DNA of 64,000 bases from Eggerthellaceae bacterium (GTDB lineage Bacteria; Actinomycetota; Coriobacteriia; Coriobacteriales; Eggerthellaceae): NCBI GenBank assembly GCA_030524475.1, contig JAUNGO010000004.1:10856-74855 (forward strand). Reading direction: 5' to 3'. Of the stretch, positions 1 to 64,000 are shown in pieces (within the stretch, counting starts at the first letter, position 1; every line of letters begins with the position of its first letter). Under the pieces are notes generated by a model that saw nothing but the letters and a program-made list of their open reading frames with translations, had not been told where the DNA came from and did not search any database. A program made the translations under genes and the position numbers.

Positions 1-448
1 AGTTCAGGCCGTGCACGTAGCGGTCGTTCGGGCGCATACCCGCCTGCCAGAACAGGCGCGCCTCGGTGTCTTGCCACAGGTCGAAGTCCTCCTGCGTGAA
101 GGGGCTGACCGTGGGGACGCCCGTCGAGCCCGACGAGGTGGCCATGAAGATGACCTCTTCCTCGGGCACGGAGCACATCTCGCCGAAGAAGCTGCCGACG
201 TGCTGGGTCTCACGCTCGGTTTTCTTGTCGATGAACGGGAACTTCTCGATGTCCTTGAGGGTTTTGATGTCCTCAGGTTTCACGCCCGCCGCATCGAAGG
301 TGCGCTTGTAGTACACCGTGTTCTCGTAGGCGTACTTCACCATGGCTTGCAGACGCTCGAGTTGCATGGCCTCGAGCTCGGGGCGCGGCATGCACTCGAT
401 CTCGGGGTCGTAGTATTTCTGGTCGTACGGAATGTCCTTTTTCGCCAT
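1..448 (-). CDS. Phenylacetate-CoA ligase family protein (PaaK-like), N-terminal part
   Basis: The first 149 codons of an adenylate-forming ligase run off the left edge of the window. The start is ATG at 448 on the minus strand. The protein opens MAKKDIPYDQKYYDPEIE, the usual start of phenylacetate-CoA ligase / coenzyme F390 synthetase-like enzymes. Near residue 115 it has the phosphate-binding loop SSGSTGVPT (family SSGTTGKPT). Family members activate aryl acids as AMP esters and pass them to CoA in the cytoplasm; which acid is used here cannot be read from the fragment. It is divergent from the LysR regulator at 973, which could control it. The C-terminal half lies outside the window. Confidence 0.85.
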   Translation of the reverse strand, partial: MAKKDIPYDQKYYDPEIECMPRPELEAMQLERLQAMVKYAYENTVYYKRTFDAAGVKPEDIKTLKDIEKFPFIDKKTERETQHVGSFFGEMCSVPEEEVIFMATSSGSTGVPTVSPFTQEDFDLWQDTEARLFWQAGMRPNDRYVHGLN

Positions 449-972
449 GGTTTCTCCTTCTACTGTTTCATGGTGCTCGTTTATGGCGTTCTGGCTCGCT
501 TTCGACGTCGCAAGCGCCTGCACGCAACGCACCTGCGCCGGGTACCGCGTTTTTTCAGCACGTTGTATGAAACCACGAACGCCGCTCGCAAACAACCTTT
601 TTCGCCATTCGATGTTTCGATGCTTTGTTATCTGTAAAAACGATATCTCAGTTTATGTAGAATGAGAATACAATAGCGAATGCCAATAACCGAGCGTACG
701 ATAATGCAGAAGAGGGCGAACGGGGCGCGGCGTTTTTGGTGTGGTGGCGGCGTTTCGCGTATCGTGCGCGCCGCGTTCCGCGCGACGCGGTGCGTGGCGG
801 GCGACGTGGTGCGCGACGCGACTTACGTTACGTCCCGCGTTCCGCGTGGCGCGCGACGTGGTGCGCGTTGTGCGTTGTGCGGAACGCAGCACGCGATGCG
901 CCTACCGTTGCGCGCCGCGTGTTTCACGTGAAACATTCTTCTGCAGAAAAACGACCCACGAGAGGTTTCCTC
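449..972. other. Divergent intergenic region (524 bp)
   Basis: Spacer between the divergent PaaK-like and LysR genes. Its left half (about 600-700) is AT-rich and probably holds the promoters. About 730-910 is GC-rich low-complexity sequence in which the word gcgacgtggtgcgcg occurs twice. An exact parS site lies at 920-935. No convincing gene is seen. Confidence 0.6.
920..935. other. parS site (exact)
   Basis: Exact 16-mer TGTTTCACGTGAAACA, 37 bp upstream of the LysR start. Confidence 0.85.
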
Positions 973-1902
973 ATGACGCTTCAACAACTTCGCTACCTTA
1001 TCGCCATCGCCGAGTACGGCTCGATCAACGCGGCGGCGCACAATTTGTACGCGTCGCAGTCGAATCTCTCGACCGCCATCAAGGAGCTCGAAAGCGAGCT
1101 GGGCATCACCATTTTCACGCGCAGCAACCGCGGCGTCACGCTGACGAACGACGGCACCGAGCTTTTGGGCTACGCGCGGCAGGTGATCGAGCAGGCCGAC
1201 ATGCTTGAGGAGCGCTACGCGCCGAGCGGCACCGACCACGCGCGGCTGGCCGTGTCGTCGCAGCATTACTACTTCAGCGTGCAGGCGTTCATGAACACCG
1301 CCGACGCGTTCGCGGGCGGAGAATACGAGTTCATACTGCGCGAATGCGCCACGGGAGAGATCATCGACGACGTGCGCACCTTCCGCAGCGAAGTGGGCGT
1401 TCTCTACACCGACGACTTCAACCGCCGCGTGCTGAGCAAGGCTTTCGCCGACGCCGACGTCGACTACTACCCCCTGTTCGAGGCGCGCGTGCACGTGTTC
1501 GTGGGAGAAAGCCACCCGCTGGCGTCCAAGACGCTGGTGAAGCCGGAGGATCTCGAGCCGTTCCCGCGCTACGCCTTCGAGCAGGGCACGTCCAACTCGT
1601 TTTACTACGCGGAAGAGCCGTTCAGCTATCTGCCCCATAAGAAGAACATCCACATTTCCGACCGCGGCACGCTTACCAACCTGCTTACGCACTACAGCGG
1701 CTACACGCTTTCGACCGGCGTGTTGTCGAGCGAAATGCATACGGGCATCGTGTCGATTCCGCTCGACACCGACGCGCGTATGCAAGTGGGCTACATCATG
1801 CACAACGAGCGCAAGCCGAGCGCGCTGCTTGAAAGCTACATAGCGAACCTGCGCGCCGTCATCAAGGAGAACCCCACGGTCACGGCCTATTTGGGCGAAT
1901 AG
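973..1902 (+). CDS. LysR family transcriptional regulator
   Basis: A 309-residue protein, normal for LysR regulators. The N-terminal winged helix-turn-helix is clear: MTLQQLRYLIAIAEYGS, then the recognition region with SQSNLSTAIKELESELG and FTRSNRGVTLT. The rest fits the periplasmic-binding-protein-like effector domain. The open frame extends upstream to 736, but the HTH starts exactly at ATG 973, with AGAGG a few bases upstream, so I use 973. It is divergent from the PaaK-like ligase and may regulate it; that is inference from position. A parS site lies just upstream and could overlap its promoter. The effector is unknown. Confidence 0.88.
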   Translation: MTLQQLRYLIAIAEYGSINAAAHNLYASQSNLSTAIKELESELGITIFTRSNRGVTLTNDGTELLGYARQVIEQADMLEERYAPSGTDHARLAVSSQHYYFSVQAFMNTADAFAGGEYEFILRECATGEIIDDVRTFRSEVGVLYTDDFNRRVLSKAFADADVDYYPLFEARVHVFVGESHPLASKTLVKPEDLEPFPRYAFEQGTSNSFYYAEEPFSYLPHKKNIHISDRGTLTNLLTHYSGYTLSTGVLSSEMHTGIVSIPLDTDARMQVGYIMHNERKPSALLESYIANLRAVIKENPTVTAYLGE

Positions 1903-1965
1903 GGCGGCGCTGCCCGCCCACGCCGCGCGGGCGGGCAGCTTCCGTAAAGCGATTTTCGCAAAAAG

Positions 1966-1981
1966 TGTTTCACGTGAAACA
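1966..1981. other. parS site (exact)
   Basis: Exact 16-mer; palindrome extends to 22 bp. Lies 63 bp after the LysR stop. Confidence 0.85.
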
Positions 1982-2009
1982 CTTCTAAACGCGAAATTGC
2001 GAATAGGAA

Positions 2010-2025
2010 TGTTTCACGTGAAACA
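2010..2025. other. parS site (exact)
   Basis: Exact 16-mer, 28 bp from the previous site. Confidence 0.85.
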
Positions 2026-2213
2026 TCCGTAGGCGAAATCCCGCGCGGAAACGTTTTGCGCGCACGATTCCGCCCGCGTTGCGCGGCGCGCTGCGCGGCG
2101 GACAGCGCACGCGTGCACACCCCCAGATTCACAGTTTAGTAACGGTTTTTCAACGCTCCTCCCTGCAAACGTATGCTTATAGCACGTAGGCCGAGAGGAG
2201 CGTCCCTAAGATC

Positions 2214-4082
2214 ATGGTCGACAAGGAAATACAACAGTGCATGCAGTCGAAGCGCCTGTCGCGGTCGACGGTGGTTATCGTGTGCGTGCTGCTCGTCGCG
2301 TTTTTCGCCGTGACGGTGAACAACATGGCGACCATTTCGGCGCAAGTCGAGTCGATCAAAAGCGGCCCTTATCCTGTTTCGGTGGCTGCCGGGCGCGTGG
2401 AGACGCTGCTCGTCAAGCTGCGCACCGTCACCGAGAGCCCGGCATATCTCAGCTCGGAGGATGCCATCGATGACGTGGTGCAAGCATATATCGAGGTCAA
2501 CGAAGATATGACCGACAAATTAACCTTCATAAAGAATAATTATACGCTCGATCCCAACGACGCGCATATGCTGCAGAGCAGCTACGACGAACTTGTCGCG
2601 CGGCAAAACGAGTTCGTCGGCATGTGCGTTGACCCCGCGTACTCCGACGACGAGATTTTGCAATACGTCGACGAGCAGCTCTACCCCCTTATCGACAGCA
2701 TGCTGGCGCTTGACGTGGACATACTCGACAAGTCCACCGAGGCGGTCGACTCCATGTACACCACCGTCAACGCCGCCATCACGCAGACGATCATCGTTTC
2801 GTGCATTCTCATGGCGGGTGTTTCCCTGGCGCTGGTCATGTACACCTACATTCTTCACCGCAAGAGCAACCGCGAGGAAGCCCTGCGCGACAACCTGCGC
2901 GACGCGCTCACGCTTGCTCAAAGCGCGAGCGCCGCGAAGTCGGCGTTTCTCGCCAATATGTCGCACGACATTCGCACCCCCATGAACGCCATCGTGGGGC
3001 TCACCTCAATTGCGCAGGCCCATTTGGACGAGCCCGCACGCGTCAAAGACTGCCTTGAGCGCATCGGCGCGTCGTCGAAGCACCTGTTGGGGCTCATCAA
3101 CGACATACTCGACATGGGTCAAATCGAGAGCGGCAAGATTTCTTTGAGCGAGGAGCCGTTTTCCTTTAAGTGTCTTGTTGACGACTTCGCCGCCATGACG
3201 TCGCCGCAGGCGCGCGCGAAAAAGCTCGATTTCAGCGTCAACGTTGGTCACATCGAACACGATATGCTGGTCGGCGACGCCATGCGGATCAACCAAATCC
3301 TGCTGAATCTCACGAGCAACGCCATCAAATATACCCACGAAGGCGACCTGGTGAAAATATGCATCAGCGAGGAGACGAGCCTCCGCGAAGGGTTCGGCGT
3401 CTACCGTTTCGTCGTCAAGGACTCGGGTATCGGCATGAGCGAAGGCTTCCTCACCCACATTTACGACGCCTTCGAGCGCGAACGGAACGAAACGACCAAC
3501 TTCACCGAGGGTACGGGGCTTGGTATGTCGATCACGAAAAGCGTGGTCGACCTCATGGGCGGCACGATCACCGTCGAGAGCTCTCCCGGCAAAGGTTCGA
3601 CGTTTACCGTCGACCTTCCGCTCAAGTTTGCGCAAAACGACGAGTTGCACGTTTTAGACGAATGCGAAGGCGGCGCACGGGCGCTAACAGGGCGCGTTCT
3701 GCTTGTTGAAGACAACGAGTTGAACAGCGAGATTGCTTGCGAGCTGATCGAAGGGTTCGGCGTGGAGGTTGTCACGGCGCGCGACGGCGTCGAAGCGGTG
3801 GAGATGATGAAGGCCGCGCGGCGCAGCGAGAGGGCGGGCTACGACCTTGTGTTCATGGACTGGCAGATGCCGCGCATGAACGGCATCGAGGCAACGCGGG
3901 CAATTATTGCGTGGGAGGCGGAGCTCGGCCTTCCGCACACCCCCATCGTCGCCATGACGGCCAACGCGTTCAACGAGGATCGCGAACAGGCGCTCGCAGC
4001 CGGCATGGACGCCTTCATGGCGAAGCCCGTCGACCTCAAGGAGTTGGAGAAGAACCTGCGGAAATATCTACCGAGCACCTAG
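2214..4082 (+). CDS. Hybrid sensor histidine kinase with C-terminal receiver domain
   Basis: A 622-residue membrane sensor kinase. Transmembrane segments are at about 19-41 and 183-207, enclosing a short extracytoplasmic sensor region. The HisKA phospho-acceptor is H251 in NMSHDIRTPMN. The ATPase domain has the N-box (LNLTSNAIKYTHEG), G1 (DSGIGMSEG) and G2 (GTGLGMSI). A receiver domain follows with DN near its start, phospho-acceptor D549 in FMDWQMP and the conserved Lys in MAKPVD. Such proteins relay phosphate His to Asp, usually onward to an Hpt protein or separate regulator. No partner regulator is adjacent, so output is unknown. An internal ATG at 2238 is a possible later start. The stop codon lies inside a terminator stem. 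Confidence 0.9.
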   Translation: MVDKEIQQCMQSKRLSRSTVVIVCVLLVAFFAVTVNNMATISAQVESIKSGPYPVSVAAGRVETLLVKLRTVTESPAYLSSEDAIDDVVQAYIEVNEDMTDKLTFIKNNYTLDPNDAHMLQSSYDELVARQNEFVGMCVDPAYSDDEILQYVDEQLYPLIDSMLALDVDILDKSTEAVDSMYTTVNAAITQTIIVSCILMAGVSLALVMYTYILHRKSNREEALRDNLRDALTLAQSASAAKSAFLANMSHDIRTPMNAIVGLTSIAQAHLDEPARVKDCLERIGASSKHLLGLINDILDMGQIESGKISLSEEPFSFKCLVDDFAAMTSPQARAKKLDFSVNVGHIEHDMLVGDAMRINQILLNLTSNAIKYTHEGDLVKICISEETSLREGFGVYRFVVKDSGIGMSEGFLTHIYDAFERERNETTNFTEGTGLGMSITKSVVDLMGGTITVESSPGKGSTFTVDLPLKFAQNDELHVLDECEGGARALTGRVLLVEDNELNSEIACELIEGFGVEVVTARDGVEAVEMMKAARRSERAGYDLVFMDWQMPRMNGIEATRAIIAWEAELGLPHTPIVAMTANAFNEDREQALAAGMDAFMAKPVDLKELEKNLRKYLPST

Positions 4083-4108
4083 CGCGCCAAGGATGCGGCG
4101 CGCTAGGT
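4077..4108. terminator. Bidirectional terminator-like hairpin between convergent genes
   Basis: Perfect 12-bp stem (4077-4088 with 4097-4108) and an 8-nt loop. The TAG of the histidine kinase gene is inside the left arm. It lies between the convergent kinase and M28-like genes and could serve both. Confidence 0.6.
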
Positions 4109-4201
4109 TTGCAGCGAAAGAACGTACCTCGAGTGTGCTTGGCGCGTCCGACATGCCTCGCACGCCAGGCGTGTTCAGCACATAGAACGCACCGAGAGCA
4201 G

Positions 4202-7200
4202 TTAGATGTTCTTCAGAATTTCCATCACGAAGTCGGCGTTGGCGAGCATCGCCTCTTCGCTTACGTTGTCGGCTATGTCGTCGGCCTCTCCGTAGAACGC
4301 GGGTTTCCCGCCTTCCATGCCGGCAAGGTGCATCGTCTGGTAGCCGTGGCGGGCGGCGCACACCGCCGCGCCGTCGTTCCACAGCATCGACGTCGTGCTG
4401 ACGCCCATACCGAGCGTCTGCGACGCCTTGCGCGTGTAACGCTTCATGCGTGACGACGACTTGACCGCGCGGAACGTGCCCTCGCGCTCGACGAGCGAGA
4501 GGTCGCCCGCGCCCAAGCCGTCGAGCTCGATAATGATCGAGCCCTTGAGATCGGCTTCGTGCTCGGCGATGAACGCCTCCATGCCGCCGTTGCCCGCAAG
4601 TTCCGCACCCAGCGCCACGAACCACACCTCGGTGTTGATGTCGGGATGGCGGAAACCGTAGATGCGCTGGACGTTTTCCGCATGGACTTCGTCGAGATCG
4701 GCCGCCGCGTGCTCGGCGGGCTCTGCTGCATACGAAGCGCCATCTGCCAACGGGTCGATCACCACGCGGCCCGTAGCCGACGCCGAGGTCGCAGGCACGT
4801 CGGCGGCGCTTTCGGCATACCCGCTCACCGATCCCGCAGCTTGGTCAACAGCCGCGTCGGTGTTGTAGCCGCCGCGGGCGTCGTAGGCGTCGTAGGCGCC
4901 GTAGTTGGCGTCGTTGTCGTTGTATTCGTCGTAGCCGTTTTCGTAGTCGTCGTAACCGTCAACGTAATCGCCGGCAGCGGACGCCTCGTCGGCACGCGCC
5001 GCTTTCCCCGCCCGGTTCTTTCGACCCGCTTTCGAGCCGCGCTTCGTCAACTTGCTCAAAGTCTCGCGCGAGAACGCGCCGCCGTTCCACGGGCGCGACC
5101 CACTCGGCGTCGGCGCGGCGGGTTGCTCGTCTTCCCACTCGTCGTATCCGTAGTCGTCGTAGTCGTCGTAACCGTCGTCTTCCGCATAGTCGTCGTACGA
5201 GCCGCCCTGCAACTGGCTTTGGTCGAGCATTTGGGTGTCGCCCGCGTCTTGGCGGAAGCTCTCCCAACCGCCGCGCGCCTGACCGACCGCCCGCGCCTCG
5301 AAGTTCTCGTCGACGTCGAGCCACTCTTGCGCGCTCGACTCGACCTGCTGGTCCTTCTTGCGGCCAAACTTGAACTTGCCGAAGAAACGCCCGGCGCGCG
5401 ACTTGGGCATATCCACGTACCCCGGCCCCGCAAAGGCACCGGTTTCCGTGTACTGCTCCTCGTAAGCCGAGTCGTCGGCGTCGTCGACGTACATATCATC
5501 GGGACTCACGTCGTCAAGCAGCTCGTCGCCCACAGGCGCGAACGCGCCCGTTGCCCCAACCGACGCGAACGCGCCGGCTTGATTCACGTTTTGCGCGCTC
5601 GCCTGCGCGGGTTCCTCCGCCTCGGAAGACCCTTCGCTTGCGTGTGCGTCTTCTTTCATGTTGAGAATGCCCGAAAGGGACGGCAGCGCCGCGCGCAGAG
5701 AAGCCTGTCGCGCCGCCTGTTGAGCAGCTGCGTTGTCCTCGCCTTCCGCCGCGCCCGCAGGCGACTGAGCCAGCGGAGCAGATTGGCGATGCTGCGTCGT
5801 GGTGTCGAGCGGGGCAAACGAGCCCGTAAAGCTCGGGAGCGTGATTGCGCGCTTCTTGCGTTGCTTGGGTTGGTGCGGCTGACCCGGCTGGGCTTGTGCG
5901 GCAGCGCTTTCCGCCGCTGACAACGTTTCACCTGAAACGTTCGGAAGATTGAGATTGACCGAGTCGAGCGCCGGAATGGCGTCGGCATCGAGCACGTTCA
6001 CGCGCCCGACAGCGGAGCGCCCCTCAAACGGCGAGGCAGGTGCGGAAGCCGGCGTCGGGGACGCGGAAGGGACAACCGAGACGGGAGAGATGGTGCCAGC
6101 AACGCCTGAGTCGGCGGCGGTAGCTGCGGCGCCACTCGCACCCGCGCCCGAAACGCGAGCGTTTCTGAGGTCGGCAGCGGCGCGGCGCATTTCGTCGGCG
6201 TCGACTGCCACGGGCTCGAACGCATGCGTCTTGTCGGGAGAAATTTCGGCGCCGCTCGTTTCGACGGGCAAAGCTTCTGCAAGCACGCCGGGCGCGCCGG
6301 ACGCGACGGCTGCAGCAAATTCCGAAGGTTCCGCTTGCGAACCTTCGGCGGCAACCATGTTTGCGACGTCCTCGACGTCAGGCATTTCGGTTGCCACAAT
6401 GTTTTCGCGCATACGCTGCAAGCGCTGGTCAACTTCGGAAGAAGCCGCGAAGGGCGTGGCGCGAGAGGGCTCGTCGACCGAAGCCGACGCGGCAGAAGGC
6501 GAAATCGACGCCGCTCCACGCGCCGCAGCGGCGTCGAGGGCGTCGGCGTACCGCGAGCGCTGGCTCGGGCTCGCAGGCGCGGCGGGAGATTTCTTAGCCT
6601 TTGCCTGCGCCGTCTTGAACCAATCGGGCACGCCGGCGTTAGCCGGAGCCGCCGAGGGGTTCGCGTCGGCAACGTTCGAGCCGCCAGCCGTCTCCGCTGC
6701 CGCGGAGGCGGCGTTTGCTGCTGCGGCGGCGGCGCCCGCCGCTGCCGTTGCGCCTGCAACACCCGCAGCGACCGCGCCGTCGGCGGCGGAAGACGCGCCC
6801 CATCCAGCCGCATCGCCCGCAGCACCAAGGGCGGATTCAACGCCCGCGGTGCCCTGGTCGGCAGCTTGCCCGGATACTGCTGCGAAGTCGGCGGCCGCGC
6901 CGTGCTCCGAAGCTGCGACGCCAGCGCCCGCGGCTTCGCCGTACGGCGCGCGCGGTGCGAAAGCCGCGTGCGTCTCTTCGCGACGCGCGCGTTTTTCTTC
7001 TTCCGTCGCTTCTATAGGCAGCGAACCGTTCACTTGCACGAGGTTGTGCGAAATGTCGATGTTGATCGTGTTGCTTACCGGCTTGCCGGACAGCGCCGCC
7101 ACGGCAGCCTTCGCCGCCAGCAGCCGTGCCTCGGGGGACTCCTCCGCGAACTCAGGCTCCTTGATCGGAGACGCGCCGTAGGAGTCGTCGTACTCGAATT

Positions 7201-8011
7201 CCGCGCCTTCCGGAACAAGACCCATTTCGCGCGCCGCCTCTTCGCCGTGCATACGCGCCTCGATTTCCTCCTCCGACACGCGCCCGCGCCCGATGCGCGT
7301 CGCCACCTCGGCGAGGACCGACACGCCCGCCGCATTGCAGTTCGCGCCCTCGTTGTAGGGAGCGAAACGGCGAACGAGGAAACCGACAAGCGGAAGCGCC
7401 GCCAAAATCATCGAAACGACCGACAGGATGTTCAGGAAAATAAGCAGCCCGCCTTCCGCATTCGAAACGAAGCGGAGAAGCAGCAAAAGGGGAATGAGAA
7501 CCAAGCCGGCGAATTCCGCCCACTTCACGTAAGGGTAGGTTGCGAGCACCGCGCTGCCGAGGTCTTTGCGCACCTTGCCGCTGTCGTAGCGCGCCACAAG
7601 AACGATCTTGCGGCGGCGGGGCGATGCGGTTGCCGACGACGCGGCGGGCTCGTACTTCGTGACGACGTTTTGGCTGACGCCTTGGCTCAAGAGGCGCGCG
7701 ACGACCGGCTGCCAGAACGTCTCCAGCCCGAACAGAACGACCGCGATCAACGAAACGATCAGGGCGGGGATTACTGCTATCGGGGCAAACAGCGCCACGA
7801 GTGCCATGACGACAGCCACGCCGCTGCAAATGGCGCGGGGCATTTCGTAGTTCGGGTTGCAGTTGAAGTCTTCGACCTCGGCGGCGAGCCCAGCCTCGTG
7901 CTGGAACACGTCGCTTATATACAAAGCCGCCTGCTGCTCTTCCTCAGTTCCCGCAGGACGTGGTCCTATGGTCTGCGACAAATGCGCAACATGCTCTTGA
8001 ATCTCGGACAT
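4202..8011 (-). CDS. M28-peptidase-like membrane protein, metal ligands lost, with about 870-residue low-complexity insert
   Basis: A 1269-residue protein. Residues 1-240 and 1113-1269 together resemble a zinc aminopeptidase (M28) domain, but it is split. Hydrophobic segments lie at about 62-97, 166-182 and 187-212. Between about 245 and 1112 lies an insert rich in Ala, Ser, Pro, Asp and Tyr with DDYDDY-type acidic runs, probably disordered. Comparison with known M28 ligands: HxD becomes R141-Y-D143; the Asp of GANDNASG becomes C225; the EE pair becomes E1137-L1138; the Asp of the INLDxxG-like strand is kept (D1164); the last His becomes G1241. I infer a pseudopeptidase. A decayed parS lies in the insert coding region. 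It is transcribed after the dinG and 620-residue protein genes; function unknown. Confidence 0.75.
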   Translation of the reverse strand: MSEIQEHVAHLSQTIGPRPAGTEEEQQAALYISDVFQHEAGLAAEVEDFNCNPNYEMPRAICSGVAVVMALVALFAPIAVIPALIVSLIAVVLFGLETFWQPVVARLLSQGVSQNVVTKYEPAASSATASPRRRKIVLVARYDSGKVRKDLGSAVLATYPYVKWAEFAGLVLIPLLLLLRFVSNAEGGLLIFLNILSVVSMILAALPLVGFLVRRFAPYNEGANCNAAGVSVLAEVATRIGRGRVSEEEIEARMHGEEAAREMGLVPEGAEFEYDDSYGASPIKEPEFAEESPEARLLAAKAAVAALSGKPVSNTINIDISHNLVQVNGSLPIEATEEEKRARREETHAAFAPRAPYGEAAGAGVAASEHGAAADFAAVSGQAADQGTAGVESALGAAGDAAGWGASSAADGAVAAGVAGATAAAGAAAAAANAASAAAETAGGSNVADANPSAAPANAGVPDWFKTAQAKAKKSPAAPASPSQRSRYADALDAAAARGAASISPSAASASVDEPSRATPFAASSEVDQRLQRMRENIVATEMPDVEDVANMVAAEGSQAEPSEFAAAVASGAPGVLAEALPVETSGAEISPDKTHAFEPVAVDADEMRRAAADLRNARVSGAGASGAAATAADSGVAGTISPVSVVPSASPTPASAPASPFEGRSAVGRVNVLDADAIPALDSVNLNLPNVSGETLSAAESAAAQAQPGQPHQPKQRKKRAITLPSFTGSFAPLDTTTQHRQSAPLAQSPAGAAEGEDNAAAQQAARQASLRAALPSLSGILNMKEDAHASEGSSEAEEPAQASAQNVNQAGAFASVGATGAFAPVGDELLDDVSPDDMYVDDADDSAYEEQYTETGAFAGPGYVDMPKSRAGRFFGKFKFGRKKDQQVESSAQEWLDVDENFEARAVGQARGGWESFRQDAGDTQMLDQSQLQGGSYDDYAEDDGYDDYDDYGYDEWEDEQPAAPTPSGSRPWNGGAFSRETLSKLTKRGSKAGRKNRAGKAARADEASAAGDYVDGYDDYENGYDEYNDNDANYGAYDAYDARGGYNTDAAVDQAAGSVSGYAESAADVPATSASATGRVVIDPLADGASYAAEPAEHAAADLDEVHAENVQRIYGFRHPDINTEVWFVALGAELAGNGGMEAFIAEHEADLKGSIIIELDGLGAGDLSLVEREGTFRAVKSSSRMKRYTRKASQTLGMGVSTTSMLWNDGAAVCAARHGYQTMHLAGMEGGKPAFYGEADDIADNVSEEAMLANADFVMEILKNI
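5924..5939. other. Degenerate parS-like site inside a gene
   Basis: Palindrome-like 16-mer CGTTTCACCTGAAACG: both end bases changed and the central CACGTG reads CACCTG. In the host gene it encodes V692-S-G-E-T, the same frame as the exact intragenic sites. Confidence 0.45.
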
Positions 8012-8078
8012 AAGTTTTGCCTTTCGCTTTCAAACAGCGCATGATCAGGGCATAATAAAGTTTTAGTATACGCCATTT

Positions 8079-9941
8079 CTAACGAATGCCCAAATAATCA
8101 CGCAGAAATGCATCCGCTTCCGAGGCTCGCGCGCGCTCGGTGTCGTACGTTGCGACGTCTGAATTTATTGCTTGCTCGAAATATTCTTCAACAAGAGCTA
8201 TCGGGTCGCTTTTTTGGCTTTTAATGAGAGTCGCCGCCTCGGACTCGAGGTTGTTGTACGCCTCGTTCGCCTCGCCGGCGCGCTCCTTGTTGCGCTCGAG
8301 GTACGCCTGATTCGACGCCAGCGCCTGTTCTTGGGCCTCAATGCGCAGGTCAATGTACTCGAGAAACGCGCTGAGGTCTATTTCGGGGCAAAGGTCTTGC
8401 GCGGCGACCAGCGACTCGCGCGCCTGGGCAAACGTCGTGATCGCCTCGGTCGATATCTCCGATGAGGCCAGCGTGTTCTCGGGGCTTGTTTCAGCGATAA
8501 GGGTGGCGGCGTCGCGCGTGAGGGAGTCGCCCTCGAGCAGCGCGTTCCACCCCTCTTGCGCTTTTTCGTAGAGCTGGAGAAGGTTCGTTGTGGTAGATAG
8601 AATCGCGCCGCCCGCGTCGATCATGTTAAGCCGCGCGTTGATGGCGATGAGCGCGCGGTTCGATGTTTCGATGTCGCTCGTGTCCTTGATCGACGACTGG
8701 AGAGTCTCGATCGACGCCTTTATTTCTTTGAGTTGTTTCGACGCTTCGTTGAGTTGCTCGGTGGTGGGGGTGTTGTTGGCGGTAGCAGAAGCGGAACGCG
8801 CGGAGTTGGTGGCGGCGTTGTCGTTGTTGGCGGTGTCGCGAGTAGTGGCGGCGTTGCCGTTGGTGTTGGTGGCGGCACTGCCGGCGCTGGCAGCATTTTC
8901 GCCGACAGTAGAATCGCTGGCAGTAGCGGTATCAGCAGCGTTGCCCGCAGCGCTACCATCAGCGGCGCTGTTCCCGGCAGCGCTGCCATCGGCGGCGCTG
9001 GCACCGCTACCCTCGTCAACGCCGAGCACGCCCGCGTTGCTGCCGGCAGCGGCGTCACGATCCGCGCCGCCGTCATCTGCGCCGTTGCCCGCAGCGCCCA
9101 CAGCCGAGCCATCGTCACCACCGCTGCCCGACCCTTCGTCTGCGTCGGCATCACCAGCGGCAATTTGTTCGAGCGTGCTTTCCTCAATGTATTGAATCCG
9201 CTCATCGAGGGCGAGCACAACCTCGTCGGGTTCATCGATGTTTTGTATCAGACCCGCCAGCCCTGATCGCATTTCCTGCGTATGCTGGTAGCCGCCGTAA
9301 ACAAAGCTCACGCCAACGGCGAGCAGTATCGCCGCGCCAAGCACGCCAGCAGCCGCCGCGAGGCGCTTTCCGCGCATACGCACCGCTTTGCGCCGCGCCA
9401 CCTCTTCAACAGGGGTTTCCCACGAAGGCGCAGAAGACCGCGAACTCGTTGCCGAGGACTGGCCAGCGGCGGCAAAAGAGCTCCCAATTCCTCCAACTTC
9501 CCGCGTCGCGCCGCCAGCATGAGAAACTCCTGCGGATAACGACGAAGAACCCGCCGACAGCGCACTTTCGGGCGTTGATTCTTTCGTCGTTGCCTCAGCC
9601 GACGCCGCCGACAGCGCGGTCGAGCTGTCGGCAGCAATCCCAGGAACGGTCTGCGGCGTCGAGGAAGGCGTCGCCGCCGTTGAGTCGGTCGAAACGAACT
9701 CTCCCGTGGAAAGAGGCAGCCCCTTCTCCTTCGTTGGAGTGGGCGCGGGCTTTTTCGCCTTCAAGGTAAAGAGCGATATCACGCCGAGAAGAGGAAAACG
9801 GCGCGAGGAACGGTCGCGGCGGTCGCCGTCGGCGGCGTTTTTTGCCGCGTCGAGCACGCTGAACGATATCTCGTTCGACGTGCCCTCGGTGTGGCGCTTG
9901 ATGTGCGCCGCGCGGGTTATTTTCTCTTCTCGCTTCTTCAA
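8079..9941 (-). CDS. Single-pass membrane protein with helical extracytoplasmic domain, function unknown
   Basis: A 620-residue protein that I do not recognise. It starts with TTG at 9941; no earlier in-frame start with a better ribosome site was found. Residues 1-190 are basic then Ser/Thr/Ala/Pro-rich. One transmembrane helix lies at about 193-216, followed by an outer region: a short helical part, an Ala/Asp/Asn/Gly-rich linker at about 260-390, and a Gln/Glu/Ala-rich helical part from about 395 to the end (EQLNEASKQLKEIKASIE) that looks coiled-coil. The topology suggests a cytoplasmic tail and an outside coiled coil. It lies between dinG and the M28-like gene on the same strand, so they may be co-transcribed. 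A role in the envelope is only inference. Confidence 0.65.
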   Translation of the reverse strand: MKKREEKITRAAHIKRHTEGTSNEISFSVLDAAKNAADGDRRDRSSRRFPLLGVISLFTLKAKKPAPTPTKEKGLPLSTGEFVSTDSTAATPSSTPQTVPGIAADSSTALSAASAEATTKESTPESALSAGSSSLSAGVSHAGGATREVGGIGSSFAAAGQSSATSSRSSAPSWETPVEEVARRKAVRMRGKRLAAAAGVLGAAILLAVGVSFVYGGYQHTQEMRSGLAGLIQNIDEPDEVVLALDERIQYIEESTLEQIAAGDADADEGSGSGGDDGSAVGAAGNGADDGGADRDAAAGSNAGVLGVDEGSGASAADGSAAGNSAADGSAAGNAADTATASDSTVGENAASAGSAATNTNGNAATTRDTANNDNAATNSARSASATANNTPTTEQLNEASKQLKEIKASIETLQSSIKDTSDIETSNRALIAINARLNMIDAGGAILSTTTNLLQLYEKAQEGWNALLEGDSLTRDAATLIAETSPENTLASSEISTEAITTFAQARESLVAAQDLCPEIDLSAFLEYIDLRIEAQEQALASNQAYLERNKERAGEANEAYNNLESEAATLIKSQKSDPIALVEEYFEQAINSDVATYDTERARASEADAFLRDYLGIR

Positions 9942-9992
9942 TCGATTTCTTTCTCAGCAAACGCAACTTTGCATCAATACCTGTGCGCAGAA

Positions 9993-10008
9993 TGTTTCGC
10001 ATGAAACA
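9993..10008. other. Degenerate parS-like site
   Basis: TGTTTCGCATGAAACA differs from the exact site at two central positions. It lies between the dinG stop and the start of the 620-residue protein gene. Confidence 0.4.
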
Positions 10009-10020
10009 CTTTGGGCGTCC

Positions 10021-13000
10021 CTACCCTTCGCGGTGGGCGTTTTGAGCGCCGTGCTCGGGGTCGCACGCAAGGTCGCGCGCAGAACCACACGCAGAGCCGC
10101 TCTCAAAATCGCGCCCGGCGTTGCGCTCGATGTCGCGCACGATGTCGGCCACCGTGCAAACGCGGATGTTCTTGCTCGGCAACGAGTTGAGGAACGCCTT
10201 GCCGTAGCCTTTCGTCACCAAGCGCTTGTCCGCGAGAATGAGCACGCCCTCGTCGGTCGACTTTCTGATGAGGCGCCCCGCGGCCTGTTTAATTTCGAGA
10301 ACCGCCGCGGGAAGCACGTAGCGCCGCCACGCTTGGTCGTCGCGCGCCGAACGCTCGCAGGAAAGCGGGTCGGTGGGCTTTGCAAACGGCAGCTTGGGAA
10401 TGATCACGCCCTTGAGCGTGGCGCCCGGAGCGTCGAAACCCTCCCAGAAGCTTTTCAAGGCGAAAAGCGAGAGATGCTCGTCGGCGAGGAAGTCGTCGCG
10501 CAACCCCTTCACCGAAACGCCCCATTTTTGACACACAAGCCGCAGATTGTCGGTCTTTAGCTCGGGCTGAACCACCTCGAAGCACTTCTCCATCTCCTTG
10601 CGATTGGTGAACAGCGTAAGCATTGAGCCCTGTTGAGCGCGATGCGCGGCAACGAGAAGGTCCTGGAGCGCCGAAAGATAGCGCGGCTCGCTGGGCTCGG
10701 GCATGTCTTTTGCCACGTAGACGGTCATTTGGCGGTCGAAGTCGTAGCTCGACGCAAGCGAAAGCGAGCCCGCGCGCGACGATTCGTCGCTATTGAGCCC
10801 CATCGCATCTTGGAACGACTGAAACGAGTTGTTCGCCGTAAGCGTAGCCGATGCGAACACAACCGAGCGCGTGTTGGCGTACAGCGTGTCGCACAGCTCC
10901 GCGCCGACGTTGTAAAGCAGCGCTTCAAGCTTGTCGCCGCCGCGGTCGGCTTTGTGGCACAAATGGGCGGCGTACACGTAGGCGTCCGACCCCGACGACA
11001 AAATCACGTCGCAAGCCCTGATGATGTCCTTGAGCTCCATCGCAACCGACGCAATCTCGCGCTGAACCACCGCCGCGCCTTCCACGTCCTCAAGATAGCC
11101 GACAAGCTCCTGACTTGCGGTAACGAGTTTCTCCGCGCGCTCCGACATCGTGCAGCCGAAACCGGAAAGCGCCTGAAACGCCGACCCCGCGCGAATCTCG
11201 TCGTTGATCCACAAGTCGACGTACTCGTATCCCTTGCTTCGCTTTGAGGGGTCGTAGAACAGAAGGTCGCGCACGTGGGAAGCGAATTCCGCCTCTGCCT
11301 GCGCAAATTCCCTGCCCGCGGCTTTCGCCTTGCTCGTAAGCGCGAAGAACAACGTGATGGCGTTCTCGTCGTTGAGAGTCACCGTGCGCTCGGCTCGCAC
11401 AAACACGTTCCGGGACGTCTCTTCCGCGGAAACGCGCTGCGCAAGGCTGCCCATGTCGTCAAGCGAGAGCTCGAGGGAAAACGCGCGGCGAGCCTCGTTT
11501 TCCGCCCCGTGTGCCTCGTCGACGACCCAGAAACGCACAGGAGGAAGAAGCCCGCCGTCAGCCGCAAGGTCGCAGAACAGCAGGCTATGGTTCGTTACCA
11601 CGACGTCAGCCGACTCGGCGCGCCGACGGGCGCCGTGGACGAAGCAAGACGTGCCGTAGAAGGGGCACTTCCTTCTCATGCAGTCGTGGCTTGTCGTGGT
11701 AATCGACCGGCGCGGCAACACGCGATAGTCGATCTTAAGGCTGTCCATGTCGTCGTATTCCGTTTGCTCGACAAACGAAAGCAGAGCCGCGAGGGCAGGC
11801 GCCTGGGAATACTCGGTGTTCGCCACCGTGCGCTTGCCGGGACCTTCCGTCGCGATGCGCTCAATCTTGCGAAGGCACGGGTAGTGGGAGAAGCCTTTGA
11901 GGGCGGCGAAGGTGAAGGCGGGCGCGACGTCACTCCCGACGGCATCGTTTCGGGCGGCGCGGGCGACATCTGCGGCGTTTGCGGCGCGAGCATCGTTGCT
12001 GGCGTTGCGGGCGCCGTGGGTACCAGTCGAAGCTCCCAAACTCGATGTTTCACGTGAAACATTCGCGCGCTGCTCGCGCAACGCCTTCTCCAATCCGGGA
12101 AGCTCCTTGTAAACAAGCTGGTCGAGCAGCGCGTTCGTCTTGGTTGCCACACCCACCGCAATGTTGTTCTCTCGCGCCGTCAACACCGCCGGAACAATGT
12201 ATGCCATCGATTTTCCGACGCCCGTTCCCGCCTCAACCATGAGATTCTCAGACGTCGCGAATGCGCGGCGCACCGCCTGCGCCATTTCAAGCTGTTCGGA
12301 ACGCGGCTCGTAATCGTCGTAGAGAGCGCCCACCACTCCTGCTGCGGAAAAAGCCTCCTCCACGGCTTCCTTCGAAGGGAACGACATCGCCGGCACCCGT
12401 CCATCAGGCATCATGTGCATGGGATCGCGCTTTGCCCGCTGCTCAGACTTCCCCACCCGCGCGCGGCGCAGCGACCGCAAGGAGAAAGGCAAGGTTGACG
12501 AAGCACCTTCCGCAGAAGGCGAACCCTCGATAATCCCCTCCTGCTCCTCGCGCGACGCAAAGTAAGAAAAAACCTTTACCGTCGGCCATTCCGCGGGAGT
12601 TGCCATGCCGGCAATCTCGCGCACGAGAGGCGCCGGCATACTTTCAACCGCCGCAAGAAGGATGCGGAACAGTGCGCAGGTTGCCGCCACGTCGTCGTCG
12701 GCGCGGTGAGTCGAAAGAGGCGCCCCGAAAGCTTTTACCAGGTCAATCAAGCGATGTGACTTCATGCGGGGAAGAGCGATGCGTGACAGGTCGAGCGAGT
12801 CAAGCCACGTGTTCTCAAGAAGGGGATATCCCGCAGGGTGCTTCGTCGTGAAATTCCGATCAAATTCCGCATTGTGGGCAACCACCTTCGCGTCGCCAAC
12901 GAATTCAACGAGCCGCGCCAGCGCTTCTGCCGGGAGCGGAGCGTCTTTCACGTCCTCGTCGTGGATGTTCGTCAAATGGGCAACGTCGTCCGGAATAGAT

Positions 13001-13254
13001 TTTCCTGGGTTAACAAAAGTAATGAACCAATCAACAATCTCGCCTTGCTCCATGCGCGCGGCGGCAATCTGCGTCAATTCGTCGTGATTCAGGGAAAAAC
13101 CTGTCGTTTCCGTGTCGACGATAACGATATTTCGATCAAATTCCCCGAAATCAGACTCTTTCGCCCGTTGAGGCAGCGCCATATAGCGCTCAACCACCTC
13201 TTGAGGCGTGCCCTCGAGAATGTATTTCATCAAGGATTCGTTTGCTTGAAGCAT
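10021..13254 (-). CDS. dinG: DnaQ-type exonuclease fused to DinG-family helicase
   Basis: A 1077-residue fusion. The N-terminal DEDDh 3'-5' exonuclease has DTETTGF (about residue 47), AHNAEFDRNF, and HRADDD. The helicase has Walker A in EAGTGVGKS near 344, and DEAH near 579 (VVDEAHGAENE). Four cysteines that could bind an iron-sulfur cluster are seen at YPC, HDC, KC and SC. The C-terminal motifs FWEGFDAPG and GRLIRKSTDEG complete an XPD-like superfamily 2 helicase. Such enzymes unwind 5'-3' at damaged or R-loop-bearing DNA. ATG 13254 follows GGGGA on the minus strand. An exact parS inside the gene encodes V399-S-R-E-T in a Ser/Ala/Asn-rich linker. It is divergent from the gene at 13337. Confidence 0.9.
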   Translation of the reverse strand: MLQANESLMKYILEGTPQEVVERYMALPQRAKESDFGEFDRNIVIVDTETTGFSLNHDELTQIAAARMEQGEIVDWFITFVNPGKSIPDDVAHLTNIHDEDVKDAPLPAEALARLVEFVGDAKVVAHNAEFDRNFTTKHPAGYPLLENTWLDSLDLSRIALPRMKSHRLIDLVKAFGAPLSTHRADDDVAATCALFRILLAAVESMPAPLVREIAGMATPAEWPTVKVFSYFASREEQEGIIEGSPSAEGASSTLPFSLRSLRRARVGKSEQRAKRDPMHMMPDGRVPAMSFPSKEAVEEAFSAAGVVGALYDDYEPRSEQLEMAQAVRRAFATSENLMVEAGTGVGKSMAYIVPAVLTARENNIAVGVATKTNALLDQLVYKELPGLEKALREQRANVSRETSSLGASTGTHGARNASNDARAANAADVARAARNDAVGSDVAPAFTFAALKGFSHYPCLRKIERIATEGPGKRTVANTEYSQAPALAALLSFVEQTEYDDMDSLKIDYRVLPRRSITTTSHDCMRRKCPFYGTSCFVHGARRRAESADVVVTNHSLLFCDLAADGGLLPPVRFWVVDEAHGAENEARRAFSLELSLDDMGSLAQRVSAEETSRNVFVRAERTVTLNDENAITLFFALTSKAKAAGREFAQAEAEFASHVRDLLFYDPSKRSKGYEYVDLWINDEIRAGSAFQALSGFGCTMSERAEKLVTASQELVGYLEDVEGAAVVQREIASVAMELKDIIRACDVILSSGSDAYVYAAHLCHKADRGGDKLEALLYNVGAELCDTLYANTRSVVFASATLTANNSFQSFQDAMGLNSDESSRAGSLSLASSYDFDRQMTVYVAKDMPEPSEPRYLSALQDLLVAAHRAQQGSMLTLFTNRKEMEKCFEVVQPELKTDNLRLVCQKWGVSVKGLRDDFLADEHLSLFALKSFWEGFDAPGATLKGVIIPKLPFAKPTDPLSCERSARDDQAWRRYVLPAAVLEIKQAAGRLIRKSTDEGVLILADKRLVTKGYGKAFLNSLPSKNIRVCTVADIVRDIERNAGRDFESGSACGSARDLACDPEHGAQNAHREG
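12046..12061. other. parS site (exact), inside dinG
   Basis: Exact 16-mer within the dinG coding sequence, read as V-S-R-E-T in a low-complexity linker. Confidence 0.85.
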
Positions 13255-13336
13255 CGTTTCCCCACGTTCTGTTATCTAAGATTCTCTATACTAAATGCTA
13301 AAGAAATATTGTACCAACCCCAAGATCGAGGTGACC

Positions 13337-13975
13337 ATGAATCAGTATTTTGGTACATATCAAACATTCGAGACAACCTCCAAAAACGAAGCCGCTGCTC
13401 TTATCGGCGCCGACAACCTTGTTGGCGATTTGTTCGAAATAGACATAGAGCTCGAAGAAAGTGGGCACCGCGCGTGGCTTGTCAACAAGTTCGGAAAGCG
13501 CGTCGGCTTCTTCAACGAGGCATTTTCTCGTAAGCTCAGCGTCATGAAGGCGCGTGGGCTCGCCATGAAAGCGATTCTCTCGTTCGTCGCCTACACCGAT
13601 CATCCCGATCCTGGCTACTATTGGGGTGAAATGGCTGTGATCTGCTACAACACGGCTTACGAAAGCGCTTTTGAAAAGTTCATTGGCTCTACATGCGAAC
13701 ATATGTGCGATGGTGTGCGCGTTCGCGTCGATCTTGGTGACGACGGAGTCGCGCATATCATAGAAAGCAACGGGGAATGGACTCCGTCCCAAACCGAGCC
13801 AATGCCTAAGATGGACAAAGGCACCGCTGTAATGAAAAGTAAGCGAAGCGTTAGCGAGAAAATGATCGAACAAGGGCGCAAAGGGAACAAGGGATGTTAC
13901 GCCATTAGTTGGATATTTTTGTTTGTTCTCGCCGCAGCCGTCGTTTTCGGATTGAGATCATGCGGAGTTTTTTAA
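13337..13975 (+). CDS. Tail-anchored hypothetical protein
   Basis: A 212-residue protein I cannot name. The start at ATG 13337 is chosen over an upstream ATG at 13295 because GAGGTGACC precedes it. The soluble part (about 1-180) contains a segment with LVGDLFEIDIELEESGH and VNKFGKRVGFFNE, faintly like HIRAN-type small beta domains, but this is not secure. A single hydrophobic helix at about 187-205 lies next to the C-terminus, implying a tail-anchored cytoplasmic protein. It is divergent from dinG and followed by a parS-bearing hairpin at 14001-14030 that could end its transcript. TATACT at 13287-13292 is a possible -10 box. Confidence 0.7.
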   Translation: MNQYFGTYQTFETTSKNEAAALIGADNLVGDLFEIDIELEESGHRAWLVNKFGKRVGFFNEAFSRKLSVMKARGLAMKAILSFVAYTDHPDPGYYWGEMAVICYNTAYESAFEKFIGSTCEHMCDGVRVRVDLGDDGVAHIIESNGEWTPSQTEPMPKMDKGTAVMKSKRSVSEKMIEQGRKGNKGCYAISWIFLFVLAAAVVFGLRSCGVF

Positions 13976-14007
13976 CTCATTTCGCAAGCAGGTAAGAAAG
14001 GAGGGGA

Positions 14008-14023
14008 TGTTTCACGTGAAACA
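14008..14023. other. parS site (exact) in terminator-like hairpin
   Basis: Exact 16-mer inside a near-perfect 30-bp palindrome (one G-T pair) between convergent genes 13337 and ddl. Confidence 0.85.
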
Positions 14024-14053
14024 TTCCCTCCCTATTTTGAAGTTTGGCGTATT

Positions 14054-15001
14054 CTATTTCTCTTCCAGGGCAAATTTAATCAACTTGGTGCAGAGTTCAG
14101 GAAAGGAAATACCCGCCGCTCGCGCGGCATCGGGAAGAAGAGACGTTCCCGTCATGCCGGGAATAGTATTTGTTTCCAATATCCAACTAACGCCTTCTTC
14201 ATCAAGAATAAAATCAGACCTTGATACCCCCGAGCAACCTAATGCTTTATGAGCCCTGACCGCAAGATCCTGAATCTCACGCGCCACGGTGTCCGACAAA
14301 CGCGCTGGGCAAATATGTTCCGATCCGCCTGGCGCATACTTCGAGTCGAAATCATACGAGGAACTCTTGGGAATGATTTCAATAATAGGAAGAGCGAAGG
14401 GATCCTCGTTTCCCAATACAGCAACAGTAAGCTCGGTTCCTGTTATGTACCTCTCGATCAACGCGTGCGTGTCATACTTAAAAACATCAAGAAGCGCCTT
14501 TTCAATGTCTTCTTTGCTGTGAGCGATAAATACACCCAGCGAACTACCCTCAGTTGAGGGCTTTATAACACAATCGACACCTATCTTCTCGATAATCTCA
14601 TCGATTGAGTACGCATCGTCTTTTTTTAAACTGAGCGAAGTAGGTGTTGGGATATCTGCGTCGATGTAAAAACGCTTTGCCTGAACTTTGTCGATGGCAA
14701 GTGCGCTTGACCATACGCCAGACCCTATATAAGGAAGCTCTATCAATTCCAAAAACCCTTGGATGACACCATCTTCGCCGCCACGGCCATGTAAGCACAG
14801 GAAAGCTACGTCAAAACCGCCGTCGATAAGTGATTTCAAATCTTCCTTTTTTGCGGGATCAAACACTTCAACCGAGTAACCCGCCTCAAGAAGAGCAGCC
14901 CGCGCACCCTCTCCCGAAGCGAGCGAAACCTCCCTCTCACCGCTTGTGCCACCCGCTAAAAGAGCTACTTTGCATGTATGGGGATCGAAGGAATTGAACA
15001 T
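14054..15001 (-). CDS. ddl: D-alanine--D-alanine ligase
   Basis: A 315-residue ATP-grasp enzyme that joins two D-Ala for peptidoglycan precursors in the cytoplasm. Family motifs are present: LLAGGTSGEREVSLASG at the N-terminus, HGRGGEDGVIQGFLE, KPSTEGSSLGV, and near the C-terminus the Mg-binding ILETNTIPGMT. The open frame begins at 15040, but ATG 15001 follows AGGTGAACTC and begins at the conserved domain, so it is the start. A TGATATACT extended -10 box lies at 15040-15048 (reverse strand), and the parS site at 15065 covers the -35 position. Its codons are less GC-rich than those of flanking genes, as in the whole 13.3-22.8 kb segment. Confidence 0.95.
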   Translation of the reverse strand: MFNSFDPHTCKVALLAGGTSGEREVSLASGEGARAALLEAGYSVEVFDPAKKEDLKSLIDGGFDVAFLCLHGRGGEDGVIQGFLELIELPYIGSGVWSSALAIDKVQAKRFYIDADIPTPTSLSLKKDDAYSIDEIIEKIGVDCVIKPSTEGSSLGVFIAHSKEDIEKALLDVFKYDTHALIERYITGTELTVAVLGNEDPFALPIIEIIPKSSSYDFDSKYAPGGSEHICPARLSDTVAREIQDLAVRAHKALGCSGVSRSDFILDEEGVSWILETNTIPGMTGTSLLPDAARAAGISFPELCTKLIKFALEEK

Positions 15002-15039
15002 GAGTTCACCTTTCAGAAAAACGACTTCGGCAGTAAGCA

Positions 15040-15068
15040 AGTATATCAGAGAACATAACGCGAATGTT
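15040..15068 (-). promoter_or_regulatory. Likely ddl promoter with parS over the -35 position
   Basis: On the minus strand TATACT (15045-15040) is preceded by TGA, an extended -10. The -35 position falls on the first bases of the parS at 15065-15080. Confidence 0.55.
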
Positions 15069-15080
15069 TCACGTGAAACA
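15065..15080. other. parS site (exact)
   Basis: Exact 16-mer in a 22-bp palindrome upstream of ddl. Confidence 0.85.
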
Positions 15081-15197
15081 TTCTTAAAACGTTGGACCGA
15101 CGTTTACTTATTCGTTTTCTACTCTGTGTTGTTGGCCTTATCGATCAGATGCCCTTACAGCCTAACTTTTCTCATGCTTTAACGTTAATCGCTGAAA

Positions 15198-15213
15198 TGT
15201 TTCACGTGAAACA
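15198..15213. other. parS site (exact)
   Basis: Exact 16-mer, 47 bp from the next site, between divergent ddl and rlmN. Confidence 0.85.
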
Positions 15214-15244
15214 TTTTTTCGGGTGCAATAGGATTGTTTTCGAG

Positions 15245-15260
15245 TGTTTCACGTGAAACA
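15245..15260. other. parS site (exact)
   Basis: Exact 16-mer inside a 28-bp perfect palindrome (15239-15266), just upstream of the rlmN -10 box. Confidence 0.85.
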
Positions 15261-15287
15261 CTCGAAGCATGTTAGTGCCCGACCTTT

Positions 15288-15293
15288 TATAAT
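15288..15293 (+). promoter_or_regulatory. rlmN -10 box (TATAAT)
   Basis: Consensus TATAAT only 7 bp before the ATG at 15301. Expected transcription start falls on or next to the start codon, so a leaderless mRNA is possible. No clear -35 is seen. Confidence 0.5.
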
Positions 15294-15300
15294 GGAACAT

Positions 15301-16353
15301 ATGGATAATCAAATTAAAACATATGATATTGAGCAGCTCACTGATGTATTCTCCAAGATGGGGCAACCTAAATTCCGTGCAAAGCAACTTTACGAGTGGC
15401 TGCACGTTCATCAAGCTTGCTCGTACGACGAGATGACCAACCTTCCGCTATCTCTCAGGCAGCAGCTTTCCGAAGAATATCCTCTCACAAAACTTGCCAT
15501 TACCAACAAGCAGGTCTCTCAAGACGGGACACGCAAATATATTTTTGCGCTTGAAGACGATAACGAAATTGAGGCGGTTGGAATCCCCTCGAAAGAAATA
15601 TCTGACGAGGGTACCACCGACACGTCGACTAGATTGACCGTATGCTTTTCAACGCAAGTGGGATGTGCCATGGAATGCGCGTTTTGTGCAACGGGACACG
15701 AGGGGTTCACACGTAATCTCACTGCAAGCGAAATGGTTGAGCAAATTTCCCTTATTCAAAAAGACTTCGGTATCAGGGTCTCCAACGTTGTTGCAATGGG
15801 CCAGGGTGAACCGTTTTTAAACTACGAGCAGCTTATAACGGCTCTCCATATTATCAACAGTCAAGACGGAATGCGCATAGGTGCACGACATATAACGGTC
15901 TCTACATGCGGGGTTATTAAAGGAATTGAGAGTTTTTCCAAAGAACCTGAGCAGTTTACTCTCGCCATTTCGCTCCATTCTGCATCGCAAAATATACGCG
16001 ATTTCCTTATGCCGCGTGTGTCAAACCAACCGATTGAAAAGTTAAAAGAAGCAATAAGGCGATACAACAAAAAGACAGGTCGCCGAGTTACGCTTGAATA
16101 TATGCTCATAAAGGGAGTCAACGACGGCGAGGATGATCTTGAAGCGCTTTTATATTTCTGTAAAGAGATTTTTGTTCATGTCAACATTCTAACGATGAAC
16201 GAGATAGACGACTCGCCATTTCAGCCTTCGAAAACTAAAGTTGTGAAAAAGTGGATCGACGCGCTTGAGAGAAATCATATTGAAGCAACAGTAAGAAATC
16301 CTCGCGGATCAGATATTGCCGGAGCATGTGGGCAGCTTAAAAATTCAAAATAG
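15301..16353 (+). CDS. rlmN: 23S rRNA (adenine2503-C2)-methyltransferase RlmN
   Basis: A 350-residue radical SAM RNA methyltransferase that methylates C2 of A2503 in 23S rRNA (and A37 of some tRNAs in characterised homologues). The 4Fe-4S ligands are C122, C126 and C129 in GCAMECAFCATG. The C-terminal catalytic cysteine region RGSDIAGACGQL is intact, as is VRNPRG. The open frame starts at 15244 inside a parS site, which is not plausible. ATG 15301 gives the family N-terminus; 15292 is an alternative. The TATAAT at 15288 suggests a leaderless or very short leader. A 30-bp parS palindrome follows the stop and looks like its terminator. Confidence 0.95.
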   Translation: MDNQIKTYDIEQLTDVFSKMGQPKFRAKQLYEWLHVHQACSYDEMTNLPLSLRQQLSEEYPLTKLAITNKQVSQDGTRKYIFALEDDNEIEAVGIPSKEISDEGTTDTSTRLTVCFSTQVGCAMECAFCATGHEGFTRNLTASEMVEQISLIQKDFGIRVSNVVAMGQGEPFLNYEQLITALHIINSQDGMRIGARHITVSTCGVIKGIESFSKEPEQFTLAISLHSASQNIRDFLMPRVSNQPIEKLKEAIRRYNKKTGRRVTLEYMLIKGVNDGEDDLEALLYFCKEIFVHVNILTMNEIDDSPFQPSKTKVVKKWIDALERNHIEATVRNPRGSDIAGACGQLKNSK

Positions 16354-16369
16354 GCAATTGAGAAGAGGA

Positions 16370-16399
16370 GCCCGAATGTTTCACGTGAAACATTCGGGC
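16370..16399. terminator. parS-centred perfect palindrome after rlmN, terminator-like
   Basis: Perfect 30-bp palindrome centred on the parS at 16377-16392, 16 bp after the rlmN stop and followed by CTTTCTAT. Confidence 0.55.
16377..16392. other. parS site (exact)
   Basis: Exact 16-mer between convergent rlmN and parB. Confidence 0.85.
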
Positions 16400-16467
16400 C
16401 TTTCTATACTGGATTTCAGCGACGCTGTTTTTTTAGGTCAAGTCCCACTCATACATCGCAGCGAAAA

Positions 16468-16483
16468 TGTTTCACGTGAAACA
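16468..16483. other. parS site (exact)
   Basis: Exact 16-mer ending 1 bp beyond the parB stop codon. Confidence 0.85.
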
Positions 16484-16484
16484 T

Positions 16485-17495
16485 TTAAGAGACGTAAGCG
16501 AGGAGTTCCTCAAAAAGTCTCTCGAGATCAGCTTCATCGTTAAACTCAATCTCGATTTTGTTCTTACCTTTCGAAGATTTCACCCTCACATTGGTCTTAA
16601 GGACATCCTTCAAGGCTTTCGCGACGGATTTATACATAGGCGGTATTGGCTCTCGCTGACGAGAGCCGTCACTTGGCTTGCCCGACAAAAGATGAGCAAG
16701 GTTTTCCGCCTCCCTCACGCTTAACTTATCTTCAGTCAATTTATTTGCGAGGGTTTCTCGCCCTTCCTTGGTAGGAACAGACAAAATAGCCCGCGCATGA
16801 CCTGCCGTAATCTTGTCTTCAAAGAGAAGTTGCTGAGCTTCTTCAGGAAGATCAAGGAGACGAAGAGCGTTAGCAACAGTCGAGCGACCTTTCGACATTG
16901 CCTGGGCAACGTCAGATTGAGTCATATTTCGGCGCTCCATCATGCGCTTATAGCCATAAGCTTCCTCAATCGGGTTAAGATCGGAACGTTGAATATTCTC
17001 GATAAGGGCCAGTTCAAGCGCACGATCTTCATCAACATCCTTAATACGTACAGGAACTGTCTTCAAGCCAAGTTTCTTACACGCCTGCCAACGGCGCTCG
17101 CCGGCAATAATTTGATACGAGTTTTCGCCTATGGTTCTCACTAAGATAGGTTGCAGAAGCCCGTCTTTCTCAATGGAAGCCGCCAGCTCGTCAATTTCGT
17201 CTTGTTTGAAATTGGTGCGCGGTTGATTAGGGTTTGGAACAACTGATTCAAGAGGAACCTCGTCTATTTTGCGGTGAGAGCGGTAAGGAAGAGGAGACGT
17301 TTCAGCGCTTTCAACTTCGTTTTTCTCGGTTTCAAATGTTTCACGTGAAACATTGTAAGTTGTTTCGCCGTTTTCATCTACAACAACGCGTTCCCGCGAC
17401 GGAGAGGGAATAGCAGGTGCAACTGGTTCGTACGAACCACCTAAAAGAGAGTTTAATCCACGCCCTAATCCACTTCTATTGTTGTTTTTAGCCAC
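16485..17495 (-). CDS. parB: Chromosome-partitioning CTPase-type DNA-binding protein ParB
   Basis: A 336-residue ParB/Spo0J. The N-terminal segment (GLGRGLNSLLGG) is the usual ParA-interacting part. A linker of about 20-70 is followed by the ParB/Srx domain with GERRWQACKKLG, the CTP-binding motif, and ENIQRSDLNPIEEA. The HTH region (MTQSDVAQAMSKGRSTVANALRLL) reads parS, and the C-terminal part dimerises. ParB loads on parS and spreads as a CTP-dependent clamp. It starts with GTG at 17495 and overlaps parA by 8 bp. Its own gene contains an exact parS that encodes V49-S-R-E-T in the linker; B. subtilis spo0J also carries an internal parS. The many sites in this window are its presumed targets. 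Confidence 0.96.
   Translation of the reverse strand: MAKNNNRSGLGRGLNSLLGGSYEPVAPAIPSPSRERVVVDENGETTYNVSRETFETEKNEVESAETSPLPYRSHRKIDEVPLESVVPNPNQPRTNFKQDEIDELAASIEKDGLLQPILVRTIGENSYQIIAGERRWQACKKLGLKTVPVRIKDVDEDRALELALIENIQRSDLNPIEEAYGYKRMMERRNMTQSDVAQAMSKGRSTVANALRLLDLPEEAQQLLFEDKITAGHARAILSVPTKEGRETLANKLTEDKLSVREAENLAHLLSGKPSDGSRQREPIPPMYKSVAKALKDVLKTNVRVKSSKGKNKIEIEFNDEADLERLFEELLAYVS
17337..17352. other. parS site (exact), inside parB
   Basis: Exact 16-mer in the parB linker coding region. Confidence 0.88.
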
Positions 17496-18456
17496 GGCTG
17501 ATCACTTCCTTTGCAAGTTCAATATAGGAGATAGACCCTTTTCCTTTAGGATCGTATTGGGTGATAGGTTGCCCAAAACTTGGAGCTTCTGACAGCTTAA
17601 CAGTGCGAGGAATAAGTGTATTGAATACGATTTTTCCGAAATAGCCTCGCACTTCGTCGACCACCTGCTTGGAAAGCAAGGTTCTATTGTCATACATCGT
17701 GAGAAGAACCCCATAGATATCAAGAGTGGGATTAAGCCTTGATTTGACACGTTTCATTGATTCAAGAAGTTTTGTCACGCCCTCGAGAGCATAAAACTCG
17801 CATTGAATCGGAATAAGGAGCTTATCAGCTGCAACTAGTGCATTTACTGTTAAAAGTCCGAGGGATGGAGGGCAATCAATGAAAATGTAGTCATAACGTC
17901 CTCGCATCGACCCGACGGCATCCTTGAGTCTATTCTCACGCGCCATTTCGGATACAAGCTCAACCTCAGCGCCCGCAAGGTTAATGGTCGCGGGAGCAAC
18001 GTCGAGACCAGGGCAAACATCGGGGATAATAACCCTCTCTATAGGCTCATCAGCCAGAAGAACATCATAAATGCACTGTTGAACGGCAGATTTTTCTATA
18101 CCGAGTCCACTCGAGGAATTACCTTGTGGGTCGAGATCAACGAGAAGAACCTGCTTTCCCATCTCACCGAGTGCAGCCGCAAGATTAATAGCGGTGGTTG
18201 ATTTACCCACACCGCCTTTTTGATTGATGATAGCTATGATCTTTGTTTGCCCTACAACGTGTTTTACAGGTTCTTTTTCTTCGTAAGACCTTAAAGACTT
18301 GGATTCAATCTTGTCTTCAAGAGGTTGAACCACATCGCGAACGATAACAACAGGTTCATCAAGATCATCCGATGTATTTTCCTGAACCTCGCTCACCTGT
18401 TTATTGACAGTCTTTGTCTCATTTTTTTCACGTTTAAGACTATCTAGAAATCCCAC
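17488..18456 (-). CDS. parA: Chromosome-partitioning ATPase ParA (Soj)
   Basis: A 322-residue deviant Walker ATPase that works with ParB to position origins. A GTG start at 18456 is preceded by AAAGGAGGAAACC. An N-terminal extension of about 70 residues, Glu/Lys-rich, comes before the ATPase core IIAIINQKGGVGKSTTAINLA, with the deviant Walker A KGGVGKST at about 80-88. Later motifs include LLVDLDPQGN and FIDCPPSLGLLTVNAL. The gene overlaps parB by 8 bp, so they form an operon. Two exact parS sites lie upstream (18511, 18560), one abutting the likely -35 box, which suggests feedback control by ParB. Confidence 0.96.
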   Translation of the reverse strand: MGFLDSLKREKNETKTVNKQVSEVQENTSDDLDEPVVIVRDVVQPLEDKIESKSLRSYEEKEPVKHVVGQTKIIAIINQKGGVGKSTTAINLAAALGEMGKQVLLVDLDPQGNSSSGLGIEKSAVQQCIYDVLLADEPIERVIIPDVCPGLDVAPATINLAGAEVELVSEMARENRLKDAVGSMRGRYDYIFIDCPPSLGLLTVNALVAADKLLIPIQCEFYALEGVTKLLESMKRVKSRLNPTLDIYGVLLTMYDNRTLLSKQVVDEVRGYFGKIVFNTLIPRTVKLSEAPSFGQPITQYDPKGKGSISYIELAKEVISRG

Positions 18457-18482
18457 GGTTTCCTCCTTTTCGACTTAAAACG

Positions 18483-18510
18483 AGTATATCAAACGAAATT
18501 CACGTTGGAA
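18483..18510 (-). promoter_or_regulatory. Likely parAB promoter next to parS
   Basis: On the minus strand an extended -10 TGATATACT (TATACT at 18488-18483) is 16 bp from a weak -35 TTCCAA (18510-18505). The parS at 18511 begins directly beside that -35. Confidence 0.55.
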
Positions 18511-18526
18511 TGTTTCACGTGAAACA
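18511..18526. other. parS site (exact)
   Basis: Exact 16-mer in a 26-bp palindrome abutting the parA -35 region. Confidence 0.85.
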
Positions 18527-18559
18527 TTCCAGTGGAGGTAACAGAAAAGCAGCTCAAAA

Positions 18560-18575
18560 TGTTTCACGTGAAACA
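18560..18575. other. parS site (exact)
   Basis: Exact 16-mer 1 bp after the DUF559 stop at 18577 (minus strand). Confidence 0.85.
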
Positions 18576-18576
18576 T

Positions 18577-18975
18577 TCACACCTTACTTTTTAAAAGAGA
18601 GAAGCCATTTCCCATAAGGTCGTTACGACGGGCTTTAACTTCCTTATCTATTACTTCACATACTCCCTCAAAACTCTCGTCAATGTCTCTATTAGAAAAC
18701 CGGAGTTGCTTTATTTCCCTCATTTCAAGAAAAGAAGTGCGTGTGGCGTCATAGGCCAGTGAACGTTTTTCGTAATGCTGGCCGCCATCAAGTTCAACGC
18801 TAAGGCGTGCCTTGCGACAGTAGAAATCAACTATATAGTTCCCAATAACTTTTTGAGCTTTGAAAGTAACTTCGTATTCAGCAAGAAAGCGATACCAGAG
18901 TTTCTTTTCGTGAGGAGTCATGTTCCTTCTAAGGTAAAGAGCCCTCTCCGCTAAAACTTTTCTCCTTGTCATCAT
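18577..18975 (-). CDS. DUF559 family endonuclease-like protein
   Basis: A 132-residue protein with the DUF559 fold, related to very-short-patch-repair-type endonucleases. Recognisable features are the N-terminal LRRNMTPHEKKLWYRFL, then NYIVDFYCRKARLSVELDGGQHY, and a C-terminal half with the R-x-x-x-L-E-M-R-E-I region. D and E in VDFY and ELDGGQH are plausible active-site residues. Start ATG 18975 follows AAAGGG. It lies upstream of parAB on the same strand with a 120 bp gap. These genes often occur singly in bacteria and their substrate is not known. Confidence 0.8.
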   Translation of the reverse strand: MMTRRKVLAERALYLRRNMTPHEKKLWYRFLAEYEVTFKAQKVIGNYIVDFYCRKARLSVELDGGQHYEKRSLAYDATRTSFLEMREIKQLRFSNRDIDESFEGVCEVIDKEVKARRNDLMGNGFSLLKSKV

Positions 18976-19134
18976 TTGTTTCCCTTTCTTCTAGAAACTC
19001 GAGACAAGAAGATCGTAACAGCGCCGTTTAACCAAGAGATGCGAGAAATCTCACACCACTCTCACTCAATTCGCTTTGATATCACACAAGTTTGATACCA
19101 AGTTCAAACAAAAAATCAGAAGCTCATATGCCAA

Positions 19135-19150
19135 TGTTTCACGTGAAACA
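19135..19150. other. parS site (exact)
   Basis: Exact 16-mer in the rsmG-DUF559 spacer. Confidence 0.85.
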
Positions 19151-19215
19151 TCTCTGGATATGACTCGTATTTAACCGAAATTCAACCAAAAACTAACTAA
19201 AACCTAACTAGAAAA

Positions 19216-19231
19216 TGTTTCACGTGAAACA
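19216..19231. other. parS site (exact)
   Basis: Exact 16-mer in a 30-bp perfect palindrome (19209-19238) that includes the end of rsmG. Confidence 0.85.
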
Positions 19232-19235
19232 TTTT

Positions 19236-19895
19236 CTATACCGTGAGCGGTTTTTTTTGAGCCATACTTATTCGACGCGGAAGCTTTATTTTTGCTTTAG
19301 CCACTTTCTCAAAAGAAACGATCTCACGATACGTCTCGCCATCGCTTAAAGTTAAACTACGGCGAGAAACCAATTTCATTCCAAGAATCTTCTCCAAAGA
19401 TTCGGCATGATTTAATTCGTCCTCCGAAAGACGAGCTTTATAACAAACTAAACGACCTCCCTTAACGAGCAAAGGAGACGACAACTCGAGTAGGGAAGGG
19501 AGTTGAGACAAGGCGCGGGCGGTCAAGACGGCGAAAGCGGATCTTTTCTCAAGGGCGAGGTCTTCTATTCGACCGGGATACGTCTTAATTTGACCCGATA
19601 GCGATAGTTTCGATAGAGCTTCCTCTATAACAGCTGCTTTCTTTTTTACCGAGTCAACGAGAACAGCTTCTCGTCCGGTTTTAATGGATACAGGAACGCC
19701 GGGAAAACCACCACCTGTTCCTAAATCGCCGTACAACCCTTGCGGAGCAGCGTTGATTTCAGGAAGTGCTGACAAGGAATCTTGCACATGAAGAATGCGC
19801 GCCTGGTCAAGGGATCCAATTCTCGTGAGATTGACAGTCTTGTTTGCTTCAAGAATCAAATCAAGGTATAAGGCAATCATTTCGTCATCGGACAT
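19236..19895 (-). CDS. rsmG: 16S rRNA (guanine527-N7)-methyltransferase RsmG
   Basis: A 219-residue class I SAM methyltransferase (GidB) that methylates G527 of 16S rRNA. Motifs include NKTVNLTRI, HVQDSLSALPEI and the SAM loop YGDLGTGGGFPGVPVSI at about residues 54-70, then TARALSQLPSLLEL. ATG 19895 follows AAGGAGCAACA. It is a separate unit, since jag upstream ends in a terminator at 20222-20259 and four parS sites lie in between. Gene neighbours parA and parB match the common order rsmG-parA-parB. Confidence 0.95.
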   Translation of the reverse strand: MSDDEMIALYLDLILEANKTVNLTRIGSLDQARILHVQDSLSALPEINAAPQGLYGDLGTGGGFPGVPVSIKTGREAVLVDSVKKKAAVIEEALSKLSLSGQIKTYPGRIEDLALEKRSAFAVLTARALSQLPSLLELSSPLLVKGGRLVCYKARLSEDELNHAESLEKILGMKLVSRRSLTLSDGETYREIVSFEKVAKAKIKLPRRISMAQKKPLTV

Positions 19896-19910
19896 TGTTG
19901 CTCCTTAAAA

Positions 19911-19926
19911 TGTTTCACGTGAAACA
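19911..19926. other. parS site (exact)
   Basis: Exact 16-mer in a 24-bp palindrome directly upstream of the rsmG ribosome site. Confidence 0.85.
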
Positions 19927-19948
19927 TTTTGCCATCGGTTACACAGAA

Positions 19949-19964
19949 TGTTTCACGTGAAACA
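19949..19964. other. parS site (exact)
   Basis: Exact 16-mer in a 30-bp perfect palindrome (19942-19971). Confidence 0.85.
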
Positions 19965-20012
19965 TTCTGTGCAATAGTAACCGAAGAAACAACCTATCCA
20001 CAACAACGAAAA

Positions 20013-20028
20013 TGTTTCACGTGAAACA
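20013..20028. other. parS site (exact)
   Basis: Exact 16-mer in a 30-bp perfect palindrome (20006-20035). Confidence 0.85.
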
Positions 20029-20086
20029 TTTTCGTGCTGGTTTTCGATTTCACATCCCTTCACAAGCTGTTTATTTAAACCCTCAA

Positions 20087-20102
20087 TGTTTCACGTGAAA
20101 CA
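20087..20102. other. parS site (exact) in 42-bp palindrome
   Basis: Exact 16-mer at the centre of a perfect 42-bp palindrome (20074-20115), the longest in the window. Confidence 0.88.
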
Positions 20103-20221
20103 TTGAGGGTTTAAAAAGAAGGAAGCGGCAGCAGAACAAAAATATGCTACTTATTACAAAAAGCAGCAGCAACATTGCAGCAAAAGATTCAAGAAGGGAG
20201 TTTCACAATACATGACTGCAA

Positions 20222-20259
20222 CAAATAAAGAGGGGGTGAGTCGAAGACCCAACCCCCTC
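20222..20259 (-). terminator. Intrinsic terminator after jag
   Basis: On the minus strand, GAGGGGGT pairs with ACCCCCTC around a TTCG-bearing loop, followed by TTTATTTGTT. It ends the rpmH-to-jag unit. Confidence 0.7.
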
Positions 20260-20293
20260 GAGTGAATTTGTTTTTGACGTGTGCTACGAAGCT

Positions 20294-20917
20294 TTACCGA
20301 GGAACGACTACAACATGACGCGTGCTGCCTTCCCCTTCCGAAACGGTATCGACGCGATCGTCGTCGCGAAGCGTGATATGAACGATACGGCGCTCATACG
20401 GAGTCATGGGGCGTAAATTGACGTTACGGTGCTGTGCTGCTGCACGGTTAGCGGACGAATGAGCGATAGATTCGAGTTTTTGCCGCTGACGACTTTTGTA
20501 TCCCTCAACGTCGATAACCACCGGATAACGAAACCCTATGGTTCGCACTGTGATGGCTGACACAAGGAATTGCAATGCATCAAGGGTTTTCCCATGGCGA
20601 CCAATGAGAACAGCAAGGTCGTCGCCTGTGATATCGAGGATAAGTTCGCCGTCGTCACCTTCATATTCGTCAATAGTGACGTCGCCCACATTGAAGTACT
20701 TAAGAATATCCTGCAAGGCCGATATAGCCGTATCAGCAATATTGTCGAGCATTTCCTCCGTTACTTCTCCGTCACCAGAAGCATCGGTCGACGATTCCGT
20801 TTCAATCGAATCCATCTTATCGGACACCACAGCAGTTTGATCCGCGTCGTCTGCATCGGCACCTTCGCAAACTTCACCTTCGAGGGTTTCCTCAAATTCC
20901 TTCGTTTCCTCCGACAT
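20294..20917 (-). CDS. jag: KH/R3H RNA-binding protein Jag (KhpB, SpoIIIJ-associated)
   Basis: A 207-residue RNA-binding protein. Residues 1-55 are acidic. The Jag/KH domain has VLIGRHGKTLDALQFLV, with the GxxG loop as GRHG. The R3H domain contains SANRAAAQHRNVNLRPMTPYERRIVH. Homologues bind mRNA and sRNA and affect cell-envelope growth. It lies after yidC, the standard order rpmH-rnpA-yidD-yidC-jag. ATG 20917 follows AAGGAGGAAGTT. A terminator follows its stop. Confidence 0.95.
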   Translation of the reverse strand: MSEETKEFEETLEGEVCEGADADDADQTAVVSDKMDSIETESSTDASGDGEVTEEMLDNIADTAISALQDILKYFNVGDVTIDEYEGDDGELILDITGDDLAVLIGRHGKTLDALQFLVSAITVRTIGFRYPVVIDVEGYKSRQRQKLESIAHSSANRAAAQHRNVNLRPMTPYERRIVHITLRDDDRVDTVSEGEGSTRHVVVVPR

Positions 20918-20952
20918 AACTTCCTCCTTTGTTCCAAGAGAGTGGGGCGAAA

Positions 20953-20968
20953 TTTTTCACGTGAAACA
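20953..20968. other. parS-like site with one mismatch
   Basis: TTTTTCACGTGAAACA, one base from exact, in the yidC-jag gap; flanking bases extend the palindrome. Confidence 0.65.
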
Positions 20969-20992
20969 TTTCGCTTTAAAACACAAAGGGAG

Positions 20993-21008
20993 TGTTTCAC
21001 GTGAAACA
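20993..21008. other. parS site (exact)
   Basis: Exact 16-mer in a 28-bp perfect palindrome (20987-21014) between yidC and jag. Confidence 0.85.
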
Positions 21009-21031
21009 CTCCCTCGGTTACTAAAATGGAT

Positions 21032-21808
21032 CTAGCGCTTCTTCCTCGGGCGCTTTTTCTTGGTTTTCCGCGTAACGGTCACTTCGACAGGCTTAACCTC
21101 CACAGGTTCTTCGGCAGCTTTCTGCTCGTCTTTGCGGCGACACAGGAAAAGCGAGAGCTGATTTTGACCAATACCGATCAAAGAAGACATACCCCAGAAC
21201 AACAACACGCCGGCAGGGGAGCTCCATGAAATCCAAAGCATGAACACCGACATGACTACCGCCATGATAATCATTTGGTTCTTCTGCTGCTTGTTCTCGC
21301 TCTTGAGCTGTTGCAGGACCATCGGCAAAAACGTTGCGCCTGCGAAGATTACCATAAGGATTAAATAGGGAACAAATGTTCCAAATCCCTGAAAAAATGC
21401 CTGTTCAGGCGTGGTAACAAGGTTAGGCACCAAGTTGTAGAAGGAATAGTCGTGGACTTCTTCGCGCGCACCCATCTCACGCAACACCTGGAACAAGGCA
21501 ATGAAGATGGGCATTTGCAGCAACATGGGAATGCAGCCGGCGAGCGGGTTGAACTTCGCCTCGGCGTAGAGTTTCTGCATTTCCTGGCTTTGACGAACCT
21601 GGTCGTCGGCGAAGCGCTCCTGGATGCTCGCGATCTTCGGTTGAATCTTCTGCATCTGGTAGTTCGACTTCGCCTGCTTGTGCATGATCGGCGAAACGAT
21701 GATGCGGAAGATGATGGTGACTAAGAGGATAGCGAGTCCCCAGTCGCCGCAGAAGCTGTAGAAGGCTTGGATGACGTCAAAGATCCAATCCTTGAATACT
21801 TCCCACAT
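21032..21808 (-). CDS. yidC: Membrane protein insertase YidC (Oxa1 family)
   Basis: A 258-residue insertase with five hydrophobic segments and no large periplasmic domain, as in Gram-positives. The conserved LLVTIIFRIIVSPIMHKQ region contains the Arg that lies in the hydrophilic groove. QKIQPKIASIQERF begins the cytoplasmic hairpin, and FNPLAGCIPMLLQMPIFIALFQVLRE is the family core. The C-terminal tail is very basic (ending KKKRPRKKR) and may bind ribosomes. It inserts membrane proteins alone or with SecYEG. It lies between yidD and jag. Confidence 0.95.
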   Translation of the reverse strand: MWEVFKDWIFDVIQAFYSFCGDWGLAILLVTIIFRIIVSPIMHKQAKSNYQMQKIQPKIASIQERFADDQVRQSQEMQKLYAEAKFNPLAGCIPMLLQMPIFIALFQVLREMGAREEVHDYSFYNLVPNLVTTPEQAFFQGFGTFVPYLILMVIFAGATFLPMVLQQLKSENKQQKNQMIIMAVVMSVFMLWISWSSPAGVLLFWGMSSLIGIGQNQLSLFLCRRKDEQKAAEEPVEVKPVEVTVTRKTKKKRPRKKR

Positions 21809-21843
21809 TCCATTTTCCCTTCTAATTCAAACCCGTCGAGCCC

Positions 21844-22086
21844 TTAAGGCACGGGGTCGTACCCATAAGGCCCGCCGGGATGACACTTCGCAAGACGCTT
21901 CGCCGTGAGGACAAACCCCTTCTTGAAGCCGTAGCGCCTAAACGCAATCAACCCGTATTCTGAGCACGTCGGAACAAAACGGCAGCACGAAGGAAGCAGC
22001 GGAGAAATGGCGGCGCGATAAAACATGATTAACCCGATGGCCATCAAAGCCGGGGCACGTTTAATCGCGGACAGCAGCCTTTTCAT
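21844..22086 (-). CDS. yidD: Membrane protein insertion efficiency factor YidD
   Basis: An 80-residue protein of normal YidD length. Family landmarks are the hydrophobic start [19 protein letters not shown], then [19 protein letters not shown] with the conserved cysteines, and the C-terminal [13 protein letters not shown]. It aids YidC-dependent insertion. The gene overlaps rnpA by 26 bp, and ATG 22086 follows GGGAAGAAGCTG. Confidence 0.93.
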
Positions 22087-22453
22087 CAGCTTCTTCCCGC
22101 CCTCCCAAAGGAGAGCGCCTGATCGTTCTTTCGCATGCGGCGACTACTTTACTATAAGAAGCCTCGTTGATGGTCGATTTCGCAAGAAATATTACATCGT
22201 AGCCAGCCCAAGGTCCTCCCAAGTCGCCGCATAGAGACCTCATGCGGCGCTTTGCTGCGTTGCGCCACACGGCATTCCCGAGTTTTTTGCCGGCAATAAA
22301 AGCAACACGACCTCTAGGGTCGTGCTGCTTCGACAACTCAGTTTTCCCCTCAGCTTCGCATCTCTCCACGATAAGCGTTAGAAACGGCGTTTTAAAACGC
22401 CTTCCGCATGAGAAGATGCGGGAGATCTCGTCGCTGGATTTTATGGTATCCAA
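22061..22453 (-). CDS. rnpA: Ribonuclease P protein component
   Basis: A 130-residue protein subunit of RNase P, which processes tRNA 5' ends with its RNA partner. The RNP motif region is [27 protein letters not shown], matching the family K-x-G-x-A-V-x-R-N-x-x-K-R. Two adjacent TTG codons are possible starts (22456 and 22453). The second is preferred, with GGAG six bases upstream and the rpmH stop just beyond. A Gly/Arg-rich C-terminal tail overlaps the start of yidD. Confidence 0.92.
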
Positions 22454-22465
22454 CAAACGCTCCGG

Positions 22466-22600
22466 CTACACGCAGAGGCGCTTGCGTCCCTTTGCGCGAC
22501 GGCGAGCGAGAACAGCGCGACCGCCCTTGGTGGACATACGAGCACGGAAGCCGTGGGTTTTGGCACGCTTACGAGTGTTCGGTTGGTAAGTGCGTTTCAT
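22466..22600 (-). CDS. rpmH: 50S ribosomal protein L34
   Basis: A 44-residue basic protein, full length for L34: [20 protein letters not shown], then [20 protein letters not shown] and RLCV. ATG 22600 follows AAAGGGACAAGAAG. It is the first gene of the rpmH-rnpA-yidD-yidC-jag unit, with a good promoter at 22638-22665. Confidence 0.97.
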
Positions 22601-23061
22601 CTTCTTGTCCCTTTCATGATCAAAGAGTAACTTCAAAAGTATATATCACTGAACACGTATGTCAACGGTATGTTTTGAATTGTAGAACCGAAAAAGCAGA
22701 GAGTCGGCGAAGAATCGACGAACGACCTAACTCAACGGTCGTTTCAGTTTCCCATTCCTTGTTTCACTCCTCGCCCATTCTTCTCTTAATATATATTTCC
22801 TTAGTTGTAATAATAAAGGTGGTGGAAAAGTTAAAAAAGCGACTTACGCCTGATGGCGGGCGAGAAAGAACGTTTTATTGGCGGTTAATCGACGGTGCTT
22901 TGAATGAACAAGAATGTATGGGTTTGTTATCACAGGCGCGCGAAGGTTGAAAGACGGCGAAGTTATACCCGCTTTTCCGCGCGTTATGAACCATGGATGT
23001 TGAAATTGGGTAGAAGGCGAAAAGCGGGTGTTTTTTATCGCCGCTCACCAGCGAACTCACT
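22601..23061. other. Intergenic region between rpmH and dnaA (461 bp)
   Basis: Holds the rpmH promoter at 22638-22665. An AT-rich stretch of about 22770-22840 and a TTATCACA word near 22928 are seen, but no clear DnaA box array and no parS. No gene is supported. Confidence 0.6.
22638..22665 (-). promoter_or_regulatory. rpmH promoter
   Basis: On the minus strand -35 TTGACA (22665-22660), 16-bp spacer, -10 TATACT (22643-22638). The start point would be about 22631. Confidence 0.75.
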
Positions 23062-24645
23062 CTACAGCTCGCGAATGATTTGGGTGAGCGCCTCGATCTC
23101 TTCCTGCACCTCTTGATCGTTGCGCATCTTCTCCTCGACGGCGCCGACCGAGTGCATGATGGTGGCGTGGTCCCTGTTGAATTTCTTGCCGATGGCGCCG
23201 AACGTCAAGTCGAGCGTCTGGCGGCACAGGTAAATGGCCACTTGGCGCGGGTACGTGACGCTGCGCGCGCGGGAAGGCCCGACTAAATCGCTGTGCTTCA
23301 CGCGGAAGAAGTTCTCCACTTCCTTCTGCACGTCCTCGACTGTGAGGTTTTTCGACGCGCCGCCCGAAAAGTGGTTCTCAAGCAATACGCGCACGTCGGC
23401 GATGGTGGGGTTCGGCTGGTTGAGCGCCGTCATTTGATAGAGAACCTTGGTCACGGCGCCGCGCAGCTCGCGGATGTTCGACCCGGAGTTCTCGGCGATG
23501 TACATTTGGACGTCTTCAGGGACGTCGAACTGGTCAAACACGTTGTTGGCGCAGTATTCCTTGATAAAGCTTTTGACGATGCCGAGCTTCGTCTCGATCT
23601 CGGGCGGCTGGATGTCGATCGTGGCGCCTTGGCTGAACCGTGAGTGGTAGCGCTCGTCGATGTCGATGTTTTTAGGCGCGCGGTCGGCCGAATAGACGAT
23701 CTGCTTCCCGCTGGCGATCAGTTTGTTGTGAATCTGAAAGACCATGCCGAGCGTCTCTTTTTTGCCTTGAAGGCCTTGGATGTCGTCGATAAGGAGAACG
23801 TCGGCGTCCTCATAGCGCGTCTTGAAGTTCTTGTAGCTCGATTTCTCCTTGTCGTGCGCGTTGGTTGCCTCGACGTACTCGGAAAGGAACTCCGTCGAGT
23901 CGACGTAGACGGTGCGCAGGTGGGGTTGCGTCTCGCAGATGTAGTTTTGGATGGCGCGCATAAGGTGCGTCTTGCCAAGCCCGCTCTTTCCGTAGATAAA
24001 GAAGGGGTTGAGGGGCGTTCGACCAGGCATTTCAGCGACATTGACCGCCATTGAGTAGGCCATGCGGTTCGAGTCGCCGATGACAAAGTTCTCAAACGTG
24101 CACGTCGAGACGACTCCGCAGCTGCTTTCCGCGGCGGGTCGATTCTCCCGAGGTTGATCCGCCGAGGGGTCAGCTGAGGCGACAATCGAGGTTGTTGCCG
24201 CCATAGTGGGCTCACTTTGCTGAAGGGGGGCTTGGGCGGCGTATTGAGGTTGCGACGCATTCGCTGGCTGTCGTACCGCCTGGGGCTGTTGCGGCGTTGC
24301 CGTTGCCGTTGCCGGCGCTTGCGAAGTTTGAGGCGTCTGTGCGCTTGCAGCGGGACGCGCAGACGGCGCGGCGACCTGAGGGGTCGGTTCAGCGACTTCG
24401 ACCACAACCGTAAAGGGAACGCCGTGGAGGTCGAGCAGACCCTGTTTGATCAGGTCGACGTAGTGCCTCTCGACCCATGTTTTAATGAAGTCGTTGTCGG
24501 CGGTGAGCATGAGAAAGCCCTCGCTCATGGCTTGCGGCTGGAGGCGGGAGAAAAAGGCGTCGACCTGGGACGCGTCGACCGAGTCGTATTCCTTGACGCG
24601 CGCGCAGAGGCTATCCCAGTTTTCGTTGATTTTTCCGCTGTCCAT
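23062..24645 (-). CDS. dnaA: Chromosomal replication initiator DnaA
   Basis: A 527-residue initiator that binds oriC and melts it with ATP. Domain I is short (1-85, WDSLCARV...ADNDFIKTWVERHY). A Pro/Gln/Ala-rich linker follows to about 175. The AAA+ core has Walker A GKSGLGKTH at about 218 and Walker B LLIDDIQ near 283. Domain IV near 490 carries the DnaA-box signature DHATIMHSVGAVEEK. The frame is open to 24726, but ATG 24645 gives the conserved N-terminus; no strong ribosome site precedes it. It points away from oriC and is divergent from dnaN. A 10-bp inverted repeat lies in its leader. Confidence 0.97.
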   Translation of the reverse strand: MDSGKINENWDSLCARVKEYDSVDASQVDAFFSRLQPQAMSEGFLMLTADNDFIKTWVERHYVDLIKQGLLDLHGVPFTVVVEVAEPTPQVAAPSARPAASAQTPQTSQAPATATATPQQPQAVRQPANASQPQYAAQAPLQQSEPTMAATTSIVASADPSADQPRENRPAAESSCGVVSTCTFENFVIGDSNRMAYSMAVNVAEMPGRTPLNPFFIYGKSGLGKTHLMRAIQNYICETQPHLRTVYVDSTEFLSEYVEATNAHDKEKSSYKNFKTRYEDADVLLIDDIQGLQGKKETLGMVFQIHNKLIASGKQIVYSADRAPKNIDIDERYHSRFSQGATIDIQPPEIETKLGIVKSFIKEYCANNVFDQFDVPEDVQMYIAENSGSNIRELRGAVTKVLYQMTALNQPNPTIADVRVLLENHFSGGASKNLTVEDVQKEVENFFRVKHSDLVGPSRARSVTYPRQVAIYLCRQTLDLTFGAIGKKFNRDHATIMHSVGAVEEKMRNDQEVQEEIEALTQIIREL

Positions 24646-24671
24646 GGCCGAGTCTTTCTTGGAGGTTGTAG

Positions 24672-24695
24672 GCACAAGGGATATCTCCCTTGTGC
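24672..24695. promoter_or_regulatory. Inverted repeat in the dnaA leader
   Basis: Perfect 10-bp arms (24672-24681 and 24686-24695, GCACAAGGGA and its complement) with loop TATC, 27 bp upstream of the dnaA start. Could be an operator or mRNA hairpin. Confidence 0.5.
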
Positions 24696-24762
24696 GCAAG
24701 GTAGTCTTGGGAAGATATTCTATCAAAAGCGCGCCAGAGCGCCGAGCAGGCGTCGGGGCGCG

Positions 24763-25929
24763 TTACAAGCTTTGGGCGACTTCCATCCCCAAAGACGTGA
24801 GCATACGCTTTTTGTTCGCCGTCTTTTCGAGCAATCCTGCTTCCTCGAGCTTTTTCAGCATGTTGTAAAGGCTCGAGTTGGGGATGTCGAGGATGTTGCA
24901 CAGCTCGGTGATCCCCAGCACGCCTTCGCTGAGGAATATCGGCAACAAGTCGCGCTCTTTCGCCGACAGCGCGGCGAGGGCTGGATGAACATGAGCAGCT
25001 CCCCGCACGTACCCGTTTTGCGCGTGCGGTTGAAACGCCGTGGTTTGAGGCACAGAAAAGTATGCGTCGTACGGCATTGCAGGCTGGTTGGGATAGGACT
25101 GAAACTGCGGCTGAGGAAACTCGCTCGCGGGGGCGTACTGCGTTTGAGCGTAAGGCTGGCTTTGCCCGAAAGCATAGGAAGGCGCGCTTTCGTACTGAGG
25201 CGCCGCCGCGGCCTGCGGTTGCGAGTACGGCGCCGCGGGCTGCGGCGTCGTCTGAGGCTGTGCCTGCATGGGAGATTGCGCCAAGGGTTGAACCTGCGCT
25301 TGCGGCTGAGGCGACATCCGGTTGTTCTCGGGAGAGGCGCCGTCGACGCTAATCGTAACCACCGAACCGGCACCCATGTTGTCTTCGATGGTGATGGTTC
25401 CGTGGGACGACTCAAGGTACTCCCTCACGATGGGAAGTCCTGACCCGACTCCGCGAATATACTTCTTCATAGGTTCTATGGCCGACGAGAAGCCTGGTAG
25501 CTGCGCGTTTTCTTTGTGGGCGATGCCGGGTCCTTGGTCGGCGAAGCGAATCGTGCACCCGTGGTCGAGCACCGACACCACGATCTCCTTGAATCGCGCG
25601 TGGATGAAGTTTTCCGCCACCTCCCTGATCACGGTGTAGGAAATGGGCCCGCCCGCGCTGTGGGCGTAGTCGTATATGCACGAGGAAAGCCGCTCTATGT
25701 ACTCGCTTGTTTCTGCGGGGTGTATCTCAATGACGCGCGGCGCGCTTCTCAGATCGTCGTAGATAGCCACGCGCGCCGTGGTGTTCACGTAAGCGTAGTC
25801 GAAGGGCTCTTCCGTGTTGTCGGAAGGGCTTTCTGCCGGCGCGTCGTTGGCCTGGCTCTTTTCGACATCAACGGAGAAAGCCTCGGAAGGGGAGGCGGTT
25901 GAGACGAGATTGTAGACAACTTCCTGCAT
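24763..25929 (-). CDS. HATPase (anti-sigma-kinase-like) protein with C-terminal helix-turn-helix
   Basis: A 388-residue protein between dnaA and oriC. The N-terminal half is a GHKL/HATPase_c domain: N-box REVAENFIHARF, G1 FADQGPGI, G2 GVGSGLPIVREYLESSHG, then GAGSVVTIS. No phospho-acceptor His domain is seen, as in SpoIIAB/RsbW-type kinases. A Gln/Pro/Ala/Tyr-rich linker of about 120 residues follows, then a winged-HTH-like end (LSAKERDLLPIFLSEGVLGITELCNILDIPNSSLYNMLKKLEEAG). ATG 25929 is preceded by GGAGTAAAAGCG; ATG 25953 has no such site. I do not recognise a described family with this exact layout. It is transcribed toward dnaA, so a link to initiation control is possible, but inferred. 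Confidence 0.8.
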   Translation of the reverse strand: MQEVVYNLVSTASPSEAFSVDVEKSQANDAPAESPSDNTEEPFDYAYVNTTARVAIYDDLRSAPRVIEIHPAETSEYIERLSSCIYDYAHSAGGPISYTVIREVAENFIHARFKEIVVSVLDHGCTIRFADQGPGIAHKENAQLPGFSSAIEPMKKYIRGVGSGLPIVREYLESSHGTITIEDNMGAGSVVTISVDGASPENNRMSPQPQAQVQPLAQSPMQAQPQTTPQPAAPYSQPQAAAAPQYESAPSYAFGQSQPYAQTQYAPASEFPQPQFQSYPNQPAMPYDAYFSVPQTTAFQPHAQNGYVRGAAHVHPALAALSAKERDLLPIFLSEGVLGITELCNILDIPNSSLYNMLKKLEEAGLLEKTANKKRMLTSLGMEVAQSL

Positions 25930-26069
25930 CGCTTTTACTCCGTTTTGAGCCATGTTTTTTAGAGATATTCAAGATTGTTCACGGCTATTCTATCGTTTTT
26001 CGGACGCTGAATGGCTCTGAATGCGGATCACCTGCGGTTTTCACAGGTAAAGAAAGCAGCTTTCGAAAG

Positions 26070-26088
26070 TTTTCAACATCTTTCAACA
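26070..26088 (+). promoter_or_regulatory. DnaA-box-like pair (TTTTCAACA / CTTTCAACA)
   Basis: TTTTCAACA at 26070-26078 followed at 26080-26088 by CTTTCAACA. Same word recurs at 26486-26503. Confidence 0.45.
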
Positions 26089-26121
26089 AAATGTGAATTT
26101 CGAAAGTCTGTCAACCTGCGG

Positions 26122-26171
26122 TTTTCATAGTTATCAACTATTTTTTCACTGAAAGTTGATAACTATGAAAA
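26122..26171. repeat. 18-bp inverted repeat in oriC
   Basis: Perfect arms 26122-26139 and 26154-26171 (each with TTATCAACT or its complement), loop of 14 nt. Each arm contains a DnaA-box-like word in opposite orientation. Confidence 0.8.
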
Positions 26172-26344
26172 ATGGTGAAAAAAATGGTTGGTTGAAAAGG
26201 CTATTTTGTTAAAAACTGTCGAATTTTTTCTTGACTTTTTAGGTTTTGAGGGTTTTCCCTGTTCGTGATGATGCCTTTTTCGTTTAATGGTTTGAAATGC
26301 GTTTAAATGTTCGCTTTTGATGCAAAGTTTGATTTAATTGCAAT

Positions 26345-26370
26345 AAAATACCTGATCAAACAGGTATTTT
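26345..26370. repeat. 10-bp inverted repeat in oriC
   Basis: AAAATACCTG (26345-26354) and its complement (26361-26370) around ATCAAA, inside AT-rich sequence. Confidence 0.7.
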
Positions 26371-26485
26371 TAAATCATTCACAAATAAGTTCGCAAAAAA
26401 GAATCAACCATAAACACGTTGTTTAGCGTCGCTCTGGACTAGGGTTTCTCGGTCTTTCAACCGCCTTTAAGTCAAAAAAGCGAAG

Positions 26486-26503
26486 TTTTCAACATTTTCA
26501 ACA
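26486..26503 (+). promoter_or_regulatory. Tandem DnaA-box-like words
   Basis: Two abutting copies of TTTTCAACA with no spacer. Confidence 0.5.
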
Positions 26504-26610
26504 ACGCACTTGGAAAAGAAAGTGGAAAACAGCACTGTCGCAAACCGGATTGATAAAACTCGATTGCGCTCATTTCTGTCGCGTCGCCGCCGTGCCGCCG
26601 CGAGCGCCGC

Positions 26611-26616
26611 TATAAT
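26611..26616 (+). promoter_or_regulatory. dnaN -10 box
   Basis: Consensus TATAAT 51 bp before the dnaN ATG; the -35 is weak. Confidence 0.5.
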
Positions 26617-26666
26617 GATTGCTCAATGAAACACGCGCGACCGCTGCGGAAAGAGGGAATGAGACC

Positions 26667-27767
26667 ATGAAGTTCAGCATCAACAAGTCTGAGTTGCAAA
26701 ACGCTATATCCGTTGTGCTCAAAGGCGTTTCGACGCGCTCGACCCTGCCTGTTTTGTCGGGAATCCTGCTTGACGCGCAGGGCGACAAGCTCGTCATGCA
26801 GGCAACCGACTTGGAGCTCTCTATTCAGTATTCCGCGGCGGCGTTGGTCGAGGAGGAGGGTAAAGCCGTCCTTCCCGGCAAACTTTTCTCTGAGATCGTG
26901 AAGAACCTCTCCGACGCGGCCGTTCACGTGGAGGCGCGCGACGACCAAGCGTTCATCACGTGCGACACGTCGTCGTTCTCCATTAAAGCGCTCAGCCCCG
27001 ACGACTTCCCGGGTTTTCCGTCGGTCGACACGCACCAGCGCATCGAAATTCCCTTCGCGCAGTTCTCGTCAATGGTCAAGCGCGTGTCGCGCGTGGTTTC
27101 GAAGGACGAAAGCCGCGCCATCCTCACCGGCGTACTGATCACGCTCGAGAACGGGTTGCTGCGCATGGTTGCCACCGACTCGTATCGACTCGCGGTAACC
27201 GAGGCGGCGCTGCCCGACTCGTCGGCCGACGAGTTCCAAGCTGTCATTTCGGGCACGTTCCTGTCGGAGATAGCCTCGCTGCCTAAAGCCGCCTCACCCG
27301 TTTCGATTGCGCTGGCCGACAACCAAATCGTGGTTAACTGCGAAGACACGGTGTTTATCAACCGTCGCATCGAGGGAAATTTCCCCAACTACAAGCAGCT
27401 GCTCCCCGACTCCTACGCCACCCGTGCGACCCTTGACGTCGATCGCTTGGTGGCGGGCGTGAAACGCGCATCGCTTCTCGGGTCGTCGACCTCGCCCGTG
27501 AAGTTCGACCTGAACGCCGCCTCGCAAACGGCGCAGGTTTCCGCGGCGTCGCAGGATGTGGGCTCGGCCCAGGAAACTATTCCCTGCGAAATTGAGGGCG
27601 AAGACGTGGAAATTGCCTTCAACTACTCGTATGTCCTCGAAGGATTGTCGGCTGTCTCGGGCGACCGCGTGAACCTCGAGATTCAGACGGCGCTCAAGCC
27701 GGGCATTTTCCGCGCCGAAGAGCCTGAAAACTACCTTTACCTCGTCATGCCCGTGCGTATTTCGTAG
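26667..27767 (+). CDS. dnaN: DNA polymerase III beta subunit (sliding clamp)
   Basis: A 366-residue clamp with three repeated domains, beginning MKFSINKSELQNAISVVLKGV. Typical pieces include RSTLPVLSGILLDA, the middle VVSKDESRAILTGVLI and the C-terminal YLVMPVR segment. The clamp tethers DNA polymerase and other proteins to DNA. ATG 26667 is chosen because GAGGGAATGAGACC precedes it; the frame is open from 26619. It reads away from oriC, opposite to dnaA. A parS site follows 4 bp after the stop. Confidence 0.97.
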   Translation: MKFSINKSELQNAISVVLKGVSTRSTLPVLSGILLDAQGDKLVMQATDLELSIQYSAAALVEEEGKAVLPGKLFSEIVKNLSDAAVHVEARDDQAFITCDTSSFSIKALSPDDFPGFPSVDTHQRIEIPFAQFSSMVKRVSRVVSKDESRAILTGVLITLENGLLRMVATDSYRLAVTEAALPDSSADEFQAVISGTFLSEIASLPKAASPVSIALADNQIVVNCEDTVFINRRIEGNFPNYKQLLPDSYATRATLDVDRLVAGVKRASLLGSSTSPVKFDLNAASQTAQVSAASQDVGSAQETIPCEIEGEDVEIAFNYSYVLEGLSAVSGDRVNLEIQTALKPGIFRAEEPENYLYLVMPVRIS

Positions 27768-27770
27768 GAA

Positions 27771-27786
27771 TGTTTCACGTGAAACA
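27771..27786. other. parS site (exact)
   Basis: Exact 16-mer 4 bp after the dnaN stop; first site on the right of the parS-free origin zone. Confidence 0.85.
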
Positions 27787-27936
27787 CTCTGAGGCAAAAC
27801 GAGCCCAGGACGCTCGAGGCGGTTCTTGCCGCCTCCGCGCCGCCTTCCGCTGCGAGTCCTTTCGCCTGTGCGGCCCTTTAAGCGCGCACGGCGCAGCCCT
27901 TTGTTCGCTTGACGCCGTGCGAAACGAGCGCTGCGT

Positions 27937-29043
27937 ATGACGTTGCGCATCACTGGCGTGTCGTTTCGCGACTTCCGCTCGTATGAGGCGTTTGAGCTGC
28001 GCAACGTTGGCATGCTCTCGATTTTGGTCGGCCCGAACGCGGTCGGCAAGACCAACGTGATCGAGGGCATCCAGCTTCTCACGGCTCTCACGTCGTTTCG
28101 CCACGCAACCATTGAGCAGCTGATACGCCACGGGCGTTCCGCCGCGTCGCTCAGCGCGGACGTCTCGGACGGGAATCGCCAACTCGACGTAGGGCTGCGC
28201 ATGGAAGGGCACGTCAAGCGGTATCAACTCAACGGCAAGGCGAAGAAGCCGGCGGAGCTCAAAGGGCTCGTTCCGTCGGTGACGTTCACGCCCGACGATC
28301 TCGATCTCGTGAAAGGTTCGATGAGCGGCAGACGGCAGGCGGTCGACTCCCTCGGATCGCAGCTCAACGCGAATTACTATCTTATTCTCAAGGACTACGA
28401 GAAGGTGATTCGCCATAAGAACAAGCTGCTGAAGGAAGAGGCCTCGCTGTTGCTGATCGACAGCATTGATGAGATGCTGATCACGTGCGGCGCGCAGTTG
28501 ACCTGCTATCGCGCCGCGTTGTTCGAGAAGCTTGCGCCTTATATGAAGCAACGCTACGAGCAGATAGCCGGCACGCGCGAGCGCTTCGAGGCGTGGTTTG
28601 CGCCTTCTTGGGAATCGATCGACGAAAAGAACCCGCAGAGGTTCGATGTTTCACGTGAAACATCGCGCGAGCGTTTGGCGGCTGCGCTCAAAGAGCACCG
28701 CGGCGAAGAGGTTCAACGGCGGCGGGCGCTCGTGGGACCGCATGTTGATCAGCTTGTTTTCACCATCGACGGCTTGAACGCCACTCATTACGGCAGCCAA
28801 GGTCAGCAACGGTCGGTGGTGTTGGCCTATAAGCTGGCCGAGGCGGCGGTTATCGAGGAAATGCTTGACCAGAAGCCGATTCTCTTGCTCGACGACGTGA
28901 TGAGCGAGCTCGACGGCGAGCGCCGCGAGGCTTTGGTCGACTACATTTCCGACGACGTTCAGACGTTTATCACCACGGCGAACCTTGCCTACTTCGACCG
29001 CGATATGCTTTCCTCGGCCGACGTTGTCAACCTCCCGCTTTAA
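27937..29043 (+). CDS. recF: DNA replication and repair protein RecF
   Basis: A 368-residue SMC-like ATPase that helps load RecA at single-stranded gaps. Walker A is VGPNAVGKTNVIEGI near residue 35. The ABC-type signature region lies around GSQGQQRSVVLAYKLAE, and Walker B is PILLLDDVMSELD. ATG 27937 begins the family N-terminus MTLRITGVSFRDFRS. An exact parS inside the gene encodes V238-S-R-E-T. Order dnaN-recF-gyrB-gyrA is standard, but no DciA-like gene follows recF. Confidence 0.96.
   Translation: MTLRITGVSFRDFRSYEAFELRNVGMLSILVGPNAVGKTNVIEGIQLLTALTSFRHATIEQLIRHGRSAASLSADVSDGNRQLDVGLRMEGHVKRYQLNGKAKKPAELKGLVPSVTFTPDDLDLVKGSMSGRRQAVDSLGSQLNANYYLILKDYEKVIRHKNKLLKEEASLLLIDSIDEMLITCGAQLTCYRAALFEKLAPYMKQRYEQIAGTRERFEAWFAPSWESIDEKNPQRFDVSRETSRERLAAALKEHRGEEVQRRRALVGPHVDQLVFTIDGLNATHYGSQGQQRSVVLAYKLAEAAVIEEMLDQKPILLLDDVMSELDGERREALVDYISDDVQTFITTANLAYFDRDMLSSADVVNLPL
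28647..28662. other. parS site (exact), inside recF
   Basis: Exact 16-mer in recF, read as V-S-R-E-T. Confidence 0.87.
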
Positions 29044-31469
<2,426 letters not shown>

Positions 31470-31493
31470 TTTCAAGCGGAAAGCGCCGCGGAG

Positions 31494-31509
31494 TGTTTCA
31501 CGTGAAACA
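31494..31509. other. parS site (exact)
   Basis: Exact 16-mer 24 bp after the gyrB stop, in a near-perfect palindrome of about 30 bp (one G-T pair); terminator-like. Confidence 0.85.
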
Positions 31510-31544
31510 TTCCGCGCTTGAAAAACGACACACAGCCATAAAAA

Positions 31545-31560
31545 TGTTTCACGTGAAACA
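31545..31560. other. parS site (exact)
   Basis: Exact 16-mer 19 bp before the gyrA start. Confidence 0.85.
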
Positions 31561-31579
31561 TTTTCGGAGAGGAACATAG

Positions 31580-34306
<2,727 letters not shown>

Positions 34307-34410
34307 CGGGGCGGCGGAGTTTGAATAGCGGCGCGGTGACCGTGCTGCTGCGCGTCGACGCCCGCCGCGAACAAGCGCAGCCCCGTGTGGCCTAGTGTAG
34401 GTATTCGACA

Positions 34411-34442
34411 AGGGGGAGTGTTTCACGTGAAACACTCCCCCT
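34411..34442. terminator. parS-centred 32-bp palindrome, terminator-like
   Basis: Perfect 32-bp palindrome around the parS at 34419 with G5/C5 ends, between convergent gyrA and the DUF151 gene. It could end both transcripts, though the U run is poor. Confidence 0.5.
34419..34434. other. parS site (exact)
   Basis: Exact 16-mer at the centre of the palindrome 34411-34442. Confidence 0.85.
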
Positions 34443-34459
34443 GTTAGTTTGGGGCGGTA

Positions 34460-34960
34460 TTATTCCCCAAAGTCTTCGGGTTTCAATCCCTCTATGAACG
34501 TGTGAAATTCCTGCAACTCGGCTTCTTCGTCGTGGTTGCTCTTGAACAGGTAGGGAAACGATGCGCGTTCGAGAATATCCTCTTCGATATAGAAAGGCGC
34601 CTCCTGGCGCAACGCCAAAGAGATTGCGTCGGTAGGCCGCGCATCGAGCTCGACGAGGCGCGCACCCTGCCGCAAGGTAAGCTTGGCGAAGAACGTCTGA
34701 CCCTTGACGTCGTTGATAACCACGTGGTCGACGCGCGTGTCGAGGTTGGTGAGCGCATCGAGGAACAGGTCGTGCGTTGTGGGCCGCGGCATACGCACGT
34801 GCTCGATGGCGATGCCAAGCTGCATAGCTTCCTGCGGGCCGATCCAAATGGGCACGACGCGCGATTTCCCCTCGGGGGTTTCTTCGACGGGCTCGAGAAC
34901 CAGAACAGAAGGCTGACCTGGGCTGATTACGATAAGGGTGAGAACACGAAGCGGAATCAC
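34460..34960 (-). CDS. DUF151 (bifunctional nuclease) family protein
   Basis: A 166-residue protein with the BFN domain: an N-terminal strand VIPLRVLTLIVIS, LEPVEETPEG, VPIWIGPQEAMQLGIA, TTHDLFLDALTNLDTRVDHVVIND and DARPTDAISLALR, with an acidic tail. The family is linked to mild nuclease activity in a few organisms, but its role in bacteria is unsettled. The frame is open far upstream. AGGAGG directly abuts ATG 34966, leaving no spacing, so GTG 34960, 6 bp from AGGAGG, is the better start. Its stop is 18 bp from the 32-bp parS palindrome. Confidence 0.82.
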   Translation of the reverse strand: MIPLRVLTLIVISPGQPSVLVLEPVEETPEGKSRVVPIWIGPQEAMQLGIAIEHVRMPRPTTHDLFLDALTNLDTRVDHVVINDVKGQTFFAKLTLRQGARLVELDARPTDAISLALRQEAPFYIEEDILERASFPYLFKSNHDEEAELQEFHTFIEGLKPEDFGE

Positions 34961-35094
34961 GGGCATCCTCCTGACATAAGTCCCTGGAATGCCGAACGCG
35001 CTTCGCGCGCCGCGACTCGCGAGGCGCACGCTGCGCGACACGAATTGCACAACGCGTGACACACGGCGCGCTTCGCGAGGAGCTCCGAAACCCG

Positions 35095-35123
35095 ATAAAA
35101 CAAAACCCCTCGTCAGAGGGGCT
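35095..35123 (-). terminator. Terminator after tRNA-Ala
   Basis: On the minus strand CCCCTC-TGAC-GAGGGG is followed by TTTTGTTTT. Confidence 0.75.
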
Positions 35124-35133
35124 TCGGGTTTCA

Positions 35134-35209
35134 TGGTGGAGCATAGGGGGATCGAACCCCTGACCTCAGGCTTGCAAAGCCCGCGCTCTCCCAGCTGAGC
35201 TAATGCCCC
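35134..35209 (-). tRNA. tRNA-Ala (UGC)
   Basis: Reads GGGGCATTAGCTCAGCTGGG, anticodon TGC in loop CTTTGCAAG, ends in CCA. The G3-U70 wobble pair that marks tRNA-Ala is present. It follows tRNA-Ile. Confidence 0.95.
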
Positions 35210-35240
35210 ATGTTCGGCAAGCACTTTATGTTGCACAGAA

Positions 35241-35256
35241 TGTTTCACGTGAAACA
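35241..35256. other. parS site (exact)
   Basis: Exact 16-mer in a 24-bp palindrome between tRNA-Ala and tRNA-Ile. Confidence 0.85.
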
Positions 35257-35279
35257 TTCTAAAACAGCTCCAGATATTA

Positions 35280-35323
35280 ATAAACGCTCCACCGGCTAAC
35301 TCGGCTCACGGTGGAGCGTTTAT
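35280..35323. terminator. Inverted repeat between tRNA-Ile and tRNA-Ala
   Basis: Perfect 15-bp arms with a 14-nt loop directly 3' of tRNA-Ile. U run weak, so terminator or processing hairpin. Confidence 0.5.
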
Positions 35324-35332
35324 CGCAATAAA

Positions 35333-35409
<77 letters not shown>

Positions 35410-35427
35410 TTGAAAAAGTGCTTGAAT

Positions 35428-35456
35428 ATCTTACGTCGACATAAGAGATAGGTCAA
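35428..35456 (-). promoter_or_regulatory. tRNA-Ile promoter
   Basis: On the minus strand TTGACC (35456-35451), 17-bp spacer, TAAGAT (35433-35428). Confidence 0.7.
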
Positions 35457-35592
35457 GAACTTTTTTCGGGGAATTTGCGGCGCGGCGCTCTCGCTTCGCC
35501 TTTACCTGCTTGGAAACATCCGCGTTCGTGAGACAATGAGCGTTGAATTGTGCAGCGACAGGTAGAGAAACCGGCGCAAGACGGAGGCTGAC

Positions 35593-36801
35593 ATGGGCGA
35601 GAAGCAATACTTCCTGGCAGTAGACGGCGGAGGGACGTCGACGGAGTTTCTGCTTGTCGAAAGCGTTTCCCGCGGTGAAGGGCGTAGTTCGGAAGGGGAA
35701 GAACAAGGGGAAGGCGTGCGCGACTGCGTGTTGTGCTCGTTTTCGGTCGGCTCGACGAGCGTGAAATCGGTTGGGGTTTCCGCCGCGCGCGAAAACTTGC
35801 TCGAGGGCGCAAAGCGCGTGGGCGAGGCGCTTCGCGCACGCGGGGCGTCGCCCGACGAGGTGTTCGGCGTGTGGGGGCTTTCTGGATGCGATTCCGCCGA
35901 CGACCAGGCGCGCTACGAGCGTATGGTCGCCGATTCGGGCTTCGATTCGAGTCGTCAGCTGGTGTGCAACGACGCCCTGCTCGCCCTGCGAGCGGTAACG
36001 GCGGGACCAGGTGTGGTACTTGTTGCCGGCACAGGCTCGGTTGCCTTGGGCGTCGATGCCGCCGGGCGTGTCCATCGCGTTGGCGGCTGGGGCTATCAGG
36101 TGAGCGACCTCGGTTCGGGGTGTTGGATGGGTTCTCGCTTGATTCGGGAGGCGCTTCTGTATTCCGACGGGTGCCGCGCTTTCGACCCTGTTTTTGACGC
36201 GGTGTGCACGCAAGCGGGGTGCACGTACGACCAACTCGGCGACGTGGCGCAGCGCCTTACGCGCGCCGACGAGCTGGCGGCTTTTGCGCGTATTGTGCTC
36301 GACTACGCGCCGGAGAGCACGCCGAAGGGCGCTGGCACCCCACGAGGGGGCGCGGTCGAAAAGAGCGAGGTTTGCCGCGATATTCGTCGCCGCGCGGCGG
36401 AATATCTCGCGGGATATATAACCTCAGTGGTGAATAAAGCCGGGGAAGGTGAAACCCGAGAAACAGGCGATGCGGTTGACGTCGTTCTCTCAGGCGGATT
36501 ATTCTCAAACGAGTCTTTTTATGAAGAGGCCACGAGCACTGTTCGACAAAGGTTAGCGATTTCTCAGCGCCCCGTGTCGCCGAGCTCGCCTTCGTGCCCG
36601 CTTCCGCACTCATCTTCGCGACGGTCTTCACTTCCGACCACTCTTCCGCTCTCGCCTTCGGACTCTTCTTCGAGTTCTCTTTCACACTCACGCTCGCACT
36701 CGTATTCTGTCCGATTTCATCGACTCGAGAAATCGCCCACAGTTGGGGGCATCAACATGGCGAAACGCATCGCGGAAAAGCATTCGTCCCAACGCGGCTG
36801 A
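35593..36801 (+). CDS. BadF/BadG/BcrA/BcrD-type ATPase (N-acetylglucosamine-kinase-like)
   Basis: A 402-residue protein of the ASKHA (actin-like) ATPase fold. The first phosphate loop is LAVDGGGTSTEFLLV. VLVAGTGSVALGVD and GGWGYQVSDLGSGCWMG match the kinase-type branch of the family (GlcNAc kinase). VVLSGGLFSN is the adenosine motif. Residues of about 325-375 form a Ser/Pro-rich insert or tail, unusual for the family, before the final GGINMAKRIAEKH. Likely substrate is an amino sugar, but not proven. ATG 35593 follows GGAGGCTGAC. Two parS-type sites follow the stop. Confidence 0.8.
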   Translation: MGEKQYFLAVDGGGTSTEFLLVESVSRGEGRSSEGEEQGEGVRDCVLCSFSVGSTSVKSVGVSAARENLLEGAKRVGEALRARGASPDEVFGVWGLSGCDSADDQARYERMVADSGFDSSRQLVCNDALLALRAVTAGPGVVLVAGTGSVALGVDAAGRVHRVGGWGYQVSDLGSGCWMGSRLIREALLYSDGCRAFDPVFDAVCTQAGCTYDQLGDVAQRLTRADELAAFARIVLDYAPESTPKGAGTPRGGAVEKSEVCRDIRRRAAEYLAGYITSVVNKAGEGETRETGDAVDVVLSGGLFSNESFYEEATSTVRQRLAISQRPVSPSSPSCPLPHSSSRRSSLPTTLPLSPSDSSSSSLSHSRSHSYSVRFHRLEKSPTVGGINMAKRIAEKHSSQRG

Positions 36802-36802
36802 A

Positions 36803-36818
36803 TGTTTCACGTGAAATG
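36803..36818. other. Degenerate parS-like site
   Basis: TGTTTCACGTGAAATG: right end has two changes. It starts 1 bp after the BadF-type gene stop. Confidence 0.55.
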
Positions 36819-36852
36819 CTTCGGGCCTTCATGTAGTGGGGAGGGACGAAAA

Positions 36853-36868
36853 TGTTTCACGTGAAACA
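36853..36868. other. parS site (exact)
   Basis: Exact 16-mer 50 bp after the degenerate one, between convergent genes. Confidence 0.85.
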
Positions 36869-36978
36869 GTGTAGCGCTTGCCGATTCGCCTACTAAAAGC
36901 AGTCTAAACCCTTCGCCACGCTCTCTCTTGCGTGTTACTGCACTTTGCTTAGGACACGATGGACGCCACTTTTTGCCG

Positions 36979-38724
36979 TTATAGAATGACAACGGCATAG
37001 CGGCCGCAGCGGTTGTAAAGCGAGGCAAAGGCACCGTAATCGCGCGTGACCATGCCGGAAAGCGGGTCGCTCACTTGAATACCCCCGTTGTGCCCGTACA
37101 TGACGACGCAATGCTCGTTCGAATACGCGTTGTAGCCATACAGCGACATACCAAGCGGCTGGGGGTTGCTCATGTACATAGTGGTCCAAACCAACACAGG
37201 ATATCCCTGGTCAACGTATTCAAGCAACGTCTCAAACGATGCGCCTGACAGGTTGACCGCGCGTTCTGCCGCACCGTGCTGAACGAGGTAGCGGTTTGCC
37301 GCATCTACAATGGCGGGAGGATATGCCTCCCCAAGCCCCGTCATGGTGTAGGCATTTCCGGCGAAAGCATTCACATAATCCCACGTGGAATGGCTTAAGT
37401 AGTGGTCGTAAATTTCGGTTTTCCCGACGTTGTACCCCATTGCGCGCAAAGCAATAGCCAATGAGACGGATTCACATCCCCATGGAAGCTCGGGGTTTTG
37501 GATCAATTCGGACACATGACCGCAGATGTTCCAATCGACATAGCCTAGCTCGCTGTCCCGCGAAGAACCGTATTGAAGGTGAATCATTTTCCAAATGAAC
37601 TTGTAACCTGCGGTTCCCTTTCCGAACGCATCGTGATTTTGGCTTGCTATGTACCCGATGCTGCGATGAACGACGCCGCCGTAAAGAACGTGTTCGATGC
37701 CTGCTCCGTCTCGCAACTTCATATAGGGCCGCATACTCAAGTTTTGACTGACGGCGTTGTCGGAAAAACCGACGAGCACCCCTGTGTATTTGATCGTCGA
37801 ACTCGTTTCCTTGTAAATAGGATCGGCGACTCCCGCCTTATAGGCGCTGCTCGACATCTGAGTGTTGTCGAGCGTTAGGCTTTGTCCCTTCGATCCAAGC
37901 GTGCTGTCCCATTGAACTGCTGTTCCGTATTCGACCAAGGTGAAGCCTTCGATGCCACTGCCTACCAGTGCGGCTTTGACTGATTTGGGAACCTCGGTAA
38001 CAACGCGCACTCCTGCCTTCCCGATGGTGCGCACCGAGCATCCGGCGTATTTGAGCGCGTTGTCGAGACTCGTAAGCCGTTGGGAGCTGATCGTTTTGCT
38101 TGCGTTGTCGTAGCTCAGCCGCCAAACGTACATCGCTGTGGGGTAGCTTGCGTATGCGGAGGGGTCGCTGGCGTTGTTATACAGGTAGAATGTGGCGAAG
38201 CAAGGTGCGGTGTCGCTTGATGCGGGGGCGGGGATGCTTACCGTCATGCCCTTCGAACTGTTGCTGAGAGGGTATGCAACCCCATCGATGTCGATAAATC
38301 CGTTGCCTTTGCTTGTATCGATTCCTGAGAAGTCGAATGTCACGGTGACGTTTTGGGCTTCGGCAGCGAAGGCGCTTATGGCATCTGGGCTGTTCGCATA
38401 GCCAGTGATGGATGCACTGTCATCCGCTGCGCCACCCTCTACCGAGCTGCTTTCCCCTGTGCCGCCGCTCGCTGGACTGTTCTCTACTGCGCTGCTGTTT
38501 GTATTTTGGCTGCTCGTCAGCTCGGTTGATTCATGCGATGTTTCACGTGAAACATCGCATGAACTAGAGTAGCTGTTTTCGGCGGACTGAGAAGTGTCGG
38601 CCCATGCGCTGATGGGCGCCATGAGGGGTATTGCCAACATGAGATTGGCTGCCAAGAGTGTCGATAATGCACCCTTGGCATGTCGAGAGCCGACGAGAAG
38701 AGAGTGACGGGAAATCGCCTTCAT
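36979..38724 (-). CDS. Secreted C39-like cysteine peptidase
   Basis: A 581-residue exported protein. The signal peptide (1-42) has a long hydrophobic core ending APISAWADTSQ. A Ser-rich region follows; it includes V58-S-R-E-T encoded by an exact parS. The middle (about 100-370) is of unknown fold. The last 180 residues look like a papain-fold C39_2 domain: nucleophile candidate Cys in PWGCESVSLAIALR, the His in SNEHCVVMYGHN and Asp in VSDPLSG. This suggests a peptidoglycan- or protein-cleaving enzyme outside the cell, but the substrate is inferred only. ATG 38724 overlaps the stop of the SH3-like gene by one base, so the two are coupled. Confidence 0.75.
   Translation of the reverse strand: MKAISRHSLLVGSRHAKGALSTLLAANLMLAIPLMAPISAWADTSQSAENSYSSSCDVSRETSHESTELTSSQNTNSSAVENSPASGGTGESSSVEGGAADDSASITGYANSPDAISAFAAEAQNVTVTFDFSGIDTSKGNGFIDIDGVAYPLSNSSKGMTVSIPAPASSDTAPCFATFYLYNNASDPSAYASYPTAMYVWRLSYDNASKTISSQRLTSLDNALKYAGCSVRTIGKAGVRVVTEVPKSVKAALVGSGIEGFTLVEYGTAVQWDSTLGSKGQSLTLDNTQMSSSAYKAGVADPIYKETSSTIKYTGVLVGFSDNAVSQNLSMRPYMKLRDGAGIEHVLYGGVVHRSIGYIASQNHDAFGKGTAGYKFIWKMIHLQYGSSRDSELGYVDWNICGHVSELIQNPELPWGCESVSLAIALRAMGYNVGKTEIYDHYLSHSTWDYVNAFAGNAYTMTGLGEAYPPAIVDAANRYLVQHGAAERAVNLSGASFETLLEYVDQGYPVLVWTTMYMSNPQPLGMSLYGYNAYSNEHCVVMYGHNGGIQVSDPLSGMVTRDYGAFASLYNRCGRYAVVIL
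38539..38554. other. parS site (exact) in 34-bp palindrome, inside gene
   Basis: Exact 16-mer at the centre of a perfect 34-bp palindrome (38530-38563) in the C39-like coding region. Confidence 0.88.
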
Positions 38725-40229
38725 CAGAGTTTTTCCTCCGTCCATCCGCCTATGGCATCCTCAATAACCGTCTCGCTGCTTCCCGTATTGCCGGCGTCAA
38801 CTGAGCCGCTGCCCTCATTGGCGCCTCCGCCTGAAGATGAGCCGTCATAGTAAGAGTATCCGCCGTAATACGAATAGTCATCGTAGCCGTCCGAGTAGGT
38901 AGGTTCTTCAGTCGCTGGTTCCTCGTACGCCTCTGTGCTTACCTGATCCTTCGCCATATAGCCCAAAGTACCTTCGAGGGAAACTACATAGCAGGTGTTG
39001 AGGTCGTCGAGCACAGTCACCGTTTGGTTTAAGTCGAGCGTGGTCGCCTCGCCTAAAAGTGCATAGTTGGGATAAAACCCCGCCCCTGCTGCTGCAAAGC
39101 CCTCCCATGAGGTATACGGTTCTTGAGAGTCGAGGCGAATGAGGTTTGTTGGCACAAAGGCCCACTGATCGTTAACAACGATTTTTGTCATGTCGCTGGG
39201 AATGGATGCCAGTTCTTCCTCCGATGCTTCGGAGAGATCGGCCACAGCAACGGCGTCGTTGCGGGAAAACCATGCCGCATAGGTTGGGATATGATCGGAA
39301 AGAACTATGGCGAGGTTGTCGGCTACGTTGGCGTCGGATGAATTTGCCTCATCTGCATAGGCCATTTGAATAGGGGCGATCAAGGACCCGATCATGCGGG
39401 TAACCTTTATGGTGAATGCAGGCGCGGCGGTTGTCGGCTCGATTGGAAGAGGCAACAACGAACCTGCCTTAGCAGTTGGGAGGCCTGCGGAAAGAAACGC
39501 CGCCGAGGCTACCTCTTCGGTTGTCGGGTCCGTCAGAACGATATCGCCGCCGTCTGACCCTGAGTTGTCGGTGCTGGTGTCAATCGAGCCTCCTGTCCAT
39601 CCATCTGTTTGGGAGGATCCGCCGCCGTTTCCACCCGAATCTTCGTTTCCCGAATACCATCCGTATGACCCGCCGTCATACAAGTAAGCGGAAGAGGAGT
39701 CGTCTGCGGCAGATTCAGAAAAGGAGACGGGCTCGGTGCCGAGCGCATCAAGGGGCATATATCCCTGCGTCCCGTCGGCAAGCTGGACGAAGGCGCATTC
39801 ATCGAAGCTGTCGAGCACGGTGATCTCGTCGTTTTGGTTGACGGAGTGAATACCTTCACCAGAAAAAAGAGCGGAATCGAACAGGGTTGCATCTGTTTGC
39901 GCAAAGCCAGTCCATACGTCGGGCGTGGTCTCGCTCGACAGCCTGACGAAGCGTTTCTCGATATAGAGCTGCGCTGGTTTTGTGTTGCCTGGCGTGAGGA
40001 TGCTCTCGCTGTCGGCTGGTTGATATTCGACGAGATAATAGCTGTCTTTCTCGCCGATCACGTTGACCTGTGCATCGCGGTCGAGCACGACTGAAAGTGC
40101 CGGTACGTTATCCGCCAGTGCCTTTGCAGGAAGGGTACTTGTTTGAACGGGAGGCGCGACGGGCTCTTCGCTCGGCGCGCCGTCTCGGGTGAGCGCGAAA
40201 GCCGCAGCCGCCACAAGGACAGTAACCAC
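38724..40229 (-). CDS. Membrane-anchored SH3-like repeat protein, N-terminus out of frame
   Basis: A 501-residue reading frame from GTG 40229. It contains two related SH3-like repeats: one near 108-168 (GFAQTDATLF...TVLDSFDECAFVQL) and one near 388-440 (GFAAAGAGFYPNYALL...TVLDDLNTCYVVSL), with Gly/Ser/Tyr-rich linkers. Such proteins bind cell-wall material outside. The first residues are half a transmembrane helix with no basic start. A C8 tract on the coding strand (40274-40281) lies upstream: with one extra C, ATG 40303 would read MNTSSHNTPPQRRLSDKRLI and continue into this frame, giving a complete anchor. So this gene is either frameshifted, phase-variable, or a sequencing error. It is coupled to the C39-like gene. 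Confidence 0.7.
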   Translation of the reverse strand: MVTVLVAAAAFALTRDGAPSEEPVAPPVQTSTLPAKALADNVPALSVVLDRDAQVNVIGEKDSYYLVEYQPADSESILTPGNTKPAQLYIEKRFVRLSSETTPDVWTGFAQTDATLFDSALFSGEGIHSVNQNDEITVLDSFDECAFVQLADGTQGYMPLDALGTEPVSFSESAADDSSSAYLYDGGSYGWYSGNEDSGGNGGGSSQTDGWTGGSIDTSTDNSGSDGGDIVLTDPTTEEVASAAFLSAGLPTAKAGSLLPLPIEPTTAAPAFTIKVTRMIGSLIAPIQMAYADEANSSDANVADNLAIVLSDHIPTYAAWFSRNDAVAVADLSEASEEELASIPSDMTKIVVNDQWAFVPTNLIRLDSQEPYTSWEGFAAAGAGFYPNYALLGEATTLDLNQTVTVLDDLNTCYVVSLEGTLGYMAKDQVSTEAYEEPATEEPTYSDGYDDYSYYGGYSYYDGSSSGGGANEGSGSVDAGNTGSSETVIEDAIGGWTEEKL

Positions 40230-40273
40230 GCATATAAGCGCAATGATTAGGCGCTTATCGGATAGGCGCCTTT

Positions 40274-40281
40274 GGGGGGGG
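40274..40281. repeat. Homopolymer G8 (C8 on the coding strand)
   Basis: Eight G on the plus strand. Nine would restore the N-terminus of the SH3-like gene from ATG 40303. Confidence 0.8.
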
Positions 40282-40512
40282 TGTTGTGTGATGAGGTGTT
40301 CATAATAGATTTATTCTATCATAGCGAAGAGACGTTATTAGATATGCAGGGACGCTCGATGCGCAGTAGCACGCCAAGGTGTGGACACTCGTCGGCGTGT
40401 GCGTCGGCGGGGGATTAAGGAAGTCGTACAAGTGGGGTGTAGTCAAATAGGTGGTTATGGTTGTCAGTGGGCACTGAAGCACGGCGCATGAGAGGTGCTT
40501 GTCGAAGCTGAA

Positions 40513-40528
40513 TGTTTCACGTGAAACA
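40513..40528. other. parS site (exact), providing a stop codon
   Basis: Exact 16-mer overlapping the 3' end of the TraX gene. Read as C-F-T-stop, it supplies the TGA at 40519-40517. Confidence 0.85.
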
Positions 40529-41524
40529 AATGACGCGGACAAGCCAGATGACGAAGAGGTGTGCGGGGTAATAGAGGTAGAAGAAGTATTTGAGGGGATA
40601 TCCTCGGCGCCCGCGATAACCCGATAAAAGTATGCCCGCGAGGGTCATTCCGATGAACGCATAACCTGCTTGGCAAACGGCCTCAAAGGGAAAGGACGCT
40701 GCACCTGCCGTCGCGCTCGCAGCACAAGTCGCAAGCGCAGGGAGCCCCGTTGACGCGGCGGGCACCGAAAGAGCCAACGCCAACCCTTGTGTTCTTCGTG
40801 GCTTGAACAGGTAGAACAGCAGCACCAATATCGGGCCGACGACGCCCCAGTCGCAAAGGGAACTCAACGCAACGCCGCCTACCAACATGAAGACGAACGA
40901 CTGGGACGACACAAGCGGTTTTGCGGAAGAAAATGTTTCACGTGAAACATTCTGCGACGCTTCGGGGAAGGTGGAGTCAGGGGAGCAGGTGGGTGCGGGT
41001 GTTGTTGAGCTAGCGGCTATGGCGCTTGCTGTGGTGGCGGTTGCTGCTGCCGTTGTCGCCGGGGGTGTCGACGTGAGCGTAGATGCTGGTGTTGACGCAG
41101 ATGAGGGCGCAGGCGAAGGCGATGGCGAGGGCGATGGAGCGGTGTTGTTTGGGTGATTCTTACCGTAGGGGCTGTTCTCGTACGCCCACAGCAACCCGAG
41201 GCTGATAAGCAGCGTGAACAGCACGTTGCCCGTCGCGCCCCACAAAAGCGAGTAGGGAATTTGCGCGACGCAGGCGAACAGCGCCAATCTGGCTGCATAG
41301 CGTTTGAGATTCGACGTGTGAACAAACCCCTCGGTTAGCAAGAACGCCATAACGGGGAACGTGATGCCGCCGAGCGAGTAGAGGAAAAACAGGATCGTCG
41401 AACCAAACGGACAGCTTGCAATTATTTCTTCGGGAAAAATATGGGCGATATGGTTGCACGTCATGCCGACAATCGCAGCGATCTTCAGCGTAAACGATGG
41501 TATGTCGAAGCGGAAAGCGTGCAA
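40517..41524 (-). CDS. TraX family membrane protein
   Basis: A 335-residue multi-pass protein. The start is TTG 41524 with an upstream AGGAG; the long N-terminal open frame to 41788 is a shadow of the opposite gene. TraX-like signatures: LKIAAIVGMTCNHIAHIF, FVMLVGGVALSSL and LFYLFKPR. Homologues resemble acyltransferase-like membrane enzymes and, in plasmids, TraX acetylates pilin. A Pro/Ser/Thr/Ala-rich cytosolic or outer loop at about 145-195 carries V193-S-R-E-T encoded by parS. The stop codon is inside another parS. It is divergent from the CPBP gene. Target unknown. Confidence 0.78.
   Translation of the reverse strand: MHAFRFDIPSFTLKIAAIVGMTCNHIAHIFPEEIIASCPFGSTILFFLYSLGGITFPVMAFLLTEGFVHTSNLKRYAARLALFACVAQIPYSLLWGATGNVLFTLLISLGLLWAYENSPYGKNHPNNTAPSPSPSPSPAPSSASTPASTLTSTPPATTAAATATTASAIAASSTTPAPTCSPDSTFPEASQNVSRETFSSAKPLVSSQSFVFMLVGGVALSSLCDWGVVGPILVLLFYLFKPRRTQGLALALSVPAASTGLPALATCAASATAGAASFPFEAVCQAGYAFIGMTLAGILLSGYRGRRGYPLKYFFYLYYPAHLFVIWLVRVICFT
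40934..40949. other. parS site (exact), inside TraX gene
   Basis: Exact 16-mer read as V-S-R-E-T in the low-complexity loop. Confidence 0.87.
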
Positions 41525-41584
41525 GATGGGAGCGGCTCCTCGTCGTGCCGTTGTGCAGCGAACGGATTGATTATACTTGACCGC

Positions 41585-42478
41585 ATGAAAATACGCGGTT
41601 GGTACAAAAAACATCCCGTTGCCGTTGTTGTCGGCGTGTTCCTTCTCGCCGACGTGTGCTTGATTGCGTTCGACGGAGAATCGTTGACGGGAAGTTTGCT
41701 GGGCACGGCGCTGGCGGCGTTGGTAACGCTGGTGGCGCTGGCGGCGTTCGTGCCGCAAACGCTCCAGCGGCGGAGGAGTTCGTCGCACCGCGCGCGACTG
41801 CCACAGCCGTTCTCCTGCGCGCTGGTGGTGGCGCTCGTTGTGTTCGCGGGGCTTGTCGGCGGGCTTCTCGACGTGGTGTGCATCGGGAATGTTTCACGTG
41901 AAACACTCCCGGGCCTTTTCGCAAACATCCTCTCAAGTATGATCTCGTGTGATTTTGCGCGCGTGGCGCTGGCGGTGGCTCTCTGCATAGCGACGGCGCT
42001 TTTTGAGGAAGGCTTTTTTCGCGGTTTGCTTGTGCCGTGCGTTGCCGTGCGCACGACGGCCTTGCGTGCGGCGGTCGTAAGTGCGCTTGTTTTCGGGGCG
42101 CTCCATGTTCTGAGCGCCGTGCCCGTCCCTGCGCCCACGCCCACGCCCGAAAGCGCGCTCTCGCTTGATTTCGCCGTTCTTTCTGCGTCTGCCGTTCTCA
42201 AAACTATCCAAGCAACGCTTTTCGGCTTCTGCATGGCGGCGCTCTTTTTGCGCACGGGCAGCATTTGGATGTGCGTTTTTGCCCACGCGGCGTTCGACGC
42301 CCTCTACTTCGCTCCCCATATTGTTATATTAGGTGAACTTCCTATGACCTACCTTTCGGCGAACCCTCTTGATCTTGCCGTGCTTGCTGTCACAATCGTG
42401 CTGTTATTGCTGCCGAGCGGCAAATGCTTGCGTTGGCTGCGCTCCAACGTGGTAACATACACAAGTTTGGATGAGTAA
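41585..42478 (+). CDS. CPBP family intramembrane metalloprotease
   Basis: A 297-residue membrane protein of the CAAX prenyl protease/bacteriocin-processing group. The first motif is FEEGFFRG (E141, E142, R146). The His residues of later motifs are in GALHVLS and FAHAAFDALYF. Six or more hydrophobic segments are seen. Such proteases cut within the membrane; substrate unknown. ATG 41585 follows an AT-rich divergent promoter shared with the TraX gene. An exact parS encodes V103-S-R-E-T in a loop between helices. Confidence 0.82.
   Translation: MKIRGWYKKHPVAVVVGVFLLADVCLIAFDGESLTGSLLGTALAALVTLVALAAFVPQTLQRRRSSSHRARLPQPFSCALVVALVVFAGLVGGLLDVVCIGNVSRETLPGLFANILSSMISCDFARVALAVALCIATALFEEGFFRGLLVPCVAVRTTALRAAVVSALVFGALHVLSAVPVPAPTPTPESALSLDFAVLSASAVLKTIQATLFGFCMAALFLRTGSIWMCVFAHAAFDALYFAPHIVILGELPMTYLSANPLDLAVLAVTIVLLLLPSGKCLRWLRSNVVTYTSLDE
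41890..41905. other. parS site (exact), inside CPBP gene
   Basis: Exact 16-mer, read as V-S-R-E-T. Confidence 0.87.
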
Positions 42479-42617
42479 TCGCCCGCGCGCGAATGCGGTC
42501 ACGCAACTGCACGGTCGCGAGTCAGCATGATCGCAGGCACGCGAGCGCCCGCGCACCCGCGCGGTCGCGCGGTCGGCTTCATCCATCGGCAAGAGAAGAA
42601 CCGAAAGAAGAACCTTA

Positions 42618-44435
<1,818 letters not shown>

Positions 44436-44486
44436 TCGGTAGTTCCGTCTGCCCTGACGGGGCAGCCGCCACGGCTCGGTTTGGTT

Positions 44487-44512
44487 CCGCCCGTTGCTGA
44501 CGCAACGGGCGG
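44487..44512. terminator. GC hairpin after typA
   Basis: Perfect 11-bp stem CCGCCCGTTGC with its complement around TGAC. No U run, so the role as terminator is uncertain. Confidence 0.4.
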
Positions 44513-44550
44513 ACACGTCGACGCTGCGCGGAGTTGGGGGCGCCCAGACT

Positions 44551-44607
44551 AGCCCCTTGTTTGACCCGCTGCGTTGGCCTCAGCCAACTTGAGGTCAAGG
44601 CGGGGCT
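44551..44607. other. Structured 57-nt imperfect hairpin
   Basis: Outer AGCCCC pairs with GGGGCT, then TTGACC-type pairing with GGTCAA, and an inner TTGGC-CTCA-GCCAA hairpin. Possible RNA structure or processing site. Confidence 0.4.
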
Positions 44608-44949
44608 ATTCCGGGCACCGCAACCCCGCTCGCTGACGCTACGAAAGACCTGCGAGTAAGTGCGTAATTTCTCGCTGACTTTACGGCGGAATGCGATGCT
44701 TTAGGCTACGCTGCGTTCACCCGCTTTGCGTTCGCGTGCCTTCCGCCTTCCTTTTCTTCCCCTTCCCCTTCCTCATTCCCACCTTTCTCCGTCTATCTGC
44801 GCGGCGCGTGTGAAACGAAAGTGGTCATATTGTGCGTGCTAGTTTACAAAATTGTTCGTATGGGAAAATACATGCCGAATAATTCATGGTTTGGGCAAAA
44901 ACCGCAGATCAGGGCTTTTTTGCGCGCCATGTTCCTGAGGAAGGCAAGT

Positions 44950-46245
44950 ATGAAAAAGATTGCTTTTGCGAAAAGCGTTTTCACGGCGAGCTTGGCGGCG
45001 GCGTGCGCGTGGGGCCTTGCGGGCTGCGCGGCGGGATCGGGCAGCACGGGCGAGACGAGCTACACGGGCGGCGTGGCGGCCACCGTCAACGGCGTTGAGA
45101 TCGCCGAGGACGACGTAACGGCGATGATCGAGTCGCAGCGCGCGCAGGCTTCGCTTGACGACGAGGACTCGTGGGGCAGCTACTTGGCGCAAATCGGCTC
45201 GACGCCTTCCAGCATTCGCGAGCAGTTCATCGACGGCTTCATCAGCCAGGAAATCGTGCGCCAGTTCGCCAGCGAATGCGACGTGAACGTCGAGGACTCC
45301 GAGGTTGACAGCTACGTTGAGAAGATGAAGTCGAACTACAGTTCCGACGAGGACTGGCAATCGGCGCTTTCGCAAAGCGGTCTGACCGAGGACGAATACC
45401 GCGAGAACATCAAGTTCTCCCTGCAATATCAGGGCTTGGAGGACCACTTCACCACCGAGGAACCTTCGGCGGAGAGCATGCTCACTTACGCCAAGATGTA
45501 CTCGTCGTCGTATGACGGGGCGAAGAAGTCGTCGCACATTCTGTTCGACGCGAGCGATGAGGCTACGGCCCAGTCGGTGCTCGACCAGATCAACGCGGGT
45601 ACGCTCGATTTTGCCGACGCGGCGGCGCAATATTCCAAGGACAGCTCGGCGTCTGACGGCGGCAACGTGGGTTGGGACAAGCTGACCACGTTCGTCGATG
45701 AGTACCAAGACGCGCTCGACGCTCTTGAAGTTGGCCAGGTGAGCGGCTTGGTGACCAGCGACTACGGCATTCACATCATCAAGTGCACCGCCGAGTTCAC
45801 GGCGCCGGAGGAACTGACGGACGTGAATCAGCTGCCCGAGGAATTCGTTGAGCGCATCAAGTCGATGGCGGCGAGCGCCGAGAGCAGCCAGGCGATATCC
45901 GACTGGATTGACGAGAAGCGCGAGGCGTCCGACGTCGTGATCAACGATATGCCCGAGAACGTGCCCTACAACGTCGACATGAGCAAGTACGAGACGGCTG
46001 ACGAAAGCAGCGACGCGGCAACGGCCGACGACGCGGCGAGCGAGCAGACCGACGCAAATGACGCCGACGCCACGGCTGAGAACGCCGACGCGGACGCGAG
46101 CGAGAGCAGCTCGGACGCAAATGCTGCCGACGCCGCTGGTTCTGACGCATCCGCCGACGGTGCGAGCGATGCCGACGCGGATGCGTCTGCGGATGCGAGT
46201 TCCGGCGGCAGCACCGCAAGCGCGCAGCCTGCTGAAGCGGCCTAG
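44950..46245 (+). CDS. PrsA/SurA-like lipoprotein peptidyl-prolyl isomerase
   Basis: A 431-residue exported foldase. ATG 44950 follows AGGAAGGCAAGT; the open frame from 44821 is longer but lacks a signal. The signal peptide ends in the lipobox LAGC. A SurA-N-like helical part (60-180, VNGVEIAEDDVTAMIESQRAQ) precedes a parvulin domain near 195-285 with SHILFDASDE, DFADAAAQYSKDSSASDGGNVGW and IHIIKCTAE. The tail (about 350-431) is an Asp/Ala/Ser-rich low-complexity region. It likely folds secreted proteins at the membrane outer face. A lone gene; the ABC ATPase follows. Confidence 0.88.
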   Translation: MKKIAFAKSVFTASLAAACAWGLAGCAAGSGSTGETSYTGGVAATVNGVEIAEDDVTAMIESQRAQASLDDEDSWGSYLAQIGSTPSSIREQFIDGFISQEIVRQFASECDVNVEDSEVDSYVEKMKSNYSSDEDWQSALSQSGLTEDEYRENIKFSLQYQGLEDHFTTEEPSAESMLTYAKMYSSSYDGAKKSSHILFDASDEATAQSVLDQINAGTLDFADAAAQYSKDSSASDGGNVGWDKLTTFVDEYQDALDALEVGQVSGLVTSDYGIHIIKCTAEFTAPEELTDVNQLPEEFVERIKSMAASAESSQAISDWIDEKREASDVVINDMPENVPYNVDMSKYETADESSDAATADDAASEQTDANDADATAENADADASESSSDANAADAAGSDASADGASDADADASADASSGGSTASAQPAEAA

Positions 46246-46442
46246 CGCATCGACGCTGGGCGCGTGTGGGTGCGGACGAACGGCTCGCGTGTTGGTCGTA
46301 CGCGCGGCGCGTTGTTTGACGTTCGCGTCGTCACGTAGGTGCGAGCACACGCCGATGTGCGCACGCGTTCCGCATGTGTTGACATATCGTTGAGAGAGAG
46401 CGCTGGAAACTCCGGCGCTCTTTGCCGTAGAAGGAGAAATAA

Positions 46443-47255
46443 ATGAAAACCGCTTCGACCGAGGGCGCCAGCGCCCCCTTCATCGAGTTGCGCGACGCAG
46501 TGGTTCGCCGCGCGGGGCGCGACATTCTGTCGGTTGACAGGCTCGTTTTGCGCGAAGGGGAGTCGATGGCGCTCCTTGGTCCCAACGGCTCGGGCAAGTC
46601 GACGCTCGTGAGCTTGATCACGCGCGAAGCGTTTCCGTTGCACCGCGACGAGCCCCCCGTTCTCTTTCGCGGCAAGGAACGCGCGACGCTTGAAGAGGTG
46701 CGCGCGTGCCTTGGCATCGTGTCGTCGACCATGCAGAGCCAAATTACCGTCCATCTTCCTGCGGTTGAGGTGGTCGTCGGCGGGCTTTTCGGCGCGCTGG
46801 GCGTTCCGAAGCGCTTCAAAGTGACGCCTGAGCAGCACCAACGCGCATTCGACGTCATGGAAGAGCTTGGCATTGGGAATCTGGCCGACCGCGACATCAT
46901 GACGCTTTCGACGGGCCAGGCGCGACGCGTGCTGGTTGCGCGGGCGCTCGTGCACAACCCCGACGTTCTCGTGTTCGACGAGCCGTGCACGGGGCTCGAT
47001 CCCGAGGGCATGTACTACGTGCGGCGAACCATGCGCGCGCTGGCACAAAGCGGGCGAGCCATTGTGCTGGTCACACATTATCCCGAGGACATTATTCCCG
47101 AAATCGATCGCCTGGTGCTCATTAAGGAGGGGCGCGTGTTCGACGACGGAACGAAGCGCGCCATGCTCACGGGCGAGCGCATGAGCGCGCTGTTCGACGT
47201 GCCGCTCGAGGTGGCGGAGTCGGACGGCTACTACACGCTGATGGGCCGGTACTGA
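46443..47255 (+). CDS. ABC transporter ATP-binding protein (ModF/YlmA-like)
   Basis: A 270-residue ATPase: Walker A LLGPNGSGKSTLVSL, signature LSTGQARRVLVARAL, Walker B VLVFDEPCTGLD and the switch His in VLVTHYPEDI. No permease or binding protein lies nearby. Similar lone ATPases (YlmA, ModF) have repair- or transport-related roles, unclear here. ATG 46443 follows AGAAGGAGAAATAA. The function is not certain. Confidence 0.85.
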   Translation: MKTASTEGASAPFIELRDAVVRRAGRDILSVDRLVLREGESMALLGPNGSGKSTLVSLITREAFPLHRDEPPVLFRGKERATLEEVRACLGIVSSTMQSQITVHLPAVEVVVGGLFGALGVPKRFKVTPEQHQRAFDVMEELGIGNLADRDIMTLSTGQARRVLVARALVHNPDVLVFDEPCTGLDPEGMYYVRRTMRALAQSGRAIVLVTHYPEDIIPEIDRLVLIKEGRVFDDGTKRAMLTGERMSALFDVPLEVAESDGYYTLMGRY

Positions 47256-47417
47256 GAGGCGCGACCGAGAAGGGCGTCGCTTGCGTTGCTTGCAGAAAGG
47301 GCGCGAAAGGGGCGCGGAAGGGGCATGCCCGTGGGAACGGAAGGCGTGTGCGCTGCGGGGAAGCGGCACGCGCCGCGTTCGCGCGACGCACAACGCGCGC
47401 GGTTCGCAAATTCCCCC

Positions 47418-47446
47418 TTGTTCGCGTTTGGCGGCTGCGCTACAAT
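47418..47446 (+). promoter_or_regulatory. Promoter for tRNA-Ser(GGA)
   Basis: TTGTTC (47418-47423), 17-bp spacer, TACAAT (47441-47446), 48 bp upstream of the tRNA. Confidence 0.6.
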
Positions 47447-47493
47447 ACATAGCTGCTGCATTTGGCTGTTACGCCGTGCAGCGGTAGGTACGC

Positions 47494-47585
47494 GGAGAGA
47501 TGTCCGAGCTGGCCGAAGGAGCACGATTGGAAATCGTGTATGCGCCAAAAGCGTATCCGGGGTTCGAATCCCCGTCTCTCCGCCA
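47494..47585 (+). tRNA. tRNA-Ser (GGA)
   Basis: Begins GGAGAGATGTCCGAGC, long variable arm, anticodon GGA, T-loop GGTTCGAATCC, CCA encoded. Confidence 0.95.
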
Positions 47586-47607
47586 TTTGAAAACAGAAGC
47601 GCGCGAA

Positions 47608-47623
47608 TGTTTCACGTGAAACA
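47608..47623. other. parS site (exact)
   Basis: Exact 16-mer in an imperfect hairpin 22 bp after tRNA-Ser(GGA), with GAAGCG and its complement at the ends. Confidence 0.85.
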
Positions 47624-47759
47624 TTTTCGCTTCTTTCATAGGTGAAGGCTCGCGCGAAGCAGCAGAAGAAGCGGCGGCGGAAACGGAATCTGCCGAACGC
47701 TTCGAAAGCTGGCGAAGCGCGACAGGTGCTTGAGAAAACCCAAGCGCCGCACCCCATGC

Positions 47760-47852
47760 GGAGGGGTGGCAGAGTGGTTGAATGCGGCGGTCTCGAAAAC
47801 CGTTTTACGCGTAACCCGCGTAACGAGGGTTCGAATCCCTCCTCCTCCGCCA
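47760..47852 (+). tRNA. tRNA-Ser (CGA)
   Basis: Begins GGAGGGGTGGCAGAGTGG, anticodon CGA in loop CTCGAAA, long variable arm, CCA encoded. Its 3' end is duplicated at 48026. Confidence 0.94.
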
Positions 47853-47855
47853 TTT
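47833..47855 (+). repeat. 23-bp direct repeat, copy 1 (tRNA-Ser 3' end)
   Basis: Covers the T-arm and acceptor end of tRNA-Ser(CGA). An identical copy is at 48026-48048; the terminator that follows is also duplicated. Confidence 0.85.
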
Positions 47856-47863
47856 TGATTGGT

Positions 47864-47893
47864 AAACTCCCTGCACAGGGAGTTTTTCTTTTT
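47864..47893 (+). terminator. Terminator after tRNA-Ser(CGA)
   Basis: AAACTCCCTG-CA-CAGGGAGTTT followed by TTCTTTTT. Confidence 0.85.
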
Positions 47894-47940
47894 CGGGGAA
47901 CAAACAGGGGATTCGAACCGAGAGGTCGGATGCCGTGAAG

Positions 47941-47964
47941 AAAACTGCCCGGTGGGCAGTTTTT
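47941..47964 (+). terminator. Terminator-like hairpin in the tRNA-Ser duplication
   Basis: AAAACTGCCC-GGT-GGGCAGTTTT with a further T. Confidence 0.7.
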
Positions 47965-48025
47965 AGGCAGCCGCCCGGGCGCGCTTGCGCGACCGGGTAT
48001 GAGCGCTCGCCGAAGGCGGGCGCGG

Positions 48026-48048
48026 GAATCCCTCCTCCTCCGCCATTT
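48026..48048 (+). repeat. 23-bp direct repeat, copy 2
   Basis: Second copy of the tRNA-Ser(CGA) 3' end, 193 bp downstream, not part of a tRNA. Typical of an att scar. Confidence 0.85.
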
Positions 48049-48057
48049 GAATTTGTG

Positions 48058-48086
48058 AAACTCCCTGCATAGGGAGTTTTTCTTTT
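48058..48086 (+). terminator. Second copy of the tRNA-Ser terminator
   Basis: Same as 47864-47892 with one C-to-T change (G-T pair). Confidence 0.75.
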
Positions 48087-48118
48087 GCCCTCGCGCGTCG
48101 TCGTTTCGTCGAATAGAA

Positions 48119-48134
48119 TGTTTCACGTGAAACA
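48119..48134. other. parS site (exact)
   Basis: Exact 16-mer in a 24-bp palindrome, 28 bp before the small membrane protein. Confidence 0.85.
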
Positions 48135-48162
48135 TTCTTAGCGTGCAAGAAAGGGTTGGGCG

Positions 48163-48360
48163 GTGGAAATCATCATTCAGTTCATCGCCGACTTTTTCGC
48201 AAACCACTTTCCCGAAAGCACGCACGAAGGAGGCATTGATGGGCTGAGCGGCGAAATTGTATCGTGGCTGAAAGCTATTGCTTGGATAATGCTCTTTATT
48301 GTCGCTGGTGCGGCTGCTGTGATTTTTGTTGCTACAGTTGTTCTCTCGCTTAAAACGTAA
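48163..48360 (+). CDS. Small single-pass membrane protein
   Basis: A 65-residue protein from GTG 48163, preceded by AAAGGG with a workable gap. It begins MEIIIQFIADFFANHF, has a Gly-Leu-Ser-Gly turn, and then a hydrophobic helix of about 38-61 (IAWIMLFIVAGAAAVIFVATVVL). No family recognised. A parS-like hairpin at 48439 follows. Its support is the ribosome site, the clean helix and the position between a parS and a hairpin. Confidence 0.5.
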   Translation: MEIIIQFIADFFANHFPESTHEGGIDGLSGEIVSWLKAIAWIMLFIVAGAAAVIFVATVVLSLKT

Positions 48361-48379
48361 CAAAGCCTTATGATGGAAG

Positions 48380-48393
48380 GTGTCGTACGACAC
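48380..48393. promoter_or_regulatory. Palindrome GTGTCGTACGACAC, operator-like
   Basis: Perfect 14-bp palindrome about 160 bp upstream of the NrfD-like gene. Shares TGTCGYACGACA with a palindrome at 51120-51141 upstream of the dms-type operon. Confidence 0.5.
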
Positions 48394-48438
48394 TCACGTT
48401 GGCGCAAACTCTGTCGCGCGTCATTGCCGAAGCGCGAA

Positions 48439-48454
48439 TGTTCCACGTGAAACA
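48439..48454. other. parS site (B. subtilis-type variant)
   Basis: TGTTCCACGTGAAACA fits the relaxed consensus TGTTNCACGTGAAACA and is in a 34-bp palindrome with one mismatch and GC ends, followed by TGTTTT; terminator-like. Confidence 0.75.
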
Positions 48455-48554
48455 TTCGCGCTTGTTTTGCTTGCGACTTTACGCGCGGTTGCTTGCGTGA
48501 AGACGCTGGAAACCAGTGCGTGCAGCCGACGGTCGAGCGAAAGGGGGGGGCGGC

Positions 48555-49481
48555 GTGGCGTTTAGCGAGCTGATCGCGCTCTACCTGTTCCTCGGCGGCG
48601 CGTCCGCCGGCAGCTTCGCCGTAATCTCGTCGATTGACTTGGCCACAGCGTTCGTGCACGCGCGCGATAGGCGTTACGCGCGCACTCCCACGCACTACTT
48701 TGGCAGCCGCTCGCGCTCCGTCACGCAACGGCGCGTCGCGCGGTTGGTGTACTCCGTTGCCTTCGCCATGATCGTTTTAGGCCTGACGTGTCTGTTGGCC
48801 GATCTCGGTCGACCCGATGCGTTCTACATGATATTCCTGTACCCGACCGCCAGCTTCATGTCGCTCGGCGCCTTCGCGCTCGCCTTCCTGGCCATATGCA
48901 TGGCTATTGCGTTGGCTGAGGCGGTGCTCGTACTCAGCCCCGCGTGGGAAAAAGCCGCACTCGTTGCAAAAGCCGCAGGTGTTGTGCTTTCGCTGGTGGT
49001 TATGCTGTACACGGGTATGCTGCTTGAAACGGTCGTTGCCGTTCCGCTGTGGCGTTCGACATGGCTGCCGGTTCTCTTCCTTTTCTCGTCGCTTTCGTGC
49101 GGGTGCGCGGTGGTCCTGATCAGCACGTGTTTTTGCGAGAGCTACGAAGGTATTCGCGCATGGACGCGCAAACTGATCGCGGCCGACGTTGCCGCTGTGG
49201 CGCTCGAAGTCGTGTCTGCCGCGGCGCTGACGATAAGCGTGAACGCGGCAAGTGCCAGCCGCCCGTTCGACGCGCTGCTTGTGGGTGATCAGGCGGGCTT
49301 GTTCTGGCTCGGATTCGTCGGATGCGGTATTCTTGCACCGTTGATGGTTGAGCTGCCCGCGTTGATCGCGCGCAGGAGGCACGCCAGCGGCGTGGTGGCA
49401 GCCATGTCGCTTCTCGTGTTGGTCGGCGGCTTTTGCCTGAGGCTTGCGTTGGTGAACGCGGGCGTTCAGGTCGCGGTTTAG
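48555..49481 (+). CDS. NrfD/PsrC-like polysulfide reductase membrane subunit
   Basis: A 308-residue multi-pass protein. The start is GTG 48555 after a G8 tract that acts as ribosome site. It fits NrfD/PsrC: LIALYLFLGGASAGSFAVISSIDL near the N-terminus and about nine hydrophobic segments. Such proteins oxidise quinols and pass electrons to an iron-sulfur subunit. No iron-sulfur or catalytic partner follows directly; the next genes are GntR and slipin. It may work with the oxidoreductase at 51466-55476, or be an orphan. Confidence 0.8.
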   Translation: MAFSELIALYLFLGGASAGSFAVISSIDLATAFVHARDRRYARTPTHYFGSRSRSVTQRRVARLVYSVAFAMIVLGLTCLLADLGRPDAFYMIFLYPTASFMSLGAFALAFLAICMAIALAEAVLVLSPAWEKAALVAKAAGVVLSLVVMLYTGMLLETVVAVPLWRSTWLPVLFLFSSLSCGCAVVLISTCFCESYEGIRAWTRKLIAADVAAVALEVVSAAALTISVNAASASRPFDALLVGDQAGLFWLGFVGCGILAPLMVELPALIARRRHASGVVAAMSLLVLVGGFCLRLALVNAGVQVAV

Positions 49482-49538
49482 GCCGCGTGGCGCGGCGGGT
49501 TCGAAGTTTAACGGTTAAGGGAAGGTGCGCGCGAGACG

Positions 49539-49952
49539 GTGGCGAAGGACATACCGACATTCACGTTCGACAGCCAAAGTGACCTTCCGCTGTGGGTGCA
49601 ACTGCGCGACCGCATGATATTCCTTATCAACTCGGGGTTCTATCAACCGGGGGAGAAGCTGCCCACGGTGCGGAAATATGCGGCCGACCTGCATATTGCG
49701 TACAACACGGTGAGCAAGGCGTACATGGGGCTCGAGCGCGACGGCTACGTGACAACCGTGCGCGGCAGCGGCGTGTTCGTCAACGATTTGACGTCGCTTC
49801 CGCAAAGCGGCGGGCAAATCGATATGCTGGTTGAGGACTTTGTGAAGAGTTGCCTCGAAGAAGGCATGACCTACGACGACATACCCAAACTCGTATCCAA
49901 GCACATTCGGAAGATGAAGAGGGATTATGAGGAGAAACAGCAGGGATCGTGA
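49539..49952 (+). CDS. GntR family transcriptional regulator (YtrA type)
   Basis: A 137-residue regulator with only the winged HTH of GntR and a short helical tail, as in YtrA-type proteins. Residues DLPLWVQLRDRMIFLINSG and YQPGEKLPTVRKYAADLHIAYNTVSKAYMGLERDGYV, with VRGSGVFV, form the DNA-binding domain. GTG 49539 is the start. It overlaps the slipin gene by 26 bp. It may act on the shared TGTCGYACGACA palindromes; that is inference. Confidence 0.88.
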   Translation: MAKDIPTFTFDSQSDLPLWVQLRDRMIFLINSGFYQPGEKLPTVRKYAADLHIAYNTVSKAYMGLERDGYVTTVRGSGVFVNDLTSLPQSGGQIDMLVEDFVKSCLEEGMTYDDIPKLVSKHIRKMKRDYEEKQQGS

Positions 49953-50973
49953 GTGGCGAGACGAGCACGTCTCCCATGTGGGGCGCAGCGAGCGGGACTC
50001 GTATCGCCGGTCGGAGATGGAATTCGGCGTGGCGGCGGATGCCTACCGCTCGGATCCGAGTCGAAAGGCCACGCGCAACGGCGCGGTGATGATCACCGTC
50101 GTGTTGGCGCTGGTTGCGTTTGCGGCGGTTTTGGCGCTGTGGTTCGCGGTAGCGGGTGAGCTCAGCGTGGCGGGCATCGCCGTGGCTCTGGTGGTGGGGC
50201 TTGCCGTTCTGTCGTCGGTGCACGTGTGCCTGGAGTGGGAGCGCGTGGTGGTCATGCGCCTGGGCCGCTTCAATCGCTTGGCGGGGCCGGGGCTGTTCTT
50301 CACCATCCCGCTCGTCGAGTTTTGCACGCTACGCGTCGACCAGCGCACCACGGCCACGCCGTTCGGCGCTGAAGAGGCGTTGACGAGCGACTTGGTGCCG
50401 CTCGACGTCGACGCCGTGCTGTTTTGGATGATCTGGGACCCCGAGAAGGCGTGCATGGAGGTGGACGACTGCCGCTTCGCCGTGGCGCTGACGGCGCAAA
50501 CGGCGCTGCGCGACGCCATCGGGCGGGCGTCGGTTTCGAATGTGGTGATGCGTCGGCATCAGCTTGACCAGGAACTTCAAGAGGCCGTCGAGGCGAAGGT
50601 GACCGACTGGGGCATCACGGTGCTGTCGGTTGAGGTGCGCGACATCATTATTCCGAAGGAGCTGCAGGGCGTTATGTCGCTTGAGGCGCAGGCCGAGTGC
50701 CGCAAGAACGCGCGTATCACGCTGATGGAGGCTGAGCGCGACGTGTCGGCCATTTTGCAAGAGGTTGCGGAAACCTACGAGCACGACGAGACGGCGCTTG
50801 CCCTGCGCAAGATTCACCTGGTGTACGAGGGGATGCAGGACAACGAAGGCACCGTGGTGGTGCCGAGCGCCTACAGCGAGGGATTCACGCTCGACCCGAA
50901 CAAGGCGGCGGGGAACGCCTCGGCGGGCGCGGGCAGCTCGGGGATGGGCACAGGAGCGGGCGTCGGCGCGTAG
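49927..50973 (+). CDS. Slipin (SPFH/band 7, stomatin-like) protein
   Basis: A 348-residue membrane protein. ATG 49927 follows AGAGGGATT inside the end of the gntR gene. After a polar N-terminal part of about 50 residues, two hydrophobic helices lie at about 52-75 and 79-101. The SPFH core follows with ERVVVMRLGRFNRLAGPGLFFTIPLVE and VDQRTTATPF, then a helical stalk (ELQGVMSLEAQAECRKNARITLMEAERDV). It ends in a Gly/Ser-rich tail. Homologues form membrane microdomain cages. Translation is coupled to GntR. Confidence 0.88.
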   Translation: MRRNSRDREWRDEHVSHVGRSERDSYRRSEMEFGVAADAYRSDPSRKATRNGAVMITVVLALVAFAAVLALWFAVAGELSVAGIAVALVVGLAVLSSVHVCLEWERVVVMRLGRFNRLAGPGLFFTIPLVEFCTLRVDQRTTATPFGAEEALTSDLVPLDVDAVLFWMIWDPEKACMEVDDCRFAVALTAQTALRDAIGRASVSNVVMRRHQLDQELQEAVEAKVTDWGITVLSVEVRDIIIPKELQGVMSLEAQAECRKNARITLMEAERDVSAILQEVAETYEHDETALALRKIHLVYEGMQDNEGTVVVPSAYSEGFTLDPNKAAGNASAGAGSSGMGTGAGVGA

Positions 50974-51465
50974 CGTGTGCGTGCGGCGGGCGCGGGCGGC
51001 GCAGCGGGCGCGGGCGCAGGAGCGCACGTCGGCGCGTAGTGCGTGCGTGCGGCGGCGCGGCGTAAGGCGCGCATACCGCGCGAGCCCCCATTATCCCTAA
51101 AATAAAATAACAGTTCGGTAAAATTGTCGCACGACAATTTTTGTATAACTCTCAGTGGAGGGATTTGGCCGATTTCCTGCAAGACGCATATCTGGCAACA
51201 CGGCACGCACCGCGCCCGCGCAGACGCAACGCAATCGGGCGCTCGAGCGCGCAACGCATGCGCCCGCGACGCAACCGGGCAAGTGCGCCAACAACGCGCG
51301 GCCGTCGCGCAAGCGAGAAACACGGCACGCACTGCGCCCGCGCCACGCGCAGGTGCAAGAGGGGTAGCGCACCGCGTTTGACCAGATGAAACGCACGTCG
51401 TAATGACGCGCGTAGTCAGCACGCGCTCGCGGCAAGCGGGCGCATGGAAAAGAGGAGGCTAAAGC
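50974..51465. other. Intergenic region with operator-like palindrome (492 bp)
   Basis: 50974-51060 is GC-rich and repeats the end of the slipin gene. 51090-51160 is AT-rich, holding the palindrome 51120-51141 and TATAAC at 51144-51149. 51180-51380 is GC-rich low complexity with a 25-bp repeat, one mismatch (51197-51221 and 51319-51343). No gene is supported. Confidence 0.6.
51120..51141. promoter_or_regulatory. Palindrome around TGTCGCACGACA, operator-like
   Basis: Arms AAAATTGTCG and CGACAATTTT (10 bp each, 2-nt centre), followed by TATAAC (51144-51149), a possible -10 box. Shares its core with 48380-48393. Confidence 0.55.
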
Positions 51466-52239
51466 ATGGAGCTCGTATCCCTGTATCTGTTCACCCTGCT
51501 GGGCGGCATGGCGGCGGGCGCTTACGTATTCGAGACGTGCCTGCGGCGTCAGCGCACGGGCGCTCGACCGTGGCTCGTTCCCCTGGTCGTCGTCATCTTG
51601 TTCGCTGTGGGCGTTATCGCTGCGGCAACGCACGTCCACAGCATTCCGCGCGCCGTCCAATCGCTGTTCGGCGGCACGGTCAACTTCGGCGCGGGCATGA
51701 CGCAAGAGGTAGTCGTCGCGGCGCTCTTCCTGATTCTGGCGCTCATCGACATGATCGTCACGTTTGCGAAGAAAGAAAGCCCGTTCGCGCTGCGCGTGGT
51801 GGGCGCGGTGGTTGCCGTTGTTTGCATGGTCATGATGGGCTTGGCCTATACCGACGTCTACGGCGTGACGGTGTGGACGAACGCCCCGGCGACGGTGCTC
51901 GCGTTCCTCGCGGGCGACCTCGCGATGGGCCTGGCGCTCTACACGGTGATCGACGAGAAAACGTACGCCGAGAAAACGCTGCGCTACATCTCGATCGCGG
52001 TGAACGCGGTGCTCGCGGTGGCGCTTGGGCTTGAGGTTGCGGCGTTCGTCGCCGCTGGATGTGATCCGATTCTGCAGGTGGTTGGGCTGGTTGTGGCCCC
52101 GGTCGCGTCGATCGTGCTGGCGGCGCTTTCGGCGAAGGGCTCAAACGGGAAGGCGTTCGCCGTCGGCGTGTGCGTCGTCTCGATTGCCGGCGTCGCCCTT
52201 GCCCGCTACGCGTTCTACGCAGCCTGCATGGTTCTTTAG
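51466..52239 (+). CDS. DmsC-type membrane anchor of a DMSO-reductase-family enzyme
   Basis: A 257-residue membrane protein with about eight hydrophobic segments, opening MELVSLYLFTLLGGMAAGAYVFE. It fits DmsC anchors, which bind menaquinol and connect to DmsAB. ATG 51466 follows GAGGAGGCTAAAGC. The catalytic subunit follows after 17 bp. Operon: anchor, catalytic, iron-sulfur, chaperone, radical SAM. Confidence 0.85.
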   Translation: MELVSLYLFTLLGGMAAGAYVFETCLRRQRTGARPWLVPLVVVILFAVGVIAAATHVHSIPRAVQSLFGGTVNFGAGMTQEVVVAALFLILALIDMIVTFAKKESPFALRVVGAVVAVVCMVMMGLAYTDVYGVTVWTNAPATVLAFLAGDLAMGLALYTVIDEKTYAEKTLRYISIAVNAVLAVALGLEVAAFVAAGCDPILQVVGLVVAPVASIVLAALSAKGSNGKAFAVGVCVVSIAGVALARYAFYAACMVL

Positions 52240-52256
52240 GTGAAGGGGGAATTATC

Positions 52257-54872
52257 GTGAGCATTCAATCGAAGAATATGTCGCGCCGCGGATTCCTGGG
52301 AGCCTCTGCGGCGGTGGCGGCCAGCGTCGCTGCGCTGTCGGCCACAGGTTGCTCGTCCGAGTCGAGCCTTGAAGCCACCGGGAAGCACCAGCTGCCGACC
52401 GACCCGGCAACCGACGGCGAATGGGTTGCCGCGGCTTGCTGGCACAACTGCGGCGGCCGCTGCGTGAACAAGGTTATGGTGAAAGACGGAGCAGTCGTTC
52501 GCCAGAAGACCGACGACTCGCATGAGGACACGCCCGAGTACCCGCAGCAGCGTGGCTGCGTGCGCGGCAAGGCCCAGCAGCAACAGTGCTTCGGGGCCGA
52601 CCGCATTCTGCATCCGCTCAAGCGCAAGGGCTGGCAGCCTGGCGGCGGCGCGAACTCCAACGGCGCGATGCGCGGCAAAGACGAATGGGAAGTGATCAGC
52701 TGGGACGAGGCCATCAGCTTGGCGTGCCAGGAAATCAAGCGCATCAGCGACGAGTTGGGCCCGACGGGCTTTTACTGCAAGTCGCCCGACGCCAGTATCA
52801 ATCTGATGTGCGGCTGCGTGCGCGGCTGGGACACCACCTCGCACGGCACGTACACGCTCGGCTGTGACATGATCGGCTTGCCCGACACCGACTGCGGCAA
52901 GGCAAACGACCGCTTCGACCTGCCGAACGCCGACTACATCATTCTGTATTCGTCGAACCCCACGTGGTCGGCTGCCGGCACGCCGACGTACTACTTCATT
53001 CAGGCGAAGGAGTCGGGCACGAAGTTCGTGTCGGTCGACCCGCTCTACAACGCCTCGGCGCAGATGCTCGACGCCGACTGGATTCCCGTGCGCAACGGCT
53101 GCGACATGGCGTTCATGCTGGCGACGGCCTACGAAATGCTGCGCCTTGACGAGGAAGAAGGCGACATTGTCGATTGGGACTTCCTGCACACCTACACGGT
53201 GGGCTTCGACGCCGAGAGCATGCCTGCCGACGCGGCGCTCAACGAGAACCTGAAAGACTACATCTTGGGAACGTACGACGGCACGCCCAAGACGCCTGAG
53301 TGGGCCGAGCCGATCTGCGGCGTGTCGCCTGAGCAGGTAACCGCGTTCGCGCGCATTCTGGGAAAGAAGAACAAGACCATGCTGCTGCACAACTACGGCA
53401 TGGTGCGCTGCAACGGCGCCGAGATGATTCCCCAGATGCTCATGGCGCTTGGCGCGATGGGCGGACATATGGGCAAGTCGGGGCACGCGACGGGCGGCAA
53501 CTACCACGCCAACGCGGGTAACTACGGGTCGAACCTGGTTTCTGCCGGCAGCGCGAAGCTGCCCAAGACCACCAACCCGTGCTCGACGGGCGTGCGCCAG
53601 CCGCAGCTGTACGAGCTTATCTTGAACGGCGGCGGTAGCTTTCTCGACGTGTCGAATGCATACGCCAGCTTCCATGAGCCTATCCCCACGACGCTGGGCC
53701 CCATCAAGGGCATCTTCCACGTGACCGATGCCACGCTGCAAACGTCGCTGCACCAGAAGGTGGGCATCGAGGCGCACCGCGCGGTCGATTTCGTGCTCAC
53801 GCGCGCGCAGTTCATGACCACCAACGCACGGTACTCCGACATTATTCTGCCGGTGACCACCGAATGGGAGCGCGTCGGGTCGGTAACCACGTGCAACCGC
53901 GAGTTCGTGTACTGCTACTCGCAGGTGACCGAGCCGCTCGGCGAGGCGAAAACCGACCAGGAGATCAGCACGTTGCTGCTTGAGGGCATGGGCATCGACC
54001 CGGCGCTGGCCTACGGCGGCAAGTCCGAGAAGCAGCAGTTCTTCGAGCAAATCGCCGGCAGCAAGGTGATGGGAGACGACGGCAAGATGGGACCGCTCGT
54101 GACCATCACCGAGGCCGATATTACGAAGTGGGGCGTGGAAGGCACCGCGCAGCAAGGCGTGGTAACGATCGACGAGTTCGTGAAGAACGGCGGTTACCAG
54201 TTTAAGCGCACTTCCGGCGACGGCCATGGGTTCATCGGCTACAAGGACTTCATCGACGACCCCGAGGGCAAGCCGCTGTCGAGTAAGTCGGGCAAGCTGG
54301 AGATTTACTGCCAGGCGCGTTATGACCTTATGGCGTCGTTCGAATACGAAGGCATTGACCAGTTCAAGCCGTACCCCACTTACGTGGTGCCGTGCGTGGG
54401 CTACGAGTCGACGTTCGCGAACGGCAAGGTGGACGGCGAGAAGGGCGAGTTCCCCTTCCTCATGTACAACCCGCACTACCTGCGTCGCTCGCACTCGGTG
54501 TTCGACAATTGCCCGTGGCTGCGCGAGACGTGGGAGAACCCGGTGTTCTTGAGCCGCGAAGACGCTGAGGCGAAGGGCATTGCGGAAGGCGACACGGTGC
54601 TCATCACCACGCCGGCGGGCCAAGGTCTGCGTCGCGCCGCGCTGATGGACGTGCTCATGCCGGGTGTTGTGGGCGTTCCGCACGGAGCGTGGGTCGACGT
54701 CGATGAAGAGACGGGCATCGACCGCGCTGGCTCGGACAACTACCTGATCGGTGCCGAGTTCGGCGGCATGGGCGTGTCGGGCTACAACAACCAGATTTGC
54801 AACATCGAGAAGTACACGGGCGAGAAGCTCGGGCGCGACTGCGACCTGCCGGCTCGCTGGAGTGAGAAATAA
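52257..54872 (+). CDS. Molybdopterin oxidoreductase catalytic subunit (DmsA-like), Tat-exported
   Basis: An 871-residue member of the DMSO reductase family. GTG 52257 begins MSIQSKNMSRRGFLGASAAV, a twin-arginine signal with SRRGFLG, ending at ATGC, which is lipobox-like. A [4Fe-4S] site is formed by C-x3-C-x3-C in CWHNCGGRC plus C in GCVRGKAQ. The bis-MGD regions include GCVRGWDTTSHGTYTLGCD and GGHMGKSGHATGG. The substrate (DMSO, TMAO or another oxidant) cannot be told. Electrons come from the anchor and iron-sulfur subunit. Exported to the outer face of the membrane. Confidence 0.92.
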   Translation: MSIQSKNMSRRGFLGASAAVAASVAALSATGCSSESSLEATGKHQLPTDPATDGEWVAAACWHNCGGRCVNKVMVKDGAVVRQKTDDSHEDTPEYPQQRGCVRGKAQQQQCFGADRILHPLKRKGWQPGGGANSNGAMRGKDEWEVISWDEAISLACQEIKRISDELGPTGFYCKSPDASINLMCGCVRGWDTTSHGTYTLGCDMIGLPDTDCGKANDRFDLPNADYIILYSSNPTWSAAGTPTYYFIQAKESGTKFVSVDPLYNASAQMLDADWIPVRNGCDMAFMLATAYEMLRLDEEEGDIVDWDFLHTYTVGFDAESMPADAALNENLKDYILGTYDGTPKTPEWAEPICGVSPEQVTAFARILGKKNKTMLLHNYGMVRCNGAEMIPQMLMALGAMGGHMGKSGHATGGNYHANAGNYGSNLVSAGSAKLPKTTNPCSTGVRQPQLYELILNGGGSFLDVSNAYASFHEPIPTTLGPIKGIFHVTDATLQTSLHQKVGIEAHRAVDFVLTRAQFMTTNARYSDIILPVTTEWERVGSVTTCNREFVYCYSQVTEPLGEAKTDQEISTLLLEGMGIDPALAYGGKSEKQQFFEQIAGSKVMGDDGKMGPLVTITEADITKWGVEGTAQQGVVTIDEFVKNGGYQFKRTSGDGHGFIGYKDFIDDPEGKPLSSKSGKLEIYCQARYDLMASFEYEGIDQFKPYPTYVVPCVGYESTFANGKVDGEKGEFPFLMYNPHYLRRSHSVFDNCPWLRETWENPVFLSREDAEAKGIAEGDTVLITTPAGQGLRRAALMDVLMPGVVGVPHGAWVDVDEETGIDRAGSDNYLIGAEFGGMGVSGYNNQICNIEKYTGEKLGRDCDLPARWSEK

Positions 54873-54897
54873 CGGCTGCGGGTAAGGAGATAAAACC

Positions 54898-55476
54898 ATG
54901 AGCGTTGGATTCTATTTGGATCAAAACCGCTGCACGGGCTGCCGCGCCTGCCAAGTTGCGTGCAAGGACAAAAACCGCCTGGAAGTGGGCATCGTCTACC
55001 GCGAGGCGCACACCTACACGGTAGGCGCGTTCCCCGCCACCAAGGCATACAGCTACTCGTTCGGGTGCAACCACTGCGAAAACGCGGTGTGCCTGAACAA
55101 CTGCCCGACGGGTGCCATTTACCGGGCCGCCGACGGCACGGTCATTCAGGACCAAAGCCTGTGCATCGGTTGCCGTATGTGCGTGATGAGCTGCCCCTAC
55201 GGCCAGCCGAAGTTCTTCCCCGAGAAGGGCGTGTCGGGCAAATGCGACGGGTGCTACGGCCTGCGCGAGGCCGGCAACGAGCCTGCGTGCGTGGCGGGCT
55301 GCCCCAACCGCGCGTTGATGTTCGGCGACATGGAGAAGCTGCGCGCCGAGTTCGGGCCTGATCTGGACGAGGGAAGCATTGCGGTTCTGCCCTCGCCGGC
55401 CGAGACGCAGCCGAACGTACTGATTCGTGCGAAGGAATGTGCCTTCGACGAGGACTATCACGAGCTGAATTGGTAG
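54898..55476 (+). CDS. 4Fe-4S ferredoxin-type electron-transfer subunit (DmsB-like)
   Basis: A 192-residue protein with 16 cysteines in four cluster motifs: CTGCRACQVAC, CNHCENAVCLNNCPTG, CIGCRMCVMSCPYG and CDGCYGLREAGNEPACVAGCPN. This matches DmsB/NrfC. It carries electrons from the anchor to the molybdenum subunit. ATG 54898 follows GGTAAGGAGATAAAACC. Confidence 0.93.
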   Translation: MSVGFYLDQNRCTGCRACQVACKDKNRLEVGIVYREAHTYTVGAFPATKAYSYSFGCNHCENAVCLNNCPTGAIYRAADGTVIQDQSLCIGCRMCVMSCPYGQPKFFPEKGVSGKCDGCYGLREAGNEPACVAGCPNRALMFGDMEKLRAEFGPDLDEGSIAVLPSPAETQPNVLIRAKECAFDEDYHELNW

Positions 55477-55570
55477 CGGGTTGGTAGAAAGCCCGTTTGA
55501 GCCGCTGCGTTGCCGTTCCCTCCGCAGCGCAGCGGCTTCTTTGGGGCGGTTTCCTCGTTTGCGGGCGCGA

Positions 55571-55586
55571 TGTTTCACGTGAAACA
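55571..55586. other. parS site (exact)
   Basis: Exact 16-mer in the DmsB-TorD gap. Confidence 0.85.
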
Positions 55587-55649
55587 TTTTGTTCGTAGGT
55601 TGTGGGTTGTAAGTTGCTGAAGAGGCCGAGAGGCGAAAGAGGGGTTGGT

Positions 55650-56384
55650 ATGGCTGACTACGAGCGCGAACGCGAGATTGGTATGCTGCTGGCGCGGCGG
55701 GCGTATGCCTACAGCTTGCTGCACGTGGTGTTTGGCGGCGAGCCTGATGCGGAAACGGTGGTGCAGATGTTTGGCGAGCAGGCGAGCGCGTCGTTGCCGA
55801 CGTTTGGGCGCGCCGACCGCGCCGACCGAGTTGCGTGCGCGGCTCGCGTTGACCGCGCCGACCGCGGGCATTCCTGCAGCGGCAGCGCCGGCCTCGACGC
55901 AAGCGACCCGGCCTTGGTCGAGACGCTGCGTTCCGACTACGCTAGGCTGTTCTTGGTGCCGGGCGACGCGTACGTTCATCCGTGGGAGTCGCCGTACGTG
56001 GGCAAGGAGTCGATGCTTTTTCAGGAAAGCACGCTCGACGTGCGCACGTTTTACCACGAGGCGGGGTTCAAACTGCAAGCGGAAAAGCACTTCCCTGACG
56101 ACCACATAGCCGCCATGATGGACTTCATGGGGCGCTTGAGCCAGTCTGCGTACGAGGCGTTCGCCGACGGCGACGACGCTGAGGCGGCACGCGTGCTGGG
56201 TGTTCAGCGCTCGTTTGCTGAAAAGCATCTGTTGACGTGGGTCGATGCGTTTGCTGAGAAGGTTGCCGAAAACGATGTCCATGCGTGCTATGCTGCTTTC
56301 GCCGCCGACATGGCGGCGTTCGTGCGGCTCGATTGCGCGCAGGTCGAAAGCCTTGCGAAGGAGCTTGCCGCACCTCAGGAGTAG
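55650..56384 (+). CDS. TorD/DmsD-family redox enzyme maturation chaperone
   Basis: A 244-residue helical protein. The conserved part has LRSDYARLFLVPGDAYVHPWESPYVGKESMLFQEST, and a C-terminal helix bundle. It binds the Tat signal of the catalytic subunit and holds it for cofactor insertion. ATG 55650 follows GAGGGGTTGGT; the frame is open from 55602. An insert of about 52-85 (Ala/Arg/Asp-rich) is specific to this protein. Confidence 0.88.
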   Translation: MADYEREREIGMLLARRAYAYSLLHVVFGGEPDAETVVQMFGEQASASLPTFGRADRADRVACAARVDRADRGHSCSGSAGLDASDPALVETLRSDYARLFLVPGDAYVHPWESPYVGKESMLFQESTLDVRTFYHEAGFKLQAEKHFPDDHIAAMMDFMGRLSQSAYEAFADGDDAEAARVLGVQRSFAEKHLLTWVDAFAEKVAENDVHACYAAFAADMAAFVRLDCAQVESLAKELAAPQE

Positions 56385-56401
56385 GTTCTCAAGGGGGCTG
56401 C

Positions 56402-57742
56402 ATGGATTTCCGGGAATATGCGCGCGCGTTCGACGAGGTTGAGCGCGACTTCGAGAACGCTGTGGCAGCGTGGGGCGTGCCGTTTGAGGAACATGAGAGC
56501 GCGCCGCGCGCAGAGCGAGTGCGTACGGCGACGGCGTGCGGATGTCGTTGCGAAAACGCCACGGGGTCGCTGTGGCGCAACTGGGTGTCGCCGGCGTGTG
56601 TTGCATGCCGAACGGGTGAGGAAACCGCTACGTTCTTCGTCGATTTGCGCTGCACTAAGCAGTGCTACTTCTGTTTCAACCCCAACCAAGACAACTACGA
56701 GTATTTTCTCGCTCACAAGCGAAACATCGTGGCCGAGCTGGAGCAAGCGCATAAGGCGGGCGTGCGCTTCAAACACGTGGCGGTGACGGGCGGCGAGCCG
56801 ATGCTCTACCGTGACCATGTCTGTGCGTTTCTGCGTCGCGCGCACGAGTTGTTCCCGGGCGTGCATACGCGTTTGTACACGAGCGGCGACCTGCTCGACG
56901 AGTCGGGGTTGCGCCAGCTGGCCGAAAGCGGGCTTTCCGAGATTCGCTTCAGCGTGAAGCCTGCTGATGTTGGCGGGGGCGCCGCTGTCGGCGACGCGGG
57001 AGTGAGTGCCGACGTCGGCGACACGCATGCGGGCGGCGCCACCGCCCACGATCGCCTCTACGCCCTCATGGCGCAGGCGGTCGACATCATCCCCGACGTG
57101 GTGATCGAGGTGCCGGTGATTCCCGGATCGCTCGCCGATATGCAAGATATGCTCCGCCGCGCCGATGCCATCGGCGTGCGCGGCGTGAACCTGTTGGAAT
57201 TCTGTTTTCCGCTGCACAACGCCGAGGAGTTCCGTAAACGTGGCTTCAAGCTACGCAAACACCCATACAACTACCTGTACGACTATTGGTACGGCGGCGG
57301 CATTCCTGTGGCGGGCAGCGAGACCGAGGCGCTTGCCCTCATGGAGTTTGCCGCGCGCGAGAACTTGGCGCTCGGTGTGCACTATTGCAGCTCCGACAAC
57401 AAAAACACGGGGCAAATATTCCAACAGAACAAGGCGTTCGCAAGCGACGCGGCGCTGCGGGCGCGTTACCCGTGGATGGCCGCCGATCCCGCCGACCGTT
57501 TCCTGAAGTGTGCCAAGGCGTTCGGCACCGATGCGCACGCTGTCTGTGCATGGGCGAAAAACGAGGGCGTGACCTGCGGCTTCGACCCCGATGTTCCCGC
57601 TGCTTCTTTTCCGCTTGAGGCGACTGCCCAGGTGCGTGCGGCATTTCCGCAGGCAACCTTGTGCGAAAGCGTCAACGTAGTCGAGCAACAAGACGACGGA
57701 GCGCTCGATCTGCGCGAGGTGGCGGTTTCGCCCATAAGGTAG
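56402..57742 (+). CDS. Radical SAM protein in DMSO-reductase-type operon
   Basis: A 446-residue enzyme. The 4Fe-4S ligands are C84, C88 and C91 in RCTKQCYFC. N-terminal cysteines (GCRC, ACVAC) could hold a further cluster or metal. GGEP follows in VAVTGGEPMLY. The core resembles anaerobic maturases or PflA-type enzymes, but the target is unknown. ATG 56402 follows AGGGGGCTGC, 17 bp after the chaperone stop, so it is likely co-expressed and may modify or mature the oxidoreductase. Confidence 0.82.
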   Translation: MDFREYARAFDEVERDFENAVAAWGVPFEEHESAPRAERVRTATACGCRCENATGSLWRNWVSPACVACRTGEETATFFVDLRCTKQCYFCFNPNQDNYEYFLAHKRNIVAELEQAHKAGVRFKHVAVTGGEPMLYRDHVCAFLRRAHELFPGVHTRLYTSGDLLDESGLRQLAESGLSEIRFSVKPADVGGGAAVGDAGVSADVGDTHAGGATAHDRLYALMAQAVDIIPDVVIEVPVIPGSLADMQDMLRRADAIGVRGVNLLEFCFPLHNAEEFRKRGFKLRKHPYNYLYDYWYGGGIPVAGSETEALALMEFAARENLALGVHYCSSDNKNTGQIFQQNKAFASDAALRARYPWMAADPADRFLKCAKAFGTDAHAVCAWAKNEGVTCGFDPDVPAASFPLEATAQVRAAFPQATLCESVNVVEQQDDGALDLREVAVSPIR

Positions 57743-57917
57743 TTTGCGGGTGGACGCCGCGTTCACCCCGTACTCACCGCTGTGCTTCGAAGCGGCGGTT
57801 TCTCACATCGCGTAACTCCCTAGAAACCACAAGTCGCGTACAATGGGTGATGCGTGCTTCGCGCTTGGGATTTCGCGCGGCGCGCGCATGGCCAATCGGC
57901 ACCAGGAGAGGATGCCT

Positions 57918-59231
57918 ATGTACACGAAATTGGTTGGCCATACCGACAAGATCAACCAGCAGCTTGCGCGGTATGGGGTAAAGTTCGGCATTTACAAAGG
58001 CGGTGTGTTCGAAGAGCGCCTGTTCCCCTTCGACGCCGTGCCGCGCATCATCGAGGCCGACAAATGGAAGCAGCTCGAGCGCGGGCTTATCCAGCGCGTC
58101 GACGCGCTGAACGCCTACCTGCGCGACCTCTACAACGACGCGGAGATCATTCGCGACGGCATCGTGCCCGAGCATTTCGCCTACGCGTCGTCGGGCTATT
58201 TGCCGCAATGCGAGAACATCGTGCCGCCGCGCGGCATCTTCTCGCACATCTCGGGCATCGATTTGGTGGAAGGCAACGACGACGAATGGTACGTGCTTGA
58301 GGACAACCTGCGCATCCCGTCGGGCGCGTCCTACCCGCTCATCGCGCGCAACTTGTGTCGCCGCTGCGACGCCACCACCTTCCGCGAGGTTCCGCTGGTG
58401 GACAACCGCGACTACGGCGAGCGTCTGCGGCGCGTGATGGACAACGTGAACTGCGGCGGCATCAACGTGGTGCTCACGCCCGGGCGCTACAACGCGGCGT
58501 ACTTCGAGCACAGCTACCTGGCCGAGAAGGCGGGCGCGGTGCTTGCCGAGCCGAGCGAGCTTTTCGTCGACGACGAGGTGCTGTACTACCGCGACTCCAC
58601 GCGCAACACGCGGGTGGGCGCGGTGTATCGCCGCCTGTCCGACGAGTATCTCGACCCGCTGTGCTTCCTCCCCGAAAGCCTCATCGGCGTGCCGAACATC
58701 ATGACGGCGTACCGCGCGGGCAACCTCGCCATCATCAACGCGCCCGGCAACGGCGCCGCTGACGACAAGGGCATCTACTATTTCGTGCCGCAAATGGTGG
58801 AATACTACCTCGGCGAAAAACCCATCCTGAAAAACGCGCCCACCTATCTGCCGTATTACCCCGACGACCTGGCGTACGTGATGGACAACGCCGAGCGCCT
58901 GGTCATCAAGGACGTGGCGGAGGCCGGCGGCTACGGCGTGGTGTTCGGCAGCGAACTTTCGCCCGAGAAGCTGGCCGAATTGAAGGCGCTCGTGCGCGCC
59001 GAGCCGCGCCGCTTCATCGCGCAGGAGGTCATCGACTTCAAGTGTCTGCCCACGTGGATCGGCCACGAGATGGTTCCGCGCAAGGCCGACCTGCGCGCGT
59101 TCGTGCTTTCCGGCGAAACCACTACCGTCTGGCCGAGCGGCCTGACGCGCTACGCCCGCGAGGCGGGTTCTTCCGTTGTCAATTCGTCACAAGGAGGGGG
59201 GTTCAAGGACACATGGGTGCTCTCTCGCTAG
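57918..59231 (+). CDS. Circularly permuted ATP-grasp type 2 protein
   Basis: A 437-residue protein with the circularly permuted ATP-grasp fold: MYTKLVGHTDKINQQLARYG, PPRGIFSHISGIDLVEGNDDEW, LEDNLRIPSGASYPLIARN, and EAGGYGVVFGSELS. In other bacteria this protein occurs with an alpha-E protein and a transglutaminase, and is thought to make peptide bonds, perhaps glutamyl or small peptide tags. ATG 57918 follows AGAGGATGCCT. The alpha-E gene overlaps it by 19 bp. Product not known. Confidence 0.88.
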   Translation: MYTKLVGHTDKINQQLARYGVKFGIYKGGVFEERLFPFDAVPRIIEADKWKQLERGLIQRVDALNAYLRDLYNDAEIIRDGIVPEHFAYASSGYLPQCENIVPPRGIFSHISGIDLVEGNDDEWYVLEDNLRIPSGASYPLIARNLCRRCDATTFREVPLVDNRDYGERLRRVMDNVNCGGINVVLTPGRYNAAYFEHSYLAEKAGAVLAEPSELFVDDEVLYYRDSTRNTRVGAVYRRLSDEYLDPLCFLPESLIGVPNIMTAYRAGNLAIINAPGNGAADDKGIYYFVPQMVEYYLGEKPILKNAPTYLPYYPDDLAYVMDNAERLVIKDVAEAGGYGVVFGSELSPEKLAELKALVRAEPRRFIAQEVIDFKCLPTWIGHEMVPRKADLRAFVLSGETTTVWPSGLTRYAREAGSSVVNSSQGGGFKDTWVLSR

Positions 59232-59896
59232 AACGCGTCAACCGCCTGCTGTGGCTCGGGCGCTACGTGGAGCGCTGCTACACCACGCTGCAGTTTATCC
59301 TGACCACCTACGATGCCGCGCTCGACTCCACCGAGGGCAACTGGAAAGGCCAGCTTGAAGAGCTCGGCTTCGACCAGGACAACGACGACCCGGTCGAGTT
59401 CTTCCGCGAATGCCTGTTCAGCCGCACGCTCACCTCGTCGATTTACTACTCGATGTCGGCGGCGTACGACAACGCCGTGGTGCTGCGCGACGTCATCGGC
59501 ACCGAGTCGGCCGCGTACGTGCAAATGGCGCTCAACGACATCGAACGCGCGGAAACGTCCGACGCGCCGCTGCTCGACCTGCAAACGGTCATCGACATGA
59601 TCATGGCGTTCAAGGGCAGCTGCGACGACTACGTGGTGAACGACTCGGCGCGCAACATCATCAAATGCGGCATGTCGATCGAGCGCATGGACTTGTACGC
59701 GCGTCTGCACTATCATCTGGGAGACTTGCGGAAGGAAACGCAGAAGCTGGCCACGCGCGTTGACCGCACGGGCATCTCGTACGACCGCGCGGCGTTCAAG
59801 GCGCTGGTCGACCGCGTGTTCTCGCCACGTTTCCCCGAGCAGGTGACCTACGAGGAGCTCGGGCAGATGCTGGAGCTGATCGCGCGCGTGTTCTAG
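59213..59896 (+). CDS. Alpha-E domain protein (DUF403)
   Basis: A 227-residue all-helical protein. LERVNRLLWLGRYVERCYTTLQ is the family start, and DSARNIIKCGMSIERMDLYARL the second conserved part. No catalytic residue is known; it may be a partner of the ATP-grasp enzyme. ATG 59213 overlaps the previous gene by 19 bp. It is followed 28 bp later by the transglutaminase gene. Confidence 0.88.
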   Translation: MGALSLERVNRLLWLGRYVERCYTTLQFILTTYDAALDSTEGNWKGQLEELGFDQDNDDPVEFFRECLFSRTLTSSIYYSMSAAYDNAVVLRDVIGTESAAYVQMALNDIERAETSDAPLLDLQTVIDMIMAFKGSCDDYVVNDSARNIIKCGMSIERMDLYARLHYHLGDLRKETQKLATRVDRTGISYDRAAFKALVDRVFSPRFPEQVTYEELGQMLELIARVF

Positions 59897-59924
59897 GCGC
59901 GGGTTTATTGTTGGAGGTACGTGC

Positions 59925-60860
59925 ATGAGAATGCTCTCGTACGTGTTCGAGACGACGCTGTCGTTCAGCGAGCCGGTGAGCGACCACAGCTTCGTGCTGC
60001 GCTGCTTGCCGAAGTCGACGAACACGCAGAAGGTGATGGAGTCGCAGGTGTTCACGCACCCGCGCATTCCGCTGGCCGAGCAGGTGGACGGATTCGGCAA
60101 CCGCATCATCGTGGGCTACTGCCCCGAGGCGCACGACGCGTTCAACTTCTACGCCACCGGCATTGCCATGGTTGAGCCCGAGGACGCCGGCCCCACGCCG
60201 GCGCACCCGATGTATCTGCAGACGACGCGCCTGACGATGCCCGACGACGCGCTGCGGAAGGTGGCGCACGAGGTGCGCGACGCAGCGGCGGGAGCGGGTG
60301 TGGGGAATTCGCCGGCGTGCGAGCCCGATGTTTCACGTGAAACATCGGGCGGCGGGTCGGCGGTCGCAACAAGCGCCGCAGTAAGCGACGCCGCAGCAGA
60401 CGACGCCGCTCCCGCACCCGACGCGTGGGCGCTCGCCCAGCGGCTCTCGGCGCGCGTGTTCGCGGCGTTCGAGTACGCGCCGGGCTCAACCGACACCACC
60501 ACCACGGCCGCCGAGGCGTTTGCCGGCGGGCGTGGCGTGTGCCAAGACTACGCGCACGTGCTGATAACGCTGTGCCGCGAGCTCGGCATTCCCGCGCGCT
60601 ACGTGACGGGTCTCATGGTGGGCGAAGGCGCCACGCACGCATGGGTCGAGGTGCACGACGGCGAGCGTTGGCGCGGCGTCGACCCGACGCACAACTGCGT
60701 GGTCGACGACCGCTACCTGCTCTTCTCCACGGGGCGCGACTTCGAGGACTGCCCGATCGAGCGCGGCATGTTCCGCGGCAACGCCGAGCAAACTCAGCGC
60801 GTGTCCGCCTCGCTCGGCGACGACGCCCCCGCCGTCAACGCCACGAAGTTCAAGCACTAA
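59925..60860 (+). CDS. Transglutaminase-like protein
   Basis: A 311-residue protein with an N-terminal bacterial transglutaminase-like region and a core with C206 in GVCQDYAHV, H238 in THAWVEV and Asp in GVDPTHN near 252. The fold supports transglutaminase or protease reactions. Between about 125 and 165 lies an Ala-rich linker with V136-S-R-E-T encoded by an exact parS. ATG 59925 follows GGAGGTACGTGC. It completes the ATP-grasp/alpha-E/transglutaminase triad. Confidence 0.88.
   Translation: MRMLSYVFETTLSFSEPVSDHSFVLRCLPKSTNTQKVMESQVFTHPRIPLAEQVDGFGNRIIVGYCPEAHDAFNFYATGIAMVEPEDAGPTPAHPMYLQTTRLTMPDDALRKVAHEVRDAAAGAGVGNSPACEPDVSRETSGGGSAVATSAAVSDAAADDAAPAPDAWALAQRLSARVFAAFEYAPGSTDTTTTAAEAFAGGRGVCQDYAHVLITLCRELGIPARYVTGLMVGEGATHAWVEVHDGERWRGVDPTHNCVVDDRYLLFSTGRDFEDCPIERGMFRGNAEQTQRVSASLGDDAPAVNATKFKH
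60329..60344. other. parS site (exact), inside transglutaminase gene
   Basis: Exact 16-mer in a 28-bp perfect palindrome (60323-60350), read as V-S-R-E-T. Confidence 0.88.
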
Positions 60861-60862
60861 CG

Positions 60863-60878
60863 TGTTTCACGTGAAACA
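60863..60878. other. parS site (exact)
   Basis: Exact 16-mer 3 bp after the transglutaminase stop. Confidence 0.85.
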
Positions 60879-60908
60879 TTCCTGCGCGCGGTTCTTCGTG
60901 CGTCACAA

Positions 60909-60924
60909 TGTTTCACGTGAAACA
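60909..60924. other. parS site (exact)
   Basis: Exact 16-mer 24 bp before the AstE-like gene start. Confidence 0.85.
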
Positions 60925-60947
60925 TTTTTGAGGCGAAAGCGAACCAC

Positions 60948-61940
60948 ATGATAGAAACCGTATTCTCCGCCGAGCTTCCCGTGCGGGAGCACCTGTTGGT
61001 GCAGAAAAACCGCATCGTCGGCGCCGACCTTGCGCGCGAGGCCGGCTTGCTCCCCGGTCAATCGACCGCCGAGGCGCGCCACCCCGACGTCCTTGAGCGC
61101 GCGCCGCGCATGGCCGTGGTCACGGGCATCCACGGCGACGAGCTCGAAGGCCAACGCGTCGCCTTCGAGTTGGCGCGCATCTTGAACCAGCACCTCGACC
61201 AGCTCCACGGCATCGTCGACATCTACCCCGCCATCAACCCGCTCGGCATCAACTCCATCGAGCGCGGCGTGCCCGGCTACGACCTCGACCTCAATCGCGT
61301 TTTCCCCGGCGACGAGCAGGGCTCGCTCACCGAGGCGCTCGCGGCGGCGGTGGTCAACGACATCAAAGGCGCGGTTGCGTGCGTCGACATCCACGCGTCG
61401 AACATCTTTTTGCGCGAGATGCCCCAGGTGCGCATCAACGAGATCACGGCGAAGGAGCTCGTTCCGCTGGCGCACCTGATCAACGTCGACTTCGTGTGGG
61501 TGCACGCGTCGGCCACGGTGCTGGAGTCCACGCTGGCCTACTCGCTCAACGCCGTCGGCACGAAAACGCTGGTGGTGGAAACGGGCGTGGGCATGCGCGT
61601 TACGCCGCACGAGACGTGGCGCCTCGCGCAGGGCATGCTGCGCCTCGCCAACCACTTCGGCATATGGAGCGGCGAGTTCGAGGTGCACGGCGACCCCATG
61701 ATCAGCGGCGACCACCAGGTGAGCTTCCTCAACGCGAACGCGGCGGGCGTGTTTCTGCCGAAGGCGGAGCACGGCAAGCGCGTGGGGAAAGGCGAGCTCA
61801 TCGGCCTGATCGTCGACCCGCTGGCGGGCGAGGTGCGCGAAGAGGTGCGCTGCCCCGCCAACGGCTTGCTGTTCACGCTGCGCGAGTACCCGGTGGTTTA
61901 CCCGGGTTCGCTTTTGGCGCGCGTGCTGGGAGGGGAGTAA
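60948..61940 (+). CDS. Succinylglutamate desuccinylase/aspartoacylase family protein (active-type)
   Basis: A 330-residue zinc-dependent amide hydrolase of the AstE/AspA group, a branch of the M14 carboxypeptidase fold. Zn ligands: H62 and E65 in GIHGDELEG, H149 in VDIHASN; DLNRVFPG and VVETGVG are also kept. It may remove N-acyl groups or trim amide-linked peptides. ATG 60948. It lies 87 bp after the transglutaminase gene and abuts its degenerate paralogue. Confidence 0.88.
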   Translation: MIETVFSAELPVREHLLVQKNRIVGADLAREAGLLPGQSTAEARHPDVLERAPRMAVVTGIHGDELEGQRVAFELARILNQHLDQLHGIVDIYPAINPLGINSIERGVPGYDLDLNRVFPGDEQGSLTEALAAAVVNDIKGAVACVDIHASNIFLREMPQVRINEITAKELVPLAHLINVDFVWVHASATVLESTLAYSLNAVGTKTLVVETGVGMRVTPHETWRLAQGMLRLANHFGIWSGEFEVHGDPMISGDHQVSFLNANAAGVFLPKAEHGKRVGKGELIGLIVDPLAGEVREEVRCPANGLLFTLREYPVVYPGSLLARVLGGE

Positions 61941-62939
61941 ATGGAGAAGGTCACGCTATTCGAGCTCGACACGCCGTATCGCGAGCGCATGACCATCGAG
62001 GCGTGCGCGTTCGGCCCCGAAGACGCGAAAACGTCGGTGGGCATCGTGGGCGCTATGCGCGGCAACGAGGTGCAACAGGCGTTTATTTGCGCGTCGGCGG
62101 TGCGGCGGTTGCAAGCCGCCGAGGCGGCGGGCGCACTTGCCGACGACGTGCGCATCGTGGTTATCCCCGAGGTGAACTCGTTCTCGATGAACATCGCGCA
62201 CCGGTTCTGGCCGATGGACAACACCGATATCAACCGTATGTTTCCCGGCTACGACCAGGGCGAAACAACCCAGCGCATCGCCGACGGGCTCTTCCGCGCC
62301 ATCCAAAACTGCACGTACGGCATCCAGCTGTGCAGCTTCTACCTGCCCGGCGAGTTCGAGCCGCACGTGCGCGTGACCGACACGGGCGTCATCGACCTTG
62401 CGCGGTCGTGGGAGCTCGCGCGGCTGTTCGGCCTACCCTACGCGGTGCTGAAAGAGCCGGCGCCGTTTGACACCACCACGCTCAACTACAACTGGCAAGT
62501 GTGGGGAACGCACGCGTTTTCCCTGTACAGCCCCAAAACCGACCGCATCGACGAGGCGTCGGCAACGTTCATGGTCGACTGCATCATGCGTTTCCTGGCG
62601 GGCGTGGGCGCGCTGCGCGACGCGGGAAGCGCGGAAGTCGCCGCGCCGCCCTTCGCCCTTCCGGGCGCGCCGCTGTTCGAGACGCGCCAAATGCGCGAGT
62701 CGAGCCTGGTGAACGTGCGCACGTCCCGCGCGGGCTTCTTCCGCCGCGCCGTTTACGTGACCGACCGCGTAAAGCGCGGCGACGTGCTAGCCGAGATCCT
62801 CTCGACGCAAGACTGCGCGGTGCTTGAGGAGCTCGTGAGCCCCTGCGACGGCACGGTGTTCTTCCGCCATGGCCCGGCGATGGTGAACGCCGACACCATC
62901 GCGTTCAAAATAGCCCCCGAAACCCTCGAGGAGTTCTAA
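61941..62939 (+). CDS. Succinylglutamate desuccinylase/aspartoacylase-like paralogue, zinc ligands lost
   Basis: A 332-residue paralogue, starting directly after the previous stop with GGGAGGGGAGTAA as ribosome site. DINRMFPG is kept, but the Zn-binding HxxE is R40-G-N-E43 and the later His is C131 (QLCSF). This strongly suggests a non-catalytic partner or a changed enzyme. The C-terminal beta domain (LVSPCDGTVFFRHG) is intact. Together they may form a heteromer. Confidence 0.82.
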   Translation: MEKVTLFELDTPYRERMTIEACAFGPEDAKTSVGIVGAMRGNEVQQAFICASAVRRLQAAEAAGALADDVRIVVIPEVNSFSMNIAHRFWPMDNTDINRMFPGYDQGETTQRIADGLFRAIQNCTYGIQLCSFYLPGEFEPHVRVTDTGVIDLARSWELARLFGLPYAVLKEPAPFDTTTLNYNWQVWGTHAFSLYSPKTDRIDEASATFMVDCIMRFLAGVGALRDAGSAEVAAPPFALPGAPLFETRQMRESSLVNVRTSRAGFFRRAVYVTDRVKRGDVLAEILSTQDCAVLEELVSPCDGTVFFRHGPAMVNADTIAFKIAPETLEEF

Positions 62940-62973
62940 GTCGTCAATCGCAAAGCCGAAATCGACGTTGGAG

Positions 62974-62989
62974 TGTTTCACGTGAAACA
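62974..62989. other. parS site (exact)
   Basis: Exact 16-mer in a 24-bp palindrome after the AstE-like pair; the rightmost site seen. Confidence 0.85.
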
Positions 62990-63111
62990 CTCCGATCCAA
63001 GCCGTCTCCGTAGTTCCTCTGCCGATGCTGTGACATCTGGGGCCGCCTCGGCGGCGCGCGCGGGCGTTTGGGCTACACTACGGAGCACCGAACGGACGAA
63101 AGGAGGCCGCA

Positions 63112-63633
63112 ATGGCCGATCGCGAAGTAGAGAACGCAAGCGGGGAAGTGCCTGAGATTCCCGAGATCCTGGAAAAGGTGTTGCTTTTCGCCCTCGACGA
63201 GGCGAAGGACAAGATGGGGCAGGGCGCCGACGTCGTTCCCTTCACCACGCTTGTCGTGAAGGAGAACCTGTTCATCGAGACGCACCCGGGCGACAACGCC
63301 GAGGAGTGCTTCAACTTGGCGCAGCACACGGTGGAAGGCGCGCGCGGCGCCGAGGCGTACGCGCTGTGCTACGACGGCTACATCGAGACGGACGACGGCG
63401 TGAAGGACGCGCTCATCGCCGAGGGCGGCGTGCCGGGCGAGGCCGACGGCTACGCCATCAGCTATTTGTACGAGATCACGGGCGACACGCTGAAGTTCGA
63501 GGACGAGCCGGCGTACGTGGGCGCGGCGCCGAACTTCATGAGCAAGCTCAAGGACGCGTCCGAGTACACCGACGACGAGATCGATGAAAAATACCTCGAG
63601 GAAGACGAAGCGGAAGGCTTCGGCAAGGAATAA
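63112..63633 (+). CDS. Acidic hypothetical protein
   Basis: A 173-residue strongly acidic protein with no family I recognise. It begins MADREVENASGEVPEIPEIL and contains VPFTTLVVKENLFIETHPGDNAEECF and an all-acidic C-terminus. ATG 63112 follows AAAGGAGGCCGCA, so the start is sound. It stands alone 172 bp after the AstE-like pair. Confidence 0.75.
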   Translation: MADREVENASGEVPEIPEILEKVLLFALDEAKDKMGQGADVVPFTTLVVKENLFIETHPGDNAEECFNLAQHTVEGARGAEAYALCYDGYIETDDGVKDALIAEGGVPGEADGYAISYLYEITGDTLKFEDEPAYVGAAPNFMSKLKDASEYTDDEIDEKYLEEDEAEGFGKE

Positions 63634-63650
63634 TCTCGCTTGAGGATAAA

Positions 63651-63687
63651 TAGCCGCACGACAACCTGACAGGGTGTTGTGCGACTA
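63651..63687. repeat. Imperfect inverted repeat after the acidic protein gene
   Basis: TAGCCGCACGACAACC pairs with complementary sequence to 63687 with mismatches. Terminator role uncertain; it contains a CGACA half-site like the 48380 and 51120 palindromes. Confidence 0.4.
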
Positions 63688-63793
63688 TGCGCGACGATTC
63701 GTGCGGAGCACGGGGTGAGCGCTCCCCGCATGCTCCGCGTTCGCCGTATCGCACGCCACCTCCAACTTCTTCTCCGAAACCTCGAAAAACTTC

Positions 63794-63822
63794 TTGCTTC
63801 CGCATGGTTGTTCGGGTATGAT
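63794..63822 (+). promoter_or_regulatory. tRNA-Leu promoter
   Basis: TTGCTT (63794-63799), 17-bp spacer, TATGAT (63817-63822). Confidence 0.65.
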
Positions 63823-63858
63823 TATCTACGCTTTTTCGGCGGAAGCCGAGACGCACGT

Positions 63859-63945
63859 GCGGGCGTGGCGGAATTGGCAGACGCGTACGGTTCAGGTCCG
63901 TATGGGGGCAACCCCATGAAGGTTCAAGTCCTTTCGCCCGCACCA
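63859..63945 (+). tRNA. tRNA-Leu (CAG)
   Basis: Begins GCGGGCGTGGCGGAATTGG, anticodon CAG in GTTCAGGTC, long variable arm, CCA encoded. Confidence 0.95.
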
Positions 63946-63955
63946 TTTGAGAACG

Positions 63956-63980
63956 AAGCGCTCCTCGGGGCGCTTTTTTT
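63956..63980 (+). terminator. Terminator after tRNA-Leu
   Basis: AAGCGCTC pairs with GGGCGCTT around a tetraloop, then a T run to about 63980. Confidence 0.8.
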
Positions 63981-64000
63981 ATAGGGAAAGCCAGCGAGAA

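Follow-up and report, generated by a model that had tools for sequence, protein, structure and literature searches.

Nicastrin and the transferrin receptor have an M28-like fold without metal-dependent catalysis and use it for binding, both being eukaryotic proteins that cross the membrane once and carry the domain outside the cytosol, with nothing comparable to the insert described below. Glutaminyl cyclases also have the M28 fold, with one zinc, and many pseudoenzymes regulate active relatives by pairing. The M28 enzymes BSAP of Bacillus subtilis (PDB 6hc6) and 1amp of Vibrio proteolyticus share their fold, element order, GANxN loop, HxD-type strand and C-terminal half with a protein encoded in the window, a stretch of 64,000 nucleotides from an Eggerthellaceae bacterium (assembly GCA_030524475.1, contig JAUNGO010000004.1, positions 10,856 to 74,855). 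The window protein differs from these two enzymes in that four of the five metal ligands are replaced, two transmembrane (TM) hairpins and a disordered insert of about 870 residues lie in loops of the domain, and the domain is predicted to be cytosolic whereas BSAP and 1amp are secreted.

A split M28 domain with two membrane hairpins

The gene (4202..8011) occupies the minus strand, as do all features given below unless stated otherwise, and reads from an ATG at 8011 down to 4202 as an ORF of 1269 aa with no internal stops. The genus is Adlercreutzia, to which the nearest named relatives belong. Together with its PF04389 match and its orthologs this describes an M28-fold pseudopeptidase with four TM segments and a long disordered insert. 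The first half of the M28 domain (residues 1-240; 7292..8011) ends in a GANxNASG loop, with the second half (residues 1113-1269; 4205..4675) following the insert (residues about 245-1112; 4676..7279). Pfam detected the second half only, PF04389 matching residues 1124-1264 with 24.4 bits against a cut-off of 21.3, while the first half was recognised by a profile matching BSAP (PDB 6hc6) with E 2.6e-14. The C-terminal half alone gave no M28 match against the PDB, profiles being required, and PF04389 matched 22 of 25 C-terminal and 17 of 25 N-terminal halves at E <= 0.1.

The structure model is that of a 994-aa order-level ortholog with similar ligand losses (L059), from which the window protein itself differs in sequence. 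In this model the first half mostly has pLDDT 60-93 per 10-residue block and the second half mostly 86-94, with two blocks lower, while the insert is mostly below 50. M28 aminopeptidases were the best PDB matches (Foldseek, E 1.6e-5), in local alignments, none of which crosses the insert, and the joining of the halves into one domain follows from outgroup homologues in which they are contiguous. The confident prediction of both halves and this contiguity bear out the sequence-only reading of the gene as a single M28 domain divided by some 870 residues. The anatomy as described here, of a split M28-fold domain, hairpins and a motif-bearing insert, is very nearly certain.

The same reading placed membrane segments on the flanks of the first half; the segments are present, but hydropathy and the model put four of them, as two hairpins, within it. 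Hairpin 1 (TM1-TM2, about residues 58-98; 7718..7840) corresponds to helices 57-75 and 77-98 of the ortholog model and hairpin 2 (TM3-TM4, about residues 163-212; 7376..7525) to helices 153-182 and 190-218. Lys and Arg are richer in the domain-side loops than in the short loops on the opposite side, and there is no apparent signal peptide; the M28 domain is accordingly predicted to lie on the cytosolic face of the membrane.

Other origins for such a reading frame were considered. Fusion of two unrelated genes is excluded by the contiguous halves of the outgroup homologues, a sequencing or gene-fusion artefact by recurrence of the architecture across the order, and a chance ORF by class-wide conservation with purifying selection in both halves (dN/dS about 0.02-0.21, rough for pairs with large dS). 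Two orthologs, one from Gordonibacter pamelaeae (L065:7938-11500) and one from another order-level genome (L155:5693-8255), have the frame broken into a pair of overlapping ORFs, by either sequencing error or frameshift.

Loss of the catalytic set

An active M28 enzyme carries H, D, E, D and H as metal ligands together with a catalytic Glu, written here in sequence order as HDEEDH. The ligand columns of the window protein read R141, C225, L1138, D1164 and G1241, with D1164 and the Glu at the general-base position, E1137, kept. R141 (7589..7591) replaces the first His ligand in the HxD motif, of which D143 is invariant, and C225 (7337..7339) replaces the bridging Asp beside the invariant N226. 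L1138 (4598..4600) stands in place of the Glu ligand next to the retained general base, and G1241 (4289..4291) in place of the second His. The alignment columns therefore read exactly as the four replacements had first been called. The Arg, correct for the window protein, is nevertheless not a family trait: in 49 aligned order-level sequences the first His column holds H 23, N 14, R 11 and Q 1, and two orthologs of the same genus (Adlercreutzia) carry His at position 141, which makes R141 lineage-specific.

In the same 49 sequences the bridging Asp column holds C 20, D 9, S 9, N 8, A 2 and Y 1, the Glu ligand is retained in seven, all of which are without Glu at the base position, and the last His is retained in six and gone in 43. 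Position 1164 is D in 19 and E in 27, hence acidic in 46/49, E1137 is present in 30/49, and D143 and N226 are invariant. The full HDEEDH set was found in none of 50 order-level sequences (the 49 aligned plus L157), and the original claim of a fold kept with its catalytic set lost extends to the whole order. Catalytic residues are thus lost from a gene under selection in both halves, as in a pseudopeptidase.

Some catalysis might survive: with E1137, D1164 and D143 the protein could act, much as glutaminyl cyclases do, as a hydrolase or cyclase that uses a single metal or follows an altered mechanism. The frequency of these residues, the invariance of N226 and one order-level sequence in which the five metal ligands are all present and Ser occupies the base position (L046, HDSEDH) favour such an activity, which is nonetheless distinctly unlikely: the Glu ligand is gone in all but the seven sequences that have no base Glu, the second His is gone in most, the first His column varies between H, N, R and Q, and no conserved alternative site is visible. 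The zinc ligands of glutaminyl cyclases (Asp, Glu and His) are not reproduced in the window protein, in which L1138 occupies the Glu position and G1241 that of the last His. Cleft residues other than D143, N226 and the glycines show no strong conservation. Residual binding of metal or another ligand is possible given E1137, D143 and D1164 or E1164 in most members of the window's family.

Conserved motifs in the insert

The insert, predicted to be mostly disordered, was initially described as rich in Ala, Ser, Asp and Tyr. It is indeed long and rich in Ala (23%), Ser (9%) and Asp (8%), along with Gly (9%) and Glu (8%), but Tyr makes up 2.9% overall and is clustered, and ordered conserved motifs are present. 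About nine motifs follow one another in fixed order. M1 (GLVPEGAExxY; GLVPEGAEFEY at 7190..7225) also occurs in catalytically intact class-basal homologues, M2 (PDWFKxAQxK; PDWFKTAQAK at 6599..6628) has P and W invariant across 30 orthologs and M3 (RSRYAD, 6542..6559) has RSR invariant across 30 orthologs. They are followed by M4 (LPSLSG, second copy at 5669..5686), M5 (TGAFAPV, 5531..5551), M6 (DDADD, 5471..5485) and M7 (MPKSR, 5396..5410, then the basic stretch FFGKFKFGRKK). M8 (WLxVDExFDAR..G..xGxWxxF; WLDVDENFEARAVGQARGGWESF at 5255..5323) is the class signature, and M9 (WxGG; WNGG(AF) at 5078..5089) is present in 58 of 70 inserts against about 3 in shuffles. Each motif was found in 22-58 of 70 inserts against 0-3 in shuffled copies, the patterns having been written after the sequences were seen, such that the shuffles are evidence against an effect of composition only.

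A profile of M8 (WLxVDExFDAR..G..xGSWDNF) picked out a single strong site per genome in about 100 of the 119 class genomes scanned, the majority of which were outside the set used to build it, and this site lay in the long frame of the pseudopeptidase gene. M8 is absent from some members. Its being common to other proteins of the genome is ruled out in these 119 genomes, where it occurs essentially once per genome with few extra matches at E > 0.02. Neutral low complexity is likewise ruled out for the motifs, which lie far above the shuffles, the insert as a whole having dN/dS 0.09-0.20 (again rough for pairs with large dS).

Distribution and history

Of 199 Coriobacteriia genomes, 189 have the gene by the first-half profile, mostly as one copy each, and the profile matched in 79 of 296 genomes of a phylum sample that includes members of the class; an ortholog was found in 55 of 60 relatives. 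Outside the class the halves are contiguous, with at most 11 residues between them, and 7 of 17 sequences are complete (HDEEDH). In the other orders of the class (class-basal) the gap is 167-257 residues and 11 of 20 sequences are complete, the remainder comprising five with the metal ligands but Lys or Gln at the base and four that are degenerate. Four class-basal sequences (L123, L131, L134, L135) read HDKEDH, with five intact metal ligands and Lys at the general base. The window's order is a single clade (SH-aLRT 99) with gaps of 242-1074 residues, and every one of its sequences is degenerate. Homologues with complete ligands and known activity had been named as grounds for abandoning the sequence-only reading; complete ligands were found, in sister orders and outside the class, while the known activity was not.

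The tree alone requires two changes for presence of the insert. A single origin is not rejected (p-AU 0.107), the argument for it being that M1, M8 and M9 are shared. As catalytically intact class-basal members have the insert and forms outside the class are without it, the insert most likely predates the loss of catalysis. Living genomes thereby preserve a succession of three states, a contiguous enzyme, an enzyme carrying the insert and a pseudoenzyme whose insert is longer, which suggests that a non-catalytic docking role preceded catalytic loss.

Seven outgroup genomes (L141, L142, L143, L146, L151, L152, L167-L174) contain intact (HDEEDH) and degenerate (NDGxD) insert-free 4-TM M28 copies together, apparently an enzyme-pseudoenzyme pair. 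Degeneration has thus occurred outside the class too, and the presence of such pairs in the wider family favours the idea that the pseudopeptidase regulates an active peptidase relative by pairing. For the protein of the window's class this is quite improbable, the gene being nearly always single copy in Coriobacteriia; the window's genome has one other PF04389 match, weak and below cut-off, and related genomes have a few, mostly partial.

Gene neighbourhood and proposed role

The gene order Ddl, a 226-aa gene, a DinG-type helicase, a single-pass protein and M28 holds across the family and, in part, across the order. In the window the DnaQ-exonuclease/DinG-type helicase (10021..13254; Pfam, synteny) lies upstream on the same strand, followed by the single-pass protein (8079..9941; synteny, model), which has a cytosolic N-terminal motif, HIKRHTEGTSNEISFSVLD, conserved among its orthologs, and a C-terminal part that the model predicts, with high confidence, to be entirely helical. 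The C-terminal part of the window's copy contains a long Ala/Gly/Asp-rich stretch absent from most orthologs. Within the order, the single-pass gene almost always adjoins the M28 gene wherever it can be detected, and it is usually about 4 kb off in the class-basal, catalytically intact members; the pairing may therefore be younger. Directly downstream on the opposite strand is a gene for a hybrid histidine kinase with a receiver domain (2214-4082), and a related gene occurs on the same side of M28 in two other loci (L060, L072).

The window covers the origin region, with ParB at 16485, ParA at 17488, GidB at 19236, Jag at 20294, YidC at 21032, DnaA at 23062, a RecF/SMC-type protein at 27937 and GyrB at 29520 (window 16485-31469). 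In the outgroup, genes for RodA, PbpA and two alpha/beta hydrolases precede the intact copies (identified by Pfam, all four genes in L151 and PbpA also in L141, L143 and L152). Gene order of this kind is an indirect indication of a link with an envelope or origin process. As a counterpoint to the envelope, DinG suggests DNA repair, and the neighbourhood of the replication origin often holds housekeeping genes.

The proposal that the protein is a scaffold or a sensor is plausible. As a membrane sensor, the former active-site cleft would bind a peptide or wall precursor and signal through the insert or the single-pass neighbour. Ddl in the same gene cluster is in keeping with this. So is the neighbour: its order-level ortholog was modelled as a helical bundle, and the top hits of that model, though weak, take in the chemoreceptor sensor domains of McpS, TorS and PilJ (E 0.05-0.4). 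None of these matches reaches E <= 0.001, the single-pass neighbour itself has no Pfam, NCBIfam or significant PDB match, and the cleft beyond D143, N226 and the glycines is not strongly conserved, such that a sensor is unlikely.

The reading preferred here is that the protein is a pseudopeptidase scaffold, anchored in the membrane and facing the cytoplasm, on which partners assemble via the motifs of its insert, and we consider this probable. An ancestral membrane aminopeptidase, still intact, would have acquired at the base of the Coriobacteriia a disordered insert with docking motifs, after which, in the window's order, the active site would have decayed while the insert grew longer and added motifs. 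The dead M28 domain would be retained as a binding platform, tethered to the cytosolic membrane face by the two TM hairpins in its loops, with the short motifs gathering candidate partners in the cytoplasm. Through the membrane and the single-pass neighbour the scaffold could couple these partners to events at the envelope or the chromosome origin, for instance wall synthesis or division.

A more specific form, still doubtful, is that the class has made a membrane organiser of its own from a dead M28 domain, with the motif-studded loop gathering wall-synthesis, division or origin-segregation proteins. Were it true, the organiser would do the job of unrelated scaffolds elsewhere in bacteria, with WLxVDExFDAR..GSWDNF as its main docking site. 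The gene is a single-copy component of almost every sampled genome of this gut class and lies near the replication origin. Its defined motifs are usable as baits, for example in Eggerthella lenta, for which one report states that genetic tools now exist (PMC9734109).

Comparison with known systems

That no described family has this design was claimed at the outset, and none was found in the literature or in the profile and structure libraries searched; a 2024 review devoted to inactive homologues of metallopeptidases makes no mention of M28. The window protein departs from nicastrin and the transferrin receptor in having four hydrophobic helices in two hairpins and, judging by positive residues on the domain side, a domain predicted to be cytosolic. 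Corynebacterial Glp/GlpR shows that in Actinobacteria a repurposed enzyme fold can be a division scaffold with a membrane partner (PMC10522489), although its molybdotransferase fold is unrelated to the window protein in sequence or fold, and it serves as a precedent only. By profile, insert-free 4-TM M28 proteins of other actinobacterial classes (L141, L143, L151, L152) rank among the nearest relatives beyond the class. These have the same N-terminal half with hairpins and the same C-terminal half, but differ from the window protein in their complete HDEEDH set, their lack of the insert, their length of 385-436 aa and their position downstream of RodA-PbpA.

Follow-up and report, generated by a model that had tools for sequence, protein, structure and literature searches.

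A dnaA-linked gene for a GHKL-winged-helix protein in deep-branching Actinomycetota, a candidate regulator of the start of replication

We analyzed a stretch of 64,000 nucleotides from an Eggerthellaceae bacterium (hereafter the window), in which a gene next to dnaA encodes a protein that combines a GHKL ATPase domain with a winged helix. The genes concerned and the gap between them are as follows:

23062..24644, minus strand: dnaA, whose longest open reading frame extends to 24726 (TIGR00362, 2.9e-118)
24763..25929, minus strand: coding sequence of the dnaA-linked GHKL-winged-helix protein, with a Shine-Dalgarno sequence GGAG 8 bases before the ATG at 25929
25930..26666, no strand assigned: AT-rich gap with many DnaA-box-like sites (10 boxes; GC skew), probably all or part of oriC as well as the gene's promoter region
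26667..27767, plus strand: dnaN, starting with the ATG at 26667 (open reading frame; 61-91% tblastn identity to dnaN of relatives)

The frame is real and lies on the minus strand, in agreement with the initial annotation. It encodes 388 amino acids from the ATG at 25929 and 396 from that at 25953 (open reading frame 24763-25953). The former start, which had also been annotated, is the better one, since GGAG stands 8 bases before it and the ATG at 25953 has no similar site; amino-acid numbering throughout follows the 396-aa frame. The next gene downstream on the same strand is dnaA, at a distance of 36 bp if its longest frame is taken, or about 118 bp if it starts at 24644, where an ATG begins MDSGKINENWDSL, and no terminator-like site was found in 24600-26700, which includes the interval between the two genes. 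The AT-rich gap 5' of the gene (665 bp) contains 10 DnaA-box-like 9-mers with at most one mismatch, and dnaN lies beyond it on the other strand; GC skew changes sign, going from negative in the 18-22 kb bin of the window to positive in the 22-26 kb bin. Thus, the gene lies where it had been placed, upstream of dnaA on the same strand and beside a probable oriC.

Two folded domains, joined by a linker, make up most of the protein:

25342..25794, minus strand: GHKL (Bergerat) ATP-binding domain with N-terminal strand segment, aa 54-204 (PF02518; AlphaFold2 pLDDT mostly >80; 3lmm_C, Z 13.9-14.7)
25597..25626, minus strand: N box REVAENFIHA, aa 110-119 (E114, N115 and H118 invariant and E111 nearly so in 27 orthologs; N and H invariant in 40 deep orthologs)
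25522..25539, minus strand: G1 box DQGPGI, aa 139-144 (D, G and G invariant)
25435..25452, minus strand: G2 box GVGSGL, aa 168-173 (GxGxG invariant)
24979..25341, minus strand: Gln/Pro/Ala-rich linker, not conserved, aa 205-325 (pLDDT mostly <60; variable length)
24766..24975, minus strand: winged-helix DNA-binding domain with basic wing KKR, aa 327-396 (pLDDT 94-98; MarR/MntR folds; K382/R383 nearly invariant)

First, Pfam analysis of the window protein assigned aa 106-204 to PF02518 (HATPase_c; E 9e-10), and the nucleotide-binding motifs are intact in all three boxes. In the 27 family orthologs, D139, G141 and G143 of the G1 box and G168, G170 and G172 of the G2 box are all retained, and K382 and R383 of the wing hardly vary; across 40 phylum-wide orthologs, the matching E, N, H, D and G residues were still invariant or nearly so. 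No HisKA/DHp match was detected in the window protein, nor among the families shown for the 40 orthologs, which bears out the earlier description of a GHKL ATPase domain without a histidine phospho-acceptor. Second, the C-terminus of the window protein matched HTH_IclR (1e-5), TrmB (2e-5) and HTH_5 (2e-5) in Pfam, and aa 327-396 aligned with the winged helices of MarR, MntR, TrmB and IclR proteins (Z 11-13 over about 70 aa, 1.0-1.5 A for most of the matches listed), so the winged-HTH-like end proposed before is also present. It differs from these proteins in that dimerisation helices and a ligand domain are lacking and a GHKL domain is found instead. NCBIfam gave only sub-threshold kinase matches for the window protein, and no curated model of Pfam or NCBIfam spans the whole protein. 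Finally, AlphaFold2 modeling based on 71 sequences placed two confidently predicted domains at about aa 54-204 and aa 327-396; the mean pLDDT was 72 and the pTM 0.47 because the N-terminus (about 50 aa) and the linker are disordered; the GHKL part folded alone reached a pLDDT of 85.7 and a pTM of 0.83. Coupling between the GHKL domain and the winged helix is not visible in the AlphaFold2 model (pTM 0.47, linker disordered), which counts against a switch mechanism.

The Gln/Pro-rich linker of the initial annotation does exist in the window protein, but it is lineage-specific and unconserved; its length runs from 13 to 193 aa across the 76 loci scored, with a median of 53.5. Since the linker varies by lineage, the Gln/Pro/Ala composition that it shares with the linker of DnaA, once offered as a hint of a tie between the two proteins, says little. 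In the same 76 loci, linker length correlated with the length of the DnaA N-terminus (rho 0.38) and also with GC content (0.45); the former correlation is therefore not specific, and co-evolution of the linker with DnaA was rejected.

We then compared the model with known folds, using lists in which the absence of a family does not exclude it. The best match for the GHKL fold was DIP2311 of Corynebacterium diphtheriae (PDB 3lmm), with Z 14.7 over 148 aa at 2.7 A for the whole model and Z 13.9 over 163 aa at 4.1 A for the GHKL domain alone. DIP2311 presumably belongs to the AlbA_2/HATPase_c_4/winged-helix group, in which a winged helix also follows the GHKL domain; the window protein differs from it in having no AlbA_2 or HATPase_c_4 domain, the identity is about 17%, and DIP2311 is not known to be linked to dnaA. 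SpoIIAB came second (Z 10.9 over 129 aa, 20% identity), tied with the catalytic domains of histidine kinases (Z 10.4). A GHKL fold without a DHp/histidine acceptor domain is common to the window protein and the SpoIIAB/RsbW proteins, whereas the winged helix is an extra part and the neighbor is dnaA rather than a sigma factor or antagonist. Sensor histidine kinases resemble the protein in the PF02518 catalytic domain, present in 40 of 40 orthologs, and the best PDB sequence match was Sporulation kinase B (2.8e-8); they differ in that the window protein has no HisKA/DHp, sensor or membrane part.

The distribution of the gene was examined at several levels. A search with the single protein gave matches in 52 of 60 relatives, several of these matches being histidine kinases only. 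With a profile at E <= 1e-20, the gene was found in 169 of 197 genomes of a class sample (157 of 169 genomes of good quality) and in 109 of 296 genomes of a phylum sample; a broader profile at 1e-12 raised the latter number to 120, or 119 once G382 had been dropped for a partial kinase-like match within a 513-aa frame. A scan of named genomes confirmed 153 places, and the 80 that were kept all came from Eggerthellaceae or their relatives, including Adlercreutzia, Eggerthella, Gordonibacter, Slackia, Senegalimassilia and other genera. The gene is chromosomal and occurs as a single copy in nearly all genomes, the few extra matches being split or partial. WhiB (PF02467), which we take to be a marker of the better-known Actinomycetes and Acidimicrobiia, was present in 140 of the 296 phylum-sample genomes, and a comparison of the two lists by eye found it together with our gene in one genome only (G484; 88% complete, 510 contigs). 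Thus, the gene is almost only found in WhiB-less lineages. As a yardstick, Escherichia coli K-12 has no such gene between rpmH and dnaA. An origin from mobile elements was rejected: 56 pattern matches in viral contigs included no relative, phages had none, and the one match among plasmids was a histidine kinase.

To account for the absences, we checked 28 genomes without a good match (13 from the single-protein search and 15 from the class profile), leaving out 11 further unmatched genomes of the class. In 21 of the 28, dnaA was also missing from the assembly, indicating that most absences are assembly gaps in which the contig with the origin is lacking. The other seven carry dnaA: G142, G205, G108 and four genomes of family f13. 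In G142 dnaA lies at a contig edge and the gene may have fallen off the end, whereas the origin region is complete in G205, G108 and the four f13 genomes and the profile finds no gene there, so that six of the seven are real losses or decays. G205 even retains a relic 5' of an undamaged dnaA, namely the first 69 aa in the right place (locus L190, about 5858-6064; 51% identity, E about 2e-17). The decay is recent, and G119 of the same genus has an intact copy. Because real losses occur, though few, the gene is near-universal in its lineages yet not indispensable.

We next analyzed gene order in 137 neighborhoods, comprising the 80 named loci and 57 loci fetched from outside the family (38 + 19). 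The initial annotation had called for a survey of this kind, naming the lack of a conserved link with dnaA as the outcome that would speak against it, and the link was kept in all 133 neighborhoods in which dnaA was readable. In 130 of them dnaA lies immediately 3' of the gene and in the same direction, and in the remaining three the two genes diverge across the origin gap; adjacency and codirection with dnaA are thus near-universal in gene-bearing lineages. Three layouts were distinguished. In layout A (43 of the 80 named loci), the gene follows the rpmH side and is itself followed by dnaA and dnaN, all in one direction. In layout B (34 of the 80, plus the window), the block of gene and dnaA is inverted relative to dnaN and rpmH, and the gene faces dnaN. 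In layout C (L072, L083 and L110), the gene alone is flipped and divergent from dnaA. Outside the family, dnaA is present on 53 of the 57 stretches (36 + 17), all 53 with layout A, the sole layout seen there; the other four stretches stop short of dnaA. Spacing was also close: with start codons taken from the longest frames and the 36 bp of the window itself left out, the distance to dnaA was at most 51 bp in 31 of the 36 gaps listed from outside the family, and five were 4-base overlaps, which are typical of translational coupling.

The region 5' of the gene was analyzed in the family set, i.e., the window and the 80 named loci, of which 77 have a usable gap. The following features of the window were identified:

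25987..25992, minus strand: putative -10 element TAGAAT of the gene's promoter, the likely counterpart of TACAAT in relatives
26030..26037, minus strand: CCGCAGGT box, 10 bp further from the -10 than the 32-34 bp of relatives
26114..26121, minus strand: second copy of CCGCAGGT

TTTTCCACA was present in 61 of the 77 gaps, against 1.2 expected. In 36 of the 77, TACAAT lies no more than 130 bp from the start, and 17 of these 36 promoters have GCAGGT or CCAGGT 32-34 bp ahead of that element. In relatives (L033-L112), the CCGCAGGT/CCCAGGT box stands just upstream of the promoter's -35. A search of 79 whole family genomes for GCAGGTGNNTAGATT revealed nine exact occurrences, seven of them at the gene's promoter, and no hit for the reversed control; the combination of box and -35 is therefore almost private to this promoter. 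We considered the GCAGGT-type box, the only conserved one in the promoter, as the protein's own operator and rejected this as the leading reading: three gene-less loci (L192-L194) still have AAAACCGCAGGT upstream of dnaA, and because the box persists in these gene-less regions it is probably not the protein's own site. Evidence for a fixed distance between this box and the DnaA boxes was weak outside the family. Other candidates fared no better. TCCCTTTCA, enriched in 21 gaps, mostly represents the rpmH leader where the gap adjoins rpmH. Gapped palindromes showed little enrichment, and no palindromic operator was conserved across relatives. The dnaA leader of the window has a perfect 24-bp inverted repeat, GCACAAGGGATATCTCCCTTGTGC (24672-24695), which was rejected as a conserved site, as arms of at least 8 occur in only 6 of 78 leaders.

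DnaA boxes are found in the gap 5' of the gene in all three layouts. Beyond the family, among the class and phylum loci, 21 of 38 (L151-L182) carry a strict triple CCACA-TGTGGA-TGTGGA 46-201 bp ahead of the gene; two further hits occur in 326 kb, and none of the 81 family loci has the strict form. This arrangement, an inverted pair plus a third box, is a phylum-wide element, perhaps serving DnaA autoregulation or as the core origin. In two loci of family f40, the largest box cluster is found between dnaA and dnaN, with 14 (L166) and 15 (L174) perfect boxes; in L166, where the gap 5' of the gene is readable, that gap has only a few. These f40 loci seem to have their main origin on the opposite side of dnaA.

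The protein's intact ATP site within a GHKL fold, its winged helix with a conserved basic wing and the place of its gene beside dnaA at the origin are best explained by a regulator, and we infer, from sequence, a role in the control of dnaA or of initiation. This reading is supported by the adjacency to dnaA in families very distant from that of the window, and the tie to dnaA by the fact that the two genes stay together even where the block is inverted (34 of 80). On balance, we consider the protein probably to be a nucleotide-switched DNA-binding regulator that is co-expressed with DnaA and acts on the dnaA unit and/or the origin. GHKL folds are found in nucleotide-switched dimers. The gene would be an ancient, dedicated partner of dnaA encoding a cytoplasmic one-component regulator, in which the state of the GHKL domain (ATP-bound and dimeric, or ADP-bound/apo) would switch DNA binding by the C-terminal MarR-like winged helix. 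Its promoter would lie inside the DnaA-box-rich origin region and the gene would come first in a two-gene unit with dnaA, so that the dose of the protein would follow that of DnaA. Most likely, it would act back on the origin region, tuning transcription of the unit and/or the action of DnaA according to nucleotide state. Of this scheme, the sequences show the anatomy, its conservation, the link to dnaA and the place beside DnaA boxes, and we infer ATP binding and switching, dimerisation, a DNA target, co-transcription and whatever sign the effect may have. Against it stand the losses of the gene, the survival of the promoter box in three gene-less loci, which speaks against a simple version, the lack of a conserved palindromic operator, and evolutionary distances that correlate no better with those of dnaA than with those of dnaN. 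A more specific form, in which the GHKL domain reads ATP/ADP and the winged helix at the origin couples the energy state to dnaA expression and origin firing, is a tentative possibility.

It is rather unlikely, though worth weighing, that the protein acts instead at the protein level, its GHKL domain binding DnaA and stimulating or restraining its assembly, with the winged helix as a tether to the origin or a contact to protein. The operon-like pairing with dnaA would suit such a partner, as would the fold comparison, in which SpoIIAB, a binder of sigma-F or its antagonist, ranks second (Z 10.9). Hda, YabA and Soj also regulate the initiator, as do SirA, DiaA and HobA, and all have folds different from that of the present protein; we know of no initiator regulator described as a GHKL-winged-helix protein. 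The likeness to SirA, DiaA and HobA consists in a lineage-restricted gene whose neighborhood points to DnaA. Taxon-specific partners of DnaA do exist, with DiaA, HobA and SirA named as such (PMC13270200). On the other hand, the gene shows no co-divergence with DnaA beyond that with dnaN: evolutionary distances over 55 loci correlated with r 0.79 for dnaA and r 0.87 for dnaN, which, being no higher for dnaA, reflects vertical descent rather than a specific partnership; this mirror-tree comparison gave no dnaA-specific signal. In addition, gene-less genomes retain dnaA.

That the gene is a passenger, retained in a slowly rearranging origin cluster without any tie to dnaA, seems improbable. Conservation of the whole rsmG-jag-yidC-rnpA-rpmH / dnaA-dnaN-recF-gyrB cluster around it fits this explanation, but the gene has moved together with dnaA where the block is inverted (layout B) or stands opposite it on the far side of the origin gap (layout C), and a coupling-type spacing to dnaA is kept. 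Control of the divergent rpmH-rnpA-yidC genes or of growth in general, rather than of dnaA, appears very improbable: the promoter does face rpmH in layout A, the only layout seen outside the family, whereas in layout B the gene has moved with dnaA to the dnaN side, away from rpmH. Least credible is an anti-sigma factor or partner-switching kinase of the SpoIIAB/RsbW kind, which the fold match to SpoIIAB and the TIGR01925 (spIIAB) matches in 21 of 40 orthologs (E 5e-6 at best) favor, but to which the winged helix is foreign and against which stand the equal fold match to histidine kinases, the lack of any PF13581 (RsbW-type) match in the window protein at E <= 1, neighbors (dnaA, dnaN and the rpmH cluster) that include no sigma factor or STAS antagonist, and a single weak match to a SpoIIE-type phosphatase elsewhere in the genome. 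PF13581 had no match at the gene's locus in its own genome, where matches elsewhere fell below the cut-off. The initial label of "anti-sigma-kinase type" is only partly right, as it amounts to a fold-level tie between SpoIIAB and the histidine kinases.

The regulator that we favor would bear on a long-standing question, namely how replication is timed outside E. coli, Bacillus subtilis and Caulobacter. To our knowledge, next to nothing has been established about cell-cycle control in WhiB-less actinobacterial lineages. The dnaA-linked gene gives a direct way into the question of timing in Coriobacteriia of the gut and in other deep-branching Actinomycetota. As a gene conserved at dnaA across very distant lineages of one phylum, and apparently undescribed, it is on sequence grounds a strong candidate for a regulator of the start of replication. 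If it senses nucleotides, it would provide a simple link from energy state to replication; if the ATP-sensing reading is true, it would be the first GHKL-type switch dedicated to initiation of chromosome replication, already present in the ancestor of the WhiB-less actinobacterial lineages and missing from almost all those that bear WhiB. In the open-access literature, we found no account of a gene for a GHKL or ATP-binding protein lying 5' of dnaA in such bacteria. Two papers deal with other genes of the region: SCO3872 (DUF3566), a different gene, is described as invariably near oriC in the actinobacteria treated, with Coriobacteriales set apart (PMC4255298), and dciA sits between recF and gyrB (PMC5109545).

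Two minor observations concern the surroundings of the gene. The origin cluster has been rearranged within the family of the window (loci L033-L112), with block inversion in 34 of 80 loci and inversion of the gene only in three. Furthermore, GC content falls to 0.44-0.50 at about 12000-20000 of the window, compared with about 0.6 elsewhere, which may mark a foreign stretch beside the origin cluster.
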